DNA from: Pseudomonadota bacterium
GTDB taxonomy: Bacteria; Pseudomonadota; Gammaproteobacteria; Steroidobacterales; JBCBZW01
Direction of reading: 5' to 3'
DNA: 64,000 nucleotides
NCBI GenBank assembly: GCA_039193195.1
Contig: JBCCWS010000003.1
Coordinates: 62,001-126,000 of the forward strand
The notes below the pieces were generated by a model. It did not search any database. It was given only the letters and a program-made list of their open reading frames with translations, and was not told the DNA's origin. The translations under genes and the position numbers were made by a program. Shown here in pieces: positions 1 to 64,000 of this stretch. The first letter of the stretch is position 1; each line of letters opens with the position of its first letter.

Positions 1-2
1 GC

Positions 3-1322
3 GCCGTCCGCCGCGCCCTCGTGCGAGCACCGAGCTGGGGCGCGTCCTCGCCCTCTAGCGCCATCGCCATCGTCACCATGGCGCCGTGGAAGCAGCGCGA
101 CCTCAGCACCTACGAGGCCATGGATCAGCTAGAGCAGCGCTGGGAGAGTATCCCCGATCTGCGCGTGTTCACCTTCATGCGCTCTGGCCTATCGAGTGGC
201 GGAGGTGGCAAACCCGTGCAATTCGTCATCGGCGGCACCAACTACATCGACCTGGCCGCCTGGCGAGACGCCATCATCGAACGCGCGCGGAGCAATCCGG
301 GCCTGGCGCGCGTAGATTCGGATCTGATCGAGACCCAGCCCCAGCTCACCGTCAGCATCGATAAGGCGCGGGCGGCCGCGCTCGGTGTCAGCACACTTGC
401 GATCGGCGAGACCCTGCAGGCGATGATGAGCGATCAGCGCGTCGCCAGCTACATCACCCGGGGCGAGGAATACGACGTGATTCTGCAGGCGGAGGAGGAC
501 CAGCGCGCGAGCCCGAGTGATCTCAGCAACATCTACGTGCGCAGCGAGCGTTCCGGCGAGCTCATCCCCCTGGCCAGCCTGCTCACGATCAGTGACCGCG
601 CGGGCCCCGCGGAGCTCAATCGCTACAACCGGATGCGGGCGGTGACCATCTCCGCCAATCTCGCCAACGGATATTCCCTCGGCGAGGCCCTCGACTTCCT
701 AGAGCAGGTGGTGGCCGAGGAGCTGCCCCCCACCGCCAACATCGACTATCGCGGCGAATCCCAGGAGTACCGCGAATCCTCTGGCTCGACCTTGTTCACC
801 CTCGGCCTCGCCATGCTTGTGGTGTTCCTGGTGCTGGCGGCGCAGTTCGAGAGCTTCCGCCACCCGCTGATCATCATGCTGACCGTGCCCCTGGCTATCG
901 CCGGCGGCCTCATCGGCCTGATGATCTTCGGTAAGACCTTGAACATCTACAGCCAGATAGGCGTCGTCATGCTGATCGGCATCGCCGCCAAGAACGGGAT
1001 TCTCATCGTCGAGTTCATCAACCAGATGCGCGATGAGGGAACGCCCTTCGAAGAGGCGATCATCGAGGGCGCGCGAGTGCGCTTTCGCCCCGTGCTGATG
1101 ACGGCAATCTCGACGGTGATGGGAGCCGTGCCCCTGATCCTCGCGACGGGACCCGGCGCCGAGTCTCGCGCCACCCTCGGCGTGGTGGTGTTCTCCGGCG
1201 TCTCTCTGGCGACGCTGCTGACCCTCTTCGTGGTGCCCGCAGCCTACCGCCTGATCGCCCGTGGCACGACCTCACCGGATGAGGTGGCTCGACGCCTAGA
1301 GGAGCTGGCGGCGCAGGGCTAG
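3..1322 (+). CDS. RND (HAE1-type) efflux permease, C-terminal part, 5' truncated
   Basis: The reading frame is open from the left edge, so the true start lies outside the window. The visible ~440 residues match the second half of an AcrB-like inner-membrane proton/drug antiporter: porter/docking sequence first, then the last transmembrane bundle. Recognisable family segments are the FESFRHPLIIMLTVPLA helix, the IGIAAKNGILIVEF helix, and the ARVRFRPVLMTAIST loop near the end. Such permeases work with a periplasmic HlyD-type adaptor and a TolC-like outer-membrane channel. The adaptor is probably upstream, outside the window. The gene ends 25 bp before the convergent ferredoxin gene. A second, different RND permease lies at 12260. 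Substrate cannot be inferred. Confidence 0.93.
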   Translation, partial: AVRRALVRAPSWGASSPSSAIAIVTMAPWKQRDLSTYEAMDQLEQRWESIPDLRVFTFMRSGLSSGGGGKPVQFVIGGTNYIDLAAWRDAIIERARSNPGLARVDSDLIETQPQLTVSIDKARAAALGVSTLAIGETLQAMMSDQRVASYITRGEEYDVILQAEEDQRASPSDLSNIYVRSERSGELIPLASLLTISDRAGPAELNRYNRMRAVTISANLANGYSLGEALDFLEQVVAEELPPTANIDYRGESQEYRESSGSTLFTLGLAMLVVFLVLAAQFESFRHPLIIMLTVPLAIAGGLIGLMIFGKTLNIYSQIGVVMLIGIAAKNGILIVEFINQMRDEGTPFEEAIIEGARVRFRPVLMTAISTVMGAVPLILATGPGAESRATLGVVVFSGVSLATLLTLFVVPAAYRLIARGTTSPDEVARRLEELAAQG

Positions 1323-1347
1323 CCGCTAGCCCGCGAGGGCAAACCCA

Positions 1348-1671
1348 TCAGCTCTGGAAGGGCGGCAGGTGAACCACGAGGCCATCGACATCCGCCTCGA
1401 TATCCAGCTGACAGCTAAGGCGACTATTTGGCTGACGAGGAGCTGCCGTGGTGCCTAGCATCTGCTCCTCGCCCACCTCGATCTTAGGCAGCCGATCCAC
1501 CCAAGCATCATCCACGTAGACGTGGCAGGTGGCACAGCTCAGTCCACCGCCACACACCGCTTCGATGCCGTCGACGCCGTTGTCGATCGCAGCTTCCATC
1601 ACGGTCATGTCATCGTCTGCATCCACATCGTGGCGGCGACCGTCAGGTTCGACAAACGTCAGTCGGGTCAT
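1348..1671 (-). CDS. 2Fe-2S ferredoxin (adrenodoxin/Isc-like)
   Basis: This 107-residue protein is a small soluble electron carrier. The cluster ligands are visible as C40-x5-C46-x2-C49 (CGGGLSCATC) plus C87 in RLSCQL, the spacing of vertebrate-type/Isc ferredoxins rather than plant-type ones. The segments VMEAAIDNGVDGIEAVCGG and the GEEQMLG helix are family-typical. Length is normal for the family. It sits 51 bp downstream of, and on the same strand as, a nitroreductase, so the two may share a transcript. Electron partners cannot be named from the sequence. Confidence 0.93.
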   Translation of the reverse strand: MTRLTFVEPDGRRHDVDADDDMTVMEAAIDNGVDGIEAVCGGGLSCATCHVYVDDAWVDRLPKIEVGEEQMLGTTAAPRQPNSRLSCQLDIEADVDGLVVHLPPFQS

Positions 1672-1722
1672 CTTTCCAACACTCCTAAAGGACTCCGATC
1701 GATGCCTCGATCACATCTCGGA

Positions 1723-2394
1723 TCAGGGCAGGTGAGAGACGATCTCCTCGCAGGGCAAGCGCTTCTGCTCGGGCACCATCGCCGGATATCCGTACCAAAA
1801 CATGCCGACGACCTGATGCGTGCTCGCCTCGATGCTGAGGATCTCATAGAAGCGCTCCTCGCGAGTGATCGCACCGGTAGTCCACTTCAGACCTACGCCG
1901 CGCGCCCATAGGTATAGGGAGAGGTTTTGCACCGCGCAGGCCGTGGCTGCGTAGTTCTCCGTATCCGTCAGCTCATCGCCACACAGGGCGGAGGTCACGA
2001 CAAACCAGCCAGGAATCGCGCCCAAGCGCTCGCGACGGCGTGGGCCTGCCGCCTCGCCATTGCGCGCCACGGCGAGGGCCACCTCCAGGTCGATAACCCG
2101 ATCCCGCGTCTGCTCACCGAGCAGGTGAAAGCGCCAGGGTTGCGTCAGACGATGATTAGGCGCCCAGCGCGCCGCGTCGATCGCATCGATGAGCGCGGCC
2201 TTCGGGGCGGGGCGATCGTCGAACAAGTTGATGGTCCGTCGGCCTGACAGAACGTCCACCAGCTGGCGGACAGCGGCAGCGTCGAGGGGGATCAACGGGG
2301 CGTCAATGGGCGTATTGATAGGGTGTTCTCCTGAGCTAGCACGCGGAAAGTTTAACGAAGCTCGCCGCGGGCGTGAAAAGTTGTGTCCGGTCAT
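1723..2394 (-). CDS. Nitroreductase family protein (FMN-dependent)
   Basis: This 223-residue protein has the nitroreductase fold signature: SGRRTINLFDDRPAPKAAL near the N-terminus (the R-R/S phosphate-binding strand), then AARWAPNHRLTQPWRFH, the usual SPS/APN-NxQPWRF flavin loop. The middle contains AATACAVQNLSLYLWARGVGLKW, a standard core helix, and the C-terminus ends in a GYP motif. Family members reduce nitro-aromatics, quinones or flavins with NAD(P)H, usually as dimers. The first ~25 residues are not family-like. A good Shine-Dalgarno (AGGAG) lies inside the frame just before residues INTPIDAP, but no ATG, GTG or TTG follows it at proper spacing, so the start is uncertain. The ferredoxin gene follows on the same strand. 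Confidence 0.88.
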   Translation of the reverse strand: MTGHNFSRPRRASLNFPRASSGEHPINTPIDAPLIPLDAAAVRQLVDVLSGRRTINLFDDRPAPKAALIDAIDAARWAPNHRLTQPWRFHLLGEQTRDRVIDLEVALAVARNGEAAGPRRRERLGAIPGWFVVTSALCGDELTDTENYAATACAVQNLSLYLWARGVGLKWTTGAITREERFYEILSIEASTHQVVGMFWYGYPAMVPEQKRLPCEEIVSHLP

Positions 2395-2433
2395 CGTGTC
2401 GCTCGAGGACTAGCGCTATAAGGAGAGCACGTC

Positions 2434-2463
2434 CGTAGTCCGCCCGGTCGGGGCCGGACTACG
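2434..2463. promoter_or_regulatory. Perfect 9-bp inverted repeat upstream of the anti-sigma-like gene
   Basis: CGTAGTCCG (2434-2442) is repeated inverted as CGGACTACG (2455-2463) with a 12-nt GC-rich spacer. It lies 34 bp before the GTG at 2497 and in the divergent interval with the nitroreductase gene. It could be an operator or a hairpin in the 5' leader. There is no U-tract, so it does not look like an intrinsic terminator. Confidence 0.4.
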
Positions 2464-2496
2464 ATCACATCGTCGCGATTCACCCTAAGGAGATGA

Positions 2497-3219
2497 GTGC
2501 CGTTGGCCCCCGACACCACCCGCCATCCCCTGCGCCTGCGACAGGCAAGCCGCTCGCCGTACATAGAGCCGCGAGAGGTGCTGCGACGCTACCTGTCCGG
2601 ACGTCTCGACCCGGCCCAGGCGCGCGCCTTCGAGCAGTCTGTGCAAGGTGCGCCGTCGGAGCTCGCCAAGCAGCTGCGCCTGGCGCGTGAGCTCGGGCGG
2701 TCGGAGGTGACGGCGACGGTGCTGGAACCTAGCAGCGTCCAAAGATCACACCCTCACCGCGCCTGGTCCGCGTTCGCCTTGCTCCTCGCCTCGTTCGTCA
2801 TCTGGTGGGCGGCCGGGGGTGCGGCTACCACCCCGAGGCCGCAGCCGATCATCTCGCCGTACGAGGCGCCCGCGGGGGAGAGCGTCACCGTGGTGAGCGT
2901 GCCCGACCACATGGCCGCCTGGGCCAACGCCCAAAGCATCCCTGCCGTGCGCCTCGACCCTCGAGCCGAACGCTTGGACCTACTGCCGCAGCTGCGCACG
3001 GCAGAGCCGGTGGATTGGCGCCTGGAACTCACTGCGGCCGGCGGATCGCCGAGCTGGCGCGCGGACACGCTAGGCTCCAGGCGGCCCACCCTGAGCATAC
3101 CCGCCGACGAGATCACCGCCGGCGACTACGAGTTGCGCGTCGCCCACGCGCCTGCTGGCAGCGGCGGCGAACGCCATCTGCGCATCTTTCGCTTCGAGGT
3201 GTGGCGCCCCTCCCTGTGA
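2497..3219 (+). CDS. Single-pass membrane protein with anti-sigma-like N-terminal region
   Basis: The sequence encodes 240 residues. The first ~75 include REVLRRYLSGRLDPAQARAF, which resembles the cytoplasmic helical region of anti-sigma/zf-HC2 proteins (ylsGeLdpaera-fE), but the zinc-binding His-Cys-Cys residues are absent. One transmembrane helix follows (AWSAFALLLASFVIWWAAGG, about residues 88-107), then a ~130-residue periplasmic region ending in a beta-rich domain (DYELRVAHAP, LRIFRFEVW). The start is GTG 2497 or TTG 2503: TAAGGAG ends at 2492, and an out-of-frame ATG at 2493 is too close. No sigma-factor gene is adjacent. The role as an anti-sigma or stress sensor is only an inference. 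It is convergent with shc, 10 bp away. Confidence 0.75.
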   Translation: MPLAPDTTRHPLRLRQASRSPYIEPREVLRRYLSGRLDPAQARAFEQSVQGAPSELAKQLRLARELGRSEVTATVLEPSSVQRSHPHRAWSAFALLLASFVIWWAAGGAATTPRPQPIISPYEAPAGESVTVVSVPDHMAAWANAQSIPAVRLDPRAERLDLLPQLRTAEPVDWRLELTAAGGSPSWRADTLGSRRPTLSIPADEITAGDYELRVAHAPAGSGGERHLRIFRFEVWRPSL

Positions 3220-3229
3220 CGGGGGTCGC

Positions 3230-5272
3230 CTAAGAGGTCAGCGAGGCCAGGTACTGCCGCGCCCTTCCCAACGCCATGAGCGGGAAGTAGTGGCGGTACA
3301 TGTTGTAGTTGATCATGAAACCACGGCCAAGCTCGGTACTTTGGTGCAGCTCCCGCTCGAGCTTCTGGCCTTTCTGGTCGAGATCACGCCGCGCGCCAAC
3401 GCCGTAGCCGGGGAAGCCAGTCCCCGTGTAGTGGGGCTCGTCCCAGGTGCCCTCGTCGAGCTGTGAAAGGGTCAGGTAGTCCAGGCCGCGCTGAATCGAC
3501 TCCCGGTAGCGGCGGTTGTCGGCGGCGATCAAGGCCATCAGGGCCCAGCCAGTTTGCGAGGCCGTGCTCTCACCTTTGCCCCGGGAACGCGCGTCCATGT
3601 ACGAGGCACAGCTCTCGCCCCAGCCGCCGTCAGAGCGCTGGGTTTGCACCAGCCAGTCGGCCGCCCGCACGACGTAGACCGAACGCATATCTTCACCTAC
3701 GGCCTTTAGCGCCGGCAGCACGGCGGCCGTGCCGTAAATGTGGTTCACGCCCCAGCGACCGAACCAGCTGCCGTCGGGCTCCTGCTCGCGGCGAATGTAG
3801 TCGAGGGCTTTGGCCAGCGCGGGTTCCCGGCGATCCATGCCAAGCAAACCTAGGGCCTCCACCACGTGGGCCGTCACGTCGACGCTGGGAGGATCGAGCA
3901 CCTCCCCGAAATCGCAGAAGGGCAGCTGGGTGAGGATCTCGTGATCGTTGTCCTTATCGAAGGCTGCCCAGCCACCGTTCGATGACTGCATGGCCAGAGT
4001 CCAGCCCACCGCATCGTCGATCGCCCGTTGCAGGCGCGCCTGATCCGGGTAAGCGCCGCGCAGGCGCGCGAGCACGATAAGCGCTACGGCCGTATCGTCG
4101 ATATCCGGGTAGTGCAGGTTGGCGCGCTCGAAGGCCCAGCCGCCCGGCGTCGCGTTCGGCACCTTGACGCTCCAGTCGCCAGGCACCCGCACCTGCTGCT
4201 CCAGCACCCACTCCACGGCGCGCTGCATGGATGGCGTCGCGGCGTAATCGCACTCGCAGTCCTGCATGGCGAGCAGCGACAGCAGCGTATCCCAAACGGG
4301 CGACTCCGAGGCCTGGATGTAGATCGCCCCTTCACGCTCGTAGGACCAGTGCGAGTCGAGGGCGTCGAGGCCGCGCTTGAGCACCGGGTGTTCTAGGGAG
4401 TAGCCCTCTTCGTAGAGCATCAGCAGGCTGTAGATCCAGGGCGGTTGGATACCACCCCAGGCGCCGTCCTGATCCTGGTGCTTCACCACCCAGTCGAGCA
4501 CCAGCCGTATGGCCGCACTGCGCCCGGGCGTGATACCGAAGTTCTGGTAGGCGTGGAGCGCCCGGTCTGCCTTTAGAAATACTTCGCGCCACGAGCCTGA
4601 CTTGGTGTTGGGCATGCGGTAGTCGAAATCGTCGCGGCCGTTCGGAAATAGCTCATCGAGGCGCGACTGCGCCGCCAGCGGTCGGCTCGAACGCCGTGCG
4701 CACAGCACGCTCAGGGGCAACATCGTCGCCCGTGCCCAGGAGGCGAAGTTGTAGATGTTGAAGGGCATCCAGCTCGGCAGGAAGATGATTTCGGGAGGCA
4801 GATTCGGGGTGCTTTCCCACGGCCATTCACCGATCAGCGCCAGCCAGTAGCGAGAGAACACGCGCAGGCCTCCGAGGCCGCCGTTGGCGAAGATCCACTC
4901 GCGGGCGCGAACGATGACAGGATCATCGGCTGCGAAGCCGCATGCACGCAGGGCGGCGTAGCTCTCCACTGTGGCGTTGATATCGCCCCGCGGCGCCTCG
5001 TGGTAGGTCTCCCAGGAGCCGTCCTCGCGCTGCTCTGCCAGCAGAGCGCGCACCAAACCGTCGCGCTTGGGCCCATCGTCGATGCCGAGGAAGTGCATGG
5101 CGAGCAGCCACTCGGCCTCGATACACGAGTTCGACTCGAGCATGCCTACCCAGTAACCACCGTCTTCCTGGTTGTCATCAAGCCAGCCCAGGGCGCGCTT
5201 GATGGCGACCTCGAGCGCCTGCGGCGCCGCGACGCTCGCCGGCCGATCCTCTGCCAGAATGTTGGTTGCCAA
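3230..5272 (-). CDS. shc: Squalene-hopene cyclase
   Basis: This 680-residue protein cyclises squalene to hopene or hopanol, the first committed step to hopanoid membrane lipids. The catalytic DxDDTA motif (DIDDTA) is at about residues 390-395. Several QW repeats are visible, for example QDQDGAWGG, QSSNGGWAAFD, QEPDGSWFGRW and QRSDGGWGES. The GRWGVNHIYGT segment and the C-terminal YTGTGFPGYG/HYFPLMALG block are classic SHC hallmarks. Length is normal for the family (630-720). The start ATG is 4 bp after the stop of the HAD phosphatase upstream on the same strand, so the two are likely co-transcribed and translationally coupled. No other hopanoid genes are in the window. Confidence 0.97.
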   Translation of the reverse strand: MATNILAEDRPASVAAPQALEVAIKRALGWLDDNQEDGGYWVGMLESNSCIEAEWLLAMHFLGIDDGPKRDGLVRALLAEQREDGSWETYHEAPRGDINATVESYAALRACGFAADDPVIVRAREWIFANGGLGGLRVFSRYWLALIGEWPWESTPNLPPEIIFLPSWMPFNIYNFASWARATMLPLSVLCARRSSRPLAAQSRLDELFPNGRDDFDYRMPNTKSGSWREVFLKADRALHAYQNFGITPGRSAAIRLVLDWVVKHQDQDGAWGGIQPPWIYSLLMLYEEGYSLEHPVLKRGLDALDSHWSYEREGAIYIQASESPVWDTLLSLLAMQDCECDYAATPSMQRAVEWVLEQQVRVPGDWSVKVPNATPGGWAFERANLHYPDIDDTAVALIVLARLRGAYPDQARLQRAIDDAVGWTLAMQSSNGGWAAFDKDNDHEILTQLPFCDFGEVLDPPSVDVTAHVVEALGLLGMDRREPALAKALDYIRREQEPDGSWFGRWGVNHIYGTAAVLPALKAVGEDMRSVYVVRAADWLVQTQRSDGGWGESCASYMDARSRGKGESTASQTGWALMALIAADNRRYRESIQRGLDYLTLSQLDEGTWDEPHYTGTGFPGYGVGARRDLDQKGQKLERELHQSTELGRGFMINYNMYRHYFPLMALGRARQYLASLTS

Positions 5273-5276
5273 ACCC

Positions 5277-6023
5277 CTACCCTCTCCCAGTCTGTTCCGT
5301 CGTGGCAGCGTTTCTCGCCGCAGGCTGCAGCAATGCCCGCAGCTGCGCCAGAGACCGCACCTCCTGATGCGCCTGGTTCGGGTGCCGTCGCACCTCTATG
5401 TCCTGAGGCCAGGCGTGGCCCGCGGGGTTGAACCACACCGCGTGCATGCCAGCCCCCAGAGCACCCGCCACGTCAGCGCCGGGATGATCGCCCACGTGCA
5501 CCACCTGAGATGCGGGCACCCCGCAGGCCGCCCTGGCCATCTCGAAGATCGCCCGATCCGGCTTCGACGCCCCCGCCCTCGCGGCCGTCACCACGTGCTC
5601 GAAGTATGTCGACACGCCGATCCGCTCGAGGTCGGCGTTGCCGTTAGTCAAGGCCACCACCGTGAATCGTTCACTCAACCAGGCCAGCAGCGCCGGCACT
5701 TCCTCGAACAGCTTCACCTCGTTTCGCACCGCGTAGAACACGCCGTATGCGTCGTCCGCCCCGGCGCGCGGTGCGCCCACGGCCTCGAAGCAATGGCGCA
5801 AGGTGGCGCGACGCAGAGTCGACACGTCATGGCGGTGCTCGGGGTAGCGCTCGAGCATCAGCGGGCGCATGGCAAACATGTCCGCCGAGGAGAATCGCTC
5901 GCTCACCGCCGGGTAGCGCTGGCGCAACCAGGCTTGAAGCGTTTGCTCCGCGCGGCGAATGACCGGCCCTAGTTCCCAGAGCGTGTCGTCCAAATCGAGC
6001 GACACGACGCTTATGTGCCTCAC
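5277..6023 (-). CDS. HAD-superfamily phosphatase, YigB-like
   Basis: With the GTG at 6023 the protein has 248 residues and begins VRHISVVSLDLDDTLWELG. All four HAD motifs are present: DLDDTL (nucleophile/acid Asp), ALTNGN (motif II), KPDRAIFEMA (motif III Lys) and VVHVGDHPGADVAGA (motif IV). The arrangement and length resemble YigB, a 5-amino-6-(5-phosphoribitylamino)uracil phosphatase, but related HADs act on many phosphomonoesters. The frame stays open upstream to 6308. That extension is arginine/alanine-rich and unlike any HAD, so I reject it. A GGGGA-type ribosome site precedes the GTG. It lies directly upstream of shc; a role in isoprenoid phosphate removal is possible but unproven. Confidence 0.88.
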   Translation of the reverse strand: MRHISVVSLDLDDTLWELGPVIRRAEQTLQAWLRQRYPAVSERFSSADMFAMRPLMLERYPEHRHDVSTLRRATLRHCFEAVGAPRAGADDAYGVFYAVRNEVKLFEEVPALLAWLSERFTVVALTNGNADLERIGVSTYFEHVVTAARAGASKPDRAIFEMARAACGVPASQVVHVGDHPGADVAGALGAGMHAVWFNPAGHAWPQDIEVRRHPNQAHQEVRSLAQLRALLQPAARNAATTEQTGRG

Positions 6024-6349
6024 TCCAGTCCCCGATTCCGAGTCGCCGGGCGGCACTTGGGGCGGCCAACGCCAGCCACCTTTCGCGCCGAAAATCGCTT
6101 GCTTTTTAGCCGCCTGGCTCGTTCGAGAACCCTCTGACGCGCTGCGGAGGGGATTGTGCACGGGCGCCCCGGGCGGCTCAAGTCCGATCGCCGAGATTCG
6201 CGGCGAGGCCACGCTGTTCGCAGCCGCGCGACATGAAATTCCGGTTGCCCTGGGCGCAAGACAGGTTACGTCGCACCGCAAACCCCGGTGGTCCAAGTTG
6301 TGAACCACCTCAACCGGCGCCAGCCCAAGGCCTGGCTACACTCGAGGTC
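6024..6349. other. Divergent intergenic region between the HAD and fimT genes
   Basis: About 325 bp separate the leftward HAD-shc operon from the rightward pilin genes. It must hold both promoters. I see no clear -35/-10 pair, RNA gene or repeat; both strands have open frames here but with non-protein-like composition. Confidence 0.5.
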
Positions 6350-6904
6350 ATGAACACTCAACGCGGTTTCACGCTTGTCGAGCTGCTTTACTCCGTGGGG
6401 ATCGCCGCCCTGGTGTTAGGGGTGGGCGTGCCGAGCTTCATCGACCAGGTGCGCTCAAGTCGCATGAACGCGGCCACCAATACGCTGCTGAGCGCCCTGT
6501 ACGTGGGTCGCTCGGAAGCGGTCAAGCAGCGTAGGCGCGTAACGGTCTGCCGCAGCACGATCAGCGACGCGCCCGCTTGCTCCTCAGAGGGAACTGGTTA
6601 TGCGGTCTTCGTAAACGTAGACGACGACTCCTCCTTCGACGCAGGAGCAGGCGACGTGCTTCTACGCAACGACGTCTGGCTGCGCGGCACTATCACGACG
6701 ATTGCCGATGGCCTGCCCATCTACGTGAGTTATGTCTCCTCCGGGTTTACCCGCGCTATCGGTGGCGGCGCCCAGAGCGGCGACATCATCTTCTGCGACG
6801 AGCGCGGCAACACGGGCGCTCGCATTCTTCGCCTGCCCGCCACGGGTCGCCCGCAGATCGTCGCCCACGATGAGGTCCCCGGCGCGCCGACCTGCGCTAC
6901 CTGA
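6350..6904 (+). CDS. fimT: GspH/FimT-family minor pseudopilin
   Basis: The product is 184 residues from the ATG at 6350. It begins with a prepilin leader MNTQRG/FTLVELLYS: PilD-type cleavage before Phe, Glu at position +5, then a hydrophobic helix that packs in the pilus core. The C-terminal block DIIFCDERGNTGARILRLPATGRPQI is the FimT/GspH signature, including the conserved FCD-RG and ptGR segments. Minor pilins of this type prime type IV pilus assembly and can bind DNA during uptake. A pilE-like gene follows after 28 bp. The usual pilV-pilW-pilX-pilY1 neighbours are missing. The start was chosen at the leader; an in-frame extension to 6233 has no signal. Confidence 0.9.
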   Translation: MNTQRGFTLVELLYSVGIAALVLGVGVPSFIDQVRSSRMNAATNTLLSALYVGRSEAVKQRRRVTVCRSTISDAPACSSEGTGYAVFVNVDDDSSFDAGAGDVLLRNDVWLRGTITTIADGLPIYVSYVSSGFTRAIGGGAQSGDIIFCDERGNTGARILRLPATGRPQIVAHDEVPGAPTCAT

Positions 6905-6932
6905 CCTCGCCTACGCCACTTCTGGAGTTCAC

Positions 6933-7352
6933 GTGAGCATTACTCGAAAGCACAACGCTGGCTTCAGCCTGACTGAGCTGATGATCGTGGTGTCCATCAT
7001 CACCATCCTCGGCGCCTTCGCCCTGCCAAGCTTCACCAATCAGATCCGGCGCAGCAACCGCACCGACGCCACCGCTGCGCTGATGCGCGTCGCCGCGGAG
7101 CAGGAGAAGTACTACCTGCAGAACAACGGCTATGGCGACATGTCGGAGCTGAACGATCCGGTGACGGACGCGGGCTACTACACGCTCACCATTCCGACCG
7201 CCAACGCCACCACCTTTACGGTTACCGCGACGCCCACTGAGGGTGGGCCTCAGGTAAACGATGCGATCTGCTCGAGCTTCTCAATCAACGCGGCAGGCCA
7301 GCGAACCGCCGTCGATACGACGGGCGGTGACACCTCCGCCGCCTGCTGGTAA
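6933..7352 (+). CDS. pilE: Type IV pilin, PilE-like minor pilin
   Basis: The protein has 139 residues from GTG 6933, preceded by GGAG at 6-nt spacing. The leader VSITRKHNAG/FSLTELMIVVSIITIL has the PilD cleavage site, Glu +5 and a core helix. The sequence then continues ALPSFTNQIRRSNRTDATAAL, RVAAEQEKYYLQNNGYG and DAGYYTLTIP, the typical PilE-type minor pilin pattern (ATAAL-AQEryy-ngtY). Two cysteines near the C-terminus (AICSSF and the terminal SAACW) could form the D-region disulfide. It forms a two-gene unit with fimT and probably acts as an accessory pilin rather than the major subunit. Confidence 0.9.
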   Translation: MSITRKHNAGFSLTELMIVVSIITILGAFALPSFTNQIRRSNRTDATAALMRVAAEQEKYYLQNNGYGDMSELNDPVTDAGYYTLTIPTANATTFTVTATPTEGGPQVNDAICSSFSINAAGQRTAVDTTGGDTSAACW

Positions 7353-7448
7353 GGCGTTCGCGCCCGTGTCTTCGACGGGAGACAGCTTCACCGCCTACAA
7401 GTGAGCGCCGTACCGTCAGCGCTCAGGCCCACTTGGAATCGACGCGTG

Positions 7449-10400
7449 ATGATCCCCACCGATCGGGTGGCGAAGGCCGCCGCCCTCACCCTTGCCAGCG
7501 CCAGCTTGCTGACCGCGTGCACCGTCAACACGGATCAGGTTGCTGGCGATGCTTCCGCGCCAGCACCGCGGATCAGTGTTGCAGAGACCCAGGTGACCGA
7601 GGGCGATGATGGCGCCGTCGATGCGATCTTCACGATCACCCTAGACAGGGCGTCGCAGAGCACCGTTACGGTCGACTACACCACCGTGGACGGCACGGCG
7701 GCCGCCGGCATCGACTTCTTCGGGCGCACGGGCATGCTCACCTTCGATGCGGGCCAAACCACGGCCACCGTGTCGGTGCCTGTGGTCGGCGATGAGATCC
7801 GCGAGGGCGATGAGAACTTCCGACTTGAACTAAGTAATCCAGTAGGTGCGGAGTTTCAGCTGGCTGGCGCTATCGCCACCATCGTCGACAACGACCTCTT
7901 CCCCCAGCTGCAGGTCGCCGATGCCAGCGCCAACGAAGCGAGCGCTGGGGTCACCCCCCTGAGCTTCCTGGTCACGCTGACGGCAACGCCCGACGCGCCG
8001 GTGATGGTGGACTACTCCGTGGATCCGGGGACAGCGACGCCGGACGAGGACTACCTCGCCGTGATGGGCACCCTCACCTTCTCAGTCGGCGTGACCAGCC
8101 AGACGGTGGTCGTCGACCTCCTCGATGACGACATCGAGGAGGGCCCGGAGTCGATCGTCCTGAGCTTCAGCAACGTGGTCAACGGCGTGCTGCCCGAGGG
8201 TCCTGCGACGGGCACGATCGTAGACGACGACGACGAAAGCGACGGGGTCGGACTGACGACCCGCCCGCCGAACGATGTCTGCCTCGCGGGCGCGACGCCG
8301 ACCACGACCACCACCGTGGGCCTTACGGACGCATTCCCGTCCCTGCCCGACTTCGCCGCCCCGATCCAGCTGTTGCGCCCCCCAGCCGTCGAACCCCTCG
8401 ATGACGCAATGCCACCGCCGCCGGCAACGGTCTGGCACATGGTCGAGCGCGGCGGACTGATTTACCGCTACGACAGCGCAGCCCTGCCCGACCCCGAGGC
8501 CTTGCCGGATGATCCGCCGGCAGGCCTTAGCGTGTTTGTTGACCTGACCGCACGGGTCGACGCGAGCGGAGAAGGAGGCCTGCTCAGCGCGGCCTTCCAT
8601 CCAGACTTCGCCCTCAATGGCTTCGTCTTCGTCTCCTACACCCGAACTAGCAACGGCGCAGGTCCGCTGACGTCTGTGATCTCTCGCTTCGTGAGCGAAG
8701 ACGGTGGTCTTACGCTGGACCCTGCTAGTGAGCTCGAGCTGCTCACTGTGGAGCAACCCTTCACCAACCACAACGGCGGGCGCATCGGCTTCGGCGACGA
8801 CGGCTTGTTCTACATCGCCATGGGCGACGGTGGCGGCGCTGGCGACCCCAAAGACAATGCCCAGGACACGACGAACCTGCTTGGCGCCATGCTCCGCGTC
8901 GACGTGAACTTCGGCACGCCCTACACGATCCCGGAGACTAACCCCTTCGCCGACAACCCCACCTGCGCCACCGGCGGCGTCGGCGCGGCGCCCTGCCCGG
9001 AGATCTGGGCCTGGGGTCTACGCAACCCCTGGCAGTGGCAGTTCGACGGCGCCACCGGCCGCCTGTGGGTCGGCGATGTAGGCCAGGATGCGGTGGAGGA
9101 GATCGACGTGGTGGTCGGCGGCGGCAACTACGGCTGGCGCATCCGCGAGGGCTCGCGCTGCTTCGACCCCGCGATCGGCTGCACGGATATCGACCTGGTC
9201 AGACCCACGGCCGAATACGCCCACGATGAGGGCCTCGGCAGCTCCATCACCGGCGGCTACGTCTATCGCGGCAGCGCCATCCCCACGCTGGTCGGTCGCT
9301 ACGTCTTTGCGGACTTCGTCAGCGGTCGCGTCCTCGCCCTGAGCCTAGCCGACGATGGCGGCTACACGGTAGAACGCCTGCTCGACACCACCCGCTCCCC
9401 GGCCTCCTTCTTCGAGGACGCCGAAGGCGAGCTGTACCTCACGGACATCGCCTCCGGGCGCTTCTTGCGCATGACGCCCAACGCGGCGAGCGAGAACAAC
9501 CCCTGGCCCGACGCCTTGGCGGACACGGGCTGCATCGACCTCAACGACTTCGAAGCCTTCGCCAACGCCGTGATCCCCTATGCCACCCTGGTCGACAGCT
9601 TCACCGAAGAGGCCGTGCACAGCAAAGGCTTCGCCCTGCCGAACAACACCTTCGTGGACGCGGGCCTCGACCCGGAGACGGGCAACGGGGACTGGACCCT
9701 GCCGGACACCTACGTCCTGCTGCAAACCCTCGAACTGAACGGCTCTCCCGTGGAGACGCGCGTGCTCGCCAGGCACACGGACGGTCGCCTGCGTGGCTAT
9801 ACCTACGCCTGGGATCCACTCACCCGCACGGCCACCCGCGTGCGCGGCGGTGCGATTATTAACCTAGGAGAATCAGAAGGCTTGGCAGGGCCCCTGTGGT
9901 ACTACCCGAGCGAGAACGAGTGCCTCGACTGCCACCTCGGCCCTGCCGGCGGCAGCCTGGGCCTCGAGTCACCCCAGCTCAACAGCCTCTTCACCTACGG
10001 CCCACGGCGCGCCAACCAGCTGACCACGCTCGAGGGCATCGACCTGTTCACGGAACCCCTGCCCGCACCCGCCACGGACCTGCCCGCCTTCCCGCGCCTG
10101 GACGATATGGAGGAGACCCTGACCCGTCGCGCGCGCGCCTACCTGCACGTGAACTGCTCCAGCTGCCACCGCCCTGGCGGCAGCGCCCCGGGCGCGCTGG
10201 ACCTACGCTTCGAGCAAACCGTGGACATGATCGGTGCCTGCGATGTGGCACCGGTGCGTGGCGACCTCGCAGTGGAAGACCCACGTTTGATCGCCTCTGG
10301 CGATGCGGCGCGGTCGATCTTGCGCCAGCGCATGGCCGAGCGCGGACCGCGCCAGATGCCGCCCTCCGGCCAGCGCATCGCCGACGCGGCGGGCATCGCC

Positions 10401-10841
10401 CTCGTGGACGCCTGGATCAGCGCCATGGGCCCCGATTGCCTGGTTCCCGACGAGGACGACGTGGGCATCATCATCGTGCCGCCGCCGGAGGACGAACCAC
10501 CGCCGGACGATGACGCGCTCAGCATCGCCGCCTTCCAAGCCACCGTCTGGCCGCTGGTGCGCGGCGAGGCGATGTGTTCGAACTGCCACTTCGTTGGCGG
10601 GCCGGCCTCCCCAGCCTTCGCCGACCCGGTGGTGGAGACAGCCCACGCCCAGACCCTCGACAACATGCTGGTCAACCTTGAGGTGGCCGCGGCCTCACGC
10701 CTGGTCGAGCGCCTCGCCGTGGACAACCATCAGTGCTGGAGCGCGGACTGCAACGCGGACGCGACTCAGATGCAGGCGGCGATTCAGGCCTGGGCCGACC
10801 TGCTAGCCGATCCGCCGCCGGACCCTGATCCGGACGAGTGA
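7449..10841 (+). CDS. Multidomain lipoprotein: Calx-beta x2, GSDH-type quinoprotein propeller, cytochrome c modules
   Basis: About 1130 residues from ATG 7449. A lipoprotein signal ends in LLTAC. Two Calx-beta domains follow (roughly residues 40-265; TVDYTTVDGTAAAGIDF, GDEIREGDENFRLEL). A glucose/sorbosone dehydrogenase-type beta-propeller spans about 325-680 (LLSAAFHPDFALNGFVFVSYT, NHNGGRIGFGDDG, WGLRNPWQWQFD, GDVGQDAVEEID). The C-terminal ~330 residues carry three c-heme sites: CLDCH (~825), CSSCH (~903) and CSNCH (~1043), with a region like the HNE_0200/SO2930 diheme family between. It is probably a surface or periplasmic PQQ-type dehydrogenase that passes electrons to its own hemes. The frame opens at GTG 7401, but the signal peptide starts at 7449. 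PQQ binding is inferred only. Confidence 0.9.
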   Translation: MIPTDRVAKAAALTLASASLLTACTVNTDQVAGDASAPAPRISVAETQVTEGDDGAVDAIFTITLDRASQSTVTVDYTTVDGTAAAGIDFFGRTGMLTFDAGQTTATVSVPVVGDEIREGDENFRLELSNPVGAEFQLAGAIATIVDNDLFPQLQVADASANEASAGVTPLSFLVTLTATPDAPVMVDYSVDPGTATPDEDYLAVMGTLTFSVGVTSQTVVVDLLDDDIEEGPESIVLSFSNVVNGVLPEGPATGTIVDDDDESDGVGLTTRPPNDVCLAGATPTTTTTVGLTDAFPSLPDFAAPIQLLRPPAVEPLDDAMPPPPATVWHMVERGGLIYRYDSAALPDPEALPDDPPAGLSVFVDLTARVDASGEGGLLSAAFHPDFALNGFVFVSYTRTSNGAGPLTSVISRFVSEDGGLTLDPASELELLTVEQPFTNHNGGRIGFGDDGLFYIAMGDGGGAGDPKDNAQDTTNLLGAMLRVDVNFGTPYTIPETNPFADNPTCATGGVGAAPCPEIWAWGLRNPWQWQFDGATGRLWVGDVGQDAVEEIDVVVGGGNYGWRIREGSRCFDPAIGCTDIDLVRPTAEYAHDEGLGSSITGGYVYRGSAIPTLVGRYVFADFVSGRVLALSLADDGGYTVERLLDTTRSPASFFEDAEGELYLTDIASGRFLRMTPNAASENNPWPDALADTGCIDLNDFEAFANAVIPYATLVDSFTEEAVHSKGFALPNNTFVDAGLDPETGNGDWTLPDTYVLLQTLELNGSPVETRVLARHTDGRLRGYTYAWDPLTRTATRVRGGAIINLGESEGLAGPLWYYPSENECLDCHLGPAGGSLGLESPQLNSLFTYGPRRANQLTTLEGIDLFTEPLPAPATDLPAFPRLDDMEETLTRRARAYLHVNCSSCHRPGGSAPGALDLRFEQTVDMIGACDVAPVRGDLAVEDPRLIASGDAARSILRQRMAERGPRQMPPSGQRIADAAGIALVDAWISAMGPDCLVPDEDDVGIIIVPPPEDEPPPDDDALSIAAFQATVWPLVRGEAMCSNCHFVGGPASPAFADPVVETAHAQTLDNMLVNLEVAAASRLVERLAVDNHQCWSADCNADATQMQAAIQAWADLLADPPPDPDPDE

Positions 10842-10855
10842 TCCCAAGAAGCACC

Positions 10856-10893
10856 GCGACGGCAAACGATTCCTTACGGATCTTTGCTGTCGC
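10856..10893 (+). terminator. Strong hairpin after the quinoprotein gene
   Basis: GCGACGGCAAA (10856-10866) pairs with TTTGCTGTCGC (10883-10893) over 11 positions with one G-U pair, and the inner bases GATtCC/GGATC extend the stem around a TTAC loop. It starts 15 bp after the stop at 10841. There is no U-run, so it may be a transcript-end stabiliser or a Rho-assisted stop rather than a classical terminator. Confidence 0.5.
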
Positions 10894-11006
10894 CGTCACA
10901 TCCGTCCCTTAAGCTCGAGCGAAGTCACCGACTTAGCGAATCCATGTTCGACAGCGTGCCTAGACGGGCGGCAGAAGCGAACCATGAGAGCGATCAGGGG
11001 ATACCT

Positions 11007-12263
11007 ATGGGGCGGAGCAAAGTGGGATCAGCTGCACTCAAGGCGGGGTTGGCCGTCGGGGTGTTGGTGGTTGGGTTTCTCCTCTCCAAGGCGATGATCG
11101 CCGGCCGTCCGGAGCCGCAGCGCTTCACCCCACCGGCCTCGGTGGTGAGCGTCGACGCCACCCGCCTGGTCCCCACCGAGTACGCCATCGAGCTGCTCAG
11201 TGACGGCACGGTCTCGCCGCGCACCGCCACCACTCTGATCCCGGAGGTGGCTGGACGCATTGAAGAGGTCGCCGAGCAGTTTCGTGCCGGCGCCTTCTTC
11301 GAAGCAGGCGACGTACTCGTGCGCATTGACGAGCGCAACTTCACGCTCGCCGTCACCTCCGCGGAGGCCGCCGTGGCCCAGGCCCAGGCTGCCCTCGAGT
11401 TGGAGCTCGCCGAGGCAGAGGTGGTGGCAGGCGATTGGAAGGCCCTCGGCCGCGAGGCTCCTCCCCTGGGTCTGCGCGAACCGCAGATCGCCGCAGCCCG
11501 CGCTGACCTCGCATCAGCGCGGGCCCAGCTCGAACGCGCCCGCGTCGACCTGGAGCGCACGGTGCTACGCGCGCCCTACGCAGGTCGCGTCCTGTCGATC
11601 AGCGCGGACATCGGCCAGTTTGTCGCCGTCGGTACGACCCTCGCTGAGCTCTACTCCGTAGAGCGCGCCGAGGTACGCCTACCCCTATCTAGTCGCCAGC
11701 TGGCCTACGTCGACCTTCCCGGAAGCTATCGCGACGACGACGAAGGCTCCGCCCCCTCACCGAAGGTCGAACTGACAGGAAAATTAGGTGACCGTACGTA
11801 CGGCTGGCCCGCCCGCGTGGTACGCAGTGACGGGGCAATCGACAGTGCCAGCCGGCGCCTGTTCGTCATCGCCGAGGTGATCGACCCCTATGCGCGCCTC
11901 GCGAACGAAGGCCGCCCTCCCCTGCGCGTCGGTCAGTTCGTCGAGGCGCGCATTGAAGGACGCACCCTCAGCGGGGTCTTCGTCCTGCCACGCCAGGCGC
12001 TGCGCGGCGCGAACGAGCTGCTCACCATCACCAGCGAGAGCACCTTGGAGCGTCGACAGGTGCACGTCGCCTGGCTCACGGACGACCAGGTGGTGATCGA
12101 CGAAGGCCTGAGCACCGGCGACGTGGTGGTCACCACGCCGCTTGCCGTGGTCGCCGACGGCACGCTGGTCAGGGCCACCGTGGACGGCGTCGCGCCCGCG
12201 CGGCGCGGCGGCGGCGCCGCGGCTGGGACCGCCGTCGACGCGGCAGCGAGCGCCCTTCGATGA
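11007..12263 (+). CDS. RND efflux periplasmic adaptor (HlyD/AcrA family)
   Basis: 418 residues from ATG 11007, which follows AGGGG at 7-nt spacing. A single N-terminal transmembrane anchor (LAVGVLVVGFLLSKAMIA) is followed by a biotinyl-lipoyl half (GRIEEVAEQFRAGAFFEAGDVLVRID), an alanine-rich alpha-hairpin, the second lipoyl half (VLRAPYAGRVLSISADIGQFVAVGTTLAELYS), a beta-barrel and a membrane-proximal domain. This is the membrane-fusion partner that joins an RND permease to the outer-membrane channel. Its stop overlaps the permease ATG (ATGA), indicating translational coupling. The frame is open upstream to 10884 but lacks a ribosome site there. No TolC gene is adjacent. Confidence 0.93.
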   Translation: MGRSKVGSAALKAGLAVGVLVVGFLLSKAMIAGRPEPQRFTPPASVVSVDATRLVPTEYAIELLSDGTVSPRTATTLIPEVAGRIEEVAEQFRAGAFFEAGDVLVRIDERNFTLAVTSAEAAVAQAQAALELELAEAEVVAGDWKALGREAPPLGLREPQIAAARADLASARAQLERARVDLERTVLRAPYAGRVLSISADIGQFVAVGTTLAELYSVERAEVRLPLSSRQLAYVDLPGSYRDDDEGSAPSPKVELTGKLGDRTYGWPARVVRSDGAIDSASRRLFVIAEVIDPYARLANEGRPPLRVGQFVEARIEGRTLSGVFVLPRQALRGANELLTITSESTLERRQVHVAWLTDDQVVIDEGLSTGDVVVTTPLAVVADGTLVRATVDGVAPARRGGGAAAGTAVDAAASALR

Positions 12264-15200
12264 AGGGACTGATCGACTGGTTCGCGCGCAACGACGTCAG
12301 CGCGAACCTCCTCATGTTCACGATTCTGGCCGCGGGCTTCATGACCGTGCGCAGCTTGCCCCTAGAGGTTTTCCCCGCCTTCGAGATCGACGTGGTAAAC
12401 GTGCGCGTGCCGTTCCCCGGCGCCACGCCGGTGGAGGCGGAACAGGGCATCACGATCAAAATCGAGGAGGCGATCTACGAGATCGAAGGCATTAAGCGCC
12501 TGCGCTCGACGGCGGGCGAAGGCTTGGGATCGGTCACGGCGGAGATCGACCGCGGCTACGACGCGCAGGATGTGCTCGATGAGATCAAGGTGCAGGTCGA
12601 TGCGATCAGCACCTTTCCCGTCGACGCCGAGAAGCCGGTCATCTACATCCCGAAGACCGGCTTCGAGGTGGTCGACGTGGTGCTGCACGGCGAACTGCCC
12701 GAAGCGGAGTTGCGCCAGCTCGCCGAGCGCGTGCGCGACGACGTCGCCAACCTGCCGGGCATCACGCAGGTCTCCCTCTCTGGCGTGCGCGACTACGAAA
12801 TCTCGATCGAGGTCTCCGACACCACCCTGCGCGAGTATGGCCTGACCTTCGAACAAGTGGCGCAGGCGATCCGTCGCTCCTCCCTGGATCTGGCCGCCGG
12901 CCAGATCCGCAGCCCGAGCGGTGACATCGTGCTGCGTACGCAGGGCCAGGCCTACGAGCGCCTCGACTTCGAGGGCATTACCGTGCGCGGCGCCGACGGC
13001 ACCCGCATCCCGCTCTCGGAGATTGCCGTGGTCCGCGATGGATTTAGCGAAGAACCTTTGGCCTCGGCCTTCGACGGCGAAGGTGCCGCCGTGATCGAAG
13101 TCGGCCGCGTTGGGGAGCAAAGCGCGATCGAGATCGCGACCACCGTCAAGGCCTACGTGGAGCGCGCGGCCAGCACCCTGCCCCCTGGCGTGGCGATCAC
13201 CGTCTGGGATGATGACTCGGAGATCGTGAAGGCGCGCCTGGGCACGCTCACCAAGAGCGCCATTCAGGGCGGCCTGCTGATCCTGATCCTGCTCACCCTG
13301 TTCCTGCGCTGGTCCGTCGCCCTCTGGGTGGTGGTAGGGATACCCGTGTGCTTCATGGGCGGCATCGCCCTGATGCCAGTCTTCGGCGTTACGATCAATA
13401 TACTTAGCCTATTCGCCTTCATTCTGGTGCTCGGCATCGTGGTGGACGATGCGATCGTTACCGGCGAGAACATCTACACCCACTTGCGTGCCGGCGAACC
13501 GCCGGAGCAGGCCGCGATCCGTGGCACGCAGGAGATCGCGCTCCCCGTCACCTTCGGCGTGCTGACCACCGTCGCTGCGTTTACGCCGCTGTTTTTCATC
13601 GAGGGCGCGCGCGGCAAGCTGTTCTCCCAGTTTCCCCTGATCGTGATTCCCGTGCTGCTGTTCTCGCTGGTGGAATCAAAGCTGATCCTGCCCGCGCATC
13701 TCAAGCACGCGCGCTCGCATGCGATGCGCGATGACGACGTAGGCCTGCTCACGCGGGTCCAGCGCCGCATCGCCGACTCCCTGGAGTGGTTCGTGCGCAG
13801 CGTGTACCAACCCTTCCTCGATCTGGCGATGCGTTACCGCTACGTGGTGCTCGCGAGCTTCGTCGCCCTCGGCATGCTGACCTTCGCCACCGTGGCGAGC
13901 GGCAACCTGCGCTTCGTCTTCTTCCCGCGCGTGCCGAGCGAGACCGCCCGCGCCAGCCTGACCATGCCCACGGGCACCTCCTTCGAGGTGACCCAAGTAG
14001 CCGCCCGGCGCATGGGCGAGGCGGCCGATGCGCTGCGCGAGGAGTTCGTCGATCCCGCCACGGGCGAGAGCGTGATCACACACATCTACGAGATCGTCGG
14101 CGCCACGGGCGGCGGCGGCTTCGGCTCTACGGAGCCGAGCGGCTCGGCGAGCAACGTGGCCCGCGTGCTGGTGGAGCTGACACCCGCGGAGCAGCGCCCC
14201 GATGGCCCGACCACGCGCGATGTGGTCGCGAGCTGGCGCAAGCGTATCGGCACCATACCGGGGGCCGAGGACCTGAACCTACGCGCTGAGTTCGCCCGCG
14301 GTGGCGCGCCCATCGACGTGCAGCTCACGGGCCAGGACTTCGATGAGCTGCGCGTCGTGGCCGCGCAGGTGCGCGAGCGTCTCGCCACCTACCCCGGCGT
14401 CTTCGATGTGACCGACGACTTCGAGGCCGGCAAGTCGGAGATCGAACTCGCCCTCAAGCCGCAGGTCGAATCCCTCGGCCTTACCTTGGAGGATCTCGCC
14501 TCGCAAGTGCGCCAGGCCTTCTTCGGTCTCGAAGTGCAGCGCGTGCAGCGCGGGCGTGAGGAGGTGCGCGTGTACCTGCGCTACCCGCGTGTGGACCGCG
14601 AGTCAATCGCCACCCTCGAGAGCATGACGATTCGCACGGCGAGCGGGACCGAGGTGCCTTTCGAAGAGGTAGCCCTGGCGAGCAAGGGGCGCGGTTTTGC
14701 CTCCATCACGCGCGTCGATCGCACGCGCAAGGTCAGCGTGACCGCCGACGTTGACAAGGAGAGCGCCGACGTCGAGGGCATCAAGACCGATCTCAACACC
14801 TGGCTTGCTGGCGAGCTCACCACCTTACCCAGCGTGCGCTTTTCTCTCGAGGGGGAAGCCGCCGAACAACGCGAGTCCTTCGGCAGCCTGTTCACGGGTA
14901 TCCCCTTCGTGCTGTTCGGGATCTACGTGCTGCTGGCCGTGCCGTTTCGCTCCTACCTACAACCGCTCATCGTCATGCTAGTGATTCCATTCGGTGTGAT
15001 CGGCGCGATGCTCGGGCACATGATCATGGGCCTGCCGCTGAGCTTTGTGAGCGCCCTCGGTATGCTGGCCCTCTCGGGCGTGGTAGTGAACGACAGCCTC
15101 GTACTGGTCGATTACGTGAACCAGCGCCGCCGCGAAGGAGCCAGCGTGCGAGAGGCCGTCTACGCGGCGGGCGGAGCACGCTTCCGCCCCGTGTTGCTGA

Positions 15201-15442
15201 CCTCACTCACCACCTTCGCAGGCCTCATGCCGCTGATCTTCGAGAAGTCCACCCAGGCGCAGTTCCTGGTGCCCATGGCGGTATCGCTCGGCTTCGGTAT
15301 CCTCTTCGCCACCGCCATTACGCTGTTACTGATCCCGATGAACTACCTGGTGCTCGATGACGCTGTGCGACTGGTCAACTGGATCACCGCGCCGGTGAAG
15401 CGCTTGCTCGGCGGGCAGCGCACGGCGCCGGCTGGCGGCTAG
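12260..15442 (+). CDS. RND efflux permease (AcrB/MdtC-like), full length
   Basis: 1060 residues, the usual RND length, with 12 predicted transmembrane helices in the 1+5+1+5 pattern and two large periplasmic loops. The N-terminus MKGLIDWFARNDVSANLLMF and the FPGATPVEAEQGITIKIEEAI segment are family-typical. The proton-relay acidic pair in TM4 is visible as VLGIVVDDAIVTGENI. The second half shows GMLALSGVVVNDSLVLVDYVN and GGARFRPVLLTSLTTFAG. It starts within the adaptor's stop codon. The sequence differs clearly from the partial permease at the left edge, so the window has two separate pumps. The substrate is unknown. Confidence 0.95.
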   Translation: MKGLIDWFARNDVSANLLMFTILAAGFMTVRSLPLEVFPAFEIDVVNVRVPFPGATPVEAEQGITIKIEEAIYEIEGIKRLRSTAGEGLGSVTAEIDRGYDAQDVLDEIKVQVDAISTFPVDAEKPVIYIPKTGFEVVDVVLHGELPEAELRQLAERVRDDVANLPGITQVSLSGVRDYEISIEVSDTTLREYGLTFEQVAQAIRRSSLDLAAGQIRSPSGDIVLRTQGQAYERLDFEGITVRGADGTRIPLSEIAVVRDGFSEEPLASAFDGEGAAVIEVGRVGEQSAIEIATTVKAYVERAASTLPPGVAITVWDDDSEIVKARLGTLTKSAIQGGLLILILLTLFLRWSVALWVVVGIPVCFMGGIALMPVFGVTINILSLFAFILVLGIVVDDAIVTGENIYTHLRAGEPPEQAAIRGTQEIALPVTFGVLTTVAAFTPLFFIEGARGKLFSQFPLIVIPVLLFSLVESKLILPAHLKHARSHAMRDDDVGLLTRVQRRIADSLEWFVRSVYQPFLDLAMRYRYVVLASFVALGMLTFATVASGNLRFVFFPRVPSETARASLTMPTGTSFEVTQVAARRMGEAADALREEFVDPATGESVITHIYEIVGATGGGGFGSTEPSGSASNVARVLVELTPAEQRPDGPTTRDVVASWRKRIGTIPGAEDLNLRAEFARGGAPIDVQLTGQDFDELRVVAAQVRERLATYPGVFDVTDDFEAGKSEIELALKPQVESLGLTLEDLASQVRQAFFGLEVQRVQRGREEVRVYLRYPRVDRESIATLESMTIRTASGTEVPFEEVALASKGRGFASITRVDRTRKVSVTADVDKESADVEGIKTDLNTWLAGELTTLPSVRFSLEGEAAEQRESFGSLFTGIPFVLFGIYVLLAVPFRSYLQPLIVMLVIPFGVIGAMLGHMIMGLPLSFVSALGMLALSGVVVNDSLVLVDYVNQRRREGASVREAVYAAGGARFRPVLLTSLTTFAGLMPLIFEKSTQAQFLVPMAVSLGFGILFATAITLLLIPMNYLVLDDAVRLVNWITAPVKRLLGGQRTAPAGG

Positions 15443-15493
15443 TGGGCCGCTATCGTCTGCTCATTTCCCTAAGAACACGCCTCGAGCGCCACA

Positions 15494-16132
15494 ATGGAAG
15501 ACATCCCCGAATCCGCCGAAGTGCCCGCGCCCGCCTCGAGGCGTGACTGGTTCGGCATCGTCGTCAGCCTCGCCGCCCTCGCCACCTCGGCCGCCTCCAT
15601 CTTCATCGCCGTGCAAAACGCCGACTCCATGGAGCGGTTGGTAGAGGCTAACAGCTGGCCTTACCTCCAGCTCGATTCGAGCAACCTGGTGGATGGCGAA
15701 CGCGTGATCCAGCTTGCCCTGACCAACACCGGTGTGGGTCCGCTGCGCCTGGAGTCCTTCGTGATCTACGCGAATGATGAGACGCCCCTCCGACACATAG
15801 GCGAACTGATCCGCCACAGCTATGACCCGCAGTGGACACGGCCGCCGACGCCGCAGGGCGGCGGCGGATCAGGCGACGTTGGAGCGAGTACCTACACAAC
15901 CACCCCAGGGGGCCGCGTCCTCGCTCCCGGCGAGGGCATCCTCGTCTTCGGCATCCCCTACGATGGCAGGCCTGATGGGTTGTGGGCGGCGATCGATCAG
16001 GCGCGCTTCACTTACCGCTTCGAGGCGTGCTACTGCTCGGTGTTCGATGAGTGTTGGCGTTCGGGCCTCGTCGACAGCCGACCCGAACCGGTGGCCCGAT
16101 GCCCCGATGAGCCAAGCAGCTGGCGCGGCTAG
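15494..16132 (+). CDS. Uncharacterised single-pass membrane protein
   Basis: 212 residues. A short acidic/proline N-terminus is followed by one transmembrane helix (FGIVVSLAALATSAASIFIAV, about 20-42) and then the segment NADSMERLVEANSWPYLQLDSSN, which recurs in small bacterial membrane proteins of unknown function. The C-terminal part is likely extracytoplasmic and beta-rich (VIQLALTNTGVGPLRLESFVIY). Five cysteines near the end (CYCSVFDEC, then ARCPDE) suggest disulfides or metal binding. It lies 51 bp after the RND permease on the same strand and may be its last co-transcribed gene. I do not recognise a function. Confidence 0.75.
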   Translation: MEDIPESAEVPAPASRRDWFGIVVSLAALATSAASIFIAVQNADSMERLVEANSWPYLQLDSSNLVDGERVIQLALTNTGVGPLRLESFVIYANDETPLRHIGELIRHSYDPQWTRPPTPQGGGGSGDVGASTYTTTPGGRVLAPGEGILVFGIPYDGRPDGLWAAIDQARFTYRFEACYCSVFDECWRSGLVDSRPEPVARCPDEPSSWRG

Positions 16133-16169
16133 GACCGCGATCTCGACGAGCCGGGAAGCCCACCTTCGC

Positions 16170-16352
16170 TCATTCGCTGATCAGCTGTGTGAGGTACTCA
16201 CCGCCGCTGGCGGGCGAGTGATCCACCAATGCGACGGTCGGCTCCAACGCCTCGGGCGCGCCTCCCGTCGGCGGACCGATCAAGACGAACGCTAAGGCCA
16301 TCAGGGCACCCACCACCACGCTCTTCACCATCTCTAGTCGCTCGCAGATCAC
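16170..16352 (-). CDS. Small hydrophobic (membrane or exported) peptide, 60 residues
   Basis: It starts with GTG at 16352, preceded by a near-consensus AAGGAGG ribosome site at 6-7 nt spacing, which is the best evidence that this short frame is real. It encodes a charged start (ICERLEMVK), a hydrophobic helix (SVVVGALMALAFVLIG, about residues 10-26), then a proline/glycine stretch and a mildly acidic tail. It could be a secreted peptide or a membrane-anchored small protein. It lies 174 bp downstream of the M20 amidohydrolase gene on the same strand. No family recognised. Confidence 0.5.
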   Translation of the reverse strand: MICERLEMVKSVVVGALMALAFVLIGPPTGGAPEALEPTVALVDHSPASGGEYLTQLISE

Positions 16353-16526
16353 TGGGGGCCTCCTTCCGCGCGTCTATGCATTGCTCGAAAGGAGTGTGGC
16401 AGGGAGGCGATCGTGACGCGCCCGCGCGCCACCGGGGGGTGGCCGATCAGATGTGACAGCGGTCGCATAAGCGCGCGGCAAGTGGGTTGAGTGATCGCGA
16501 GCGAGATTCCCGCGCCAAGGGTTGGG

Positions 16527-17906
16527 CTATCGGGAGGCGTCAGCCCCGGTGGGCTCTGCCGGGGTATCGAGTAGTTCGATCGCGGCCAGGGTCATCGCCT
16601 TCACGCCCGCCCGAATCGACGGTTCCGGCGCGATCTTGAAAAACGGTGAGTGGTGCGAGGGCACCTGCGCACCGCCGTCACGTTCGCGAATCAGGTCTGC
16701 CTCCAGGGTGCCGCCCACGCGGAAGTAGAAGCCCGGTACAGCATGCGTGGTCTTCGTGAAGTAGGCGAAGTCTTCCGCCCCCATACCCTTCTGCTCGGCG
16801 AAGTACACCTGGTCCTCTCCCATATCGCGTTGGAGGCGGGGAATGATGCGTGAGGCGAGGGCCGGGTCGTTCTCGGTGACTGGCGTGGACTCTTCCAGGA
16901 AGGTCACCGTGGGCAGCTTGTCTTCGGGGAACCCCGCCATACGACCGGCGTTGATGGCGATGCGTTCGATGCCCGTGAGCAGGCGCCGACGCGTGTCCTC
17001 GTCATTCGAACGCACCGTTAGCTGCAGGTCGACGCGCTCGCCGATGATGTTGTGCTTCTGGCCGCCGTGGATGGACCCCACGGTGACCACGCCAGGCTTG
17101 AGGGGAGATACTTCACGGCTCACCAGCGTTTGCAGGGCGAGGATGATTTGGGCGGCGAGTACCACCGGGTCCTTCCCGCGGTGAGGCGAGGCGCCGTGCG
17201 CCCCAACGCCGTGCACGGTGATATCCACGCTGTCCGAACTCGAGTAGGTCAGACCGGAGCTGACGCCGATCTTCCCAGCCGGCTCGCCCGCCGCCACGTG
17301 CAGGGCAAGGGCGTAGTCCGGGCGCGGAAAGCGCTCGTAGAGACCATCGTCGAGCATTGCCTTGGCGCCAGTGATGCGCTCCTCAGCTGGTTGTCCGATG
17401 AACACCACCGTGCCAGACCAGTCCTCGCGCATGGCCACCAGGCGGCGCGCCGTACCCACCAGGGACGCCATGTGCATGTCGTGGCCGCAGGCGTGCATGA
17501 CGGGTTTCTCATCACCGAAGATATTCGTTTGCTTCGCCTCGGAGGCGTACTCGAGGCCCGACATCTCGCGCACGGGCAAGCCATCCATGTCGGCGCGAAT
17601 CATCACCACCGGCCCGGGACCGTTGCGCAGAATGGCCACCACTCCTGTGCGACCGACGCCGGTGGTCACCTCTGGCACGCCCGCGTCGAGAAGCTCCTGG
17701 GCCAGGCGCTTGGCGGTGTGCTCCTCACGAAAGGATAGTTCTGGGTTGCGATGGAAGTGAACGAATAAGCGGCCGAGGTAGGGGTAATCCGCGTCGATCG
17801 CCCGCTCGAGCTGCTCAGGTGTGACCGCTGCGCTCACCGTCGGCGCCAGGCAGGCCACCCCTGCCGCGAACAAGGAGAAGGCTAGGGGGGCCACGGTCCA
17901 GGGCAT
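16527..17906 (-). CDS. M20-family metallo-amidohydrolase (exported)
   Basis: 459 residues from ATG 17906 with GGAG upstream. A signal peptide (MPWTVAPLAFSLFAAGVACLAPTVSAA) precedes an M20D/hippurate-hydrolase core: FVHFHRNPELSFREEHTAKRLA, VMIRADMDGLPVREMSGLEYAS, MHACGHDMHMASLVGTARRL, FIGQPAEE, the dimerisation-domain GVGAHGASPHRGKDPVVLA and GMGAEDFAYF near the end. The HACGHD, PAEE and GAEDF motifs supply the di-metal ligands and catalytic Glu. Family members hydrolyse N-acyl amino acids, indole-amino-acid conjugates or hippurate. An exported form suggests a periplasmic scavenging role. The upstream extension to 18107 is rejected because it precedes the signal peptide. Confidence 0.93.
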   Translation of the reverse strand: MPWTVAPLAFSLFAAGVACLAPTVSAAVTPEQLERAIDADYPYLGRLFVHFHRNPELSFREEHTAKRLAQELLDAGVPEVTTGVGRTGVVAILRNGPGPVVMIRADMDGLPVREMSGLEYASEAKQTNIFGDEKPVMHACGHDMHMASLVGTARRLVAMREDWSGTVVFIGQPAEERITGAKAMLDDGLYERFPRPDYALALHVAAGEPAGKIGVSSGLTYSSSDSVDITVHGVGAHGASPHRGKDPVVLAAQIILALQTLVSREVSPLKPGVVTVGSIHGGQKHNIIGERVDLQLTVRSNDEDTRRRLLTGIERIAINAGRMAGFPEDKLPTVTFLEESTPVTENDPALASRIIPRLQRDMGEDQVYFAEQKGMGAEDFAYFTKTTHAVPGFYFRVGGTLEADLIRERDGGAQVPSHHSPFFKIAPEPSIRAGVKAMTLAAIELLDTPAEPTGADASR

Positions 17907-18021
17907 GGGAGCTCCGTTGCTTGTGCTGTGCTGATCTAGGAGTGTGCGAGGATAGGCGCACGCCTGTGGGCTGAGCCTAGCACAAGGCTCCGCCACCCCC
18001 GCAAAACAAGGAAGTTGTCCT

Positions 18022-19230
18022 ATGGGCACCACCGTTGATCGCTGCTTCGTTACCCATCTGAGCTGTTCGAAGACCGGCGAACGCCTGCCCGCAGGCCAGC
18101 TGCACAACCTCTCGCCGAGCGGCGCGCCGCTGCTCGTCCACTACGATTTGGATGCCGTAGGTCGAGCCGTTCGACGCCAAGACCTGCGCGATCGAGCGCC
18201 CACCCTATGGCGCTATCGAGAGCTCTTGCCGGTACAGGATCTCGCCAATCGAGTGAGCCTTGGTGAGCAGATGACCCCGCTGGTGGAATTGCCTCGGCTC
18301 GGCGGATCGCGGGCACGGCTCACGGTGAAGGATGAGGGCCGCTTGCCGACAGGCTCCTTCAAGGCGCGCGGTCTGGTCATGGCGGTCACGATGGCCCGGG
18401 AACTCGGCGCGAGCGCCTTCGCCATCCCCACCAACGGCAACGCAGGCGCTGCCCTGAGCGCCTACGCTGCACGCGCCGGATTGCCCTGTCATGTCTTCTG
18501 CCCCAAGGACACTCCGGCGATCAACATCGAAGAGACCGCCCTGCAGGGCGCCACCGTGTACCGGGTCGATGGCTATATCAACGATTGCGGTCGCTTGGTA
18601 GGTGAGCGCAGGGCACGTGAGGGTTGGTTTGACGTCTCCACCCTCAAAGAGCCCTACCGCATCGAGGGCAAGAAAACGATGGGACTAGAACTCGCCGAGC
18701 AGTTGGGCTGGCGCCTGCCCGATGTCATCTTCTATCCCACGGGCGGCGGCACGGGCCTGATCGGTATGTGGAAGGCCTTCGCCGAATTGCGTGAACTCGG
18801 CTGGCTCGACGACGCGCGCATGCCGCGCATGGTGGCAGTGCAGGCAAGCGGCTGCGCGCCCATAGTGCGCGCGTTCGAGCGTGGGGATAGCCATGCGCAA
18901 CCCTGGGTGGATCCCCACACGGTGGCTACGGGCATTCGGGTGCCGGCGGCGATCGGCGATTTCCTGATTCTCAAGGCTGTTCGTGAAAGCGGCGGCTTTG
19001 CCATCGCGGTGGATGATGAGCACACGACGCAGTCCGTTGCGCAAGTTGCGGCCCAGGAAGGCCTGCTTCTGTGCCCGGAAGGGGCAGCCACCTACGTGGC
19101 ATGGCAGCTGGCACGCGAGCGAGGCCTCATCGGGCCCACCGACCACGCCGTCCTGTTCAATTGCGCCACCGGTCTAAAGTACCCCCTGCCCCCGGTCGAC
19201 GGCCCCGTCGTGGGGGCCTCAAGCGCCTGA
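18022..19230 (+). CDS. thrC: Threonine synthase (PLP-dependent)
   Basis: 402 residues of the fold-type II PLP family. The PLP lysine is K114 in PTGSFKARG. NGNAGAALSAYAARAG is the substrate/phosphate loop and FYPTGGGTGLIGMWKAF is the PLP-phosphate glycine loop. The N-terminal region with VTHLSCSKTGERLPAGQLHNLSPSGAPLLVHYDLD matches the threonine synthases that begin with a rubredoxin-like strand, here with reduced cysteines. It converts O-phosphohomoserine to threonine in the cytoplasm. AAGGAAG precedes the ATG. It stands alone: no hom or thrB is adjacent. Threonine dehydratase or another PLP lyase is a less likely alternative. Confidence 0.88.
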   Translation: MGTTVDRCFVTHLSCSKTGERLPAGQLHNLSPSGAPLLVHYDLDAVGRAVRRQDLRDRAPTLWRYRELLPVQDLANRVSLGEQMTPLVELPRLGGSRARLTVKDEGRLPTGSFKARGLVMAVTMARELGASAFAIPTNGNAGAALSAYAARAGLPCHVFCPKDTPAINIEETALQGATVYRVDGYINDCGRLVGERRAREGWFDVSTLKEPYRIEGKKTMGLELAEQLGWRLPDVIFYPTGGGTGLIGMWKAFAELRELGWLDDARMPRMVAVQASGCAPIVRAFERGDSHAQPWVDPHTVATGIRVPAAIGDFLILKAVRESGGFAIAVDDEHTTQSVAQVAAQEGLLLCPEGAATYVAWQLARERGLIGPTDHAVLFNCATGLKYPLPPVDGPVVGASSA

Positions 19231-19539
19231 GCGCTCTCGAAACGCGACCTGCGATTCATATCTAAGCTCCTGATTCAAGGCCAAGCAGGACAGTCCCGAT
19301 CCGTCGCGTGCGGCGATACACACAACAGAATCAACAGACTGCGCTATGTTTGGGACACTTGTTTGTTCATCGCAGCAATTTACTGCAGATTCAATACGCG
19401 AAATCGGCGCGACGATCCCTAAAACATTCGCTATATTTGACGCGTCTCGACAATATGTTGGGGCATCCATGGATCGCTCTAATAAGCAAACTGATTCGCG
19501 AATCAGTATTCGAAAAGCGCCAACGCTAGGGATGGTGAA
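19231..19539 (+). promoter_or_regulatory. AT-richer 309-bp leader upstream of the arylsulfotransferase-like gene
   Basis: This interval is visibly less GC-rich than its surroundings, especially 19330-19470 (for example TATATTTGACG and CAATATG), as expected for a promoter region. I could not fix a convincing -35/-10 pair. Short frames here have no ribosome site and are not called. Confidence 0.35.
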
Positions 19540-21387
19540 ATGACCCTCAAACACACTCGGCCGCTCGTGGCGGCCGGCCTTGCACTCGCTGCCGGGCTGG
19601 CGAACGCTCAGCTCAACCTGGTATCGGATCTGCCTCCCGGGCAGCTGCCCGGTACCTCCATCAGCTGGAGCGTGGAGAACGCTCCGGAGAATGCGACCTA
19701 CCGCCTCGCCGTCACCCGTATCGGTGGCCAACAGCAGGTGGTTTACGACTACACGTCGATCAACGGCCTTCGATGGACGCCGATCGAGGTCGGTCGCTAC
19801 GCCATCACCATGACCGTGCGCGACGGGGTCAATCTCGAAACCCTTCGCGCAGGCTTTCTCATTCGCCCGACCCCGGGTGTGAGCATCCGTGAGACGCGCC
19901 ACCCCTTGGTCGGTATCTACGGCGCCCCCGCCTGCCCCGCCGGCCTGCGCATGGCCGTGAAGTTCGCCCCGACAGGCAGCGGTGATGCGCCGGTTTCCAC
20001 CAACGCGAAGCCCTGCAATGGCACCTCGGCCATGAACTTCTACGTCGGTGGCCTGTTACCGAACACCACCTACGACCTCAACCATGTCTTACTCGCCCCG
20101 AACGGCAACGAGGTGGTCCAAGGCCCGCTGCGCCAGTTCACCAGCGGCGCTATCCCGGAGGGGCTGGAGGACATCCCGGAGGTCACGGTGGAGTCTGCCG
20201 CGACGGAAGAGATGAGCACCGCTGAGCGCTTCGTCCTCATCGGCCCCACAGCCGGCAATGGCGGCACTCCAATCGCCGTGGATCTCGACGGCAACGTGGT
20301 GTGGTACTACAACCCGCCCGCGGCAGATGAGAGCGGAGTGACCTTGACGCGTATGTCCAGCGGCGGTCGCATCATGCTGATCGGCGCCGCGGCGGGCTCG
20401 GATCGCTTCCGCGTGCGCGAGATCGATCTCGTGGGCAATACCCTGCGTGAGACCAACGCCCGACGCCTATCGGAGCAGTTCACCGCCAACGGCGGCACCG
20501 TGCCGCTGACCACCGTGCACCACGAGGCCCGCGAACTGCCGAACGGCCAGTGGATCATCCTCGCCCACTCGGAAGCCCGCCTCGACGGTGCCCAGGGTGA
20601 AGACGGTCCCGTCGACATCCTGTCCGACATCATCCTCGGCCTCGATCGCAACATGCAGGTGATCTGGCAATGGGACGCCTTCGAGCACGTCAACCTCGAC
20701 AAGCTCGCCATCCTCGGTGAGATCTGCGTCACCAACGGCCCCGGCTGCCCCACGCTGTTCATCTCCCAGGATGACTACGGCCCCGAAGGCCCCGGCAGTG
20801 AGCCGGACGGCGTGGTGGAAGCCAACGACTGGCTGCACAGCAACGCCCTCGGCTACCGCGAGTCGGACGGCACCATCGTCATGTCCATCCGCCACCTCGA
20901 CTGGATGATGGGCATCGACTACGGCGATGGCCTCGGCAGCGGTGCGGTGAAGTGGAACCTCGGTAAGGACGGTGACTTCACCCTCACCGACGGCGCTGAC
21001 CCGGACTTCTGGCAGAGCCACCAGCACGACAACAACTTCATCGGCGACAACCAGATGCTGGTGTACGACAACGGCAACGCCCTGTCCGGCTGCGTCGCGG
21101 ATCCCGTGAACGGCTGCGGTAGCCGCGCTCAGCTCTACAGCTTCGATGAGAACACCATGGAAGCCACGCTGGTGCGCAGCCTCTCCACGCCGCGCTACTC
21201 CTTCGCTCTGGGCTCCGCCCAGCTGCTGGAGAACGGCAACATTTACGCCAACTCGGGCATCATCGACTTCGCCTTCGCCCGCGGCGATGAGCTGACGCCC
21301 AACGGTGATGTGGCCCTGGCCCTGCGCGTAAGCGTACCGACCTACCGCCAGTTCCGAGTGCGCGATCTGTACACGCCGAACGAATGA
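19540..21387 (+). CDS. Arylsulfotransferase (ASST)-like exported protein
   Basis: 615 residues with a cleavable signal (RPLVAAGLALAAGLANAQ, about 1-24). An N-terminal Ig/fibronectin-like region (to about residue 200) is followed by a beta-propeller of the arylsulfotransferase type: TPIAVDLDGNVVWYYNP, VREIDLVGNTLRET, TVHHEARELPNGQWIILAHSEA, DIILGLDRNMQVIWQWDAFEH, WLHSNALGYRESDGTIVMSIRHLDWMMGID, FWQSHQHDNNFI. Bacterial ASST enzymes move sulfate between phenols in the periplasm using a catalytic His; several conserved His are present here, but I cannot tell which, if any, is catalytic. The gene is monocistronic and ends in a double hairpin. A non-enzymatic propeller role is possible. Confidence 0.82.
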   Translation: MTLKHTRPLVAAGLALAAGLANAQLNLVSDLPPGQLPGTSISWSVENAPENATYRLAVTRIGGQQQVVYDYTSINGLRWTPIEVGRYAITMTVRDGVNLETLRAGFLIRPTPGVSIRETRHPLVGIYGAPACPAGLRMAVKFAPTGSGDAPVSTNAKPCNGTSAMNFYVGGLLPNTTYDLNHVLLAPNGNEVVQGPLRQFTSGAIPEGLEDIPEVTVESAATEEMSTAERFVLIGPTAGNGGTPIAVDLDGNVVWYYNPPAADESGVTLTRMSSGGRIMLIGAAAGSDRFRVREIDLVGNTLRETNARRLSEQFTANGGTVPLTTVHHEARELPNGQWIILAHSEARLDGAQGEDGPVDILSDIILGLDRNMQVIWQWDAFEHVNLDKLAILGEICVTNGPGCPTLFISQDDYGPEGPGSEPDGVVEANDWLHSNALGYRESDGTIVMSIRHLDWMMGIDYGDGLGSGAVKWNLGKDGDFTLTDGADPDFWQSHQHDNNFIGDNQMLVYDNGNALSGCVADPVNGCGSRAQLYSFDENTMEATLVRSLSTPRYSFALGSAQLLENGNIYANSGIIDFAFARGDELTPNGDVALALRVSVPTYRQFRVRDLYTPNE

Positions 21388-21404
21388 GAGCGCCGGAATG
21401 ACTC

Positions 21405-21427
21405 GGGGGAGGCTCCACGCCTCCCCC
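21405..21427. terminator. Perfect 9-bp hairpin after the ASST-like gene
   Basis: GGGGGAGGC (21405-21413), loop TCCAC, GCCTCCCCC (21419-21427). It is a very stable stem 18 bp after the stop, between convergent genes. It lacks a U-run on either side and probably acts together with the hairpin at 21440. Confidence 0.6.
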
Positions 21428-21439
21428 ACCACTCACGCG

Positions 21440-21474
21440 AAGGCCGCCGAGGGTTCACCTCAGCGGCCTCTTTC
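21440..21474 (+). terminator. Hairpin with short T-rich tail between convergent genes
   Basis: AAGGCCGC and GCGGCCT flank an inner GAGG/CCTC pairing around GTTCA, followed by CTTTCATT. It is the likely rightward intrinsic terminator of the ASST-like gene and could stop the leftward CRTAC1 transcript as well. Confidence 0.6.
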
Positions 21475-21494
21475 ATTCAGGGCCAGCCAACCTG

Positions 21495-23480
21495 CTACGG
21501 AGCCACGAGGTTGATGTCTACGTGATCTTGCTGCGTGAGCACGTCGGGGAACTCCCCTGAGCGCACAATGATGCGGTGACGCCCAAGCTGCGTATTAGGT
21601 GTGGTGGGCAAGGCAACGGCGAAGGAGAAGGACTGGCCCGCACCGAGGCTAAGCTCGCGGGCTTCGCGCAAGACGACCTCGGCCCCCGCCGGCGTCTGGC
21701 GCAGAATCCACAGCTCGCGGGTCTGCGTGCTGGCGCTGTGGTTGCGCACGGTCAACTCCAAGGAGAAGGTCTCGCCGGCAGGCCCCGTCACCTGCTCGTC
21801 TGAGGCGAAGCGTGCTGAGAGTAGGGGTTCGATAAAGGTCTCCGTGCGATCCAGGGAAACGTCGAGCACCTCGGTCTCGATGCCGCTCGGGAATACCGCA
21901 TTGATATCCGCTCGATCTTCCGAGCCGGTCCCGAAGTGCACCTGCAGCGTGTTTCGACCCGCGTAGCCAGAACCACCGTCCACCTCTCGAATCAGTTCGG
22001 CACCCGTCGCTGTGGTCAGGCGCAGACGGGTCCCAATCCCGTCGCGGTTGGACAGGGTACCCTCCACGCGCACCTTCACCCAGTGCGCCTCGTCCCCGGC
22101 CGGATTTAGGTCGTTTCGATACAGCGTGTTGGTGCCTTCGAAGGTGGAGAACAGCAGATCGAGATCACCATCATCGTCGACGTCCGTCACAGCGGAGCCG
22201 CGGTACAGCTTCTGGGCCGTCAAACCCACTTGCTCGTGGACTTCGGGGAAGGTGCTAGGCCAGTTGTTCAGGTACAGGTAGACCGGGTTCTCGTGCTGGT
22301 AGTCCGCGCCGCCGAAGGTCGCCGGGAATTTCTCGATCGGCACGCCCCCGTTGACGACGATCAGGTCCTCCCAGCCGTCGTGGTCGAGATCGAACAGCCC
22401 CGTGCCCCAGCCGACGAGCCCACGCCCGCCGAAGATGTCCTGATCGTTGGCGTCCACGCCGAGAAACTTCGCGACGTTGGCAAAGATCAGATCGAAGGGA
22501 TCACCCGAAGCGAAGTCGTTGGAGCCCACGTCCGTCGAGTAGTAGTCGAAGGAGCCGTTGCGATTGATATCGCCGACGGCGATGCCCATCCCCGCTTGGG
22601 GGTAGTCGAAGGAGACCGCGTCGCTTACGTCCGTGAAGGTCCAGGACAGGACGCCGGGACCATCATTGCGGAACAAGCGGTTCGGTACTCCGGTACCGCT
22701 CTGCGTACCGAAATCGTTGATTACGGCGAGGTCAGCGTCGCCATCGTTGTCGAAGTCCGTAAAGGTGGCGGCCAGGGCACAGCCCGCCGACTCGGGGAGT
22801 CCGGATAGGGCGATGCCCGTGCCAGGTCCCACGTCCGTAAAGGTGCCGTCGCCATTGTTGTGCCATAGGTAGTCCGGCGTGCAGGTAACGGGCAAAAACC
22901 CGTTCTCCGGGCTCTCCGGGGGCACGATGTGGTTGCCGACGAACACATCGAGAAAGCCATCCGCATCGAAGTCACCGAAGGTGATGACACCCGTGGTGCG
23001 CGCCCCGTCGTTGGCGAGGCCGGCGCTCTCGGTGATGTCGATGAAGCGCAGCTCACCGTCAACGAGGCTGTTGGCGTACAGGCGATTTTGCCCCTTGTTG
23101 CCGACGAACAGATCTTGATCGCCATCGTTGTCGATGTCCGCCGCCCCCACTGCGAAGCTGACGCCGGTACAGTCGTCGGCGCCAGCGGCACCTATAACTT
23201 CCGTAAACTGTCCCTGCCCATCGTTGAGGTACAAGCGATTGCAGCCAACCATCTGCGTGGTGTAGAGGTCATCGTCGCCGTCGCCATCTACGTCCAGCCA
23301 GGCGGCACCGGCGCCAATCGGCACCTGATGGTCCCCGGTCTGGAAGAACTCCACGCCCGCACTCGCCGTGACATCAGTGAACTGCAGCTGCGCCCACGCT
23401 GTGCAGTAGGCCAGTGTCAGAAACGACACCGCTGCCGAGCCAGCACCTACGGGCACCCGCTTCTTTGACATAATCGACAT
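21495..23480 (-). CDS. CRTAC1-type FG-GAP/VCBS beta-propeller protein with ASPIC/UnbV domain
   Basis: 661 residues from ATG 23480 (GAGGG 8 nt upstream). A signal peptide ends near WAQLQ. The body is a seven-bladed propeller built from FG-GAP/VCBS repeats with calcium-type loops, for example DVDGDGDDDLYTT, DIDNDGDQDLFVGN, DFDADGFLDVFVGN, DFDNDGDADLAV and DLDHDGWEDLIVVNGG. An ASPIC/UnbV domain follows (DGIGTRLRLTTATG, GGSGYAGRNTLQVHFGTG), then a C-terminal Ig-like domain (SLELTVRNHSASTQTRELWIL). It is exported and probably binds Ca2+ and glycans or proteins at the cell surface. No catalytic motif is visible. Confidence 0.9.
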   Translation of the reverse strand: MSIMSKKRVPVGAGSAAVSFLTLAYCTAWAQLQFTDVTASAGVEFFQTGDHQVPIGAGAAWLDVDGDGDDDLYTTQMVGCNRLYLNDGQGQFTEVIGAAGADDCTGVSFAVGAADIDNDGDQDLFVGNKGQNRLYANSLVDGELRFIDITESAGLANDGARTTGVITFGDFDADGFLDVFVGNHIVPPESPENGFLPVTCTPDYLWHNNGDGTFTDVGPGTGIALSGLPESAGCALAATFTDFDNDGDADLAVINDFGTQSGTGVPNRLFRNDGPGVLSWTFTDVSDAVSFDYPQAGMGIAVGDINRNGSFDYYSTDVGSNDFASGDPFDLIFANVAKFLGVDANDQDIFGGRGLVGWGTGLFDLDHDGWEDLIVVNGGVPIEKFPATFGGADYQHENPVYLYLNNWPSTFPEVHEQVGLTAQKLYRGSAVTDVDDDGDLDLLFSTFEGTNTLYRNDLNPAGDEAHWVKVRVEGTLSNRDGIGTRLRLTTATGAELIREVDGGSGYAGRNTLQVHFGTGSEDRADINAVFPSGIETEVLDVSLDRTETFIEPLLSARFASDEQVTGPAGETFSLELTVRNHSASTQTRELWILRQTPAGAEVVLREARELSLGAGQSFSFAVALPTTPNTQLGRHRIIVRSGEFPDVLTQQDHVDINLVAP

Positions 23481-23631
23481 CAACACTGCCCTCGCCTAGC
23501 ATCGTTGTTATTCGATCGGTGTTGAGGTGCCGCGTCCCTAGTGCAGCACCGTGACCTTCGATCCTAGCAACAAGGATTGCCGGAGGCGATATCCACAGGC
23601 TGAGAACCGGTGACGGGTGTGCGATGCGCCG

Positions 23632-24660
23632 TTAGCCCACTGGCGCGACGGCGCTCTCCAGCAGGCGAATCGTGCCGAGGTCCGCATCGATCTCGGCACT
23701 CAAGCCGAGGGGCAGCACAAACTGCTTAGGGATGTGGCCGATCATGCTACCGCTGAAGGCCGGCACGCGCAGGGGCTCGATGTGGCGGGCCAGCACCTCC
23801 TCGAGCGTGAGCGAGCCGTAGTCGGTGCCAGGTCCGCAGTCCGTGCAGCGGCCGAAGACGATCCCGGCGACACGGTCGAGGATCCCGGAGAGCTTCAGCT
23901 GCGTGAGCATACGGTCGACGCGATAGACCGCCTCGCCCACGTCTTCCAGGAACAGCATGGCACCGCCAAAGTCCGGTACGTAAGCTGAGCCGATGATCGC
24001 AGTGAGCACGGTGAGGTTGCCGCCTAGCAGCGGCCCCTGGGCCTTGCCGCCACAAAGCGAGCGGATACGGTGGGCGACGGGCACCAGCGTGTCCTTGGGA
24101 GCGCCCGCGGGGTTGCGCATGGTCACGGCTTCACCCGCCATCACAACCCGCTGGAAGTACCGCGCAGAGAAGCGATCCAGGGGCGACGGCCCATGGAAGG
24201 TCACGAGCCCCGTGCGCTGGTGGACGCCGTTGATCAGCGCGGTCGCATCGCTGTAACCGAGGAGCACCTTCGGATTGTTGGCGATCATGTCGTAGTCGAG
24301 TAAGGGGAGCAATCGAGCCGATCCCCACCCGCCACGCGCAAAGATCATCCGGACCGAGGGGTCCGCGAAGAACCCATTGATGTCCGATGCTCGAGCCTCA
24401 TCCTCGCCGGCGAAGTAGCCCAAGCGATCATAGAAATGCTCGCCGAGCACCACTTCGAGACCGAGCGACTCGAGGGCTTCCTGCATGATTTCGATCGGCG
24501 CACGCTTGAAGGCAGCAGTTGCTGGATTCACCAGGCCCACGCGATCGCCGACGCGCAACGGCGGCGCCTTGATCAGGGGGCGCCGCGGGGGCGTGACCGC
24601 TCCGACCGACGCCCACGCGAGGGCCGAGGCAGCAGTGGCGAGGAACTGGCGGCGTTGCAT
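23632..24660 (-). CDS. LD-carboxypeptidase (peptidase S66, MccF/LdcA family), Tat signal
   Basis: 342 residues from ATG 24660. It starts MQRRQFLATAASALAWASVGA, a twin-arginine-like signal. The S66 core is clear: LRVGDRVGLVNPATAA, ARGGWGSARLLPLLDYD, and the nucleophile S137 in LGYSDATALING, then VTFHGPS and LLGGNLTVLTAIIGSAYVPDFGGAMLFLEDVGEAVYRVDRMLTQL with the family's Glu. S66 enzymes cleave the L-lysyl/DAP-D-alanine bond in murein tetrapeptides, and MccF relatives detoxify microcin C. The exported location fits murein recycling or remodelling. An upstream TTG at 24675 is in frame but weak. Confidence 0.9.
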   Translation of the reverse strand: MQRRQFLATAASALAWASVGAVTPPRRPLIKAPPLRVGDRVGLVNPATAAFKRAPIEIMQEALESLGLEVVLGEHFYDRLGYFAGEDEARASDINGFFADPSVRMIFARGGWGSARLLPLLDYDMIANNPKVLLGYSDATALINGVHQRTGLVTFHGPSPLDRFSARYFQRVVMAGEAVTMRNPAGAPKDTLVPVAHRIRSLCGGKAQGPLLGGNLTVLTAIIGSAYVPDFGGAMLFLEDVGEAVYRVDRMLTQLKLSGILDRVAGIVFGRCTDCGPGTDYGSLTLEEVLARHIEPLRVPAFSGSMIGHIPKQFVLPLGLSAEIDADLGTIRLLESAVAPVG

Positions 24661-24941
24661 AAGCGAGGGTCCCAAAGCGATCGGCAGGGTCAGCGAGGGC
24701 TATTACTCTACCGCCGCGGACGGAGGCGACAAGGCGAGACGCAAGGGAGCGACCTACGCGCTCGCCACGCTTGCGCGCGGCGTTCGGTCAAGAAGAACGG
24801 CGTAATGAGCACTTTACCGTGCGATTACTTGAACACATTCACACTTGGATCTGAGGAGCGCGTCGCAAAGACACCGCCGGGATTCATGGCCCCTGATGAA
24901 ATACGTGCATCTTCAGGCACACACCTTTGGGGCTGATCAAC

Positions 24942-27560
24942 GTGAATAAGAGTACTTCCCTCGGGATCGCCGTCGTCGTCGCCATCTCGGCGGCTACCGC
25001 ACTGTCACCACGCGCACCCTCGGATCCAACCGAGGCACAAGCGCTGTTTGCAGCCACCGATATAGCGCCTGGAGCGCACGCGGGAGGTTCGCTGGACCCC
25101 ATGGTGCCTGGCGCCGAAGCGAGCTTCGAATCTGCTGGCTTTCCCTGGTCCCAGCGTACGGGCGACGTGCCAGACCTAGAGGCCCCGCCCTCCGGTGCGA
25201 TCGACACCCTGCCTGGCGACCCGGTGGGTGATACCGCCCAGGGCACCCAGCGCAGCGCCGCTCGTGATGGCGTCACCCCGAGTGTCAGCGACAAGATCGG
25301 TCCAGCGCTCGCCGCCGTGCTCGCCATGGGTGGAGATCAGCGGGTGAACCTCGTTGCGTACCTGGACGACCGACCGGAGCTGTTCGACGCGCAGAGACTG
25401 GCAGCCCTTGGCGGTGTGGTCACGCAGGAGTTCGACGCGCTGAACATGCGGGCCGTCAGCCTGCCGGCGAACTCCCTCGAGGCGCTGGCGATGGACCCGC
25501 ACGTTGCCGGTCTATCGCTGGATCGGGAAGTGCTCGGCGCCTCTACTGCCTCGCGCCGTACGAACAAGGCCCCCCAAGCCAACAGTCCCAACGCCCAGTA
25601 CCGCGGCAACGGCGTCAACGTGGCTGTGGTCGACTCGGGCGTGGGCTTCCATGGAGACCTCGACAACGTCGAGCGCATCCACTTAGTAACGCCTTACACG
25701 CGTGCCGCTAACGGCGTACGCCACGACCAGGCAGCCGAGGCCCTGTACATCTTCGACGAAGGCCAGGGCCGGCGAGTCTTCGACCGCTCCGCCAGCCCCG
25801 GTGAGACGCCCGCTGACCTGCTCTTCGAGAACACAAACTACGAGTGGGAAGAGCGCACCGCTGAGATCGACGGCGCCACACGCGCCACTGCCGCGACAGG
25901 CAGCGATCGTATCTTCAACGCGTGCCGCGCTAGCAACGAGATCTCCCTCGAAGCCTGGGTGAAGCCGCAGACGCTAGGTCAAGGTGGCCCTGCGCGAATC
26001 ATCACCTTCTCCCTGAACGCCGGCCATCGTAACTTCACGCTCGCGCAGGACGGCAATCGCTACGTCATGCGCCTACGTACGACCACGACTGGCAACAACG
26101 GCGTAGGCCGCCAGCTGTACAGTCCATCCAACGCTGTCAATACCGACCTTCAACACGTGGTAGCCGTCCGCGATGCTCAGGGCAACGCGCGCCTCTACGT
26201 CGATGGGCAGCAGCGCGCAGTCGAGACCATCAGCGGCGATTTCTCCAACTGGAATCCCAACTTCAAGCTTGCGATCGCCAATGAGTTCAGCACGCAAGCG
26301 GACAACGGCAATCGCGACTGGCAGGGCGAGTACCACCTCGCCGCCGTCCACTGCGACGCGCTCAGCCCGAATCAGGTGCTCGACCACTACAACGCTGGCC
26401 CCGATGCCTACGTCACCGACCACGACCCGAACGGTCACGGCACCCACGTGGCAGGCATCGTCGCGGCCGATGGCGACAGCTCCAACGGCACGCACCGCAG
26501 TGCGGCCTCTGAGGCGAAGGTCTACTCTCTGCGGATGCTCGACGAGAATGGCCGCGGCAGCCTGTCCGGCGCCCTAGCCGCGATGGAATGGCTCCTGCAG
26601 CACGGCACGGAGCATGACATCAAGGTGGCCAACCTCTCCTTCGGCATGCCCGTCCTGCGATCCAACCGCGTCGATCCGCTAGTTCAGGCGGTGGAGGCAG
26701 TGTGGGATTCGGGCATCACCGTGGTCGTATCCGCAGGCAACTACGGCCGCGACGGGCACATGACCATCACCAGCCCGGGCAACTCGCGCAAGGTCATCAC
26801 CGTGGGCTCGCTCACGGACAACGGCACGGGCTTCAACCCGCTCGACGACTTCCCCTCCACCTACTCCTCGCAGGGACCGACGGCGATCGACTTCGTGCTC
26901 AAGCCCGATCTCGTGGCAGCGGGCAATCGGGTGATCTCCACGATCACCGACAACAGCAGGCTGCGCAGCGACCTGTCCGATCGCGTCGTGCCCTGCACGA
27001 GCAGCAGCTGCCAGGGTGACTACCTGGAGATGTCGGGCACCAGCATGGCCGCCCCGGCCGTCGCTGCTGCCGCCGCCATGATGCTGCAGAAGGACTCGTC
27101 CCTAACGCCGGACACGATCAAGGCTCGCCTAATGCGCTCTTCGAAGAAGATCGATGGTGGCCCGACGAAGGTGGGTGCAGGTCTTCTGGACATCGAGGCC
27201 GCCCTCGACGACCAGGGTACGGTCAGTGCAAACGCCCTGTCGCCCCTGATGGCGCGCTCAGCTGACGGCACGGTGATGCTGGTGGAGAACACGGCGCAGC
27301 TGTGGGGCGATGCCAGCTGGAGCTCAGCGTACCTCTGGAGCGACGGCTATCTCTGGTCCGACGGCTACCTCTGGAGCGATGGCTACCTCTGGTCCGATGC
27401 CTACCTCTGGAGCGATGGCTACCTCTGGTCCGATGCCTACCTCTGGAGCGATGGCTACCTCTGGTCCGACGCCTACCTGTGGAGCGACGCCTACTTGTGG
27501 TCCGACAGTGTGGCGGATGAGGACGGTCTACGCCTGAACGGTGCCCTCAACGACGACTAA
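24942..27560 (+). CDS. Subtilisin-like protease (S8) with LamG insertion and C-terminal WS repeats
   Basis: 872 residues if GTG 24942 is used; TTG 24927 is an alternative. A signal peptide (SLGIAVVVAISAATALS) is followed by an I9-like propeptide (~120-195). The triad is D231 (VAVVDSGV), H499 (NGHGTHVAG) and S701 (MSGTSMAAP), with the oxyanion Asn in VVSAGNYG. About 268 residues separate Asp and His, against ~32 in subtilisin. A LamG/concanavalin-like domain (~320-483: EISLEAWVKPQTL, RNFTLAQ, LQHVVAVRDAQGNARLYVDG) fills the gap. The C-terminus has ten YLWSD[G/A] hexapeptides (797-856) and an acidic end. A small imperfect hairpin (24892-24917) lies just before the start. Probably a secreted or surface protease. 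Confidence 0.93.
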   Translation: MNKSTSLGIAVVVAISAATALSPRAPSDPTEAQALFAATDIAPGAHAGGSLDPMVPGAEASFESAGFPWSQRTGDVPDLEAPPSGAIDTLPGDPVGDTAQGTQRSAARDGVTPSVSDKIGPALAAVLAMGGDQRVNLVAYLDDRPELFDAQRLAALGGVVTQEFDALNMRAVSLPANSLEALAMDPHVAGLSLDREVLGASTASRRTNKAPQANSPNAQYRGNGVNVAVVDSGVGFHGDLDNVERIHLVTPYTRAANGVRHDQAAEALYIFDEGQGRRVFDRSASPGETPADLLFENTNYEWEERTAEIDGATRATAATGSDRIFNACRASNEISLEAWVKPQTLGQGGPARIITFSLNAGHRNFTLAQDGNRYVMRLRTTTTGNNGVGRQLYSPSNAVNTDLQHVVAVRDAQGNARLYVDGQQRAVETISGDFSNWNPNFKLAIANEFSTQADNGNRDWQGEYHLAAVHCDALSPNQVLDHYNAGPDAYVTDHDPNGHGTHVAGIVAADGDSSNGTHRSAASEAKVYSLRMLDENGRGSLSGALAAMEWLLQHGTEHDIKVANLSFGMPVLRSNRVDPLVQAVEAVWDSGITVVVSAGNYGRDGHMTITSPGNSRKVITVGSLTDNGTGFNPLDDFPSTYSSQGPTAIDFVLKPDLVAAGNRVISTITDNSRLRSDLSDRVVPCTSSSCQGDYLEMSGTSMAAPAVAAAAAMMLQKDSSLTPDTIKARLMRSSKKIDGGPTKVGAGLLDIEAALDDQGTVSANALSPLMARSADGTVMLVENTAQLWGDASWSSAYLWSDGYLWSDGYLWSDGYLWSDAYLWSDGYLWSDAYLWSDGYLWSDAYLWSDAYLWSDSVADEDGLRLNGALNDD
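27330..27509 (+). repeat. Tandem 18-bp coding repeat, 10 units (YLWSDG/A), 36-bp higher order
   Basis: Ten consecutive 18-bp units encode Y-L-W-S-D-[G/A/S]. The serine codon alternates strictly AGC, TCC, AGC, TCC through all ten units, so the DNA-level period is 36 bp. Residue six also tends to alternate G/A in the middle units. The array is inside the subtilase gene, not a CRISPR array. Confidence 0.95.
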
Positions 27561-27707
27561 TCCTTGAGCGTTGAGCAAGGCACGGGTCTCGCGAGCACGC
27601 GCTCGCGGGACCTCTTGCACTACACCCTTTCGCCGCGCGAGCAGCAGGATTAGCATCGGACGCCGTAGAGGCGAGCGGCCGTGTGATCGCCGCGAGGAGC
27701 TCACCGG

Positions 27708-28892
27708 TTGACTGCCCCCCCGAACCGCCACCACCGCGGCAAGCTGATCTTCCTTGGCCCCGACTGCACGGACAGCCGCGTCGCCAAGCGCATCCATGCC
27801 TTCGCGGATCAGGGCTTCGAGGTCATCGCCCTCACCTTCCGCCGTCAGCGCTACAACCGAGACCTCGAGCCGGACTGGCACAACGTCGATCTGGGGACGA
27901 TTCGCGACCGCGCTTACCTCGACCGACTGCTGCCCCTACTGCGCGCTGTTGGACGCATCCGCAAGACCTTGCGCCAATCGCCCGACGTCCGGGCGGTCTA
28001 CGCAGTCAATCTCGATCTGCTACTACTAGCGATAGGTGCGGCAGTGGGCCGATCGGCGTTTCCCCCTATCGCCTACGAAGTGGCGGACATTCAGCCAGCC
28101 CTGACGCGCAACTCGCTCCGCAGCAAGTGCCTGCGCGCGATGGAGCGCTGGGCCCTCAAGCGCGTGGCCCGGCTGGTCGTCACCTCCCCGCGGTTCATCG
28201 AGGCCTACTTTGCACCTCGCCACGGCTTCAACGGTGCCTGGAGTTTGCTCGAGAACAAGCTATACCCGCCAGTCCCCGCGCCGACGACGGCGCCGGTGCC
28301 CCACACGCGAGGGGCAGACACGGGCGCGCCACCCACCTGGACCATCGGCTACTTCGGTGCCATCCGATGCGAGCGCTCGATGCAGATGCTGCAGTCCCTC
28401 AGCGACGACGCGGTGGCGAGGGTTTGCTGCCGATTCCATGGCTACCCGACGCGCCTCGACGCAGGGCAGTTCTCAGCTCAGGTGCAAGCTAACGCGCGTA
28501 TGCACTACGGCGGCGAATACGCCCACCCCGAAGACCTTCCACGGCTATACGAAGACATCGATTTCACTTGGGCCTTCGAGCTGGTCAACGAGGCACACAA
28601 CAGCCGCTGGCTGCTCCCGAACCGCCTGTACGAAGGAGGCTATTACGGCCGCCCTTTGCTGGCACCGCGACACTTCATGATCGGCGAAATGGTCGATGCG
28701 CTAGGGATCGGCTGGACCTTCGAGCCTCCTTATGAAGAGGGCCTTCGCACCTTCTTCCGCTCGCTGACGCGACAGGCCTACGAGGCCAAACGGCAACGAC
28801 TGGCGCAGCTCGACCCGGACCGTTTCTTGGGTGTTCGCCAGTATGCACAGCTAGCGGATCGACTGGCTGGCGGCACCGGCGATGAGGTCTGA
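27708..28892 (+). CDS. Glycosyltransferase, GT4-like (GT-B fold)
   Basis: 394 residues from TTG 27708, supported by GAGGAG at 8-nt spacing. It begins KLIFLGPDCTDSRVAKRIHAFADQGFEVIALTFRR, the N-terminal Rossmann strand of GT-B enzymes that handle nucleotide sugars. It continues VYAVNLDLLLLAIGA, YEVADIQPAL and LVVTSPRFIEAYF, as in GT4 proteins. The C-terminal half has WTIGYFGAIRCERSMQMLQSL, HYGGEYAHPEDLPRLYEDIDFTWAFE and NRLYEGGYYGRPLLAP, standing in for the donor-binding E-x7-E region. No signal peptide; a cytoplasmic or membrane-associated enzyme for surface glycan assembly is likely. Sugar and acceptor are unknown. No other glycan genes are adjacent. Confidence 0.8.
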   Translation: MTAPPNRHHRGKLIFLGPDCTDSRVAKRIHAFADQGFEVIALTFRRQRYNRDLEPDWHNVDLGTIRDRAYLDRLLPLLRAVGRIRKTLRQSPDVRAVYAVNLDLLLLAIGAAVGRSAFPPIAYEVADIQPALTRNSLRSKCLRAMERWALKRVARLVVTSPRFIEAYFAPRHGFNGAWSLLENKLYPPVPAPTTAPVPHTRGADTGAPPTWTIGYFGAIRCERSMQMLQSLSDDAVARVCCRFHGYPTRLDAGQFSAQVQANARMHYGGEYAHPEDLPRLYEDIDFTWAFELVNEAHNSRWLLPNRLYEGGYYGRPLLAPRHFMIGEMVDALGIGWTFEPPYEEGLRTFFRSLTRQAYEAKRQRLAQLDPDRFLGVRQYAQLADRLAGGTGDEV

Positions 28893-28927
28893 GTGACACG
28901 CCCCGCTAGCCCCAGGGCGTGAAGGTT

Positions 28928-28944
28928 GAGGCGATGATCGCCTC
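28928..28944. terminator. Short hairpin between convergent genes
   Basis: GAGGCGA (28928-28934), loop TGA, TCGCCTC (28938-28944) lies midway between the stops of the glycosyltransferase and aldolase genes. A perfect 7-bp stem without a U-tract; a possible bidirectional stop. Confidence 0.4.
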
Positions 28945-28961
28945 TCGAGCGTACGCGGATA

Positions 28962-29855
28962 CTAGGTCTTGGAGGCCTCGAAGATGCTCTGGATGGACCC
29001 ATCCATGGTGCTGTTGAAGTCCTCATCGGACTGTTGCGCGGAAAGGCCTTCGCTCAGGGCGCGCGAGAAGCTCGCTACCATACCGTTCTGGCGACCTAAG
29101 CGAGCGTTCGCCTCCTCACGGCTATAGCCACCGGACAGGGCCACCACCTTCAGCACCCGCGGGTGGGCGATGCAGTCGGCGTAGAGGTTGTCCTGCTCCG
29201 GCAGGGTCAGCTTCAGCATCACCAGCTCATCGTCACCGAGCGCATCGAGGTGCTGCACAATGTTGGCGTGCAGGATCTCTTCGGCACCCGCCTTGTCCGG
29301 GCAGTGGATGTCCACCTCCGGTTCGATAATGGGCACGAGGCCCGCGGCGACGATCTGCTTGCCCACGGCGAACTGCTGCTCGACGATGGCCGCGATGCCC
29401 TCGCCGTTGGCCTGCTTCACCACCGAGCGCATCTTGGTACCGAACATGCCCTTGGCCTTGCCTCGCGCCAGGAGCTCATCGAGGCCCGGCATGGGCTTCA
29501 TCAGTTGCACGCCCTGCGACTGCTCGGCGAGACCCTTGTCCACCTTGAGCAGGGGCACCACATTTTTCTCCTCCCAGAGATACTCACCGGTGGGGCGACC
29601 GTCGATCTCCCGATCCATGGTCATCTCGAAGAGGATGGCGGCGAGGATGCGATCGCCGTTGAAGGCGGGCGCAGTGATGATGCGCGTGCGCATCTGGTGC
29701 ACGAGGTCGAACATCCCCTCGTCGCTTGACCAGGCATCCTCGGCCACGCCGTACAGGCGCAGCGCCTTCGGCGTGCTGCCGCCACTCTGGTCGAGGGCGG
29801 CGATGAAACCATCGGCGCTTTGGAATTTGGCTTTCTGCTGCTCGAAGTTGCTCAC
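28962..29855 (-). CDS. fda: Fructose-bisphosphate aldolase class I
   Basis: 297 residues, cytoplasmic. It matches the ~295-residue bacterial class I aldolases (Staphylococcus Fda type): MSNFEQQKAKFQSADGFIAALDQSGGSTPKAL, GMFDLVHQMRTRIITAPAFNGDRILAAILFE, VPLLKVDKGL, GTKMRSVVKQA and LVPIIEPEVDIHCPDKAGAE. The Schiff-base lysine is expected in ELVMLKLTLPEQDN; the phosphate-binding segment is VVALSGGYSREEANARL. It cleaves fructose 1,6-bisphosphate to dihydroxyacetone phosphate and glyceraldehyde 3-phosphate without a metal. It is a single gene with no glycolytic neighbours. Confidence 0.95.
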   Translation of the reverse strand: MSNFEQQKAKFQSADGFIAALDQSGGSTPKALRLYGVAEDAWSSDEGMFDLVHQMRTRIITAPAFNGDRILAAILFEMTMDREIDGRPTGEYLWEEKNVVPLLKVDKGLAEQSQGVQLMKPMPGLDELLARGKAKGMFGTKMRSVVKQANGEGIAAIVEQQFAVGKQIVAAGLVPIIEPEVDIHCPDKAGAEEILHANIVQHLDALGDDELVMLKLTLPEQDNLYADCIAHPRVLKVVALSGGYSREEANARLGRQNGMVASFSRALSEGLSAQQSDEDFNSTMDGSIQSIFEASKT

Positions 29856-29979
29856 GACAGGGGTGCCTCTGCTTGAGATAAAGTTCGCGATGAAAACGAA
29901 ACCAAGGTCGCCATTGTACCTGGAGTTCCTCCAACGCGCGGCAGCGAGACGGTTGCTGCCGCCCCGGCGGCAGGGGCGT

Positions 29980-32900
29980 TCAATCCTCGAGAAAGCCCAC
30001 GTTGCGCGCGTCCTGAAGCTCGGCGGGGTAATCGTCGAGGGTCTGCAGGTCGATGCGGTTCAAGCGCGGCGGCACGCGCACCTGACGGCCTTCCCCGCCC
30101 ATGCCGTCGTCGAAGAGGCTGAACTCGAACTCGAGCACGGTGCCAACATCGGCCTCGACATCGTAGTCGAGCAGCTCCCAGGTGAGGTCACGATCGAATA
30201 GGGCGAAGTCACCGGTAAGCACGATCTGCGCGGTGTCGGCGGAGCTGGTGTAGGTCCAGGTGCCGGCGGTCTCGAAGCAGCCGCGCGAGTCGTCGCTCAG
30301 GCAGGTCGCCGGCCCCGGTTCGAACAGGCGCGCGCTAAGGTCGGCGCTGAACAGGTAGCCGGACACACGCTGCGGGTCGGGCAAGCCGTCGGCTCGGTAA
30401 ATGCTGCTGCGATCGACCCGTTCCCCGCCGAAGTTGGGCTCGGCGGTGACCGGTGCCCAGTAGTTCGGCTCCGCGGCCAGCAGATCCTCGAGGAGGTTCA
30501 CCCCATCGTTGCGCTGGCGAGCCATCCAGTCGGTGAAGCGCAGCATCACCTCGCCGTCCACCTCGTAGGTGACCAGCACGAACTCGATATCGAACAGGCG
30601 TCGCAAACGCTGGTAGGTGAAGCGCTCGGTCGTTCCCTCCTCATCCTCGCTCGTGAGCACGAGCGCGCCGTCGACCAGGTTCCAGGCGAAGTCGAGGTCG
30701 CTCAGGGGGCCGACCGTGGTGCGTCCGTCCTGGCGCAGGGTGAACAAGTCCACGGCGATGCCAGGTGCCGTGTCGAAGCTGCCGCCGAGGTCGTAGCGCA
30801 CGGGCACGGCCCAGGCCTGCAGGGAGACCACGTCGTCGGCGAGATCGCCCTCGCGCGCCGTCGCCGGCGAGATCACCCGCGTCAACTCACTCGCGCGCGT
30901 CCCGCTCGGCAGGTCTCCCGGCCACTCGAGATCGGTGAGCACCTGATCCAAGTCGCTCACTTCGCTCTCCTCGACGATCGCCTGCACATCGCCATCGACG
31001 CTGCTCACGGCCTGGGCCGTGCGCGAGGCGAGGCGCGTGCGCACCGGCAGGGGATCGGGGACCGGGTCGCCGTCCACGAGCGCTTGGGTGATAAAGTCGA
31101 CGACTTCTTGATCGAAGCCGAACTCAGAGACCAGATCGTTACGATCCGCCAAGACGACATCGGTGGTGGTAGCCACCGCGAGCGCGTCGGCCTCCCCGAA
31201 AGTCAACGAAAGTGTTTGGTCCATCAAGGCCCAGGTAAGCGAGATCGCGTCCGTGCGCACCTTTTGGGCGCGCGCGCCGAGGGCCTCGTAGCGCTGGCGG
31301 TAGAAGGTTCCAGTGCCACCGTCCGCAAGGTCAACCACGGACTTCACCGCGATGTCGCGTAGGAGATGATCGGGCGCCGACTCGTCCGCCCAGACGCGCG
31401 TGCCTGCAAGCGTGGCCGCATCGAAGCCGGCGACCACATTGCCGTCGGCCAAAGTGTCGGCCTGGGCATCCGCTAGCGCCTGGGCGAAGGCGTCCGTGCG
31501 AACGCCATCGGCATCCTGCAGACCTTGCGCCTCCAGCAGGGCGGCGATCGCCTCTTGGCGCGACTCCATACCGTCCGGGAGCAGCAGTCCGAGCACGGTC
31601 TCACCGTCGGGCACAGCGATCAGCCCGTCGTCGGCGATGGCCTTGATCAAAGCGGCCGTGTCGAGGAGCAACTGCAACGGGATGGCGGTCTCGGCGCGCG
31701 CCAGGGTTTCGGCGTCGGTCGCGGCGGCGCCGCCGTTGAAATCCGGTAACAGCAGATCGCGGGCCGTGCTCACGTGGGTCACGTTCAGGCGTGGAAACTC
31801 GCTCGCCCCGAGAGTCTCGTCCGCGCCGGCGGCCTCGACCAGCTGGGCGAGGCTGCCCAGCACGGAGACGAGCTCCACCTGTTCCTGACCGGCCGCCATG
31901 CCGAAGGCGCGCAGGGTCACCAGCGCATCCGCATCGAACTCCCCTTCCCGACGCTGCAAGGTGATCGTGTAGTTACCGCTGCCGTCCGCGGTGGCTTCGA
32001 AGTCATCGCCGTCGAAGCTGCCGAAGATGGCGGCATCGGCGACCGGCGCGTCGGTCACCACGCCGGAAATCATCACCGTCGTGATGTCCACCACGGTGAT
32101 CGTGAAGGGATCGAGACTGGCGGTGCTCATGCCGTCGCCCACGCTGATCGTGACGTCCGCGTACTCGCCCTGGTCCGTGTTGGAGGGGGTGCCGGTCAGG
32201 GCGCCGGTGTCCGGATCGAAGCTCGCCCAAGAGGGCGTATTAGCGATTGAAAAAGTTAGGTTATCGCTCACGTCGACGTCGCTCGCCGAAGGCGTGAAGG
32301 CGTAGGTGGCGCCCTCATCCACGGTGGTCGGTGCAACTCCCGTGATTTGCGGCGCATCGTTGGTGTTCAGCACCTCGAGCGTAAAGGGGGCGCTAGAGGT
32401 GGTGTCCACGCCGTCGGAGACGCTGACGACGATACCGGCGGTAATGCCCACGTCGTCATTGGTCGGCGCGCCGGAAAGCTCACCGGTGGCCGGGTCCAGG
32501 GTCGCCCACGCGGGGGCGTTGGCGATGGAGAAGGTGACCGTATCGCCGTCGGCGTCCGTAGCGTTGAACTGGAAGGCGAAGGCAGCGTCTTCTGTGGCCG
32601 TCGCCGGGAGGGCGCCGACGAGCTCGGGCGCATCGTTCACGTTGACCACTTCCAGCGTGACGCCCGCACTGCTGGTGGTGGCAGTGCCGTCACTGACCGT
32701 CACGATGACGTCTGTGGTGACGCCCACGTCGGCGTTGGTCGGCGTACCGCTCAAAGCACCAGTCATCGGGTCGACCAGCAACCAAATTGGGGCATTTCGC
32801 AGACCGAAGGTCAGCGCATCTGCGTCCGCGTCGATGGCGGTGAGCTGGAAGGTGAAGGGATCATCTTCCGTCGCCATCGTGGGCAAGGCCGCGCTGGTGA

Positions 32901-33345
32901 AGACGGGGGCGTCATTCACGTTCACCACTTCCACGCTGAAGGGCGCGCTCGTTGCGGAGAGCTCACCATCGCTCACGCTAACCGTAACGTCCGCGCTCAC
33001 CCCGACATCTGCGTTACCAGGCTGGCCGGAGAGGTCGCCGGTGGCGGCATCGAGCATGAGCCAGGCGGGCGCGCCATCGATGGTAAAGGACAGGGTGTCG
33101 CCATCCGCATCGTTGGCGGTAAAGGAGAATGCGTACTGGGCATCTTGATCCACCATCGCTGGCGGCGTGCCGCTGATCGTGGGCGCCGAGTTGGTGGGGG
33201 GTGGGGGCGGCGCTGGATTACCGCCGCCTCCGCCGCCTCCGCCACAACCGGCAAGCACTAGGGCCAATACGAACATCCCGATCGTCCCCGCGCGCGACAT
33301 GGTCGACGCCTTCACAGCCGCTGTTGCGGTCTTCTTCTCGTTCAT
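29980..33345 (-). CDS. Lipoprotein with four cadherin-like (He_PIG) Ig repeats and a large unknown C-terminal region
   Basis: 1121 residues from ATG 33345. The lipoprotein signal ends LVLAGC, followed by polyglycine and a polyproline linker. Four ~95-residue repeats follow (about 50-440), each with a core like FTANDADGDTLSF, a P-x-W-L segment, then TGDLSGQPGNADVG and VTVSVSDG; this is the dystroglycan-type cadherin/He_PIG module. A carboxypeptidase-regulatory-like segment (VMISGVVTDAPVADAAIFG) is next. The remaining ~600 residues are acidic and beta-rich with no motif I recognise. The protein is probably surface-exposed and adhesive or a scaffold. The frame is open upstream to 33432, but the lipoprotein signal fixes the start. 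Confidence 0.87.
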   Translation of the reverse strand: MNEKKTATAAVKASTMSRAGTIGMFVLALVLAGCGGGGGGGGNPAPPPPPTNSAPTISGTPPAMVDQDAQYAFSFTANDADGDTLSFTIDGAPAWLMLDAATGDLSGQPGNADVGVSADVTVSVSDGELSATSAPFSVEVVNVNDAPVFTSAALPTMATEDDPFTFQLTAIDADADALTFGLRNAPIWLLVDPMTGALSGTPTNADVGVTTDVIVTVSDGTATTSSAGVTLEVVNVNDAPELVGALPATATEDAAFAFQFNATDADGDTVTFSIANAPAWATLDPATGELSGAPTNDDVGITAGIVVSVSDGVDTTSSAPFTLEVLNTNDAPQITGVAPTTVDEGATYAFTPSASDVDVSDNLTFSIANTPSWASFDPDTGALTGTPSNTDQGEYADVTISVGDGMSTASLDPFTITVVDITTVMISGVVTDAPVADAAIFGSFDGDDFEATADGSGNYTITLQRREGEFDADALVTLRAFGMAAGQEQVELVSVLGSLAQLVEAAGADETLGASEFPRLNVTHVSTARDLLLPDFNGGAAATDAETLARAETAIPLQLLLDTAALIKAIADDGLIAVPDGETVLGLLLPDGMESRQEAIAALLEAQGLQDADGVRTDAFAQALADAQADTLADGNVVAGFDAATLAGTRVWADESAPDHLLRDIAVKSVVDLADGGTGTFYRQRYEALGARAQKVRTDAISLTWALMDQTLSLTFGEADALAVATTTDVVLADRNDLVSEFGFDQEVVDFITQALVDGDPVPDPLPVRTRLASRTAQAVSSVDGDVQAIVEESEVSDLDQVLTDLEWPGDLPSGTRASELTRVISPATAREGDLADDVVSLQAWAVPVRYDLGGSFDTAPGIAVDLFTLRQDGRTTVGPLSDLDFAWNLVDGALVLTSEDEEGTTERFTYQRLRRLFDIEFVLVTYEVDGEVMLRFTDWMARQRNDGVNLLEDLLAAEPNYWAPVTAEPNFGGERVDRSSIYRADGLPDPQRVSGYLFSADLSARLFEPGPATCLSDDSRGCFETAGTWTYTSSADTAQIVLTGDFALFDRDLTWELLDYDVEADVGTVLEFEFSLFDDGMGGEGRQVRVPPRLNRIDLQTLDDYPAELQDARNVGFLED

Positions 33346-33541
33346 GATAGGTAACGCCTGAATTAGCTCAAACTTTAGAAGGCCGTAGTGTACCGGAGGC
33401 GAGCGGAGCACGCGGGTACCAACATAAGCCATTGACTTAGCAGGCGTGTCGATCGACTAGGGGGGCCGCCGGCCTAGCTCGCCGACGCCCTCGACACTAT
33501 GCAAGGTCCGTTTTGCGCACGGGCGGGCGACATATGCGCGC

Positions 33542-34507
33542 CTAGGCGGCACCGCGTACGCAGAGCTCGGCCGCAGCAAGGTCCTGCAGGGCAGTGCCGA
33601 CGGACTTGTACAGGGTGATCTCGCCCGCGCTACGGCGCAGGCATCCATCACCGGCGCACATCTGGTACAGATCGCCCGCTACCGAATCGAAGGAAAACGC
33701 ACCGGCGGATATCGCCTGCAGGAGATCACCCGCCTCATCGCGCGCGCCCTCCCAGGTGTCGATGAACACCCGATCGGCCCGCGCGACGAGCGCCGGGTCC
33801 GCCTCACACATAGCGGGCGTGTAAGCCCCCACAAGATCGACGTGCGTACCCTCCTGCACCCAATCGCCGCGTAGGAGCGGTGACCGGGCCGACGTGGCAG
33901 CGCTGATGATGTCCGCGCCCGCCGCGCCGCTCGCCACATCGGACACGGTCGTGCACCGCTGCCCCTCGCCTAGGTCCGCCGTGATGGCGTCCGCCAAGGC
34001 TTGCGCCCGCTCCGGCCGACGCCCCCATACGCGCACCTCTCGGATCGGCCTCACCGCGCAGTGCGCGCTTACCAGCTGCCGCGCCACTCGACCCGTGCCG
34101 ATGATAAAGAGCGTGTGCGAGTCCTCGCGCGAGAGGTAGCGCGATGCCAAGGCCGAGGCGGCCGCAGTGCGTCGGGCGGTGAGCTCCCCGGCGTCGAGAA
34201 GGGCCCGCGGTACGCCCGTACCGGGCTCGAACAGGAGATAGACACCGTGCAAGGTGGGCAACCCAACGGATGCATTGGCTGAGGACAGGGCTGCCACCTT
34301 GAGCCCAAAGGCACCGCCCCGACCGTGCCAGGCGGGCATCAGCAGCAAGGTGAGATCCTCGTCACTCGGCTGGGCACTGGGTACCGCGTGGTGGTGGCGC
34401 GTCGGCGAGACGCCTTCGGCCCGGAAGGCGTCGCGGATCGCATCGATCATGGGCACCCAGGGCGTCCCCTGAACCACCGCTTGCGCGTCGAACACCCGCA
34501 GCTCCAT
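33542..34507 (-). CDS. Ornithine cyclodeaminase/mu-crystallin family; probable pyrroline-2-carboxylate reductase
   Basis: 321 residues from ATG 34507 with AGGAG at 7 nt. Family segments: LTLLLMPAWHGRGGAFGLKVAAL (the substrate-binding K), GTGVPRALLDAGELTARRTAAASALASRYLSRED, the NAD(P)-binding LFIIGTGRVARQLV and VRVWGRRPERAQALA, and ADIISAATSARSPLLRGDWVQEGTHVDLVGAY. OCD-family proteins include ornithine cyclodeaminase, alanine dehydrogenase and delta1-pyrroline-2-carboxylate reductase. The gene is 15 bp downstream of an enolase-superfamily gene like cis-3-hydroxy-L-proline dehydratase, whose product is pyrroline-2-carboxylate. That favours the reductase role, making L-proline. This assignment rests on context. 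Confidence 0.85.
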   Translation of the reverse strand: MELRVFDAQAVVQGTPWVPMIDAIRDAFRAEGVSPTRHHHAVPSAQPSDEDLTLLLMPAWHGRGGAFGLKVAALSSANASVGLPTLHGVYLLFEPGTGVPRALLDAGELTARRTAAASALASRYLSREDSHTLFIIGTGRVARQLVSAHCAVRPIREVRVWGRRPERAQALADAITADLGEGQRCTTVSDVASGAAGADIISAATSARSPLLRGDWVQEGTHVDLVGAYTPAMCEADPALVARADRVFIDTWEGARDEAGDLLQAISAGAFSFDSVAGDLYQMCAGDGCLRRSAGEITLYKSVGTALQDLAAAELCVRGAA

Positions 34508-34522
34508 CGCAACACTCCTCGC

Positions 34523-35629
34523 CTAGGCGCTGTACACAGCCAGCGGCTCGCCGAGCACCTCGCGTCGCGGTTCGACGCCAAGCCCCGGGGCTCGCGAGGC
34601 CTGAATACGACCGTCTACGCGCGTCGGCGCACCACTGGCATGACTCACCGTGACGTAGCTATTGAAGTCTGTGGCTGAGAAGCGCAACGGCTCCGGCGTG
34701 GAGTGGGCGAGATGGGCGATCGCCGCGGTAATGATGTCACCGCCCCAGCTGTCCTCCAGGGTCATCGGCACGTTTAGGGAGACGCACAGATCGCGGATTT
34801 GCCGCGCCTTGCTCAGGCCGCCCACCTTGGAGATCTTCAAGTTGATCGCGTCCATGGCGCCGTCGTGATGACCGCGCATAAACGCCCCGAGATCGGTGAT
34901 GTTCTCATCCAAAATGAAGGGAAGCGCTGTTTTGCGCCGCACCGTGAGGCAGTGCTCGTAGCTTCGGCAGGGCTGCTCGATGTACACATCGCGATCACGC
35001 ACCGCATGCACCACGCGCAAGGCATCGTCTACGCGCCAGCCTGTGTTGGCATCGGCGACTAGTAGCTCACCCTCGCAAAGCACATCGGCGGCTGCGTGGA
35101 TACGCGCGATATCCGTCGACGGTTCGCCGCCCACTTTCAGCTGAAACTTCGTGTACCCCGCGGCGCGATGCTCGGCGACGTTCTGCGCCATCTCCTCCAC
35201 GGAGCGTTGACTAATCGCTCGATAGAGCACGACGTGTTCGCCATGGCGCCCTCCCAGCAAGTCACAGACGGGCCTTTCGCAGACCTTGCCGAACAGGTCC
35301 CAGCAGGCCATGTCGATGGCGGACTTGACGTAGGGATGTCCGAGCAGGGCGCGGTCCATAAGGCGATTAATCGGCCCGAGGGCGGTAGGGTCCTGCCCCA
35401 GCAAGCTCGGCGCGAGCTCACCGATGCCTGCGCGAGCACCTGGCCCGAATGCCGGCAGGTAAAAGGGACCGAGGGGGCAGACTTCGCCGATGCCGTAGCG
35501 ACCGTCGTCGCCGATCATCTCTACGACCGTACTGTCGAACACCTCGACGAACTTGCCTTCAGACCAGCTGTAGCGGCCCTCCACCAGCGGAAGATCAACC
35601 TGATAGACGCGAATCTCAGCTAACTTCAA
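34523..35629 (-). CDS. Enolase-superfamily (MR/MLE) enzyme, probable cis-3-hydroxyproline dehydratase
   Basis: 368 residues from TTG 35629 (AGGA upstream). An N-terminal capping domain leads into a TIM barrel with the superfamily landmarks: KFQLKVGG (the KxK acid/base strand), metal ligands in VADANTGW, IEQPC and LDENI, then INLKISKVGGLSKARQIRDLC and MTLEDSWGGDIITAAIAHLA. Such barrels abstract the alpha-proton of carboxylates bound to Mg2+. The immediate downstream OCD-family gene and the DSWGGD segment fit the cis-3-hydroxy-L-proline dehydratase / proline-betaine epimerase branch. A racemase or lactonizing enzyme cannot be excluded. The two genes form a compact operon downstream of the heme-protein operon. 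Confidence 0.82.
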   Translation of the reverse strand: MKLAEIRVYQVDLPLVEGRYSWSEGKFVEVFDSTVVEMIGDDGRYGIGEVCPLGPFYLPAFGPGARAGIGELAPSLLGQDPTALGPINRLMDRALLGHPYVKSAIDMACWDLFGKVCERPVCDLLGGRHGEHVVLYRAISQRSVEEMAQNVAEHRAAGYTKFQLKVGGEPSTDIARIHAAADVLCEGELLVADANTGWRVDDALRVVHAVRDRDVYIEQPCRSYEHCLTVRRKTALPFILDENITDLGAFMRGHHDGAMDAINLKISKVGGLSKARQIRDLCVSLNVPMTLEDSWGGDIITAAIAHLAHSTPEPLRFSATDFNSYVTVSHASGAPTRVDGRIQASRAPGLGVEPRREVLGEPLAVYSA

Positions 35630-35729
35630 GGCACAGTCCTACCGCTTTCAGGCGAACCCATTGGGGCTTTGAGAGCGACTATAGCGCCCGCCTCGAGCAG
35701 GGAGCAAAGATCGCCAAGGTGCGAGATGT

Positions 35730-37007
35730 TCACGTGCCCGAGGCGACACCGCTGGCGAGCTCCTCACCGCTCAGGGCCCTGAGAAACGCGATCAAAGCGG
35801 CCAACTCCTCGGCGCTCAGGCGCAGGGGATCGAGTTCCTGGTGCCCGAGCACCTGAGTGGGTGCTGCCACGTAGTGGGCGAGCACCGTCGGCAGGTCGGC
35901 AAAGCGCCCGTCGTGCATGTAGGGCGCCGTGCGCGCCACGTTGCGCAGCGTGGGAACGCGAAAGGCGCCGAGCAGCTCCGCACCGCGCTGCTTCATGAAG
36001 CGCAGTTCGGCACAGGCCTCGGCCGGTGCATCACTGTGCGGTCCAAGACAGTTAAAGGGATCTTCCTGCACTTCGCGCACCGCCGCCGCCCGGCCGAGGT
36101 CCGCTGTGGTAGCGGTGGCCGTTTGGGCGACAAGGCCTATGTTGTGGAAACCACCATTGCTGAGCATCGGACCGTTGTGACACTGGGTGCACTGGGCCCG
36201 CTCACCGATAAATAGCCTTAGGCCCAATCGCTCCTGATCGTCGAGGTACTCACCCCCGGTCTCATCCCCCGCCAACACGGCGTCGACGTATCGATCGAAG
36301 CGCGATGGCGCGGGTGACAGGGTGCGCTCGTAGGCGGCGATTGCCTTTCCTACGCGCGCGAAGGCAGCATCGACCTGCTCCCGGTCGGCCGGTGCCATAC
36401 GTCGCCAGGCCGCGAGCGCAGGCGCATCACCGCGCGGAGTGGCGTGGCGGGGATAGCGCTGCATATCGGATACATCGAGGGGCGCCTCGTCGAACAGGCG
36501 ACGCCAAGCATCCCGATAGGTGGTGTCTTGCGCCACCAGCGCGAGCACGGCCACGCGGCCCAGCCCCTGCTCGTCGGGGTGTTCGATCGGCGTGAGCGCC
36601 TGGGACCATAGGCTGTCGCGACGCCCGTCCCAGTAAAGCCAACGCTGATACGCACCGCCCAGCACGGTGGGCGCGTTGCGGGCAGTTGAGCTCAAGCCTT
36701 GCGAGCGTGCCGTGCTATCGGCGAAGGCACGGGTCGGCCGGTGGCAGGTAGCACACGAGACCTCACCGTTTGCGCTCAGGCGCGTGTCGAAGAACAAGAT
36801 CTCCCCGAGGGCCGCCGCGGCGGGGGAATCAGCGAGGGCGTTGGACGGACTCGGAGGAACAGGCAGGCTGGGGCTCGGCAAGATGCTGAGGCTGCGCAGG
36901 AGCCAACGCTCCGCATCACTCCAGGGCGCTTGCGTCGCGCTTGCAGGGACCCCGCAGGCGAGCAGCACTAGCAACCCTAGCGCCGAGAAGGCAGCCCGCG
37001 CACTCAC
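35730..37007 (-). CDS. MauG/cytochrome c peroxidase family diheme protein
   Basis: 425 residues from GTG 37007; the frame is open to 37088, but the signal peptide begins RAAFSALGLLVLLACGVPASA. Two c-heme sites are seen: CATCH in SCATCHRPTRAFADS (~85) and CTQCH in CTQCHNGPMLSNGGFHNIG (~270). Family blocks include LGEILFFDTRLSANGEVSC, RNAPTVLGGAYQRWLYWDGRRDSLW, DDQERLGLRLF and FRVPTLRNVARTAPYMHDGRFADL. Enzymes of this group either reduce H2O2 or, like MauG and MbnH, oxidise tryptophans in a partner protein. It is the last gene of a seven-gene operon, 5 bp after the YtkA-like lipoprotein gene, its best candidate partner. Periplasmic. Confidence 0.92.
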   Translation of the reverse strand: MSARAAFSALGLLVLLACGVPASATQAPWSDAERWLLRSLSILPSPSLPVPPSPSNALADSPAAAALGEILFFDTRLSANGEVSCATCHRPTRAFADSTARSQGLSSTARNAPTVLGGAYQRWLYWDGRRDSLWSQALTPIEHPDEQGLGRVAVLALVAQDTTYRDAWRRLFDEAPLDVSDMQRYPRHATPRGDAPALAAWRRMAPADREQVDAAFARVGKAIAAYERTLSPAPSRFDRYVDAVLAGDETGGEYLDDQERLGLRLFIGERAQCTQCHNGPMLSNGGFHNIGLVAQTATATTADLGRAAAVREVQEDPFNCLGPHSDAPAEACAELRFMKQRGAELLGAFRVPTLRNVARTAPYMHDGRFADLPTVLAHYVAAPTQVLGHQELDPLRLSAEELAALIAFLRALSGEELASGVASGT

Positions 37008-37012
37008 ACGGC

Positions 37013-37636
37013 TCAAGGGACCACGGCGATATCGAAGGTCACCGTGTCGGCGACGTCCCCTGACTGCACCGACAGCACCAGCTGCCACCAGCCCTTCATG
37101 CCGAAGCGCAGCCCCTCTAGCGGGTAGCGCCCGGGAGCCGACGCTTCACCGATCGCCGGTGAGGTGGGGAAGCCATGATCGTGCAGGGGCATACCGCCAA
37201 CGAAGTCGAGCTGCGCATTCGCCACGGGCAGGCCGCCGGGATCGTCCACGGCGATCGTGTAAGTGAGCAGTCGATTGATCTTCGCCCCCCCCGCGGGCGC
37301 CTCTAGGCTGATGCGAAAATGCCCGCCGTCGCTGAGCTTGCTCGCCACCGGCACCAGGCTCTCGGGTATGCCGTGATCGTCCAGGCTCATGCGCCCCGCC
37401 GCCACTTCCGCGCGAAGGGCGCGCCAGGACGAGGGCGTGGACTGAGCTGAGGCGACGCTCGCCCCTTCGAGCATCGCACGAACCTCGGCATCGCCATCGC
37501 TCCCCGTGTGCTTGTGGTGCGCGTGCTCATCCGCCATGGCCTGCTCGGACTCGCTCGGCGACGGCGCACAGGCCCCTAGCAACAGCAGAGCCGCCAGGCC
37601 GAGGGCCAGCAGGCTCAGCGGGATTGTGGACGCCAT
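37013..37636 (-). CDS. YtkA/FixH-like lipoprotein, His-rich
   Basis: 207 residues from ATG 37636, which starts 2 bp after the upstream gene's stop. The signal MASTIPLSLLALGLAALLLLGAC ends in a lipobox Cys. A histidine cluster (DEHAHHKHTG) follows, suggesting metal binding. The C-terminal ~110 residues form a YtkA-like beta-sandwich: FRISLEAPAGGAKINRLLTYTIAV, ANAQLDFVGGMPLHDHGFPTSP, YPLEGLRFGMKGWWQLVLSV. The W183-W184 pair and the HDH segment are notable. YtkA/FixH-like domains are often tied to copper or heme-copper assembly. Adjacent to a MauG-like enzyme on the same transcript. Confidence 0.82.
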   Translation of the reverse strand: MASTIPLSLLALGLAALLLLGACAPSPSESEQAMADEHAHHKHTGSDGDAEVRAMLEGASVASAQSTPSSWRALRAEVAAGRMSLDDHGIPESLVPVASKLSDGGHFRISLEAPAGGAKINRLLTYTIAVDDPGGLPVANAQLDFVGGMPLHDHGFPTSPAIGEASAPGRYPLEGLRFGMKGWWQLVLSVQSGDVADTVTFDIAVVP

Positions 37637-37638
37637 GC

Positions 37639-38703
37639 TCACCGCCCTCCCAGCCAAGCCATGCTCATCCATACTCCTTCATCGCGCACGACCGTTGGCG
37701 AATCACCTGATAGGTTCGTCAGGTATATTCCGTTGGTGGTGGCGTAGGCGAAGGGTCCGTCGCTCCCGGCGAAGGCACCGTAGCTCATAATCTGCTCCTG
37801 CTGCGTAAGGCGCTCGGGCTCGCCTCCGGCAGTCGCCACGCGCCACCAGTCCGATGCCACATCGTGATCGTTATGCGCCTGCGCAGCGTTGATTGGTATC
37901 AGCGACAGCAAGCGTGAAGACAGGCTCCTCCTCTGGCCGGCGGGAATCCGCGTGTCCTGTTCCGCCACCGCGAACACCAAGTGTCGCCCGTCCGGTGTAA
38001 AGGCCGGCGCGTCCACGTCGAAGAACTTACCAACGCGCACGAGCATCTCGAGCTTGCTCCCGTCGGCGTTCGCTAAGAACAATCCACGTTGCTGAGAGAG
38101 CGGCTGCACTCCGACGAAGGCGATCTTGCGCCCGTCCGGAGACACCGTGGGCCAGATACCGTTGGCGATGATGTCCTGTACCTCGCCCGTACGAAGATCC
38201 AAACGGCGTAGGGTGACGTCGGAGTAGGCGTTGATCGCATCGTCCGAGGCAGCCACGCGCACGTGGTAGCAGTAGCGTCCGTCGGGAGACAGGGCAGGCT
38301 CCAGCAGGTACTCGCCCGCCGTGTCGCCGCCGATCAGGCGCTCGGCGTTGCCTTCGGGCGCCGTCAGATCCATCCGGTACAGGGCGCTGCGGTCGAACAG
38401 GCGCGCGTTGCCCTGAGGCGGCGGGACGAAGCTGTAAACCAAAAAGGACTCGTCACGGGCCACGGCAAGCTGGCGAATCTCACTGCCCGCAGGAGCCCGA
38501 TAGAGCCAGCGCTCGGCATCGTCCGCGCCATCTGCCGCAAGCGACACGATGCCATGCTCCGGCGCGGCCGCGAGGGAGATACTCAGCAAGCGTGCACTGG
38601 CGAGGTTACGCGGCGGCGGGGCCTCTGAGCACCCAACTAGCGCCATGGCGGCGACCAGCGCGCTGCAGAAGTGTCCTGCGCGGGAGGGAAGTGTGGTCAT
38701 CAT
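37639..38703 (-). CDS. TolB/PD40-like beta-propeller lipoprotein
   Basis: 354 residues. The N-terminus MTTLPSRAGHFCSALVAAMALVGC is a lipoprotein signal. The body carries PD40/WD40-like propeller blades: LLEPALSPDGRYCYHVRV, GIWPTVSPDGRKIAFVGV, LFLANADGSKLEMLVRVG and APAFTPDGRHLVFAVAEQ. There is no catalytic motif, so it is probably a binding or scaffold protein at the outer-membrane inner leaflet or in the periplasm. It is fifth in the seven-gene operon, 27 bp after the oxygenase gene, and its stop precedes the next ATG by 2 bp. The two adjacent Met codons leave the start uncertain by one residue. Confidence 0.85.
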   Translation of the reverse strand: MMTTLPSRAGHFCSALVAAMALVGCSEAPPPRNLASARLLSISLAAAPEHGIVSLAADGADDAERWLYRAPAGSEIRQLAVARDESFLVYSFVPPPQGNARLFDRSALYRMDLTAPEGNAERLIGGDTAGEYLLEPALSPDGRYCYHVRVAASDDAINAYSDVTLRRLDLRTGEVQDIIANGIWPTVSPDGRKIAFVGVQPLSQQRGLFLANADGSKLEMLVRVGKFFDVDAPAFTPDGRHLVFAVAEQDTRIPAGQRRSLSSRLLSLIPINAAQAHNDHDVASDWWRVATAGGEPERLTQQEQIMSYGAFAGSDGPFAYATTNGIYLTNLSGDSPTVVRDEGVWMSMAWLGGR

Positions 38704-38730
38704 GGGCCGGCATTGTAGTCGCTCGAACGA

Positions 38731-39693
38731 TCACCTGCCCTGGGTGTCGACGACCTCGGCGAGAGAGGTGCCCTGGCGATCGCGAAACCACCCGAGGTAG
38801 GGAGGCCGGGATGCCGTATCGACGTTCTGCGGCCCGGCTGGGAGTTGCCCGTCCCGCAGGCACACGGTTCTGGTTTCCACGCTGAAGCGCGTGACGCCGC
38901 TGTGGTTGGGCAAAGAGACGTGCAGCTGGGCGCCGGAGAAGAGGGCGAGATGGCCGACAGGCAGTTCAAGCGGTGTCGCCTCCCCTGCCGGCGGCGGCCA
39001 CTTCGCGCGCGGTGCGGACGGATATGCTAACGGTCGGCCTTCGCCGGCCGCCTTACGATGCGCTCGGTAGTCCTCGAAGGACCAAGTATCGGACTCGTTC
39101 TCGATCGCTTGCTGCCAGTGCTGTAGATACAGGCCCAGGGTGTTCAAGCGCGAGACGGGCGACACCGGCGCCCACCAGTTCTCCTGACACATGACCCGCG
39201 ATCCCCAGGTGTCGCGGTGTGGGTGCAGGGGAGGAAATGCACCATGGCCGCTCGCCTGCGGCGGCAGGACACGCAGGAACAGCTGATCGCGAAAAGTGGC
39301 GCCTGCCATCTCCATCTCGCTTACGCTTTGCCAAAACGCATCACGCACCGTTGCATCACTGGCGAAGCGCTGCTGAAGCGCGCGCCCGCGCTCCAAGAAC
39401 ACTGGGGGTGGCAGGCAGTGGGCGATGGCCGCTGGTCCCTCCAGCCCGAGGGCGTCCTCGACCAGCTCCGCAGCACGGCGCAGAAGGCCGGCAAAGGCGG
39501 CGGGTGGGCTTTCGAGCACCAGCACTTGGCCTGCCTCGAGGGCGCGCACTCGCTGCGCGGGTGCGGGCAGCGTGCTGATGCGTTGAATCGTCGCCGCCCC
39601 GGGCGCGACGACGGCGCCGCGACGAGAGTCGTCGCAGCGCACTGCAGAAGACGCCGTCAGCGGCGCCCGGGTGGCGAGGAGTCGTTCAGCCAA
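38731..39693 (-). CDS. 2-oxoglutarate/Fe(II)-dependent oxygenase-like protein (phytanoyl-CoA-type)
   Basis: 320 residues from TTG 39693. The Fe(II) triad reads H159-R-D161 (HPHRDTWGS) and H258 (GAQLHVSLPN). R269-F-S271, eleven residues after the distal His, is the classical RxS 2-oxoglutarate clamp. The order and spacing match double-stranded beta-helix oxygenases. It shows no signal peptide, unlike all other products of the operon, so it may act in the cytoplasm, perhaps on an operon product before export. Its start overlaps the preceding gene by 8 bp, implying translational coupling. The TTG start lacks a clear ribosome site, which coupling would explain. Substrate unknown. Confidence 0.78.
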   Translation of the reverse strand: MAERLLATRAPLTASSAVRCDDSRRGAVVAPGAATIQRISTLPAPAQRVRALEAGQVLVLESPPAAFAGLLRRAAELVEDALGLEGPAAIAHCLPPPVFLERGRALQQRFASDATVRDAFWQSVSEMEMAGATFRDQLFLRVLPPQASGHGAFPPLHPHRDTWGSRVMCQENWWAPVSPVSRLNTLGLYLQHWQQAIENESDTWSFEDYRAHRKAAGEGRPLAYPSAPRAKWPPPAGEATPLELPVGHLALFSGAQLHVSLPNHSGVTRFSVETRTVCLRDGQLPAGPQNVDTASRPPYLGWFRDRQGTSLAEVVDTQGR

Positions 39694-41278
39694 GCGAACC
39701 GTTCACTATCGGGTCGAAGGCCGTAAGGCTATCGCGAAGGGCCACACTGCCCAAGCCGTGCGCGGGTAAGATCTCCGCGAAGCGGTTCTGCTCCCCGTGC
39801 AAGGCCAAGTAGTTGAGTATTACGGTCTGCACCAGCAGGTTGACGTTGTTGGCGGCCGGCGTACTCGAGGACTCCACCGACCCGTCGGGACGGAAGTGGC
39901 CGATTTGGATGTGTCGCTCGGGCCCGAGCGAGTCGCCGGTGAACGGCGTTGGCCTTCCGTTCGGGTCGTAGACCAGGAAGAAGGAAGCGGCCGTGGACTG
40001 ATTGTCCGACTGCCACTCGAACTTGCCACGGCCCTCCTCCGTGTTGTCGATGTTGCTGTTGGCCGAGACCGAGCCATCGCTGAACACGTACAGCATGACG
40101 GGCACGCCAACGCGCGCAGCGTACTCGAGGGTTGCTCCCATGCAGCGGCCCGCCTCGAGGTCGCGTTCTTCGCCCCGGGCTCGGCGACCGCCGTGGTAGT
40201 CGTAACCGCCCATCTCTACCGTGCCGGCGCCAGCGAAGCCGTTGATCACGAGCTTCATCACCGATGCGGTCTTGCGGATATCGTTGTCGCCCAGCTCTTC
40301 GGCGGTGAAAATCCCGGCCTCACCGACGATGTCCGGGTCGATCTCCGGATCGAGAGCGGCCGGGTTACCGAATCTGTCCGCTAGATCTGCCGACTTCACG
40401 TACCCACATCTGACGAGGTCCTTAACGATGTCGTCGGAGGTGATCCGCGTGTCCACTTGCCCCAGCTTCATGTCACTGATGCGCTGGATAGACTCCATTA
40501 CCGCCACGGCGTCGGACTGATCGAGCAGCCCCACGAGCTTGCCCGTGTCCACCAATCCGGTGACGTCGCTTGGGCGATCCACCTTGGTAGGACGCACGCT
40601 GGGATCCATCAGCTCCATTGGCGCCACCGATCGGCCGCCCGAATCGCTGTTGCGCGAACCTATCAGGGTGAGCAGCTCGCCGTCGGCACCGGCCCGGTAG
40701 ATGCCGTACATGGGGTTGTGGGGGTTGTTGCCCGTGTCGTTCTCCGAGCGTGCCGGGATCACCGCGCCGTGCACGTTGGCGAGGGTGGCGGGCGAGGCCT
40801 TCTCTTGAATACCGCGCAGGAAGGCGCTGTCGGAGTGGAAGGCGATACCCATATCCGTGTTAATGAAATCGTTTGTTCCCGTGGCTGGGTTGGTCACGGG
40901 CGGAATCATGTCCCCCGGTAATCCCAAGCGCGCGTAGCCCTCGGTGGTCAGGAAGTCGTACTGGCCGCCAGGGCCTCCAACCAACACGTTGGAGGCCGCC
41001 ACGTTGCAGCCACCGGCCAGGTCGAAGCACATGAAGGGGATGCGCCCCGCCCCTTGAACGGCGATACCGCAGCTCTGACGCAGGGTCTCCAGATCATCCG
41101 AGAGGGCAGCGCGAGCGAGCTTGGGGCTGCCGAACAGGCCGAACAAGGTAGAGCCGAAGGCCACGCCGAGACCGTTCAATAGGCCGGCGGAGATGAACTC
41201 GCGGCGAGTGACTGGGCGTGGATGATCCGGGTGCAACAACGGCTGTCTGGTGTCTGCGAAGTTGATCTTGCGTGACAT
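39686..41278 (-). CDS. Tat-exported DUF1501-like protein
   Basis: 530 residues; ATG 41278 has GAGGAA at 8 nt. A twin-arginine signal is clear: PVTRREFISAGLLNGLGVAFGS. The mature part contains FMCFDLAGGCNVAASNVLVGGPGGQ, GIAFHSDSAFLRGIQEKA, VHGAVIPARSENDTGNNPHNPMYGI, VEMGGYDYHGG and LYVFSDGSVSAN. This is the layout of DUF1501-type proteins (alkaline-phosphatase/sulfatase-like fold; H-x-G and D-W-E equivalents), often mislabelled as a GspF-type secretion protein. Tat export implies folding or cofactor loading in the cytoplasm. In planctomycetes, DUF1501 proteins pair with cytochrome-LamG proteins; here the upstream neighbour is also a cytochrome-LamG lipoprotein. Confidence 0.75.
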   Translation of the reverse strand: MSRKINFADTRQPLLHPDHPRPVTRREFISAGLLNGLGVAFGSTLFGLFGSPKLARAALSDDLETLRQSCGIAVQGAGRIPFMCFDLAGGCNVAASNVLVGGPGGQYDFLTTEGYARLGLPGDMIPPVTNPATGTNDFINTDMGIAFHSDSAFLRGIQEKASPATLANVHGAVIPARSENDTGNNPHNPMYGIYRAGADGELLTLIGSRNSDSGGRSVAPMELMDPSVRPTKVDRPSDVTGLVDTGKLVGLLDQSDAVAVMESIQRISDMKLGQVDTRITSDDIVKDLVRCGYVKSADLADRFGNPAALDPEIDPDIVGEAGIFTAEELGDNDIRKTASVMKLVINGFAGAGTVEMGGYDYHGGRRARGEERDLEAGRCMGATLEYAARVGVPVMLYVFSDGSVSANSNIDNTEEGRGKFEWQSDNQSTAASFFLVYDPNGRPTPFTGDSLGPERHIQIGHFRPDGSVESSSTPAANNVNLLVQTVILNYLALHGEQNRFAEILPAHGLGSVALRDSLTAFDPIVNGSLG

Positions 41279-41309
41279 GTCAGGATTCCTCGTAGTCTTT
41301 TATTGTCGC

Positions 41310-43823
41310 TTACTGGATCAGCGTCACAGCGCTACCGAGCACGCTGGAGCACACCGCTTTGACGATCGTCTCGGTCTTGTCCGCAGGGCAGGCGTTGCCA
41401 CAGGCGGTGAGGCGATCGATCAGCGCATTGAGCTCGCCGCGCACGTCGGCGGGCACCGGCTGGGTCGCCACATCGTCACCCAACATGTTCGACAGTAGAG
41501 GCTCGATTACCTGATCGCGTTGACCTGCGTTGGCAAACGCCGCACTCGGCGCGGCCCCGAAGTCGAAGCCCGGGAAGTAGCTCGCGCGAGCCCCCGTGTC
41601 GTCCACCAGCGTGTTGCAATACTCGATCGCGAGCTGAGCTACGGCGATCTGCTGGGAGGACAGGAAACCGCCTAGCGCATCCACCGCAGGCAGCTGCTGG
41701 CGAATCAGCTCGTAGGTGGTGTTCACCGCCTCGGTCTGACTGTCAACGCCGGTCACCGCTTCCATAGACGCGTTGAGTTCGGCGAAAGTGCGGATACCGA
41801 TGTCAGGCGTCTCCTCACCGTCGACGGCAGGGGGCGGGGCGAGGGCCGCGTCGTCCGTGCGAACGTTCTCGTTGTTGCCAATGCGATCGAAGGTGAGGAA
41901 GAACTCATCCGCTTCCGGCCCCTGATCAAGGGCCACGATGGTGCCGATCGTGGACAGGAACTGACCTTGGCCAGGATCGTAGTTGGCCGTGTTGAGCGAC
42001 ACATCCAAGTTGGCGTAGGCCTGGCCCACGGTCGGTTCCGCGCCGTTGACCCCAATGCGCATGCCCTCGAGAGGAATGTTATCGGGAATGACCGAGCCGT
42101 CCAGGCTAATGAAGCGGGGCTCCTCGAACAGATAGGCGTAGCTATCGAAGCGGCTCACCTCAAACATGACGTAGGCCGCAGGCAGCTCCACCAGGTCCGC
42201 CACGTTGAAGAGTAGGAAGAACTTCTCGCCCACGCCCGCGTCGAAGTTGGTCTGAATTTGCTCCTGAGTGAGCACTCTGTTGTGAATGGCTACCAGGCGG
42301 ATCACGCCGGCGAAGGGCCGATCGTTCGAGACCTCGTTGCCAAGCACGAAAGCGTAGGTATCGTCCCAGTCGGCGAGGCTGCCGCCACCGGCGTCGAAGT
42401 CGTCGGTGAACGTGCCGTTGACGTAGACCCGACGGCCGAGCAGTGCGTCGTAGGTCACCACCACGTGCTGCAGGGTGGCCTGCAGATCCTGGTCGTCGGC
42501 GTCCGTGGAGAGCACGGGCTCGCCGTTGGCGTCGGTCACGCTCGATCGATTCAAGGCGTCGTAGCTGTACAGGGTCTGTGCCAGCGTGAAGTTGCGCTGG
42601 AACAGGCCTGCCGAGTAGCTGACGATACGCGCCTCTTCCTGGGTCACGTTGGCGGGGACCACCCACGCTTCGATCGAGTACTCACCGGTCTGGGTGATGA
42701 GCTCGTGGAGCTTCGAACTGTTGGTGGTAGAGCCCTGGGCCTTGCCGTCGCGCAGGTCGACGCCGAAGCCGCCGACCCACTCGAAGTCTCCGCTGATGGT
42801 GAGGTCGAGGGCCGGCGAGACACCGCTCGTATCGAAAGCCGTGTTGCCCTGGCCGCTCTTGAACTCGTAGAGCGCGATCACGTTGTTCTCAACCCGGCTG
42901 CCGCCGCTCGCGAGCGATCCGTCGAAGAGCGTGAGGGCCTTGCTGGTGAGCAGGCTGGGGTCGACTTCCGTCGGATCGATCTGATTGGCAAAGGCCTCGA
43001 TCGCCGCCTGCATCTCGGTGCCGTTCGCTACGCAATCGCCCCAGCAGTTGTGGAACTCATCTTCGAGGCGCAGCACCAAGCGCGAGTTCGCAGGCGTGTT
43101 GAGATCGATGCGCGCCTTGGCCGCCTCGTAAGAGGTGAGCGGGTCGGCATTGCCGAGGTACGGCGACTGGGCGAGCGCGGAGCTCGTCGCGTGACAGCCG
43201 GAGCAGTAGGTCACCAGCAACGGCTGCACGGTGGCCGCGTAGAGGGCCGGATCCGCAGGGAAGGCCTTGCTCGCGCCCACGTCTTTGATCGGCGGTGGCG
43301 TGAGGATAATCTCGCGCCCATCGCTGGGGCTCTCCCCGCCGGCTACCTCGAAGGCGAACAGGCCGATCCACGCCGTCATGCGGTCGGCGCAGGCCTGGTC
43401 CGAAGCGAGCCAGCAGTTATGGCCGCCACCCACCTTGGTCGACAGGCGCGACAGCTCGGGTGAGCCTTGATCGAGCAGCGGTCGGGCATCCTCGAAGGCC
43501 AGGTTGATGTCGTCATTGCGCATGAAGGTGGGGGCCTGGCCGCCGGTGAAGTGACAGCCCTGACAGCCGCCCTCCGCCACGATGGGATCCCACACTTGGT
43601 TCTTGAAGGCGGCCACTTCGGGCGTGGCAGCCGGTGGGCCATTGTACGTCGCGTCGCCACCACCGCCGGTGTCGGTAACGGGTAAGGGGACCGTGCTTTC
43701 CCCGCCGCAGCCGGCGAGCACGGCGAGGGCCGCGGTGACCGCCCAGGCAGCAGGACGTGCGGCTAGCGCGCGCAACTCGCCCGTGGACGAGGCTGACGCG
43801 AGACGATTCAATGCGTTTTTCAT
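41310..43823 (-). CDS. LamG-domain lipoprotein with two c-heme sites
   Basis: 837 residues from ATG 43823 (GGGAG at 8 nt). Lipobox LAGC near residue 38. Two heme sites are visible: CQGCH (C87/C90, in GGCQGCHFTGG) and CSGCH (C207/C210). Each is followed by an extra Cys pair (NCWLASDQAC, NCWGDC), as in other cytochrome modules of this window. A LamG/concanavalin domain spans about 318-540 (NVIALYEFKSGQGNTAFDTSG, YSIEAWVVPANVTQEEARIVSYS, RNFTLAQ, LQHVVVTYDALLGRRVYVNG). A Cys-containing C-terminal helical domain ends the protein. It is second in the operon, 13 bp after the mono-CXXCH cytochrome. Likely surface or periplasmic, binding a glycan or polymer and passing electrons. Confidence 0.88.
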   Translation of the reverse strand: MKNALNRLASASSTGELRALAARPAAWAVTAALAVLAGCGGESTVPLPVTDTGGGGDATYNGPPAATPEVAAFKNQVWDPIVAEGGCQGCHFTGGQAPTFMRNDDINLAFEDARPLLDQGSPELSRLSTKVGGGHNCWLASDQACADRMTAWIGLFAFEVAGGESPSDGREIILTPPPIKDVGASKAFPADPALYAATVQPLLVTYCSGCHATSSALAQSPYLGNADPLTSYEAAKARIDLNTPANSRLVLRLEDEFHNCWGDCVANGTEMQAAIEAFANQIDPTEVDPSLLTSKALTLFDGSLASGGSRVENNVIALYEFKSGQGNTAFDTSGVSPALDLTISGDFEWVGGFGVDLRDGKAQGSTTNSSKLHELITQTGEYSIEAWVVPANVTQEEARIVSYSAGLFQRNFTLAQTLYSYDALNRSSVTDANGEPVLSTDADDQDLQATLQHVVVTYDALLGRRVYVNGTFTDDFDAGGGSLADWDDTYAFVLGNEVSNDRPFAGVIRLVAIHNRVLTQEQIQTNFDAGVGEKFFLLFNVADLVELPAAYVMFEVSRFDSYAYLFEEPRFISLDGSVIPDNIPLEGMRIGVNGAEPTVGQAYANLDVSLNTANYDPGQGQFLSTIGTIVALDQGPEADEFFLTFDRIGNNENVRTDDAALAPPPAVDGEETPDIGIRTFAELNASMEAVTGVDSQTEAVNTTYELIRQQLPAVDALGGFLSSQQIAVAQLAIEYCNTLVDDTGARASYFPGFDFGAAPSAAFANAGQRDQVIEPLLSNMLGDDVATQPVPADVRGELNALIDRLTACGNACPADKTETIVKAVCSSVLGSAVTLIQ

Positions 43824-43836
43824 TGTGCTCACTCCC

Positions 43837-44994
43837 TCACTCGCCCATGCAGTAGGCCGCGGACTCCGCGAACACCTGCTTCATCCGAAAGCCACCCGCC
43901 CGAAAGCCCGCCACCATGGCGTCGATCTGGTTGCGGTCAGCGCCATCCACGGGATCGCGCAAGCAGACGTTGCGGAACACCTTGCGCACCTGGCAGGAAG
44001 CGAACTCCTGTGAGTTGGCGAGCTCATCGCCCATGGACGCGGCGCCGTTGCCGCTGCCCGGCAGACTGAGATCCCAACCGACGGAGCCGTGAATACCCTC
44101 GCGCCAGTAGTTGACCCAGCCGTCGTCGGTGGTGATGTAGCCAGGGGCGAAGGTGGTGTTGTTGAGGGAGTACTTGGGTTGAACCTGGTTTGCGCTGTAG
44201 ATAATGCGACCGAGATCCACATCGTAATCGTAGAAGGCGAAGGCACCGGCCATGGGGTCCATGCCCGAGTGGCAGCTCACGCAGTTATTCAGGAACACGC
44301 GGCTGTCACCACCAGGGCTGCGCGAGACGTCCTGGCGGATGCGGTCGGGCGTGCGGGTGGTGTCCTGCATCTGCTCCAGGTCACGGCACATGTGATCCAT
44401 GAGCATGAAGCGGAACATGGCCCGGTTGGTGCCCATGATGAAGTAGGCCTGTGCCGCCTGGCGCGTGGTGAAGATGCCCGCGATCGCCTCTGGCGGCAGG
44501 TCCGTCAGCGCGGACTGGGTGCGACGCTGGAGCGCGTCTTGCAGAGGCAAGCCTCGCGCTTCGAGCTCCTCGTAGTGATCGTTGTTGGTCATCGAGTAGG
44601 GCGGCAGGCCGCTCCCAGACCCCACGTAGAGGATGTCGGCGGAGAACAACGTGTTGAAGGGCACGTCGTCGCGGATCATGCCAATCACCGTGGCGGTGTA
44701 GTCATTGAGGGGCACGAAGACGTCGCGCTCCTCGTTGGTCCACGGTGCGATCCAGTTCTTGAGCGTGGCGTTGTAGAACGCATCGTTCTCCATCGCCAAC
44801 GCGGCGGCACCAGCCGAGTCGCCGTCGGCGATCAGCGCTTCCATTTGATTCAGCACAATCGCACTGGGCGGAACGCCGGCAAGACGATTGTGCATACGCT
44901 GGGCTTGCTCACGCGGGCCTGCGTAAGCGACGACACCCAAGAAGAGGAGACCCACGAGGAGGTAATGTGACCATAGGATCACACGTCGGGCCAT
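43837..44994 (-). CDS. Membrane-anchored c-type cytochrome, one CXXCH
   Basis: 385 residues from ATG 44994, beginning MARRVILWSHYLLVGLLFLGVVAYAG, an anchor or signal. An earlier in-frame ATG at 45087 would add 31 polar residues and cannot be excluded. The heme site is CVSCH at 238-242 (NNCVSCHSGMDP). Other features: DMC-type Met/Cys (LMDHMCRDLEQM), a GMDPMAGAFAFYDYD segment, and NVCLRDP plus AAYCMGE with conserved cysteines. The region resembles the non-heme part of planctomycete-type DUF1588/DUF1592 cytochromes, but I cannot assign a named family. It is the first gene of the seven-gene operon facing the 863-bp divergent intergenic region. Confidence 0.8.
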   Translation of the reverse strand: MARRVILWSHYLLVGLLFLGVVAYAGPREQAQRMHNRLAGVPPSAIVLNQMEALIADGDSAGAAALAMENDAFYNATLKNWIAPWTNEERDVFVPLNDYTATVIGMIRDDVPFNTLFSADILYVGSGSGLPPYSMTNNDHYEELEARGLPLQDALQRRTQSALTDLPPEAIAGIFTTRQAAQAYFIMGTNRAMFRFMLMDHMCRDLEQMQDTTRTPDRIRQDVSRSPGGDSRVFLNNCVSCHSGMDPMAGAFAFYDYDVDLGRIIYSANQVQPKYSLNNTTFAPGYITTDDGWVNYWREGIHGSVGWDLSLPGSGNGAASMGDELANSQEFASCQVRKVFRNVCLRDPVDGADRNQIDAMVAGFRAGGFRMKQVFAESAAYCMGE

Positions 44995-45087
44995 ACGGGT
45001 ATCCGGTTCGCTGTGACCATCGCGACAGGCTCCCTGCCGATCGTCGTGGTGTACGCGTGAGATGTTCGCTGCTGGATTCGCGCTCAT

Positions 45088-45950
45088 TTCAATTACCGTC
45101 CGACTTAACTTTTTGTTGTCGATTCTTGGGGACGCACTCTTCGCTGGACCGAAGCGACCAAGGGAAGAGGTGAGAAGAAGCGGTGAGCGTGGCTAGGAGA
45201 AGTTCAGGCGATCGCTTGGATCACCTCGCAGGCACCCGAAGGAGACCTGGACCCCTGGCAACTCCGCTGTCTTAGGCCTCTTGCCCTTAGACCGGAAGCT
45301 TTGCGTCCCCGCCTTTCGACGGGTATGCCATTTACAGTTCATCCACTCCGCCCGGCAGACATTCCCCCTGCGCGGTGCGGCCCCGCCGAGGGCGCTCGCA
45401 CGGCCCTCGGATGTGCAGTGATTTCCACACAGCATCCTCGACCTGGCAAACGTCTCCAAGCTGCGACGTCGCATTATCGCGACGACTGGGGGTGACCCCA
45501 CCTTTTTGATTTGATCGCCTAGACAGTAGCGCCTACACGGAGTCCTCGTATCGCCCGTGAAGCGTGAACGGTGCACGTCTTTGGGACGTTGTGGGAGACA
45601 CACAACACCCCGCGAGCGGCCCATCGCCCGTCCCAATATTCGATGTGCATCACATTGGTTGGCTGGCCTACGCGACCTCCATCACGTCGTTGCGTCGCGG
45701 GGCCGTGTAGCGGAGAGCGGATGTGAACATGATCACGGACCGCGGGTACCCCCCTGTCCATCATCCTCGACGTCGATGCGGCGGCGACAAGCTGGAAGGC
45801 AGCAGGCCGCGCGAAGTCGCGCTAGTCGGTGCAACAGAATGCACTAGTGGCCGGCTTCTGCCGCGGTTATTGTCAACCGCGCGAGCACCCGCGGCGTTCG
45901 CTACGCAGCGGCTGGTGGTGGCCCACCCCTCACTCGAACGGAGCGCTACG
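45088..45950. promoter_or_regulatory. 863-bp divergent intergenic region between two redox operons
   Basis: No convincing protein gene is present. Frames at 45193-45636 (-), 45301-45495 (+) and 45557-45847 (+) lack ribosome sites and have non-protein composition. The region must hold promoters for both operons. It contains a strong hairpin (45386-45410), a hairpin with a U-run (45487-45507), and a TTGTG/CACAA inverted repeat near 45590-45606. Such a long, structured leader is unusual in this dense window. Confidence 0.5.
45386..45507 (+). ncRNA. Candidate structured RNA ending in an intrinsic terminator
   Basis: On the + strand, CCGAGGGC (45386-45393) pairs perfectly with GCCCTCGG (45403-45410) around a 9-nt loop. 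Downstream, TGGGG-GTGA-CCCCA (45487-45500) forms a GNRA-capped stem followed by CC and five T residues (45503-45507). No protein gene on this strand needs a terminator here. The combination suggests a small RNA or an attenuated leader. The 5' end is not defined; only the structured part is listed. Confidence 0.25.
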
Positions 45951-48650
45951 TTGATACCCAAGCTCAAGACGCTCGCAACGGTGTCGCTCATCGCGATCCT
46001 CGCTGCCTGCACCGGTGGCGACAGCACCGATCCCCTCGACGGCGGTATCGGCTTTGGCTCCGGACAGGATGCAGACCCCGTCATCATCGATTTCCCTATC
46101 GCTTATGTTAAGCGGGCGCTGCCCGTCGATGAGGACGGCGCGCTGATCGAGTTGGACGCGCGCGAACTGATTGACTTCGCTGGCGGCGCCGAGCTCTTCC
46201 TTCGCGATCGGGCCTCTCCGACCTCCTTGGAAACCCACCTCACGGAGAGCTTCCTGGTGGAGCTCGAAGCGGAGTATGCCACGCTGGTGGACGACCCGGA
46301 GTTCGTCTTCCCGGGCGTCGACATCCGAGACCTTACCCTCGCCTTCGACGGCAACGCGATCTTGTTCGCCATGCGCTTCCCGCCCTTGCCGAACCTGGAC
46401 GAGGAAGATCAGCCCACCTGGAACATCTGGCAGTACGACCTGCTGACGGACACCCTTTCGAGGGTGATTTCCTCCGATCTCACGGCACAGCTGGGGCACG
46501 ACATCTCGCCCGCCTACCTGCCAGACGGACGCATCATCTTCAGCTCTACGCGCCAGCGTCGCTCAAGCGCGGTGCTCCTGGACGAGGGCAAGCCGCAGTT
46601 CCAGGCCCTCGATGAGGACGGCAACGAGCCCGCCTTTGTGCTGCACACCATCGACGCCAACGGCGCCAACCTGACCCAGGTGACCTACAACCAGAGTCAC
46701 GATCAAGATCCGAGCATCCTGCAATCCGGCGAGGTGGTCTTCAGCCGGTGGGACAACAGCAACGGCGGCGCCGAGGGCATCCATCTATACAAGATGCGGC
46801 CCGACGGCAGCGGCATCGAGTTGCTCTACGGTGCCGAGAGCCACATGACAGGCACCAACGAGAGCGAGATCCACTTCTTAGAGCCCCAGGAGATGCCGGA
46901 CGGGCGCATCATCTCCCTGGTCCGCCCCTTCGTGACCAACAACTACGGGGGCGATCTACAGCTCATCGACGTCGCCAACTACGTGGAGAACACGCAGCCT
47001 CTGGCGCAGAACCTCGGCGTGCTCAGCGGCCCCGCCCAGGTGCCGGCCACGATCAATGTGGTCGACACGGAGCAGGACCCATCGCCCGGGGGGCGCTACT
47101 CGAGCGTCTTCCCCCTCTTCGATGGCACCAACCGCCTGCTCGTGACCTGGAGTCAGTGCCGTCTGACGATCACCGATCCAGACACGGGCGAATCGCGCAT
47201 CGGCCCATGCACGACGACGGACCTCGAGAACCCAAACGCGGTGCCAGCGCCCCCCCTTTACGGCGTGTGGTTATACGACCTTGAGACGGATACGCAGCTG
47301 CCGATCCTGCAGCCCGAAGAAGGCGTGATGTACACAGACGTGGTGGCGACCCAGCCACGGCCTTTGCCCACGATCATCTTGCCGGGCGATGCGGGCGAGG
47401 AGTTTGATCAGACCTTCGCCGATGAGGGCGTCGGCGTGATCCACATCCGCAGCGTCTACGACTTCGACGGCGAGGCGACCGCCGACATCGCCGCCCTCGC
47501 CGACCCAGCGCTCAGCACTGCGGCCGATCGGCCCGTCCGCTTCGTACGTTTGACCAAAGCCGTATCGATTCCCGACGAAGAGGTGTTCGAGATCCCGAAC
47601 ACGGCCTTCGGTCCCAACCAGGGGCTGGGCTTTCGCGAGGTTCTGGGCTACGCGCCAGTGGAGCCGGACGGCTCCGTGCGGGTGATGGTGCCCGCCGACG
47701 TCGCCTTCTCCCTGTCCCTGCTCGACGCCGAGGGACAGCGGGTGGGTAGCGCCCACCGCACCTGGCTCAGCGTGCAGGCCGGGGAGATCATGGAATGCAA
47801 CGGCTGCCACGATCCGGACAGCCCCTTTAGCCACGGTCGGATGGACGCCTTCGCGCCTGCGAACCAGGGTGCACTGACCACATCCGCGCCCTTCCCCAAT
47901 ACGAACCCCGAGATCTTCGCCGACTTCGGCGAGACCATGGCCGAGGCCCGCACGCGAATCAGCTGCGCGATCGATAACTGCAACGCCCTGCGGCCGAGTG
48001 TCGACGTCGTCTACGAGGACGTGTGGACCGACGAGGACGCCGCCGGCCGCGCCGCCGACGCGAGTTTCACCTTCAGCTACGCGGATCTCGAGACGCCGCC
48101 GCCAACGCTCCAGGCCTGCGTCCAAGCCTGGAGCGCGGCGTGCCGCATCACCGTGAATTACGAGGAGCACATCCACCCGATCTGGAGCGTGCTACGCCTG
48201 ATCCTGGACGACGTCGACATGACCGTGATCCAGGACAATACCTGCATCGCCTGTCACAGCCCCGCGGATCCGGCCGGCGTGCTGCAGGTACCGGCGGCGC
48301 AGCTTGATCTGGGCGACGGTCCTTCCGATCAGGAGGCGGACCAGTTCAAGTCGTTTCGGGAGTTGCTGTTTGGCGACACCGTGCAGGACCTCGTGGCGGG
48401 GGTTTTAGTTGATGCCCAGATACAGGTGGGGATCGACCCGGATACGGGGCTGCCGATCTTCGCCACAGAAAACGTGGCGCCCCCGGCAACGGCGAATGGC
48501 GCCAATGCATCGACGCGGTTCTTTGCCGTGTTCGCACCGGGCGGCGTGCACGAGGGCTATCTCTCCGCTGCAGAACTGAGACTCATCAGCGAGTGGTTAG
48601 ACGTTGGCGCCCAGTACTATAACAACCCGTTCGCCGCTCCCGTGGACTGA
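45951..48650 (+). CDS. HzsA-like beta-propeller lipoprotein with two c-heme sites
   Basis: 899 residues from TTG 45951 (GGAG at 7 nt), where the lipoprotein signal begins: LIPKLKTLATVSLIAILAAC. The earlier open frame to 45723 is rejected for lack of a signal. Propeller blades: IWQYDLLTDTLSRVISSD, DISPAYLPDGRIIFSSTRQR, DQDPSILQSGEVVFSRWDN, IHLYKMRPDGSGIELLYG and FLEPQEMPDGRIISLVRPF; this layout is found in hydrazine-synthase-alpha-related proteins. The C-terminal part has CNGCH (~616) and CIACH (~765), with other Cys pairs. It need not make hydrazine: relatives in non-anammox bacteria are uncharacterised. It is the first gene of a six-gene operon. Confidence 0.85.
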   Translation: MIPKLKTLATVSLIAILAACTGGDSTDPLDGGIGFGSGQDADPVIIDFPIAYVKRALPVDEDGALIELDARELIDFAGGAELFLRDRASPTSLETHLTESFLVELEAEYATLVDDPEFVFPGVDIRDLTLAFDGNAILFAMRFPPLPNLDEEDQPTWNIWQYDLLTDTLSRVISSDLTAQLGHDISPAYLPDGRIIFSSTRQRRSSAVLLDEGKPQFQALDEDGNEPAFVLHTIDANGANLTQVTYNQSHDQDPSILQSGEVVFSRWDNSNGGAEGIHLYKMRPDGSGIELLYGAESHMTGTNESEIHFLEPQEMPDGRIISLVRPFVTNNYGGDLQLIDVANYVENTQPLAQNLGVLSGPAQVPATINVVDTEQDPSPGGRYSSVFPLFDGTNRLLVTWSQCRLTITDPDTGESRIGPCTTTDLENPNAVPAPPLYGVWLYDLETDTQLPILQPEEGVMYTDVVATQPRPLPTIILPGDAGEEFDQTFADEGVGVIHIRSVYDFDGEATADIAALADPALSTAADRPVRFVRLTKAVSIPDEEVFEIPNTAFGPNQGLGFREVLGYAPVEPDGSVRVMVPADVAFSLSLLDAEGQRVGSAHRTWLSVQAGEIMECNGCHDPDSPFSHGRMDAFAPANQGALTTSAPFPNTNPEIFADFGETMAEARTRISCAIDNCNALRPSVDVVYEDVWTDEDAAGRAADASFTFSYADLETPPPTLQACVQAWSAACRITVNYEEHIHPIWSVLRLILDDVDMTVIQDNTCIACHSPADPAGVLQVPAAQLDLGDGPSDQEADQFKSFRELLFGDTVQDLVAGVLVDAQIQVGIDPDTGLPIFATENVAPPATANGANASTRFFAVFAPGGVHEGYLSAAELRLISEWLDVGAQYYNNPFAAPVD

Positions 48651-48660
48651 CGAGGCTGCC

Positions 48661-49404
48661 GTGTCACGTGTGCTAACCGCTGTCATCACCGTATGCCTGG
48701 TGCTGTTTAGCACTGCCGGCTGGGCACGCAAGGCACCTGTGCAACTCACGGTAGCTGACCCCTATTTGGAACTGCGAACCGGCCCACACTCTGGCTACCC
48801 CGTGACACAGATCGCGGACCGTGGTGAGCCTATCGAAGTGCTGAAGCGCCGCACGGACTGGTACAAGATCCGAACCGTACGAGACTACGTGGGTTGGGTT
48901 TCACGTGAGGACCTGGCGCGTACGATTCTCTCCAATGGCGATGAGGTCATTCTCAAAGATGCGGGTCTGGATGAGCTCGGCAATCGGCGTCTCGAGATGG
49001 GCTTCATGACGGGCGACTTCGGCGGGGCTAACGTGTTGACGGGCTACGGAGCCCTCGCCCTGAGCCCCAACCTGGCGCTGGAATTGCAGGGCTCTCAGGC
49101 CCTCGGGCGGGTCTCCAACAGCCTGATCGGCCAGGCCCGGATGGTGAACACCTTCTTCCCGCGCTGGCGCGCATCGCCATACTTCGGTATCGGCGCCGGC
49201 GTGATCAGCACCTCCCCAAACGCCACCTTGGTGCAGGTGGAGGACCGCACGGACCCCGTCGCCACGGCCACCTTCGGCGTGCGCGCTTACCTGACCCGTC
49301 GCTTCATGGCTCGAGCTGAGTACAACGGTTACGTCGTACTCACCGAGCGCGAAGAGAACGAGGAGATTTTTGAATGGAAACTCGGTTTCTCGTTCTTCTT
49401 CTAA
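48661..49404 (+). CDS. Exported SH3-barrel plus outer-membrane beta-barrel-like protein
   Basis: 247 residues from GTG 48661 (GAGG at 6 nt), 10 bp after the HzsA-like gene. A signal peptide (VLTAVITVCLVLFSTAGWA) is followed by a bacterial SH3 domain (VADPYLELRTGPHSGYPVTQIADRGE, TDWYKIRTVRDYVGWVSREDL; about 28-90) that may bind murein. The rest is a short barrel-like domain: MGFMTGDFGGANVLTGYGALALS, SPYFGIGAGVIS, FGVRAYLTRRFMARAEYNGY, ending in WKLGFSFFF, a C-terminal aromatic typical of BAM-inserted proteins. It overlaps the next gene by 31 bp. Confidence 0.83.
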   Translation: MSRVLTAVITVCLVLFSTAGWARKAPVQLTVADPYLELRTGPHSGYPVTQIADRGEPIEVLKRRTDWYKIRTVRDYVGWVSREDLARTILSNGDEVILKDAGLDELGNRRLEMGFMTGDFGGANVLTGYGALALSPNLALELQGSQALGRVSNSLIGQARMVNTFFPRWRASPYFGIGAGVISTSPNATLVQVEDRTDPVATATFGVRAYLTRRFMARAEYNGYVVLTEREENEEIFEWKLGFSFFF

Positions 49405-50051
49405 ACCTGACGCTGGCCTTCGCCTTGAGCGGCTGCGCCATCTTCGGCGGCGGCGACAAAGATGCGCAGGCCGACGACGGCGATGAGGAAACGCTCACGC
49501 TAGTGTTCGAGCCAGACATCGAGACCCGTGAGGTGCGCCAGGCAAAGATCGATACCGAGAACTTCGAGATCGGGGTCTTCGGCGGCATCATGAGCATCGA
49601 AGACTTCGGCACCAATTCCCTGGTCGGCGTGCGCGCCGCCTACCACGTGACACAGGCCTTCTACGCCGAAGCGAGCTACGGCCGCTCGGAGGCCGGACTG
49701 ACGAGCTTTGAGGAGCTGAGCGGCGGCGCCGAGTTGCTGTTGCCCGACGATCGCCAGCTTACCTACTACAACTTCTCGCTCGGCCTGAACCTGCTGCCGG
49801 GCGAGGTCTTCATGGGCAAGAAACGCGCCTTCAACTCATCGCTGTACCTGACGGCTGGCGCCGGCAGCACGGAGTTCGCAGGCGACAGTCGCTTCACGAT
49901 CAGCGCAGGATTGGGCTATCGCTTCTACGTCAAGGATTGGCTGGCACTGCACGCGACGGCGCGCGGACACCTCTTCGATCTAGACATCCTAGGGGAGCCT
50001 GAGACCACCACCAACCTGGAAGCCCACGGCGGCTTCACGGTGTTTTTCTAA
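49374..50051 (+). CDS. Outer-membrane beta-barrel domain lipoprotein
   Basis: 225 residues. Signal and lipobox: RFLVLLLNLTLAFALSGC. An acidic linker (DKDAQADDGDEE) follows, then a barrel-like domain with alternating strands (FEIGVFGGIMSIEDFGTNSLVGVRAAYHVTQAFYAEASYG, NFSLGLNLLPGEV, LYLTAGAGSTEF, FTISAGLGYRFYVKDW, ending GGFTVFF). It resembles the outer-membrane beta-barrel family seen in myxobacteria and gammaproteobacteria beside DUF3570 genes. The start overlaps the upstream gene by 31 bp, so translation is probably coupled. Both a lipid anchor and a terminal aromatic are present, an unusual combination. Confidence 0.82.
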   Translation: METRFLVLLLNLTLAFALSGCAIFGGGDKDAQADDGDEETLTLVFEPDIETREVRQAKIDTENFEIGVFGGIMSIEDFGTNSLVGVRAAYHVTQAFYAEASYGRSEAGLTSFEELSGGAELLLPDDRQLTYYNFSLGLNLLPGEVFMGKKRAFNSSLYLTAGAGSTEFAGDSRFTISAGLGYRFYVKDWLALHATARGHLFDLDILGEPETTTNLEAHGGFTVFF

Positions 50052-50104
50052 TCCATTCGTAGATGCCGCTGTCCCCCTTTGAGGGATGGCCAAGGAGAAT
50101 CCGC

Positions 50105-50611
50105 ATGCAACTGAAGACCCTCGCCGCAAGCTCCCTGCTCACCCTTGGCCTGCTATTCAGCGCCGGTGGCCTCACTAAGTCCACCTCCGACGGCCAGCAG
50201 GCTCCGGATTTCACCCTAAGGAGCCTCGGCGGCGACAACGTGCGCCTCTCAGAGCTGCGCGGCCAGGTGGTGATGATCAACTTCTGGGCCTCCTGGTGCG
50301 GCCCGTGCCGCCAGGAGATGCCGCTGCTCGAAGCGCTCTACCAGCGCTACAACCCGCTCGGCTTTGAGCTCCTGGGGGTCAACGTGGAGCAGGATGTGGA
50401 CGATGCCAAGCGCTGGCTCGCCGACACGAGCGTGAGCTTCCCCGTCCTCCTCGATCCGACCAACCAGCTCACGAAGATGTATCAGGTAAAGGCAATGCCG
50501 AGCACGATTCTCGTCGACCGCGACGGCAATGTGCGCCACCTGCACAAAGGCTACAAGCCCGGTGATGAGAACACCTACCAGGACCTCGTACGCTCGCTAA
50601 TCCGCGAGTGA
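50105..50611 (+). CDS. TlpA-family thioredoxin-like protein (exported)
   Basis: 168 residues from ATG 50105 with AAGGAG at 8 nt. A signal peptide (TLAASSLLTLGLLFSAGGL) precedes a TlpA/ResA-type fold: APDFTLRSLGGDNVRLSELRGQVVMINFWASWCGPCRQEMPLLEALYQ. The redox pair is C65-G-P-C68. The cis-Pro loop (VKAMPSTILVDRDGNVRHLHKGY) is intact. Periplasmic proteins of this group reduce disulfides, often in apocytochromes c or copper-site proteins. Its place between barrel genes and the CxC-tailed DUF4266 gene suggests it keeps one of these Cys proteins reduced. Confidence 0.93.
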   Translation: MQLKTLAASSLLTLGLLFSAGGLTKSTSDGQQAPDFTLRSLGGDNVRLSELRGQVVMINFWASWCGPCRQEMPLLEALYQRYNPLGFELLGVNVEQDVDDAKRWLADTSVSFPVLLDPTNQLTKMYQVKAMPSTILVDRDGNVRHLHKGYKPGDENTYQDLVRSLIRE

Positions 50612-50688
50612 GCGCGAGGGCTCCGGCAACGAACGCTGCGCGTGCGGCTTAGGGAAGGCAGCACGCCCTTACTGGTGAGGAACCCGAC

Positions 50689-50922
50689 ATGATCACGAGA
50701 CTGATGCGCACCGCCACCATAGCCTGCTTCGCCTTGCTCCTGGGCGCCTGCTCCGCCATTGAGCCTTGGGTAGAGCCCTACGAGCGCGATCACCTAGCGG
50801 ATCCGATAATGTCCTTCGACCGCGCACCAGTCGCCAGCGCTTACATCGGTCACGTACACGAGTCGCGCGAGGGCGCCCGCGGTGCCACCGGTGCCACCGG
50901 CGGCGGCTGCGGCTGCAACTGA
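50689..50922 (+). CDS. DUF4266 small lipoprotein with C-terminal GGGCGCN tail
   Basis: 77 residues; GAGGAA precedes the ATG at 7 nt. The lipoprotein signal IACFALLLGAC gives a lipidated Cys at about residue 21. The mature ~57-residue peptide reads CSAIEPWVEPYERDHLADP, MSFDRAPVASAYIGHVHESREGA, then a Gly-Ala-Thr repeat (GATGATGGG) and ends CGCN. This matches the DUF4266 family, which I know as uncharacterised. The CxC pair at the very end, on a flexible glycine arm, looks like a metal- or thioether-forming site. It lies between TlpA and DUF3570, its usual partner. Confidence 0.88.
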   Translation: MITRLMRTATIACFALLLGACSAIEPWVEPYERDHLADPIMSFDRAPVASAYIGHVHESREGARGATGATGGGCGCN

Positions 50923-50964
50923 TCGATTCACCGAGTGTTCACTATGCGCAAGGAGAGTACTGTC

Positions 50965-52122
50965 GTGAGTGTGGCCGCCGCCAGGCGCCTACGGTCCTGG
51001 GCTTGTGCGAGCCTTACCCTCGCAGCACTCAGCGCCAACGGCGCGATCCTGCCCGACGACCGCGCGGACGTGCTGTACCACGCCTACAGCGGTGACGGCG
51101 TGGACGTCACCGGGCCCTCCGTGCTCGTGCGCAAGGGCTTCGGCCAACACGTTTCCGTTAGCGGTAACTACTACGTCGACAGCCTGTCGAGCGCGTCCTT
51201 GGATGTCGTCACTCAGGGCAGTGCCTACACAGAAGAGCGCGTGCAAACCTCCGCGGGTATCGACTTTCTGACCGGCAAGACCCTCATCAGCCTCAACTAC
51301 ACGCGAAGCGACGAAAACGACTACCTCGCCAACAACTACCACTTCGGCGTGTCCCAGGACTTCTTCGGCGATCTGACGACGATCTCCCTTGGCCTGACCT
51401 ACGGCGACGACACGGTGATGCGGCGCAACGATGACGTTTTCTCGGAGGACACGCGACGCTACGGCTACAGCTTTGGCCTATCGCAGGTGCTGACGAAGAA
51501 CGCCATCCTCGGTTTCTCCTACGAGACCATCACCGACGAAGGGTTCTTGAACAACCCCTATCGGTCGGTGCGCTTTCGCAACCCCGATGCGGGCAGCGGC
51601 TTCAGCTTCCAGCAGGAACTCTATCCGGACACGCGCACGAGCAACGCGGCAGCGATACGGGCGAAGTACTACCTACCCTACCGTGCTGCCCTATACGGCG
51701 AGTATCGGTTCTTTACCGACACCTGGAACATCCTCGCTCATACCACAAACTTCGGCTACACGCACCCCCTGGAGCGCTGGAACCTAACGCTAGACTTGGG
51801 CTACCGCTACTACACTCAGGGCGCCGCTGACTTCTACAGCGACCTGTTCGATCGTGCGGATCAGTTCAACTTCAGGGCTCGCGACAAGGAGCTCTCCACC
51901 TACCAGGCGCATGCCATCAGCGTGGGCGCCAGTTGGGAGTTCGGCCAGAAGCGAGGCGGTTTCGCGTTTGTCGAGAAGGGCTCGCTCAACGTCTACTACG
52001 ACCGCTTCAGCTTCCGCTACGACAATTACCGAGACATCACTCAGGAAGGCGCCGTCGGTGAGGAACCCCTGCACCGCTTCGACGCCAACGTGCTCCAGAT
52101 GTACGTCTCCTTCTTCTTTTGA
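50965..52122 (+). CDS. DUF3570 outer-membrane beta-barrel protein
   Basis: 385 residues if GTG 50965 is used: AAGGAG at 50950-50955 sits 9 nt upstream, and the signal SVAAARRLRSWACASLTLAALSANGA starts there. Earlier in-frame ATG 50944 and GTG 50935 lack a ribosome site. The mature protein is a ~16-stranded barrel by pattern: HVSVSGNYYVDSLSS, GIDFLTGKTLISLNYTRSDENDY, TISLGLTYGDD, AILGFSYETITDEGFLNNPYRSVR, AALYGEYRFFTDTWNI, LTLDLGYRYYTQGAADFYSD, ending VLQMYVSFFF. It matches DUF3570, which commonly follows DUF4266. It ends the six-gene operon. A role as an outer-membrane conduit is an inference. Confidence 0.88.
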   Translation: MSVAAARRLRSWACASLTLAALSANGAILPDDRADVLYHAYSGDGVDVTGPSVLVRKGFGQHVSVSGNYYVDSLSSASLDVVTQGSAYTEERVQTSAGIDFLTGKTLISLNYTRSDENDYLANNYHFGVSQDFFGDLTTISLGLTYGDDTVMRRNDDVFSEDTRRYGYSFGLSQVLTKNAILGFSYETITDEGFLNNPYRSVRFRNPDAGSGFSFQQELYPDTRTSNAAAIRAKYYLPYRAALYGEYRFFTDTWNILAHTTNFGYTHPLERWNLTLDLGYRYYTQGAADFYSDLFDRADQFNFRARDKELSTYQAHAISVGASWEFGQKRGGFAFVEKGSLNVYYDRFSFRYDNYRDITQEGAVGEEPLHRFDANVLQMYVSFFF

Positions 52123-52483
52123 CGCACCCTCGCACCAGCCTTTCAAGCTAGGGGCGTGCGCCCCAAGTGGCGCCTGGGCGCTTCCGCGCCAACTCTCCTC
52201 AGCCCGTCGCCAGCCACCAACGACACCCGCAAGCTCGGCTCGCTGGGGCATTCGGCAGGTCGGGAAGTGGTGCACGAAAGGCCAGCTTAATTGACAAATA
52301 CCTCCAGAATTCTGCCGCCCGATTGAGGCGATCTATCAGCTAGTCGAGGATTTTAGTTTGATTGTTGCGCCGCAGCGCAGTAGTGTTAGGGTTGTTCGGG
52401 GCGTGCAGGTCGCTGCGAGGCAAGGTCTCCCCCCCACTTCCCTCAATCGCAGCGCCTGCACAAACCGCCCGAACGCCCTTGCC
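52123..52483. other. Convergent 361-bp intergenic region with several hairpins
   Basis: It lies between the DUF3570 gene and the convergent barrel gene. It holds a GGGGCG-TG-CGCCCC palindrome (52151-52164), an imperfect AGTGGCGC/GCGCCAACT hairpin just after it (candidate transcript stop), an AT-richer patch near 52290-52375, and the large inverted repeat at 52394. No protein gene seen. Confidence 0.5.
52394..52474. repeat. Large two-tier imperfect inverted repeat
   Basis: The outer arms GTTCGGG (52394-52400) and CCCGAAC (52468-52474) enclose inner arms GTGCAGG-t-CGCTGCGA (52403-52418) and TCGCAGCG-CCTGCAC (52447-52461). The inner stem is 15 bp with a single bulged T. The loop is about 28 nt with a run of seven C. 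No T-run follows on either strand. It lies 10 bp beyond the stop of the leftward barrel gene. It could be a transcript-stabilising hairpin, a small RNA, or a REP/MITE-like element. Confidence 0.6.
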
Positions 52484-53059
52484 CTAGAAGCTCCAGAGCA
52501 GGCTAGTGGACAGCAAGAAGCTATCGTCCACCTCGCTTATATCGAAGTACTCGTACTCGCCGCGCAGCTGCAGTCTGCCGATCCGGAACTGAGCGCCGAC
52601 GCCACCTGCGAAGTTGGTGCCACTCTCGCCGACGTCGAGCGCCGGAGGCGTCGTGGAGACATCAAGATCCCACGCGATCAGGCCGACTTTGCCGAAGATG
52701 GACAAGGGTCCCACGTCCACAGCCACCACGCCGAAGGCGTCGAAGCCGCTGCTGTCCACGCTCGCCTGCGAAGCCCCGGGGACAGCAGACTGTGGACTCC
52801 CCAAATCCACGTAACCACCCTCGACCCCTAAATTGATGAAGGGCACGTCGAGGTTGATGCCGGCGAACACCTTCCAGGCGAACTCCTGGCCATCGTCTAA
52901 AGCGATTTGCGTCAGTTCGCCAACCGCATCGAGGGTGACTTCCTGATCGCTGATGCCGACGCCACCGCCCACGTAGAACCCGGTCTGCGCTTGGGCGTCG
53001 GCGACGAGGAGGGTGAGACCGGCGGCGGCAAGGCCACCGAGAAGGTGATTGCGAGACAT
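52484..53059 (-). CDS. Small outer-membrane beta-barrel protein (OmpW/opacity-type)
   Basis: 191 residues from ATG 53059 (AGGGAG at 8 nt). Signal: HLLGGLAAAGLTLLVADAQAQ. The mature domain shows the 8-stranded barrel pattern: TGFYVGGGVGISDQEV, FAWKVFAGINLDVPFINLGVEGGYVDLG, FDAFGVVAVDVGPLSIFGKVGLIAWDLDV, FAGGVGAQFRIGRLQLRGEYEYFDI, ending LLSTSLLWSF with a terminal Phe. This resembles the opacity/OmpA-like transmembrane family. It is a single gene. The upstream open frame to 53092 is ignored because the signal peptide starts at 53059. Confidence 0.88.
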   Translation of the reverse strand: MSRNHLLGGLAAAGLTLLVADAQAQTGFYVGGGVGISDQEVTLDAVGELTQIALDDGQEFAWKVFAGINLDVPFINLGVEGGYVDLGSPQSAVPGASQASVDSSGFDAFGVVAVDVGPLSIFGKVGLIAWDLDVSTTPPALDVGESGTNFAGGVGAQFRIGRLQLRGEYEYFDISEVDDSFLLSTSLLWSF

Positions 53060-53149
53060 GAAAACGACTCCCTGAGAAGTTGAAGGGCACACCTAGGCAA
53101 CGCCGGGAGATGCTAGCGGATGACATGGCCTTGTGTCGTCCGAGGGAGC

Positions 53150-53187
53150 AAAAAATGAGGGGACACCGCGTTGCGCGATGCCCCCTC
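53150..53187 (-). terminator. Textbook Rho-independent terminator of the second subtilase
   Basis: Read on the minus strand: GAGGGG-GCAT-CGCG, loop CAA, CGCG-GTGT-CCCCTC, a 14-bp stem with two G-U pairs, then ATTTTTTG. It lies 44 bp past the subtilase stop and before the barrel gene's promoter. A second hairpin, TTCGGCC/GGCCGAA (53207-53225), sits directly after the stop. Confidence 0.88.
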
Positions 53188-53230
53188 GAAATATAGGCAG
53201 TTAGCTTTCGGCCTCAAGGGCCGAAGGACC

Positions 53231-55219
53231 TTATTCGTGCGGCACCCAGTGGTTCACCGAGGCGGTTGTCGCGGTGTCGACGCCCGTACCTCCCTCCCAA
53301 GGCAGGGACTGACTCCAGGTATAGCCTTGGCTCCAGGTATAGCCTTGCGACCACGTGTAGCCTTGACTCCAGGTGTAGCCCTGCGACCACGTGTAGCCTT
53401 GACTCCAGGTGTAGCCCTGCGACCATGTGTAGCCTTGACTCCAGGTGTAGCCCTGCGACCACGTGTAGCCGTCGCTGTCGATGGCCTGACCGGGCTCAGA
53501 GGCCCCCATGTCCATAATGTAGTAGTTGCCGTCCTCGTCGAGGTTGGCCGGCCCACCGAAGTGGCGGATGCCCTTGAGGTCATCGTCGATGTCCAGGCCC
53601 ACGTTCGCGCAGTCGGTCGCGGAGCTCGCGATGGCGCCGGCGGCGTTGATGAAGCCTGAGCCTTGCTGGAACACGCTGTAGGCAAGCTGCCCCTTCCCGT
53701 CGAGGGCGGGACGGGCACTGGCCATGAGCTTGCACTTGACCTCGTCGGGTGACAGGGAAGGATCGGCCTGCAGCATCAGCGCCACCGCACCGCTCACCAC
53801 GGCAGCCGCCTGCGACGTGCCGGACATGGTGAAGTGCTTCTGGTTGATGGCCATCGAGTCGGGATGGTTGCTGGCGATGAAACCCTTGTACGGCATCCAC
53901 CCCATGATATGGCCGCCGGGCGCTAGCACGTCGGGCTTCACAAAGCCCTCGTGGGTGGGACCCGTGGCCGAGAATGAGGCGAGGCGATCATCCTCGGGGT
54001 TGTTCGAGGTGAAGTTATCTGTCGCTGCCCCCACAGTGATCACGTAGGGCACGTTACCCGGAACGCCTACGGTCATCGCATCCGGCCCCGAGTTACCCGC
54101 CGAGGCGACCACGACGATCCCTGCTTGCCAGGCCGCCATCACGGCTTGATTCAGGGGGTCGTCCCAGTAGTGCGACTGAGGCGTTGCGCTAAAGGACAGG
54201 TTGAGCACGCGAATGTTGAACTCGTCTTTGTGGGCCACCACCCAGTCGACGGCCTCGATGACGTCCTGGTAGCTGCCACCGCCATTCTCGCCGAAGGCCC
54301 GGACGGAGATCAGGTCCACGCCGGGGGCGACGCCTTCGTAGCGGCCGTTGCTCGCCTGAAAGCTGCTCGAGATGATGGAGGAGACGTGGGTGCCGTGGCC
54401 GTTAGCGTCATCGACACCGTTGGTCCACTCGTGCACGCGCTTCTCGTAGATCGGCGACTGGGTCGTGTCCACCTGCACCACCAGGCGATCCCACATATCC
54501 ACCTGGCGCTCCTCCCAGAAGCCGGTGTCGATAACGGCCACGCCAACGTCTTCCCCGGTGTAGCCGAGCGTGTGCAAGCCCATCGCCCCGATGGCGCGCG
54601 GGTAGGAGGTATCGGCCGTGGAGAAGAAGCGCTCCATGCCCGCGAAAAACAGCTCGAGGGTCGACAAACCGGTCTCCATGAGCGGGGCCGTCGGGCTGCT
54701 GTCGGCCGCAGTGCTCGCCGCACCCAGCGCCATGTCGGTCGGTGCCGCCTCGACAGCTACAGCCCCCGCCGAGCCCGATGTGGGCGCGACAACACCCGTC
54801 GCATCGGCTGTGGTGTCCGTGGGGGCCTTTCCGAAGAGCGAGGCCAGGCTGGCGCTCCAGCCGCTGCGACGTGACGAGCGACGACGGCTACTCACCTCCG
54901 CGGCAGCATCGGCGTAGACGCGTACATCTGCGTTGGCGGCGATCAGCGCGTGCTGGTCTGCGTTCAGGGTGGCGGCCACCGCATTGATGACGCCGAGCGT
55001 CGCGGTGATTTCCCCACCCACCGTATGCACCAGTTCGCGCGCCATGGCCACACTACCGGCCTGCACGATGTAAGACCGCGCGCAAACCGTCTTCTGGGCA
55101 CTCACAGGGGGCTCGATCGTCGGGGCGGTGGCCGCGTTGCCGTTCGGGATTGCGCCCAGGGCGCCGCCGGCCAACATGGCCGTCGCCACTGCGCTCGTGA
55201 TCAATGCTTGCTTGCTCAT
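53231..55219 (-). CDS. Subtilisin-like protease (S8) with C-terminal TWSQGY repeats
   Basis: 662 residues. A signal peptide (ALITSAVATAMLAGGALGA) is followed by a propeptide (to ~120), then a linker region. The triad is D231 (VAVIDTGFW), H275 (NGHGTHVSS) and S469 (MSGTSQAAA), with the oxyanion Asn in VVASAGNSGPD. Asp-His spacing (44) is near normal, in contrast to the LamG-split subtilase at 24942. The catalytic domain ends at about residue 520. After DMGASEPGQAIDSDG come nine YTWSQG hexapeptides (585-638) and a short tail (SLPWEGGTG). Secreted or surface-attached. It is monocistronic with a strong terminator. Confidence 0.94.
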   Translation of the reverse strand: MSKQALITSAVATAMLAGGALGAIPNGNAATAPTIEPPVSAQKTVCARSYIVQAGSVAMARELVHTVGGEITATLGVINAVAATLNADQHALIAANADVRVYADAAAEVSSRRRSSRRSGWSASLASLFGKAPTDTTADATGVVAPTSGSAGAVAVEAAPTDMALGAASTAADSSPTAPLMETGLSTLELFFAGMERFFSTADTSYPRAIGAMGLHTLGYTGEDVGVAVIDTGFWEERQVDMWDRLVVQVDTTQSPIYEKRVHEWTNGVDDANGHGTHVSSIISSSFQASNGRYEGVAPGVDLISVRAFGENGGGSYQDVIEAVDWVVAHKDEFNIRVLNLSFSATPQSHYWDDPLNQAVMAAWQAGIVVVASAGNSGPDAMTVGVPGNVPYVITVGAATDNFTSNNPEDDRLASFSATGPTHEGFVKPDVLAPGGHIMGWMPYKGFIASNHPDSMAINQKHFTMSGTSQAAAVVSGAVALMLQADPSLSPDEVKCKLMASARPALDGKGQLAYSVFQQGSGFINAAGAIASSATDCANVGLDIDDDLKGIRHFGGPANLDEDGNYYIMDMGASEPGQAIDSDGYTWSQGYTWSQGYTWSQGYTWSQGYTWSQGYTWSQGYTWSQGYTWSQGYTWSQSLPWEGGTGVDTATTASVNHWVPHE
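53306..53467 (-). repeat. Tandem 18-bp coding repeat, 9 units (YTWSQG), 36-bp higher order
   Basis: Nine consecutive 18-bp units encode Y-T-W-S-Q-[G/S]. Read along the gene, the serine codon goes TCG, AGT, TCG, AGT, TCG, AGT, TCG, AGC, AGT: alternating TCN/AGY until the last unit. The period at DNA level is therefore 36 bp, as in the array at 27330. Confidence 0.95.
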
Positions 55220-55482
55220 CTCGATCTACCTGCTTCGCTCTGATGGCGCACGTAGCGCCGGTTTTCACGGTGAGCAAATTGTTGCGAATCGCATCGAGCA
55301 AGGGCGGGCAAACGGCGAGTTCGGCGGGCCAGTCGGTGTGAACGCACCCGCATAAGGCGCAGGTAAAGTACGTACTAGCGCGACGGATGTCGGCCTTATC
55401 GGTGCTTGCAAGGCCAACCGAACCTTATGAGCGATCGTCGATCGCAGGTGGTCGACGCCGGACGGCGCCGACCGAGTTCGCC

Positions 55483-56496
55483 TCAGCCGTCGACCGGCTC
55501 AACGATCTGATCGATCAGGCCAAAGATATCCGCACCCTGGGCATCACGCATCTCGATCTGCACGCGATCACCAAAGCGTAGGAACGGCGTCTTCGCCGCC
55601 CCCTCGAGAATGGTCTCGACCATGCGGACCTCGGCCACGCAGGAGTAGCCGACACCACCCTCGCTGATGGGCTTGCCCGGGCCACCGTCCAGCTTATTGG
55701 ACACGGTTCCGGACCCGATTATGGTGCCCGCGCCGAGCGGTCGGGTCTTGGCGGCATGGGCGATCAGCTGGGCGAAGTCGAAGGTCATGTCCACGCCGGC
55801 GTTGGCGCAGCCGAACAAGGCTTCGTTCAAACGCACGATCAGTGGCAAATGGATCTTATTGTCTCGCCAGGCATCACCAAGCTCGTCGGGCGTCACCGCA
55901 ACGGGCGAGAAGGCCGAGGACGGCTTGGACTGGAAGAACCCGAAGCTCTTGGCAAGCTCGCCAGGGATGAGTCCGCGCAGGCTTACGTCATTGACCAGCA
56001 TGAGCAGCCGAACGTGCGCACCCGCCTGGGCCGCGGGCACGCCGTAGGGCACATCGCCCGTGACCACAGCGATCTCCGCCTCCATGTCGACCCCCCAGGA
56101 CTCATCACCGACGCCAATGGGTTGGCGAGGCCCGAGAAAGCTGTCGGAGCCGCCCTGGTACATGAGCGGGTCGGTCCAGAAACTCTGGGGCATCTCGGCC
56201 CCTCGCGCCTTACGCACGAGTTCCACGTGGTTGACGTAAGCGGAACCGTCAGCCCACTGGTAGGCGCGCGGAAGCGGGGACGCACACTGGGCCTGATCGA
56301 AAGGCATGCCCTGCGAGGGATCGCCGTTGAGCAAGTCGTAGATCTCGCGCAGGGCCGGCTCAGCGATCGACCAGTGATCTAGGGCCTGCTGCATCGTGGC
56401 GGCGATTTCGTCCACCGCGACGCAGCGGCCAAGATCCCGGCTGACCACGACCAGCTGGCCGTCACGCCCCTTGCTGGCGAGAGAAGCAAGCTTCAT
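55483..56496 (-). CDS. Fumarylacetoacetate hydrolase family protein
   Basis: 337 residues from ATG 56496 (AGGAG at 7 nt); the frame open to 56559 is ignored. It starts MKLASLASKGRDGQLVVVSRDLG. The FAH-fold metal site is seen as WGVDMEAEIAVVTGDVP (Glu ligands) and LLMLVNDVSLRGLIPGELAKSFGFFQSKPSSAFSPVAV (Asp and catalytic Lys). GAGTIIGSGTVSNKLDGGPGKPISEGGVGYSCVAEVR is the family's C-terminal block. It is the usual bacterial fumarylacetoacetase type linked to tyrosine breakdown, giving fumarate and acetoacetate. It lies 83 bp downstream of hppD on the same strand. Homogentisate dioxygenase and maleylacetoacetate isomerase are not between them. Confidence 0.9.
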   Translation of the reverse strand: MKLASLASKGRDGQLVVVSRDLGRCVAVDEIAATMQQALDHWSIAEPALREIYDLLNGDPSQGMPFDQAQCASPLPRAYQWADGSAYVNHVELVRKARGAEMPQSFWTDPLMYQGGSDSFLGPRQPIGVGDESWGVDMEAEIAVVTGDVPYGVPAAQAGAHVRLLMLVNDVSLRGLIPGELAKSFGFFQSKPSSAFSPVAVTPDELGDAWRDNKIHLPLIVRLNEALFGCANAGVDMTFDFAQLIAHAAKTRPLGAGTIIGSGTVSNKLDGGPGKPISEGGVGYSCVAEVRMVETILEGAAKTPFLRFGDRVQIEMRDAQGADIFGLIDQIVEPVDG

Positions 56497-56579
56497 CAAT
56501 GAACTCCTCGAAAAAATGAAGCGATGAGCGCCCCACGCGCGCTTGCGTGGCGCACCCAATAGCGAACTCGGCGAGCGAT

Positions 56580-57644
56580 TCAGATGACGCCGCGGCGCTC
56601 CTGATCGAGTTCGATGGACTCGAACAAGGCCTGGAAGTTACCCTCGCCAAAGCCCTGGTTACCCTTGCGCTGGATGATCTCAAAGAAGACCGGACCGATC
56701 ACCTCTTCGGTGAAGATCTGCAGTAGCTTGCCGCCGCCCTGCATCTCGCCGCCATCGATCAGTATCTTCTGCGCTTGCAGCGTCGCCACATCTTCCCCGT
56801 GGTCCGGCAGGCGACGATCGATCAACTCGTAGTAGGCGTCCACCGTATCCTGGAAGGGCACACCCCGCTCGCGTAGGGCCGGAATGCTGGCATAGATATC
56901 ACGGCTTCCCAGGGCGATGTGCTGGATACCCTCACCGTTGTAGCGTCGCAAGAACTCGGCAATCTGCGACTTATCGTCCTGGCTCTCGTTCAAGGGGATG
57001 CGGATCTTCCCACAGGGCGAAGTCATGGCGCGGCTGAGTAGCCCCGTCTTACGCCCCTTGATGTCGAAGTGACGCGCCTCGTGGAAGTTGAACACGCCTT
57101 CGTAGAACTCCGCCCACTTGTCCATCTGACCGCGATCCACGTTGTGCGTGAGGTGGTCGATGTACGTGAGTCCCATGTCGCTGGCCGCGGGGTCAGCGCC
57201 TTCGATAGGTTCGAAATCGACATCGTAGATGCTCTGCGCACCGTAGCGATCTACGAGGTAGATGTTCAGTCCGCCGATACCGGCGATGGCAGGAATGTTC
57301 AGCTCCATCGGCCCAACGGGCGCTTGCACGGGTTGCGCACCGCGGCGCTGAGCCTCCGCGAAGGCGAAGGCCGCATCCTTCACGCGAAATGCCATGGCGT
57401 TGGCGGATGCGCCGTGCACGTTGGCGAACTCCGCCGGCTGACCGCTGCGCTCGCGGTTCAGAATGAAGTTGATGTCGCCTTGCCGGTAGCGGACCACATC
57501 CTTGCGGCGATGCTTACCGACAGCGACGAAGCCCATGCGCTCGAACAGATTGGCGAGCGCTTCCGGCTCTGGACTGGTGAACTCAACGAACTCGAAACCG
57601 TCAGTCCCTAGCGGATTTTCGGTAACGTTCTGCGCCGTGGCCAT
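56580..57644 (-). CDS. hppD: 4-hydroxyphenylpyruvate dioxygenase
   Basis: 354 residues, the bacterial HPPD length. The Fe(II) facial triad is complete: H164 (YIDHLTHNV), H242 (IQHIALGSRDIY) and E322 (FFEIIQRKGNQGFGEGNFQALFESIE); the numbering almost matches the Pseudomonas enzyme. The N-terminal vicinal-oxygen-chelate half includes GFEFVEFTSPEPEALANLFERMGF. The C-terminal GFGEGNFQALF is the substrate-gating helix. It converts 4-hydroxyphenylpyruvate to homogentisate in tyrosine catabolism and can lead to pyomelanin if homogentisate is not removed. It is divergent from a MarR gene that probably regulates it. Confidence 0.97.
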   Translation of the reverse strand: MATAQNVTENPLGTDGFEFVEFTSPEPEALANLFERMGFVAVGKHRRKDVVRYRQGDINFILNRERSGQPAEFANVHGASANAMAFRVKDAAFAFAEAQRRGAQPVQAPVGPMELNIPAIAGIGGLNIYLVDRYGAQSIYDVDFEPIEGADPAASDMGLTYIDHLTHNVDRGQMDKWAEFYEGVFNFHEARHFDIKGRKTGLLSRAMTSPCGKIRIPLNESQDDKSQIAEFLRRYNGEGIQHIALGSRDIYASIPALRERGVPFQDTVDAYYELIDRRLPDHGEDVATLQAQKILIDGGEMQGGGKLLQIFTEEVIGPVFFEIIQRKGNQGFGEGNFQALFESIELDQERRGVI

Positions 57645-57759
57645 GGTGCATCTCCCTCGAGCGTGTCTGGCGATGAGGACGCCGTCCGCCCCAACGCGGC
57701 GCGCTGCGCGACCCCGATTCTTGCGGCGGCGTGGGACATCCTCGTGAGGACCTCATAGT

Positions 57760-57785
57760 ATTTTGTTTCAAATGAAATTAAAATA
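57760..57785. promoter_or_regulatory. Candidate MarR operator in the hppD/marR divergent interval
   Basis: An AT-rich near-palindrome, ATTTT-G-TTTCA-AA-TGAAA-TT-AAAAT, lies about 5-30 bp before the MarR ATG. The inner arms TTTCA (57766-57770) and TGAAA (57773-57777) are perfect. It is the only AT-rich stretch in the interval, so it may overlap the promoter -10 of one or both genes. A MarR dimer site is inferred. Confidence 0.45.
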
Positions 57786-57790
57786 GCAGG

Positions 57791-58288
57791 ATGAAGAAAC
57801 GTGCCCGTAAAGCTGCCGACGGAAACCGCAACACCCTGCGCCTACAGGATTTTTTGCCGTACCGTCTGTCCGTGCTGTCGAACCGTGTCAGCGGCCTGAT
57901 CGCCACTGAGTACTCCGACCGCTTCCGCCTCACGATCCCCCAATGGCGCATCATGGCCGTGCTCGCCGAGCACGAGGAGCTCATGGCGAGGGATATCGAG
58001 CCTATCGTGCGCATGGATAAGGTGGCGATATCCCGCGCAGTTCGCGTGCTCGCGGACCGCCGCTTCGTGCGCCGTCGGGCCAGCCGTGAAGACGGGCGCG
58101 TCACCTGGCTGAGCCTCACGGCCTCCGGGCGCCGGGTCTACCAGCAGGTCCGCCCCATCGCCCAACGGCATGAGGATCGGCTGTTGGAAGCCCTGAACAA
58201 GCAAGAAATCGACGCCCTGTGGCGCCTGCTGGACAAGCTCGACCTGCAGGCTGAACGACAGGCCCAGGCGTTGGAGGGGGAAGAATGA
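57791..58288 (+). CDS. MarR-family transcriptional regulator
   Basis: 165 residues. The winged helix-turn-helix is visible: RFRLTIPQWRIMAVLAEHEELMARDIEPIVRMDKVAISRAVRVLADRRFVRRRASREDGRVTWLSLTASGRRVYQQV, with the conserved wing DxR (EDGR). Helical ends form the dimer interface. It is divergent from hppD, 146 bp apart, so it likely responds to an aromatic acid such as homogentisate or hydroxyphenylpyruvate. The ATG at 57791 directly follows AGCAGG with almost no spacing. This is a poor ribosome site, and the message could be leaderless. Its stop overlaps the next ATG. Confidence 0.92.
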   Translation: MKKRARKAADGNRNTLRLQDFLPYRLSVLSNRVSGLIATEYSDRFRLTIPQWRIMAVLAEHEELMARDIEPIVRMDKVAISRAVRVLADRRFVRRRASREDGRVTWLSLTASGRRVYQQVRPIAQRHEDRLLEALNKQEIDALWRLLDKLDLQAERQAQALEGEE

Positions 58289-58845
58289 GCCCTCTCACCC
58301 GATCGCTCGCCGCCGTGGCGCTCGGCCTGCTCTTCGCGGCCGCCGCCAGCGCCCAGGACGGTCCGGGTAAGCCGATCAAGACCACCGTAGCCTACGAGCC
58401 GGTGATCGCACTGGCGCCCGAGTCGCGTGAGCTCACCGCCTGCGGGGTACAGATCACCGTGCTGCGCGACGACCAGCCGCTGATCACCACCTCACTCACC
58501 CAGCGACGGGAGGGAGAGCAGACGCGCGTGCTTTGGTGTTCGCTGCCTCGCGACCTTCTGCAGGCTACGCCCAGAACCGGCGTGGCTGCCCTGGAAGTGC
58601 GCAGCACCATGCGCCTAGAGACGCCGATCAACCTACCAGGCGCCTCACCGCGATCCAGGTGCACGGCTATCGAGGACAACTCATTGCTTTTTCAACGACT
58701 GTTCCTTTCCGGAGGCACTCTGCGCATCGCCTTGGAGGATCAACCTACGCTGTCGGTGACCTTGCAACGACCGCTGCCCGCGGCACTGAGATCGGCCTAC
58801 CTCAACTGCGCCGGTGATCTGTTCCGACCGGAGGACGCCGACTAA
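58285..58845 (+). CDS. Uncharacterised periplasmic protein
   Basis: 186 residues. A signal peptide (SLAAVALGLLFAAAASAQ) precedes a mature domain with four cysteines (TACGVQIT, VLWCSLP, SRCTAIE, LNCAGDL) that could form two disulfides. The sequence is beta-rich with repeated threonine/leucine strands. Its ATG overlaps the MarR stop (ATGA), so the two are co-translated, which is odd for a regulator and an exported protein. Its stop TAA overlaps the stop of the convergent TolC-like gene. I do not recognise a family. Confidence 0.72.
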   Translation: MSPLTRSLAAVALGLLFAAAASAQDGPGKPIKTTVAYEPVIALAPESRELTACGVQITVLRDDQPLITTSLTQRREGEQTRVLWCSLPRDLLQATPRTGVAALEVRSTMRLETPINLPGASPRSRCTAIEDNSLLFQRLFLSGGTLRIALEDQPTLSVTLQRPLPAALRSAYLNCAGDLFRPEDAD

Positions 58846-60386
58846 CGCGGCAGACCCGATCCGATTCCCAGGGCGCCGAAGTCTGCGGTGGCGGCGAAGT
58901 AGTCGGCGAGGGCTCGAAAGTAGGCAAGGCGCGCGTCGATCGCCGCGATACGCGCATCAGCCGCGCGCTCCTCGCGCAGGTTGACCACCAGTAGATCGCT
59001 CGCCCCTTCGCTGAACTTCACCCGCTCCGCTTCTTCCAGACGCTGGGCCGCAACCACCTGAACTGAGGTGATGCTGGCGAAGCGCACGTCCGCCACGATC
59101 TGCTCAGCGATGCCCAAGACTTGCGCGTCGAGCTGGTCGGCAAGCAGGCGACGCTCCTGCTGCAGCGACCGGATGTTGGCCCGCGCTTCGTCGATTTGCC
59201 CCTGTGCCTTGCGTCGACGCAGCGGGTACTTTACGTCGAGGCTCACGATCACATCGTTGCCCTGACGGGTCTCGCTACCGGCACCGAAGTCTCGCGCTAG
59301 CTTCACCTCCAGATCCAGCTGAGGCTTAAAGGCGTTCTCGCCGAGAGCCACGCGATTGCGCTCCTTCTCCACCTGCGCATCCACGGCGACCAGCGAAACC
59401 TGCTGCTCCATCGCGCGCAACAGATCGGTGGGAAGGTCATCGATGATCGCGCGACTCACGGCGGGGAACTCCAAGGGTAGACGGGCGCCGGGTGGTGCCG
59501 TCGTGTCGCCATCTGCATCGCGCAAGTACAGGCTCAGTTGTAAGCCCGCAACCCGGAAGTCTCGCTCTGCTTGCACCACCAGCGACTGGCGCTTGAACAG
59601 ATTCTGGGCGTTCTCGACGAGGAAGATCTCCGCCAGATCCCCTTCGGCAATGCGCCGCCGCAAAGCGTCGTCGCGGCGCACGGCAAGATCCAGCAACTCG
59701 CTGTACACCACCAGCTTCTGCCCCGTCGCCACCCAACGCCAGTAGGCGCGCAAGGCGCCGTGCTGCACCTGAACCTGCGTGCGCAGCAGCTCCAGATTCG
59801 TAAGGCGCAGATCCAAATCTGCCTGGCGCAGGGCGAAGCGGCGAGGGCCAAACTGGCGATCCTGGAGCAAGGCGAACACCACACCCACGTTGATCTCGCC
59901 CAAATCGTTGGTGACGTACTCGTCCTGGTAGATGGGGAAGTCCGCATCGCTGATACGGTAGCCGCCCGAGAATTCGATCGCGTCGCCGCGAATGGGCTTC
60001 ACCACCTTGGAGTCGACCGTAAGCCCCTCGTAGAAGCCACTGAACCAATTTAGGGACTTGGTCTGCCATTCACTGTCGTAGGCAACACCTTGAGCGGACA
60101 GCACCTTTGCACGCGCGGCGGCGGCTTTCTCCACCGCAGCGAGAATTTTCGGAAAGGACTCGATTGAAGAGCGCAGCACCTCATCGCTTTCGAGCGCAGG
60201 CGCCGTGCCTAAGTCCTCCGGACCGCCCATTGGACCGAGGGCCTGAAGAGCCTCGGGACGCGCGATCACATCCGCTAGGCCCAAGGCCTCCTGCGTATCC
60301 AACTGCTGAGCGGCTGTAGGCCCGGCGAGCAGGCAGACCAGGGACGGCAGCCAGCAGGTCAACGCAGGCCCCGTAGGAACGGTCAT
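58842..60386 (-). CDS. TolC-family outer-membrane efflux/secretion protein
   Basis: 514 residues. Signal peptide CWLPSLVCLLAGPTAAQQ. The body consists of long heptad-rich helices with TolC-type features: LGEINVGVVFALLQDRQFGPRRFALRQADLDLRLTNLELLRTQVQVQHGALRAYWRWVATGQKLVVYSELLDLAVRRDDALRRRIAEGDLAEIFLVENAQNL, and later KPQLDLEVKLARDF, NDVIVSLDVKYPLRRRKAQGQIDEARANIRSLQQERRLLADQL. It would form the trimeric outer-membrane channel for the HlyD and ABC proteins of the same operon. Its ATG overlaps the HlyD stop by 4 bp. The N-terminal ~90 residues are extra relative to TolC. Confidence 0.88.
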   Translation of the reverse strand: MTVPTGPALTCWLPSLVCLLAGPTAAQQLDTQEALGLADVIARPEALQALGPMGGPEDLGTAPALESDEVLRSSIESFPKILAAVEKAAAARAKVLSAQGVAYDSEWQTKSLNWFSGFYEGLTVDSKVVKPIRGDAIEFSGGYRISDADFPIYQDEYVTNDLGEINVGVVFALLQDRQFGPRRFALRQADLDLRLTNLELLRTQVQVQHGALRAYWRWVATGQKLVVYSELLDLAVRRDDALRRRIAEGDLAEIFLVENAQNLFKRQSLVVQAERDFRVAGLQLSLYLRDADGDTTAPPGARLPLEFPAVSRAIIDDLPTDLLRAMEQQVSLVAVDAQVEKERNRVALGENAFKPQLDLEVKLARDFGAGSETRQGNDVIVSLDVKYPLRRRKAQGQIDEARANIRSLQQERRLLADQLDAQVLGIAEQIVADVRFASITSVQVVAAQRLEEAERVKFSEGASDLLVVNLREERAADARIAAIDARLAYFRALADYFAATADFGALGIGSGLPR

Positions 60387-61486
60387 TCAGTCAGGGCCGC
60401 GATCGACGCGGGAGCCCCTCGCGCCTCCGGTGGCCGCGGCGGGAAGCTGTTGAGGCGACGCCAAAGCTCGTAGCCGAGCTTCACCTCACTCAGCAGGATC
60501 CAGCCCTGGGCTCGGGCCCCGAGCCGCAGGTAGCGCTCTTCGGGCCACGGATCGGAGGGATCCTCCGTAACCAACACGCGAAAGCGTCCGTTAGCCGAGG
60601 CCACCGGATCCACCGACGCGACAATGCCGCCAAAGGTACCGATCGCCACCTCGGGCCAGCCACCGAATTGCACCGAGGGCCATCCCTCGAAGCGAAGCCG
60701 TACCAGCCGTCCTGGCTCCACGATGGACGCATCGAGGCCGGAAATGTAGATCTCCGCCGCCAGACGCACACCGGACGGCACGAAGGAGGCGATGGTCTGC
60801 CCCGGTGATACGAGCGTGGCCTTGTCCCCCGCCTCGATGGTGACGATGGTGCCCGCGCGCGGCGCCAACACCGTGCGCAAAGACTGGCGGGACAGGTTGA
60901 TGTCGAGGCCAGCGAGCGAGGCACGATCAGACTCCGCCTTGGCGCTCGCCTCCCGATACTTGATCTCCGCCCCCTCGAAATCGACGCGGGCCACCAGCCC
61001 CTGATCGAACAAGCGCTTCTTGCGATCGTAATCGAGGCGGGCCGTCTCCGCCGCTAAGCGAGACGCTTGGTAGCGATTCTCCGCCGCGGCGCGCTCCTGC
61101 TCTAAGCGCGTGATGAACTGGGGATCGAGGTCGATGATCTCGACGATGGGATCTCCCGCCTCGACGACGCTGCCATCGCGCACGAACCAGCGGGAGATGC
61201 GCCCGCCGGCAAGCGCCGTGATGGCCTGGGAGCGATCCGCCGGGTCGAGGGCCGTAACGCTGCCACTGCCCACGGAGGTTTGCACCCACGGAGTGAAGCG
61301 CAAGAACAACACGAGCATGACGATAGCGGGCACGATTGACAGGGCCACCGCGAGCCCCACGCTGGGCAAGCGAATGCTCTGAAAGTTATCGAAGTACTGC
61401 CTATGCTCCGGATTAGCAAACATGCCGAAACGGAAGCGACTTGCCCCTCGACGCCCTCCGGATCGATGTGCGCTGATCTCAACCAT
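60383..61486 (-). CDS. HlyD-family membrane-fusion protein
   Basis: 367 residues from ATG 61486, directly after AAGGAGGGAAGCC, a strong ribosome site inside the upstream gene's end. One transmembrane helix (LPSVGLAVALSIVPAIVMLVLFLRF, ~45-70) follows a basic cytoplasmic N-terminus. Then come the lipoyl halves (GRISRWFVRDGSVVEAGDPIVEIID; RTVLAPRAGTIVTIEAGDKATLVSPGQTIASFVPS) around a coiled-coil hairpin, and a beta-barrel (YISGLDASIVEPGRLVRLRFEGWPSVQF). It bridges the ABC exporter and the TolC-like channel. It overlaps both neighbours (8 bp and 4 bp), so the three genes are tightly coupled. Confidence 0.9.
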   Translation of the reverse strand: MVEISAHRSGGRRGASRFRFGMFANPEHRQYFDNFQSIRLPSVGLAVALSIVPAIVMLVLFLRFTPWVQTSVGSGSVTALDPADRSQAITALAGGRISRWFVRDGSVVEAGDPIVEIIDLDPQFITRLEQERAAAENRYQASRLAAETARLDYDRKKRLFDQGLVARVDFEGAEIKYREASAKAESDRASLAGLDINLSRQSLRTVLAPRAGTIVTIEAGDKATLVSPGQTIASFVPSGVRLAAEIYISGLDASIVEPGRLVRLRFEGWPSVQFGGWPEVAIGTFGGIVASVDPVASANGRFRVLVTEDPSDPWPEERYLRLGARAQGWILLSEVKLGYELWRRLNSFPPRPPEARGAPASIAALTE

Positions 61487-63242
61487 GGCTTCCCTCCTTG
61501 GACTGCGCCAGGGCGCCGAGTTCACCGCCAGCGGTCACATCGGAGATCCCCTGCTCAATCTCGAAGCTGATTAGACCGGCGAGCGTCTCGAAGGTGCGTG
61601 GCTCGTCGCCAGTGATCTGCGGGTCGAGCAGGGCGTAGCGATCGAAGGCGTCCAAATCACGTCGGTTGGATAGGAAGATCAACGTGATACTAAGCTCCCG
61701 GGCGCGCGCCACGATGGCGCGACGGTGCGCGCACTGTAGGGCATCGAAGTGCGGTGCGATCACCAGCACCCTCGGTCGCATCAGCAGCGCTTGGACAACT
61801 TTCACGCGCATCGCTTCGGTGGAAACGAGGGGGTAGCCGTCAGCGGCAACGCGCAGTTCCAAACCCTCCACAAGCTCATCGAGGGCATCGCTCAAACCGA
61901 GCAGCTCGAGCTCCGCGTGCATGGCGACGCGGGTGACGTGTTCTCCGGCGATCGCAAGGTTGTCGGCGATCGACCCTTCGATCAGCGTGTCTTCGTTAAG
62001 GAAGTGCACCTGATCGCGCAGATCGTGCACATTGATATCGCGGATGTCGTGTCCGCCAACTTCGATGCGCCCCTTTTCAGGCTCCTGAAAGCGCTGCAGG
62101 AGGTTGCGCATCACGTGCACGGCACCCCCGCTCCGCGATGCCACCAAGGTGCAACTGCCTGCCCTAAACTCCCCATCCAAAAAGTACATCACCCCACGAT
62201 AGCTGTGGCTGACATCGACCAAACGAATGCTGGAGCCGAGCGTATCGATGCGCGGCTGGTCAGCCTCTTCCAAGGGCAGGGAGTAGAACTGGGAGAGCTT
62301 GTGCAGGCCGGCGCACAGGTCATAGTAGAGCTCGAGGTAGTAGTGAAACCCCGCCAGGCCGGCGAAGATCGCCCCAAGGATGAGTTCCGCCGCCACCAGC
62401 TGGCCGAGGGACAGCTCGCCGGCGATGACCAGAAAACCTCCAATGCCGAGCAGCGCAGCACTCGCGAGGGCGTAGAGCCCGAGCAAACCGATCACTTGGG
62501 TGAAGGTGTAGCGAAAATGACGCCGGTGCTGATCGAGATATTTGTTAGCGTGGTGCTCCGTTCGCTCGAGGGCGTAGTCAATCGTACGGCGTGCCTTAAA
62601 AAAATGATTGTTGCGGGTGATGGACTCCAGCCAGTCCGCCATATCCAACTTCGCTGAGGAGATGTCGACGGCGCTGGCGATGGCCTGGTTGTCTACCACT
62701 CGCCAAACGAAGTAGACAAGCAGCGCGTGGGCCAGGCTAAAGGCGAAGAAGACCGGATGGTAGAAGGACACCACCACGTAGCCTACTAGCGTCTGCAGCA
62801 CCAAGGTGGTGCCGCCGACGGCCATCGCGGGCAGGGTCTTCTGCAGGTTCATGATCTCGAAGAAGCGGTTCATCAAGTCGTCGCGGTTGCGATTGAGCAG
62901 CGCGTCGTGATCCGCGTAGACCAGGCGTAGGGCAATCTCCGAGGTCATGCGAGCAAAGAAGCGACGCTCGAACACCTCCATCGCCCACACCTGTAGAGCG
63001 ACCAGGAACCCCGACAAGGCGAGCACCGCGAATAAGCCCAGGGAGAGCACGACGACTGCCCGCACCACCGTGGTGTTCGCCACCGCCTCGATCAAGATCT
63101 GCACCGAGATAGGAACGGCCAAGGTGAACAGGCTAATGGCGACCGCGTAGATGGCGGCGACGTAAAAGAAACCCGCGTCGGGCGCTACGATCAGGCGCAG
63201 CAGCGGAAACAGCCTGAACGGCTGTTTAGAAGGATCTGCCAT
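61479..63242 (-). CDS. ABC exporter-like membrane protein with degenerate nucleotide-binding domain
   Basis: 587 residues in the half-transporter layout: six transmembrane helices (~20-310; FFYVAAIYAVAISLFTLAVPISVQILIEAV, VVVLSLGLFAVLALSGFLVAL and others), then an NBD (~340-560). The NBD has lost its key motifs. The Walker A position reads ASRSGGAVH (368-376), with A374 where the ATP-binding Lys should be. The signature position reads VSTEA instead of LSGGQ. Walker B ends VLVIAPHF, with A496-P497 for the Asp-Glu pair. The surrounding fold is intact (LVDVSHSYRGVMYFLDGEF, GRIEVGGHDIRDINVHDLRDQVHFLNEDTLIEGSIADNL), so this is drift of a real NBD, not a frameshift. First gene of the HlyD-TolC operon. 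Confidence 0.88.
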   Translation of the reverse strand: MADPSKQPFRLFPLLRLIVAPDAGFFYVAAIYAVAISLFTLAVPISVQILIEAVANTTVVRAVVVLSLGLFAVLALSGFLVALQVWAMEVFERRFFARMTSEIALRLVYADHDALLNRNRDDLMNRFFEIMNLQKTLPAMAVGGTTLVLQTLVGYVVVSFYHPVFFAFSLAHALLVYFVWRVVDNQAIASAVDISSAKLDMADWLESITRNNHFFKARRTIDYALERTEHHANKYLDQHRRHFRYTFTQVIGLLGLYALASAALLGIGGFLVIAGELSLGQLVAAELILGAIFAGLAGFHYYLELYYDLCAGLHKLSQFYSLPLEEADQPRIDTLGSSIRLVDVSHSYRGVMYFLDGEFRAGSCTLVASRSGGAVHVMRNLLQRFQEPEKGRIEVGGHDIRDINVHDLRDQVHFLNEDTLIEGSIADNLAIAGEHVTRVAMHAELELLGLSDALDELVEGLELRVAADGYPLVSTEAMRVKVVQALLMRPRVLVIAPHFDALQCAHRRAIVARARELSITLIFLSNRRDLDAFDRYALLDPQITGDEPRTFETLAGLISFEIEQGISDVTAGGELGALAQSKEGSHG

Positions 63243-63300
63243 GGACGGTCGAGTACGACGAGCGCGGGGGTGACGCCCAACAGCCGCAGAATAACGTAAG

Positions 63301-63326
63301 ACCGCACCGGGGTTGCCCAGTGCGGT
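63301..63326 (-). terminator. Hairpin after the AgmX/TonB-like gene
   Basis: ACCGCAC (63301-63307) and GTGCGGT (63320-63326) form a perfect 7-bp stem, extended by GGG/CCC across one mismatch with a GTTG loop. It lies 30 bp past the stop of the leftward gene and before the ABC gene start. On the minus strand it is followed by CTTACGTTATTC, only weakly T-rich. Confidence 0.5.
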
Positions 63327-63355
63327 GTTCGGGCCGCGCTAGATGCGGCAGATTT

Positions 63356-64000
63356 TTATGCGGGGAAGAACTCGATCGGCTTGGTCGTGGTGACTTCTGA
63401 AACGTCCTTCGCGCCAAAGTCGAACAGGCGCACGCGGCGCACGAGCTTGGCTTCGAGTTCCGGTGAGTTCAGCTCACTCGACACCACCTCACACGCGACC
63501 ACCTGACCGGAGGGCGCGATCGTTAGGCGCAACACCAGCTTGCCCTGCAAACCAGGATTCTGACGCAAAGCACGTCGGTAGAGGGCGTAGATGGCTGCCT
63601 TGTTTCGATCGAACACCATCTCGATCTCTTCCCGACTGCGGGTCACGGCCACCGCTCCTGTAGCCTGCGCAGCAGCCCGCGCCACCTGGGCGACAGCGAC
63701 GTCACTCTCCACCGTGGTGGTCTGGCGACCGGTAAGCTGCGTGCCTCCGGTGTTGCGACTCAGGCCAGCAGTGTTAATCCCGCCACTCGCCGTGCCAGCC
63801 CCGGCGGTCACCAGCGAGCGCTCGCTGCGATCCGCAGCAGCTACCGAATCCGATAGGGCCTGAGGCTTGGCCGCCACAGTCACCGCCGAGTGCTGGCGAA
63901 GGTCTGCTAGCTGGTCGGCGAAGGCCATGACGCCCGTACGCGAGGCCTTCTCCCGTGCCTCGGCAACGCGTTCCTGAGGCTTCACTTCAGGCGGCGGCGG
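63356..64000 (-). CDS. AgmX/PglI C-terminal (TonB-like) domain protein, 5' truncated
   Basis: The frame continues to the right edge (PPPPEVKPQERV), so the N-terminus, likely with a transmembrane segment and proline-rich linker, is outside the window. The visible 210 residues have a low-complexity middle (TAGAGTASGGINTAGLSRNTGGTQL) and a C-terminal domain of the AgmX/PglI type: EEIEMVFDRNKAAIYALYRRALRQNPGLQGKLVLRLTIAPSGQVVACEVVSSELNSPELEAKLVRRVRLFDFG. Such domains couple periplasmic or outer-membrane partners to an inner-membrane energiser. It lies 113 bp upstream of the ABC-like gene on the same strand; with that gene's NBD degenerate, a TonB-type energy link is an attractive idea. Confidence 0.85.
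   Translation of the reverse strand, partial: PPPPEVKPQERVAEAREKASRTGVMAFADQLADLRQHSAVTVAAKPQALSDSVAAADRSERSLVTAGAGTASGGINTAGLSRNTGGTQLTGRQTTTVESDVAVAQVARAAAQATGAVAVTRSREEIEMVFDRNKAAIYALYRRALRQNPGLQGKLVLRLTIAPSGQVVACEVVSSELNSPELEAKLVRRVRLFDFGAKDVSEVTTTKPIEFFPA

Follow-up and report, generated by a model that had tools for sequence, protein, structure and literature searches.

ATP hydrolysis is the defining trait of tripartite ABC exporters. What, then, could drive an exporter whose ABC subunit has lost the catalytic residues of its ATPase domain? Such a system is encoded near the right end of the window, a 64,000-nucleotide stretch of DNA from a gammaproteobacterium of the order Steroidobacterales. 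As the catalytic parts of the motor are lost while the pump genes are intact, the exporter probably relies on another power source or on a further partner.

Organization of the exporter locus

Three overlapping genes on the minus strand make up the locus, as the first-pass annotation had described. The gene for an ABC-exporter-like protein of 587 residues (positions 61479–63242), recognized from ORF calls and Pfam, is followed by those for a HlyD-family periplasmic adaptor (60383–61486 from its ATG, with the reading frame open to a GTG at 61525) and a TolC/OEP-family outer-membrane channel (58842–60386). The start of the HlyD gene shares 8 nt with the end of the ABC gene, as read from the sequence, and the TolC and HlyD genes overlap by 4 nt (ATGA). 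The adaptor and channel have Pfam matches above cut-off (HlyD_3 and OEP, respectively); the channel also has syntenic homologues in other loci, and the adaptor is 47–49% identical to five orthologues. We refer to these three genes as the triad. Upstream, on the same strand, lies the gene for an AgmX/TonB-like protein of 327–355 residues (63356–64000, extending past the window end), identified by Pfam/HMM and located near the end of a separate TPR-ExbB-ExbD-ExbD-AgmX cluster. The gap between this gene and the ABC gene (63243–63355, minus strand) contains a GC-rich hairpin of 11 bp without a strong T run (z −1.87), which the terminator scan did not list, and is a possible operon boundary.

Loss of the ATPase motifs

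The ABC protein consists of a HlyB-like transmembrane domain (TMD, about residues 25–318) and a degenerate nucleotide-binding domain (NBD, about residues 330–545). It scores 41.8 bits against Pfam ABC_membrane (cut-off 28) and 21.6 bits against ABC_tran, below the cut-off of 25; its predicted structure is poor, with a mean pLDDT of 50. All five NBD motifs are substituted. The Walker A site (residues 368–375) reads ASRSGGAV, the Walker B site (residues 492–497) reads VLVIAP, and the Q-loop and H-loop positions are occupied by E417 and N526, which bears out the earlier reading of a dead ATPase domain in an intact frame. The signature (residues 472–476) is likewise replaced, but not by VSTEA as first reported, since the alignment pairs LSGGQ with LVSTE, one residue off. 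The operon was also said to lack a second ABC gene, and none, including an intact paired half-transporter directly upstream, was found among ORFs of at least 130 residues in the next 14 kb upstream, beyond the window.

A conserved family with a degenerate NBD

The gene order ABC-HlyD-TolC is kept among relatives in Pseudomonadota and Bacteroidota, and the family is patchy across several bacterial groups. With the window's genome included, ABC orthologues were found in 11 of 396 genomes of the order and 11 of 369 of the class (both at E≤1e-60), and in 11 of 398 of the phylum (E≤1e-50). Matches to the ABC protein were also present in 22 plasmid records (E≤1e-20), of which eight were inspected, among them the copy on pNL2 of Novosphingobium aromaticivorans DSM 12444; a scan of viral contigs revealed no relative. 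Among the papers listed from a mostly open-access literature, judged by titles and the openings of abstracts, we found no description of an exporter family with a dead ATPase, and the main text of a fitness study of N. aromaticivorans (PMC10725011) mentions neither HlyD, TolC nor the RefSeq tags of the triad.

The motifs were compared across 39 family members, a set that leaves out the truncated L022/L045, L037 and L038 and counts duplicate loci once (L014–L017, L019–L021, L046–L073 and L114–L117 were not recounted). The P-loop (GxxxxGK[ST]) is missing in 33 members and present in six; LSGG is kept in three and the Walker B Asp-Glu in one. No member combines Walker A, LSGG and the Walker B Asp-Glu, compared to 7 of 12 ordinary exporters (P-loop in 11, LSGG in 9 and Asp-Glu in 10). 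Judged by these counts, the shared loss is more than chance (P-loop missing in 33/39, the three motifs together in 0/39), and the state of the window protein is no one-off decay. The P-loop state switches at least three times on a tree of the TMD. This tree places L082 and L083 beside Bacteroidota; a quick HlyD tree from untrimmed reading frames places them beside L081 and L092.

The six P-loop members raise the question of whether, at least in these proteins, the NBD still binds nucleotide or powers the cycle by a non-canonical route. L081 keeps the Walker B Asp-Glu in addition to the P-loop, but it has LSSSQ as its signature, and both the Q-loop and the H-loop region seem altered. As the window protein has none of the motifs, we regard residual or unusual nucleotide use as quite unlikely.

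Selection on the two domains

The two domains diverge in a manner opposite to that of ordinary exporters. In all 435 pairs of 30 dead members, the NBD is less alike than the TMD (mean identities of 36.5% and 53.6%, respectively). A first control comprised 71 ordinary pairs, and in 57 of them the NBD was the more similar domain. Of the 14 exceptions, 13 were near-identical pairs (TMD 91–99%), and the remaining one, L004/L031 (68.6% versus 63.1%), shows the pattern of the dead family. Since this control had no middle identity range, a second was made, in which 29 of 30 ordinary exporters passed the motif rule and alignments were pairwise, compared to profile-derived alignments for the dead family. 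The NBD was more alike in 403 of its 406 pairs (29 exporters), including all 109 pairs with TMD identity of 35–60%; the three exceptions fall among the nine pairs with TMD identity of 60% or more.

Where measurable, dN/dS is well below 1 in both TMD and NBD. Among nine close pairs, some sharing a sequence and two of them P-loop members, the NBD ratio is 0.09–0.27 in the seven with finite dS; dS reached saturation in both domains of L078/L090 and in the NBD of L034/L036, and the ratios are rough as dS is at least 0.7 in most other cases. The degenerate NBD remains under purifying selection. Motif loss by itself would be compatible with a decaying pseudogene or an assembly error, but the same state occurs with open frames in many independent genomes, synteny is conserved, and the low dN/dS leads us to reject this reading, which is scarcely credible.

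A possible partner subunit encoded elsewhere

The dead subunit could pair with an ATPase-competent ABC half-transporter, as in heterodimers with one degenerate site. An adjacent partner is rejected: in addition to the 14 kb upstream, we screened 37 loci with 2065 ORFs (L018 and L079 being additionally left out of these scans), and none of the ORFs encodes an ABC NBD whose motifs and spacing are normal, although a partner with deviating motifs would go undetected in such a screen. Two "ABC-like" ORFs, beside L088 and L089, fail the spacing test and resemble UvrA in size and motif spacing. The eight inspected plasmid regions likewise carry the triad without an annotated ABC exporter partner adjoining it.

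For a partner encoded elsewhere, the window's genome offers 11 further ABC_membrane matches, 10 of them above cut-off, and the TMD shows conservation in its presumed coupling regions. However, matching genomes had a single match each at the cut-off used, with few candidates scored per genome. Degenerate halves of known heterodimeric exporters still bind ATP, whereas 33 of the 39 members here lack even the P-loop. TmrAB, BmrCD and TM287/288, as described in PMC8277102, show that a degenerate NBD can occur in an ABC exporter; each has an ATPase-competent partner, and none with normal motifs adjoins the triad. A distant partner is a somewhat unlikely solution.

The TonB/ExbB/ExbD neighbors

A different power source had been suggested in the AgmX/TonB-like protein. 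The ExbB-ExbD-ExbD-TonB/AgmX set does lie directly upstream of the triad, on the same strand, in the window's genus, so that the anticipated co-occurrence holds there. It does not hold in 40 of the 41 other triad loci examined (several of which are short contigs), the exception, L045, being of the same genus. The cluster also recurs without the triad. Its TPR protein is found in 87 of 147 genomes of the order; around six such loci the whole TPR-ExbB-ExbD-ExbD-AgmX set is present in five and the sixth ends at a contig edge, and the triad is absent from all six within the sequence compared. In seven triad genomes of the same order, the TPR protein, among the matches listed, lies on contigs other than that of the triad. 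In the window itself, the hairpin divides the two gene sets. We therefore reject powering by TonB/ExbBD as a general mechanism, and consider it very improbable that the neighboring complex energizes this exporter.

Comparison with known systems

The family resembles the HlyB-HlyD-TolC type I systems in all three components. With a TMD-only profile, HlyB is the only match in the PDB at E≤1e-6 (8dck and 7sgr; E 2.6e-7), and TMD residues 26–320 align with HlyB residues 150–444. The family differs in the lost ATPase motifs, and the window protein scores only 99.5 bits against TIGR01846 (cut-off 725.55) and has no Pfam match to an N-terminal peptidase-like domain. We take the three proteins to form one self-contained tripartite exporter of type I architecture, probably a distinct family with a degenerate ATPase.

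SbmA/BacA (SLiPT) is the closest precedent for an ABC-exporter-type TMD that is not run by its own ATPase: according to PMC13316013, it has been converted to a proton-driven carrier, which relies on six glutamates and no longer has the coupling helices. SbmA is an importer that lacks an NBD, carries an additional TM0 domain and has its six glutamates arranged as a ladder. In contrast, the dead-ATPase family keeps an NBD remnant, the presumed coupling regions and the HlyD/TolC partners, and has one invariant transmembrane glutamate, E286. The ABC protein has no match to the SbmA/BacA Pfam family up to E 0.1. Any conversion would by analogy be independent of, and parallel to, that of SbmA/BacA.

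E286 and a possible proton-driven cycle

E286, in TM6, is present in 39 of 39 members and in none of the 10 ordinary exporters aligned at the site, and is the only invariant glutamate inside a predicted transmembrane helix of the family. R126, D/E129, K135 and K216 are highly conserved in the presumed coupling regions. Conserved acids also occur at positions 22, 129, 308 and 325, which, as we place the helices, lie beyond them or at their ends, so E286 is not the sole candidate protonatable residue.

Our leading explanation, a serious possibility that falls short of probable, is a type I-like exporter that has ceased to depend on its own ATPase and is driven by protons, with the dead NBD as a structural clamp. 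It builds on the conserved triad, the loss of catalytic motifs, the purifying selection on both domains and the absence of a normal-motif ABC neighbor. The TMD dimer would cycle by alternating access, driven by the proton motive force, and pass its substrate on to the conduit formed by HlyD and TolC; the NBD pair would have given up ATP hydrolysis and be retained as a structural or dimerizing clamp on the coupling helices. As the residue that takes up the proton, E286, present once per protomer, would be the best candidate. More tentatively, the family may have converted from a primary to a proton-driven transporter, keeping the dead NBD, HlyD and TolC, with E286 as the coupling residue. That SbmA has six glutamates and no coupling helices, whereas this family has one invariant transmembrane glutamate and highly conserved presumed coupling regions, counts against proton coupling. 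Moreover, P-loop-bearing members show the same invariance of E286, which may thus serve in substrate binding instead.

Alternatively, the TMD could be a non-energized or gated conduit without a power stroke, through which substrate follows its gradient into HlyD-TolC. Such a conduit would agree with the three classic motifs never occurring together, with no substitute motor being evident and with a single invariant acidic residue inside a predicted helix. However, the strong conservation of the TMD and its alternating-access fold type suggest a coupled cycle, and an open inner-membrane channel would presumably leak; we consider this arrangement unlikely.

Whichever applies, a conserved family with the full architecture minus the ATPase motifs suggests that the motor is dispensable or replaceable, and its members, from P-loop-bearing to fully dead, offer a natural series for studying the path by which a primary pump turns into something different.

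Substrate and annotation

No RTX-like ORF (three or more GGxGxD) was found among the 2065 ORFs of the 37 loci, several of which are short contigs, a further difference from type I systems, although some type I substrates are not RTX proteins. No conserved fourth gene was found among the recurrent neighbor clusters across loci, most of which we interpret as ORFs antisense to the triad genes, except for a LysR regulator (5 of 20 chosen upstream ORFs by Pfam). With LysR beside several triads and no RTX gene nearby, a small molecule or peptide appears a more likely substrate than an RTX protein. LysR genes are also annotated beside two plasmid copies of the triad. The label "ABC transporter ATP-binding protein", which is misleading for this family, is carried by six of the eight annotated plasmid copies.

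Organization of the triad

On the minus strand of the window, which lies in contig C3 of a 6.7-Mb genome, the genes for an ABC-exporter-like protein (61479–63242), an HlyD protein (60383–61486, from its ATG) and a TolC protein (58842–60386) overlap in that order. Their coordinates confirm the arrangement described in the first-pass annotation. The membrane domain (TMD) of the ABC protein scores above its Pfam cut-off (41.8 vs 28 bits), whereas the ATPase domain (NBD) scores below (21.6 vs 25 bits). The annotation had proposed a dead ATPase domain in an intact frame, and this holds: residues are replaced at all five motif sites (Walker A, Q-loop, signature, Walker B and H-loop), and the frame is open to the C-terminus.

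Each of the 37 loci compared carries an ABC and an HlyD homologue together. Clustering links a TolC homologue to 35 of them; L081 and L092 have, at the TolC position, an ORF that Pfam assigns to the OEP family (113 and 109 bits), which brings the count for this component to 37 of 37. Across the loci examined the gene order does not vary, and no conserved fourth gene was found beside the triad. An ATPase-competent ABC partner encoded remotely could supply the missing activity, a possibility raised from the start, but we consider it rather unlikely. The genes listed upstream beyond the window include no second ABC gene. Among 2065 ORFs of at least 100 residues in the 37 loci, several of them on short contigs, none resembles a further ABC ATPase whose motifs and spacing are normal, and none has three or more RTX motifs. 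LysR regulators account for 5 of 20 upstream ORFs scanned by Pfam and are annotated beside two plasmid copies, a weak hint that the triad may serve inducible efflux of small molecules. In L098, from a plasmid of Sphingobium baderi, genes for His-Xaa-Ser radical SAM maturases (hxsB and hxsC, 1431–4060) lie near the triad.

Distribution of the family

With the window protein as query, 196 genomes of the order yielded, apart from the query, eight strong relatives (E ≤1.2e-96), one of which (G008) is truncated by a contig end; the remaining 11 matches are ordinary exporters by their motifs (E 1e-20 to 1e-25). A profile built from eight members matched in 11 of 396 genomes of the order, 11 of 369 of the class and 11 of 398 of the phylum, the window's genome included each time. 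Plasmid relatives comprise 22 records, 15 of them from sphingomonad genera and 7 from Bacteroidota genera, and five contigs whose titles name Flavobacteriales or Chryseobacterium carry further relatives at 24–30% identity. The suggested homologue search recovered relatives across order, class, phylum and plasmids, and the dead-ATPase protein is a family member, not an accident. The distribution is patchy: on the TMD tree L084, a locus from the window's order, groups (support 99/96) with L097, a copy on a Sphingobium plasmid; this pairing suggests horizontal transfer. No published description of such a family was found among the open-access literature matches listed.

Loss of ATPase motifs under purifying selection

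The P-loop pattern GxxxxGK[ST] is kept in 6 of 39 members (L034, L035, L036, L081, L092 and L100), LSGG in three and the Walker B Asp-Glu in one; none has all three. The same patterns in 12 ordinary exporters gave 11, 9 and 10, with all three in seven. The Q-loop glutamine column holds Arg in 25 of the 39 members and Gln in 9 of the 12 ordinary exporters. Even the best-preserved members deviate from the canonical motifs: the Flavobacteriales members carry MED at the expected Walker B site, and L081 has LSSSQ at the signature. The P-loop state requires at least three changes on the TMD tree. The HlyD tree places the P-loop members L081 and L092 next to L082 and L083, which lack the P-loop, unlike the TMD tree, where the latter pair stands beside Bacteroidota. 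Provided that P-loops are not easily regained, either tree implies that the motif was lost several times.

In close pairs, dN/dS is 0.09–0.27 for the NBD (seven of nine with finite dS) and 0.01–0.19 for the TMD (eight of nine), indicating that the protein is maintained despite motif loss. Among 30 dead members the TMD is more alike than the NBD in all 435 pairs (means 53.6% vs 36.5%). A first control with ordinary exporters found the NBD more alike in 57 of 71 pairs; it lacked mid-range pairs, and its single pair at 68.6% went in the dead-family direction. A second control of 29 ordinary exporters, collected with an MsbA-like protein from the same genome, gave the NBD as more alike in 403 of 406 pairs; at TMD identities of 35–60%, the range containing 331 of the 435 dead pairs, this was so for 109 of 109. 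The signature is replaced by a new conserved stretch (G469 and P471 in 30 of 30, L472 in 29, E476 in 28). Unusual nucleotide use by this maintained but motif-poor NBD is, in our judgment, quite improbable.

The upstream ExbB/ExbD/TonB cluster

Upstream, on the same strand and extending beyond the window, lie genes for an AgmX/TonB-like protein, two ExbD-like proteins, an ExbB/TolQ-like protein and TPR proteins; this cluster occupies 63356–64000 of the window and 5357–14694 of the upstream stretch L009. The second ExbD-like gene, which has no NCBIfam match, is named from its position and sequence reading. The gap between the TonB-like and ABC genes contains an 11-bp hairpin, which the terminator scan did not list.

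The first-pass annotation had suggested the AgmX/TonB-like protein as power source and proposed checking for co-occurrence with the triad. This idea fared poorly: such neighbours occur in only 1 of 41 other triad loci examined, and the exception is from the same genus. Of 147 genomes of the order, 87 carry a TPR protein of this cluster. Five of six places inspected carry TPR, ExbB, ExbD, ExbD and AgmX in the same order, four of them with an ApbE-like gene nearby; the sixth is cut at ExbB by a contig end. None of the six has a triad gene nearby, with coverage of ~2–3 kb beyond AgmX. In the seven same-order triad genomes common to both searches, two of them with short triad contigs, all TPR matches among those listed are on non-triad contigs. 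The set represents a widespread proton-channel-linked envelope system, and by these observations it and the triad are separate units, adjacent in this genus. Cooperation within this genus alone is compatible with the data.

Conserved residues and possible energy source

A TMD-only profile matched HlyB alone among solved structures at E ≤1e-6, so its architecture is the type I secretion one. The predicted structure model was poor, probably because of a shallow alignment. R126 and K198 are conserved in 39 of 39 members, K216 and H162 in 38 and K135 in 37; position 129 is acidic in 39, 308 in 38 and 325 in 39. Glu286, in predicted TM6, is present in all 39; of the ordinary exporters, the 10 that have a residue in this column show V, L, I, M, T or N. 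Its counterpart in HlyB is the Asn of GQLIAFN, and in P-glycoprotein it aligns with the Phe-Phe of the GQVLTVFF segment, which we take to be cavity-lining.

Given an inactive motor, alternating access of the TMD would most likely be driven by other means. A proton-driven exporter is the favoured, though tentative, candidate, for which SbmA offers a precedent: it shows that an ABC-type TMD can run on protons (PMC13316013). However, SbmA has a six-glutamate ladder and lacks coupling helices (PMC13316013), whereas the triad family has one invariant glutamate in a predicted TM helix and conserved presumed coupling regions; these differences count against a close analogy. The protein could instead be a passive conduit, which would need no motor; we regard this as less probable than a remote partner.

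Elsewhere in the genome (L008/L012, L011 and L013), other ABC_membrane proteins have Walker A variants such as FIVGGNGSGKS, and their genes adjoin very long ORFs of up to ~2370 codons, possibly peptide synthetase clusters. Within the window, a minus-strand gene (53231–55219) encodes, by sequence reading, a subtilisin-like secreted protease with GYTWSQ repeated about nine times in its C-terminal part; the corresponding array (53310–53470) has DNA units of 18/36 bp.
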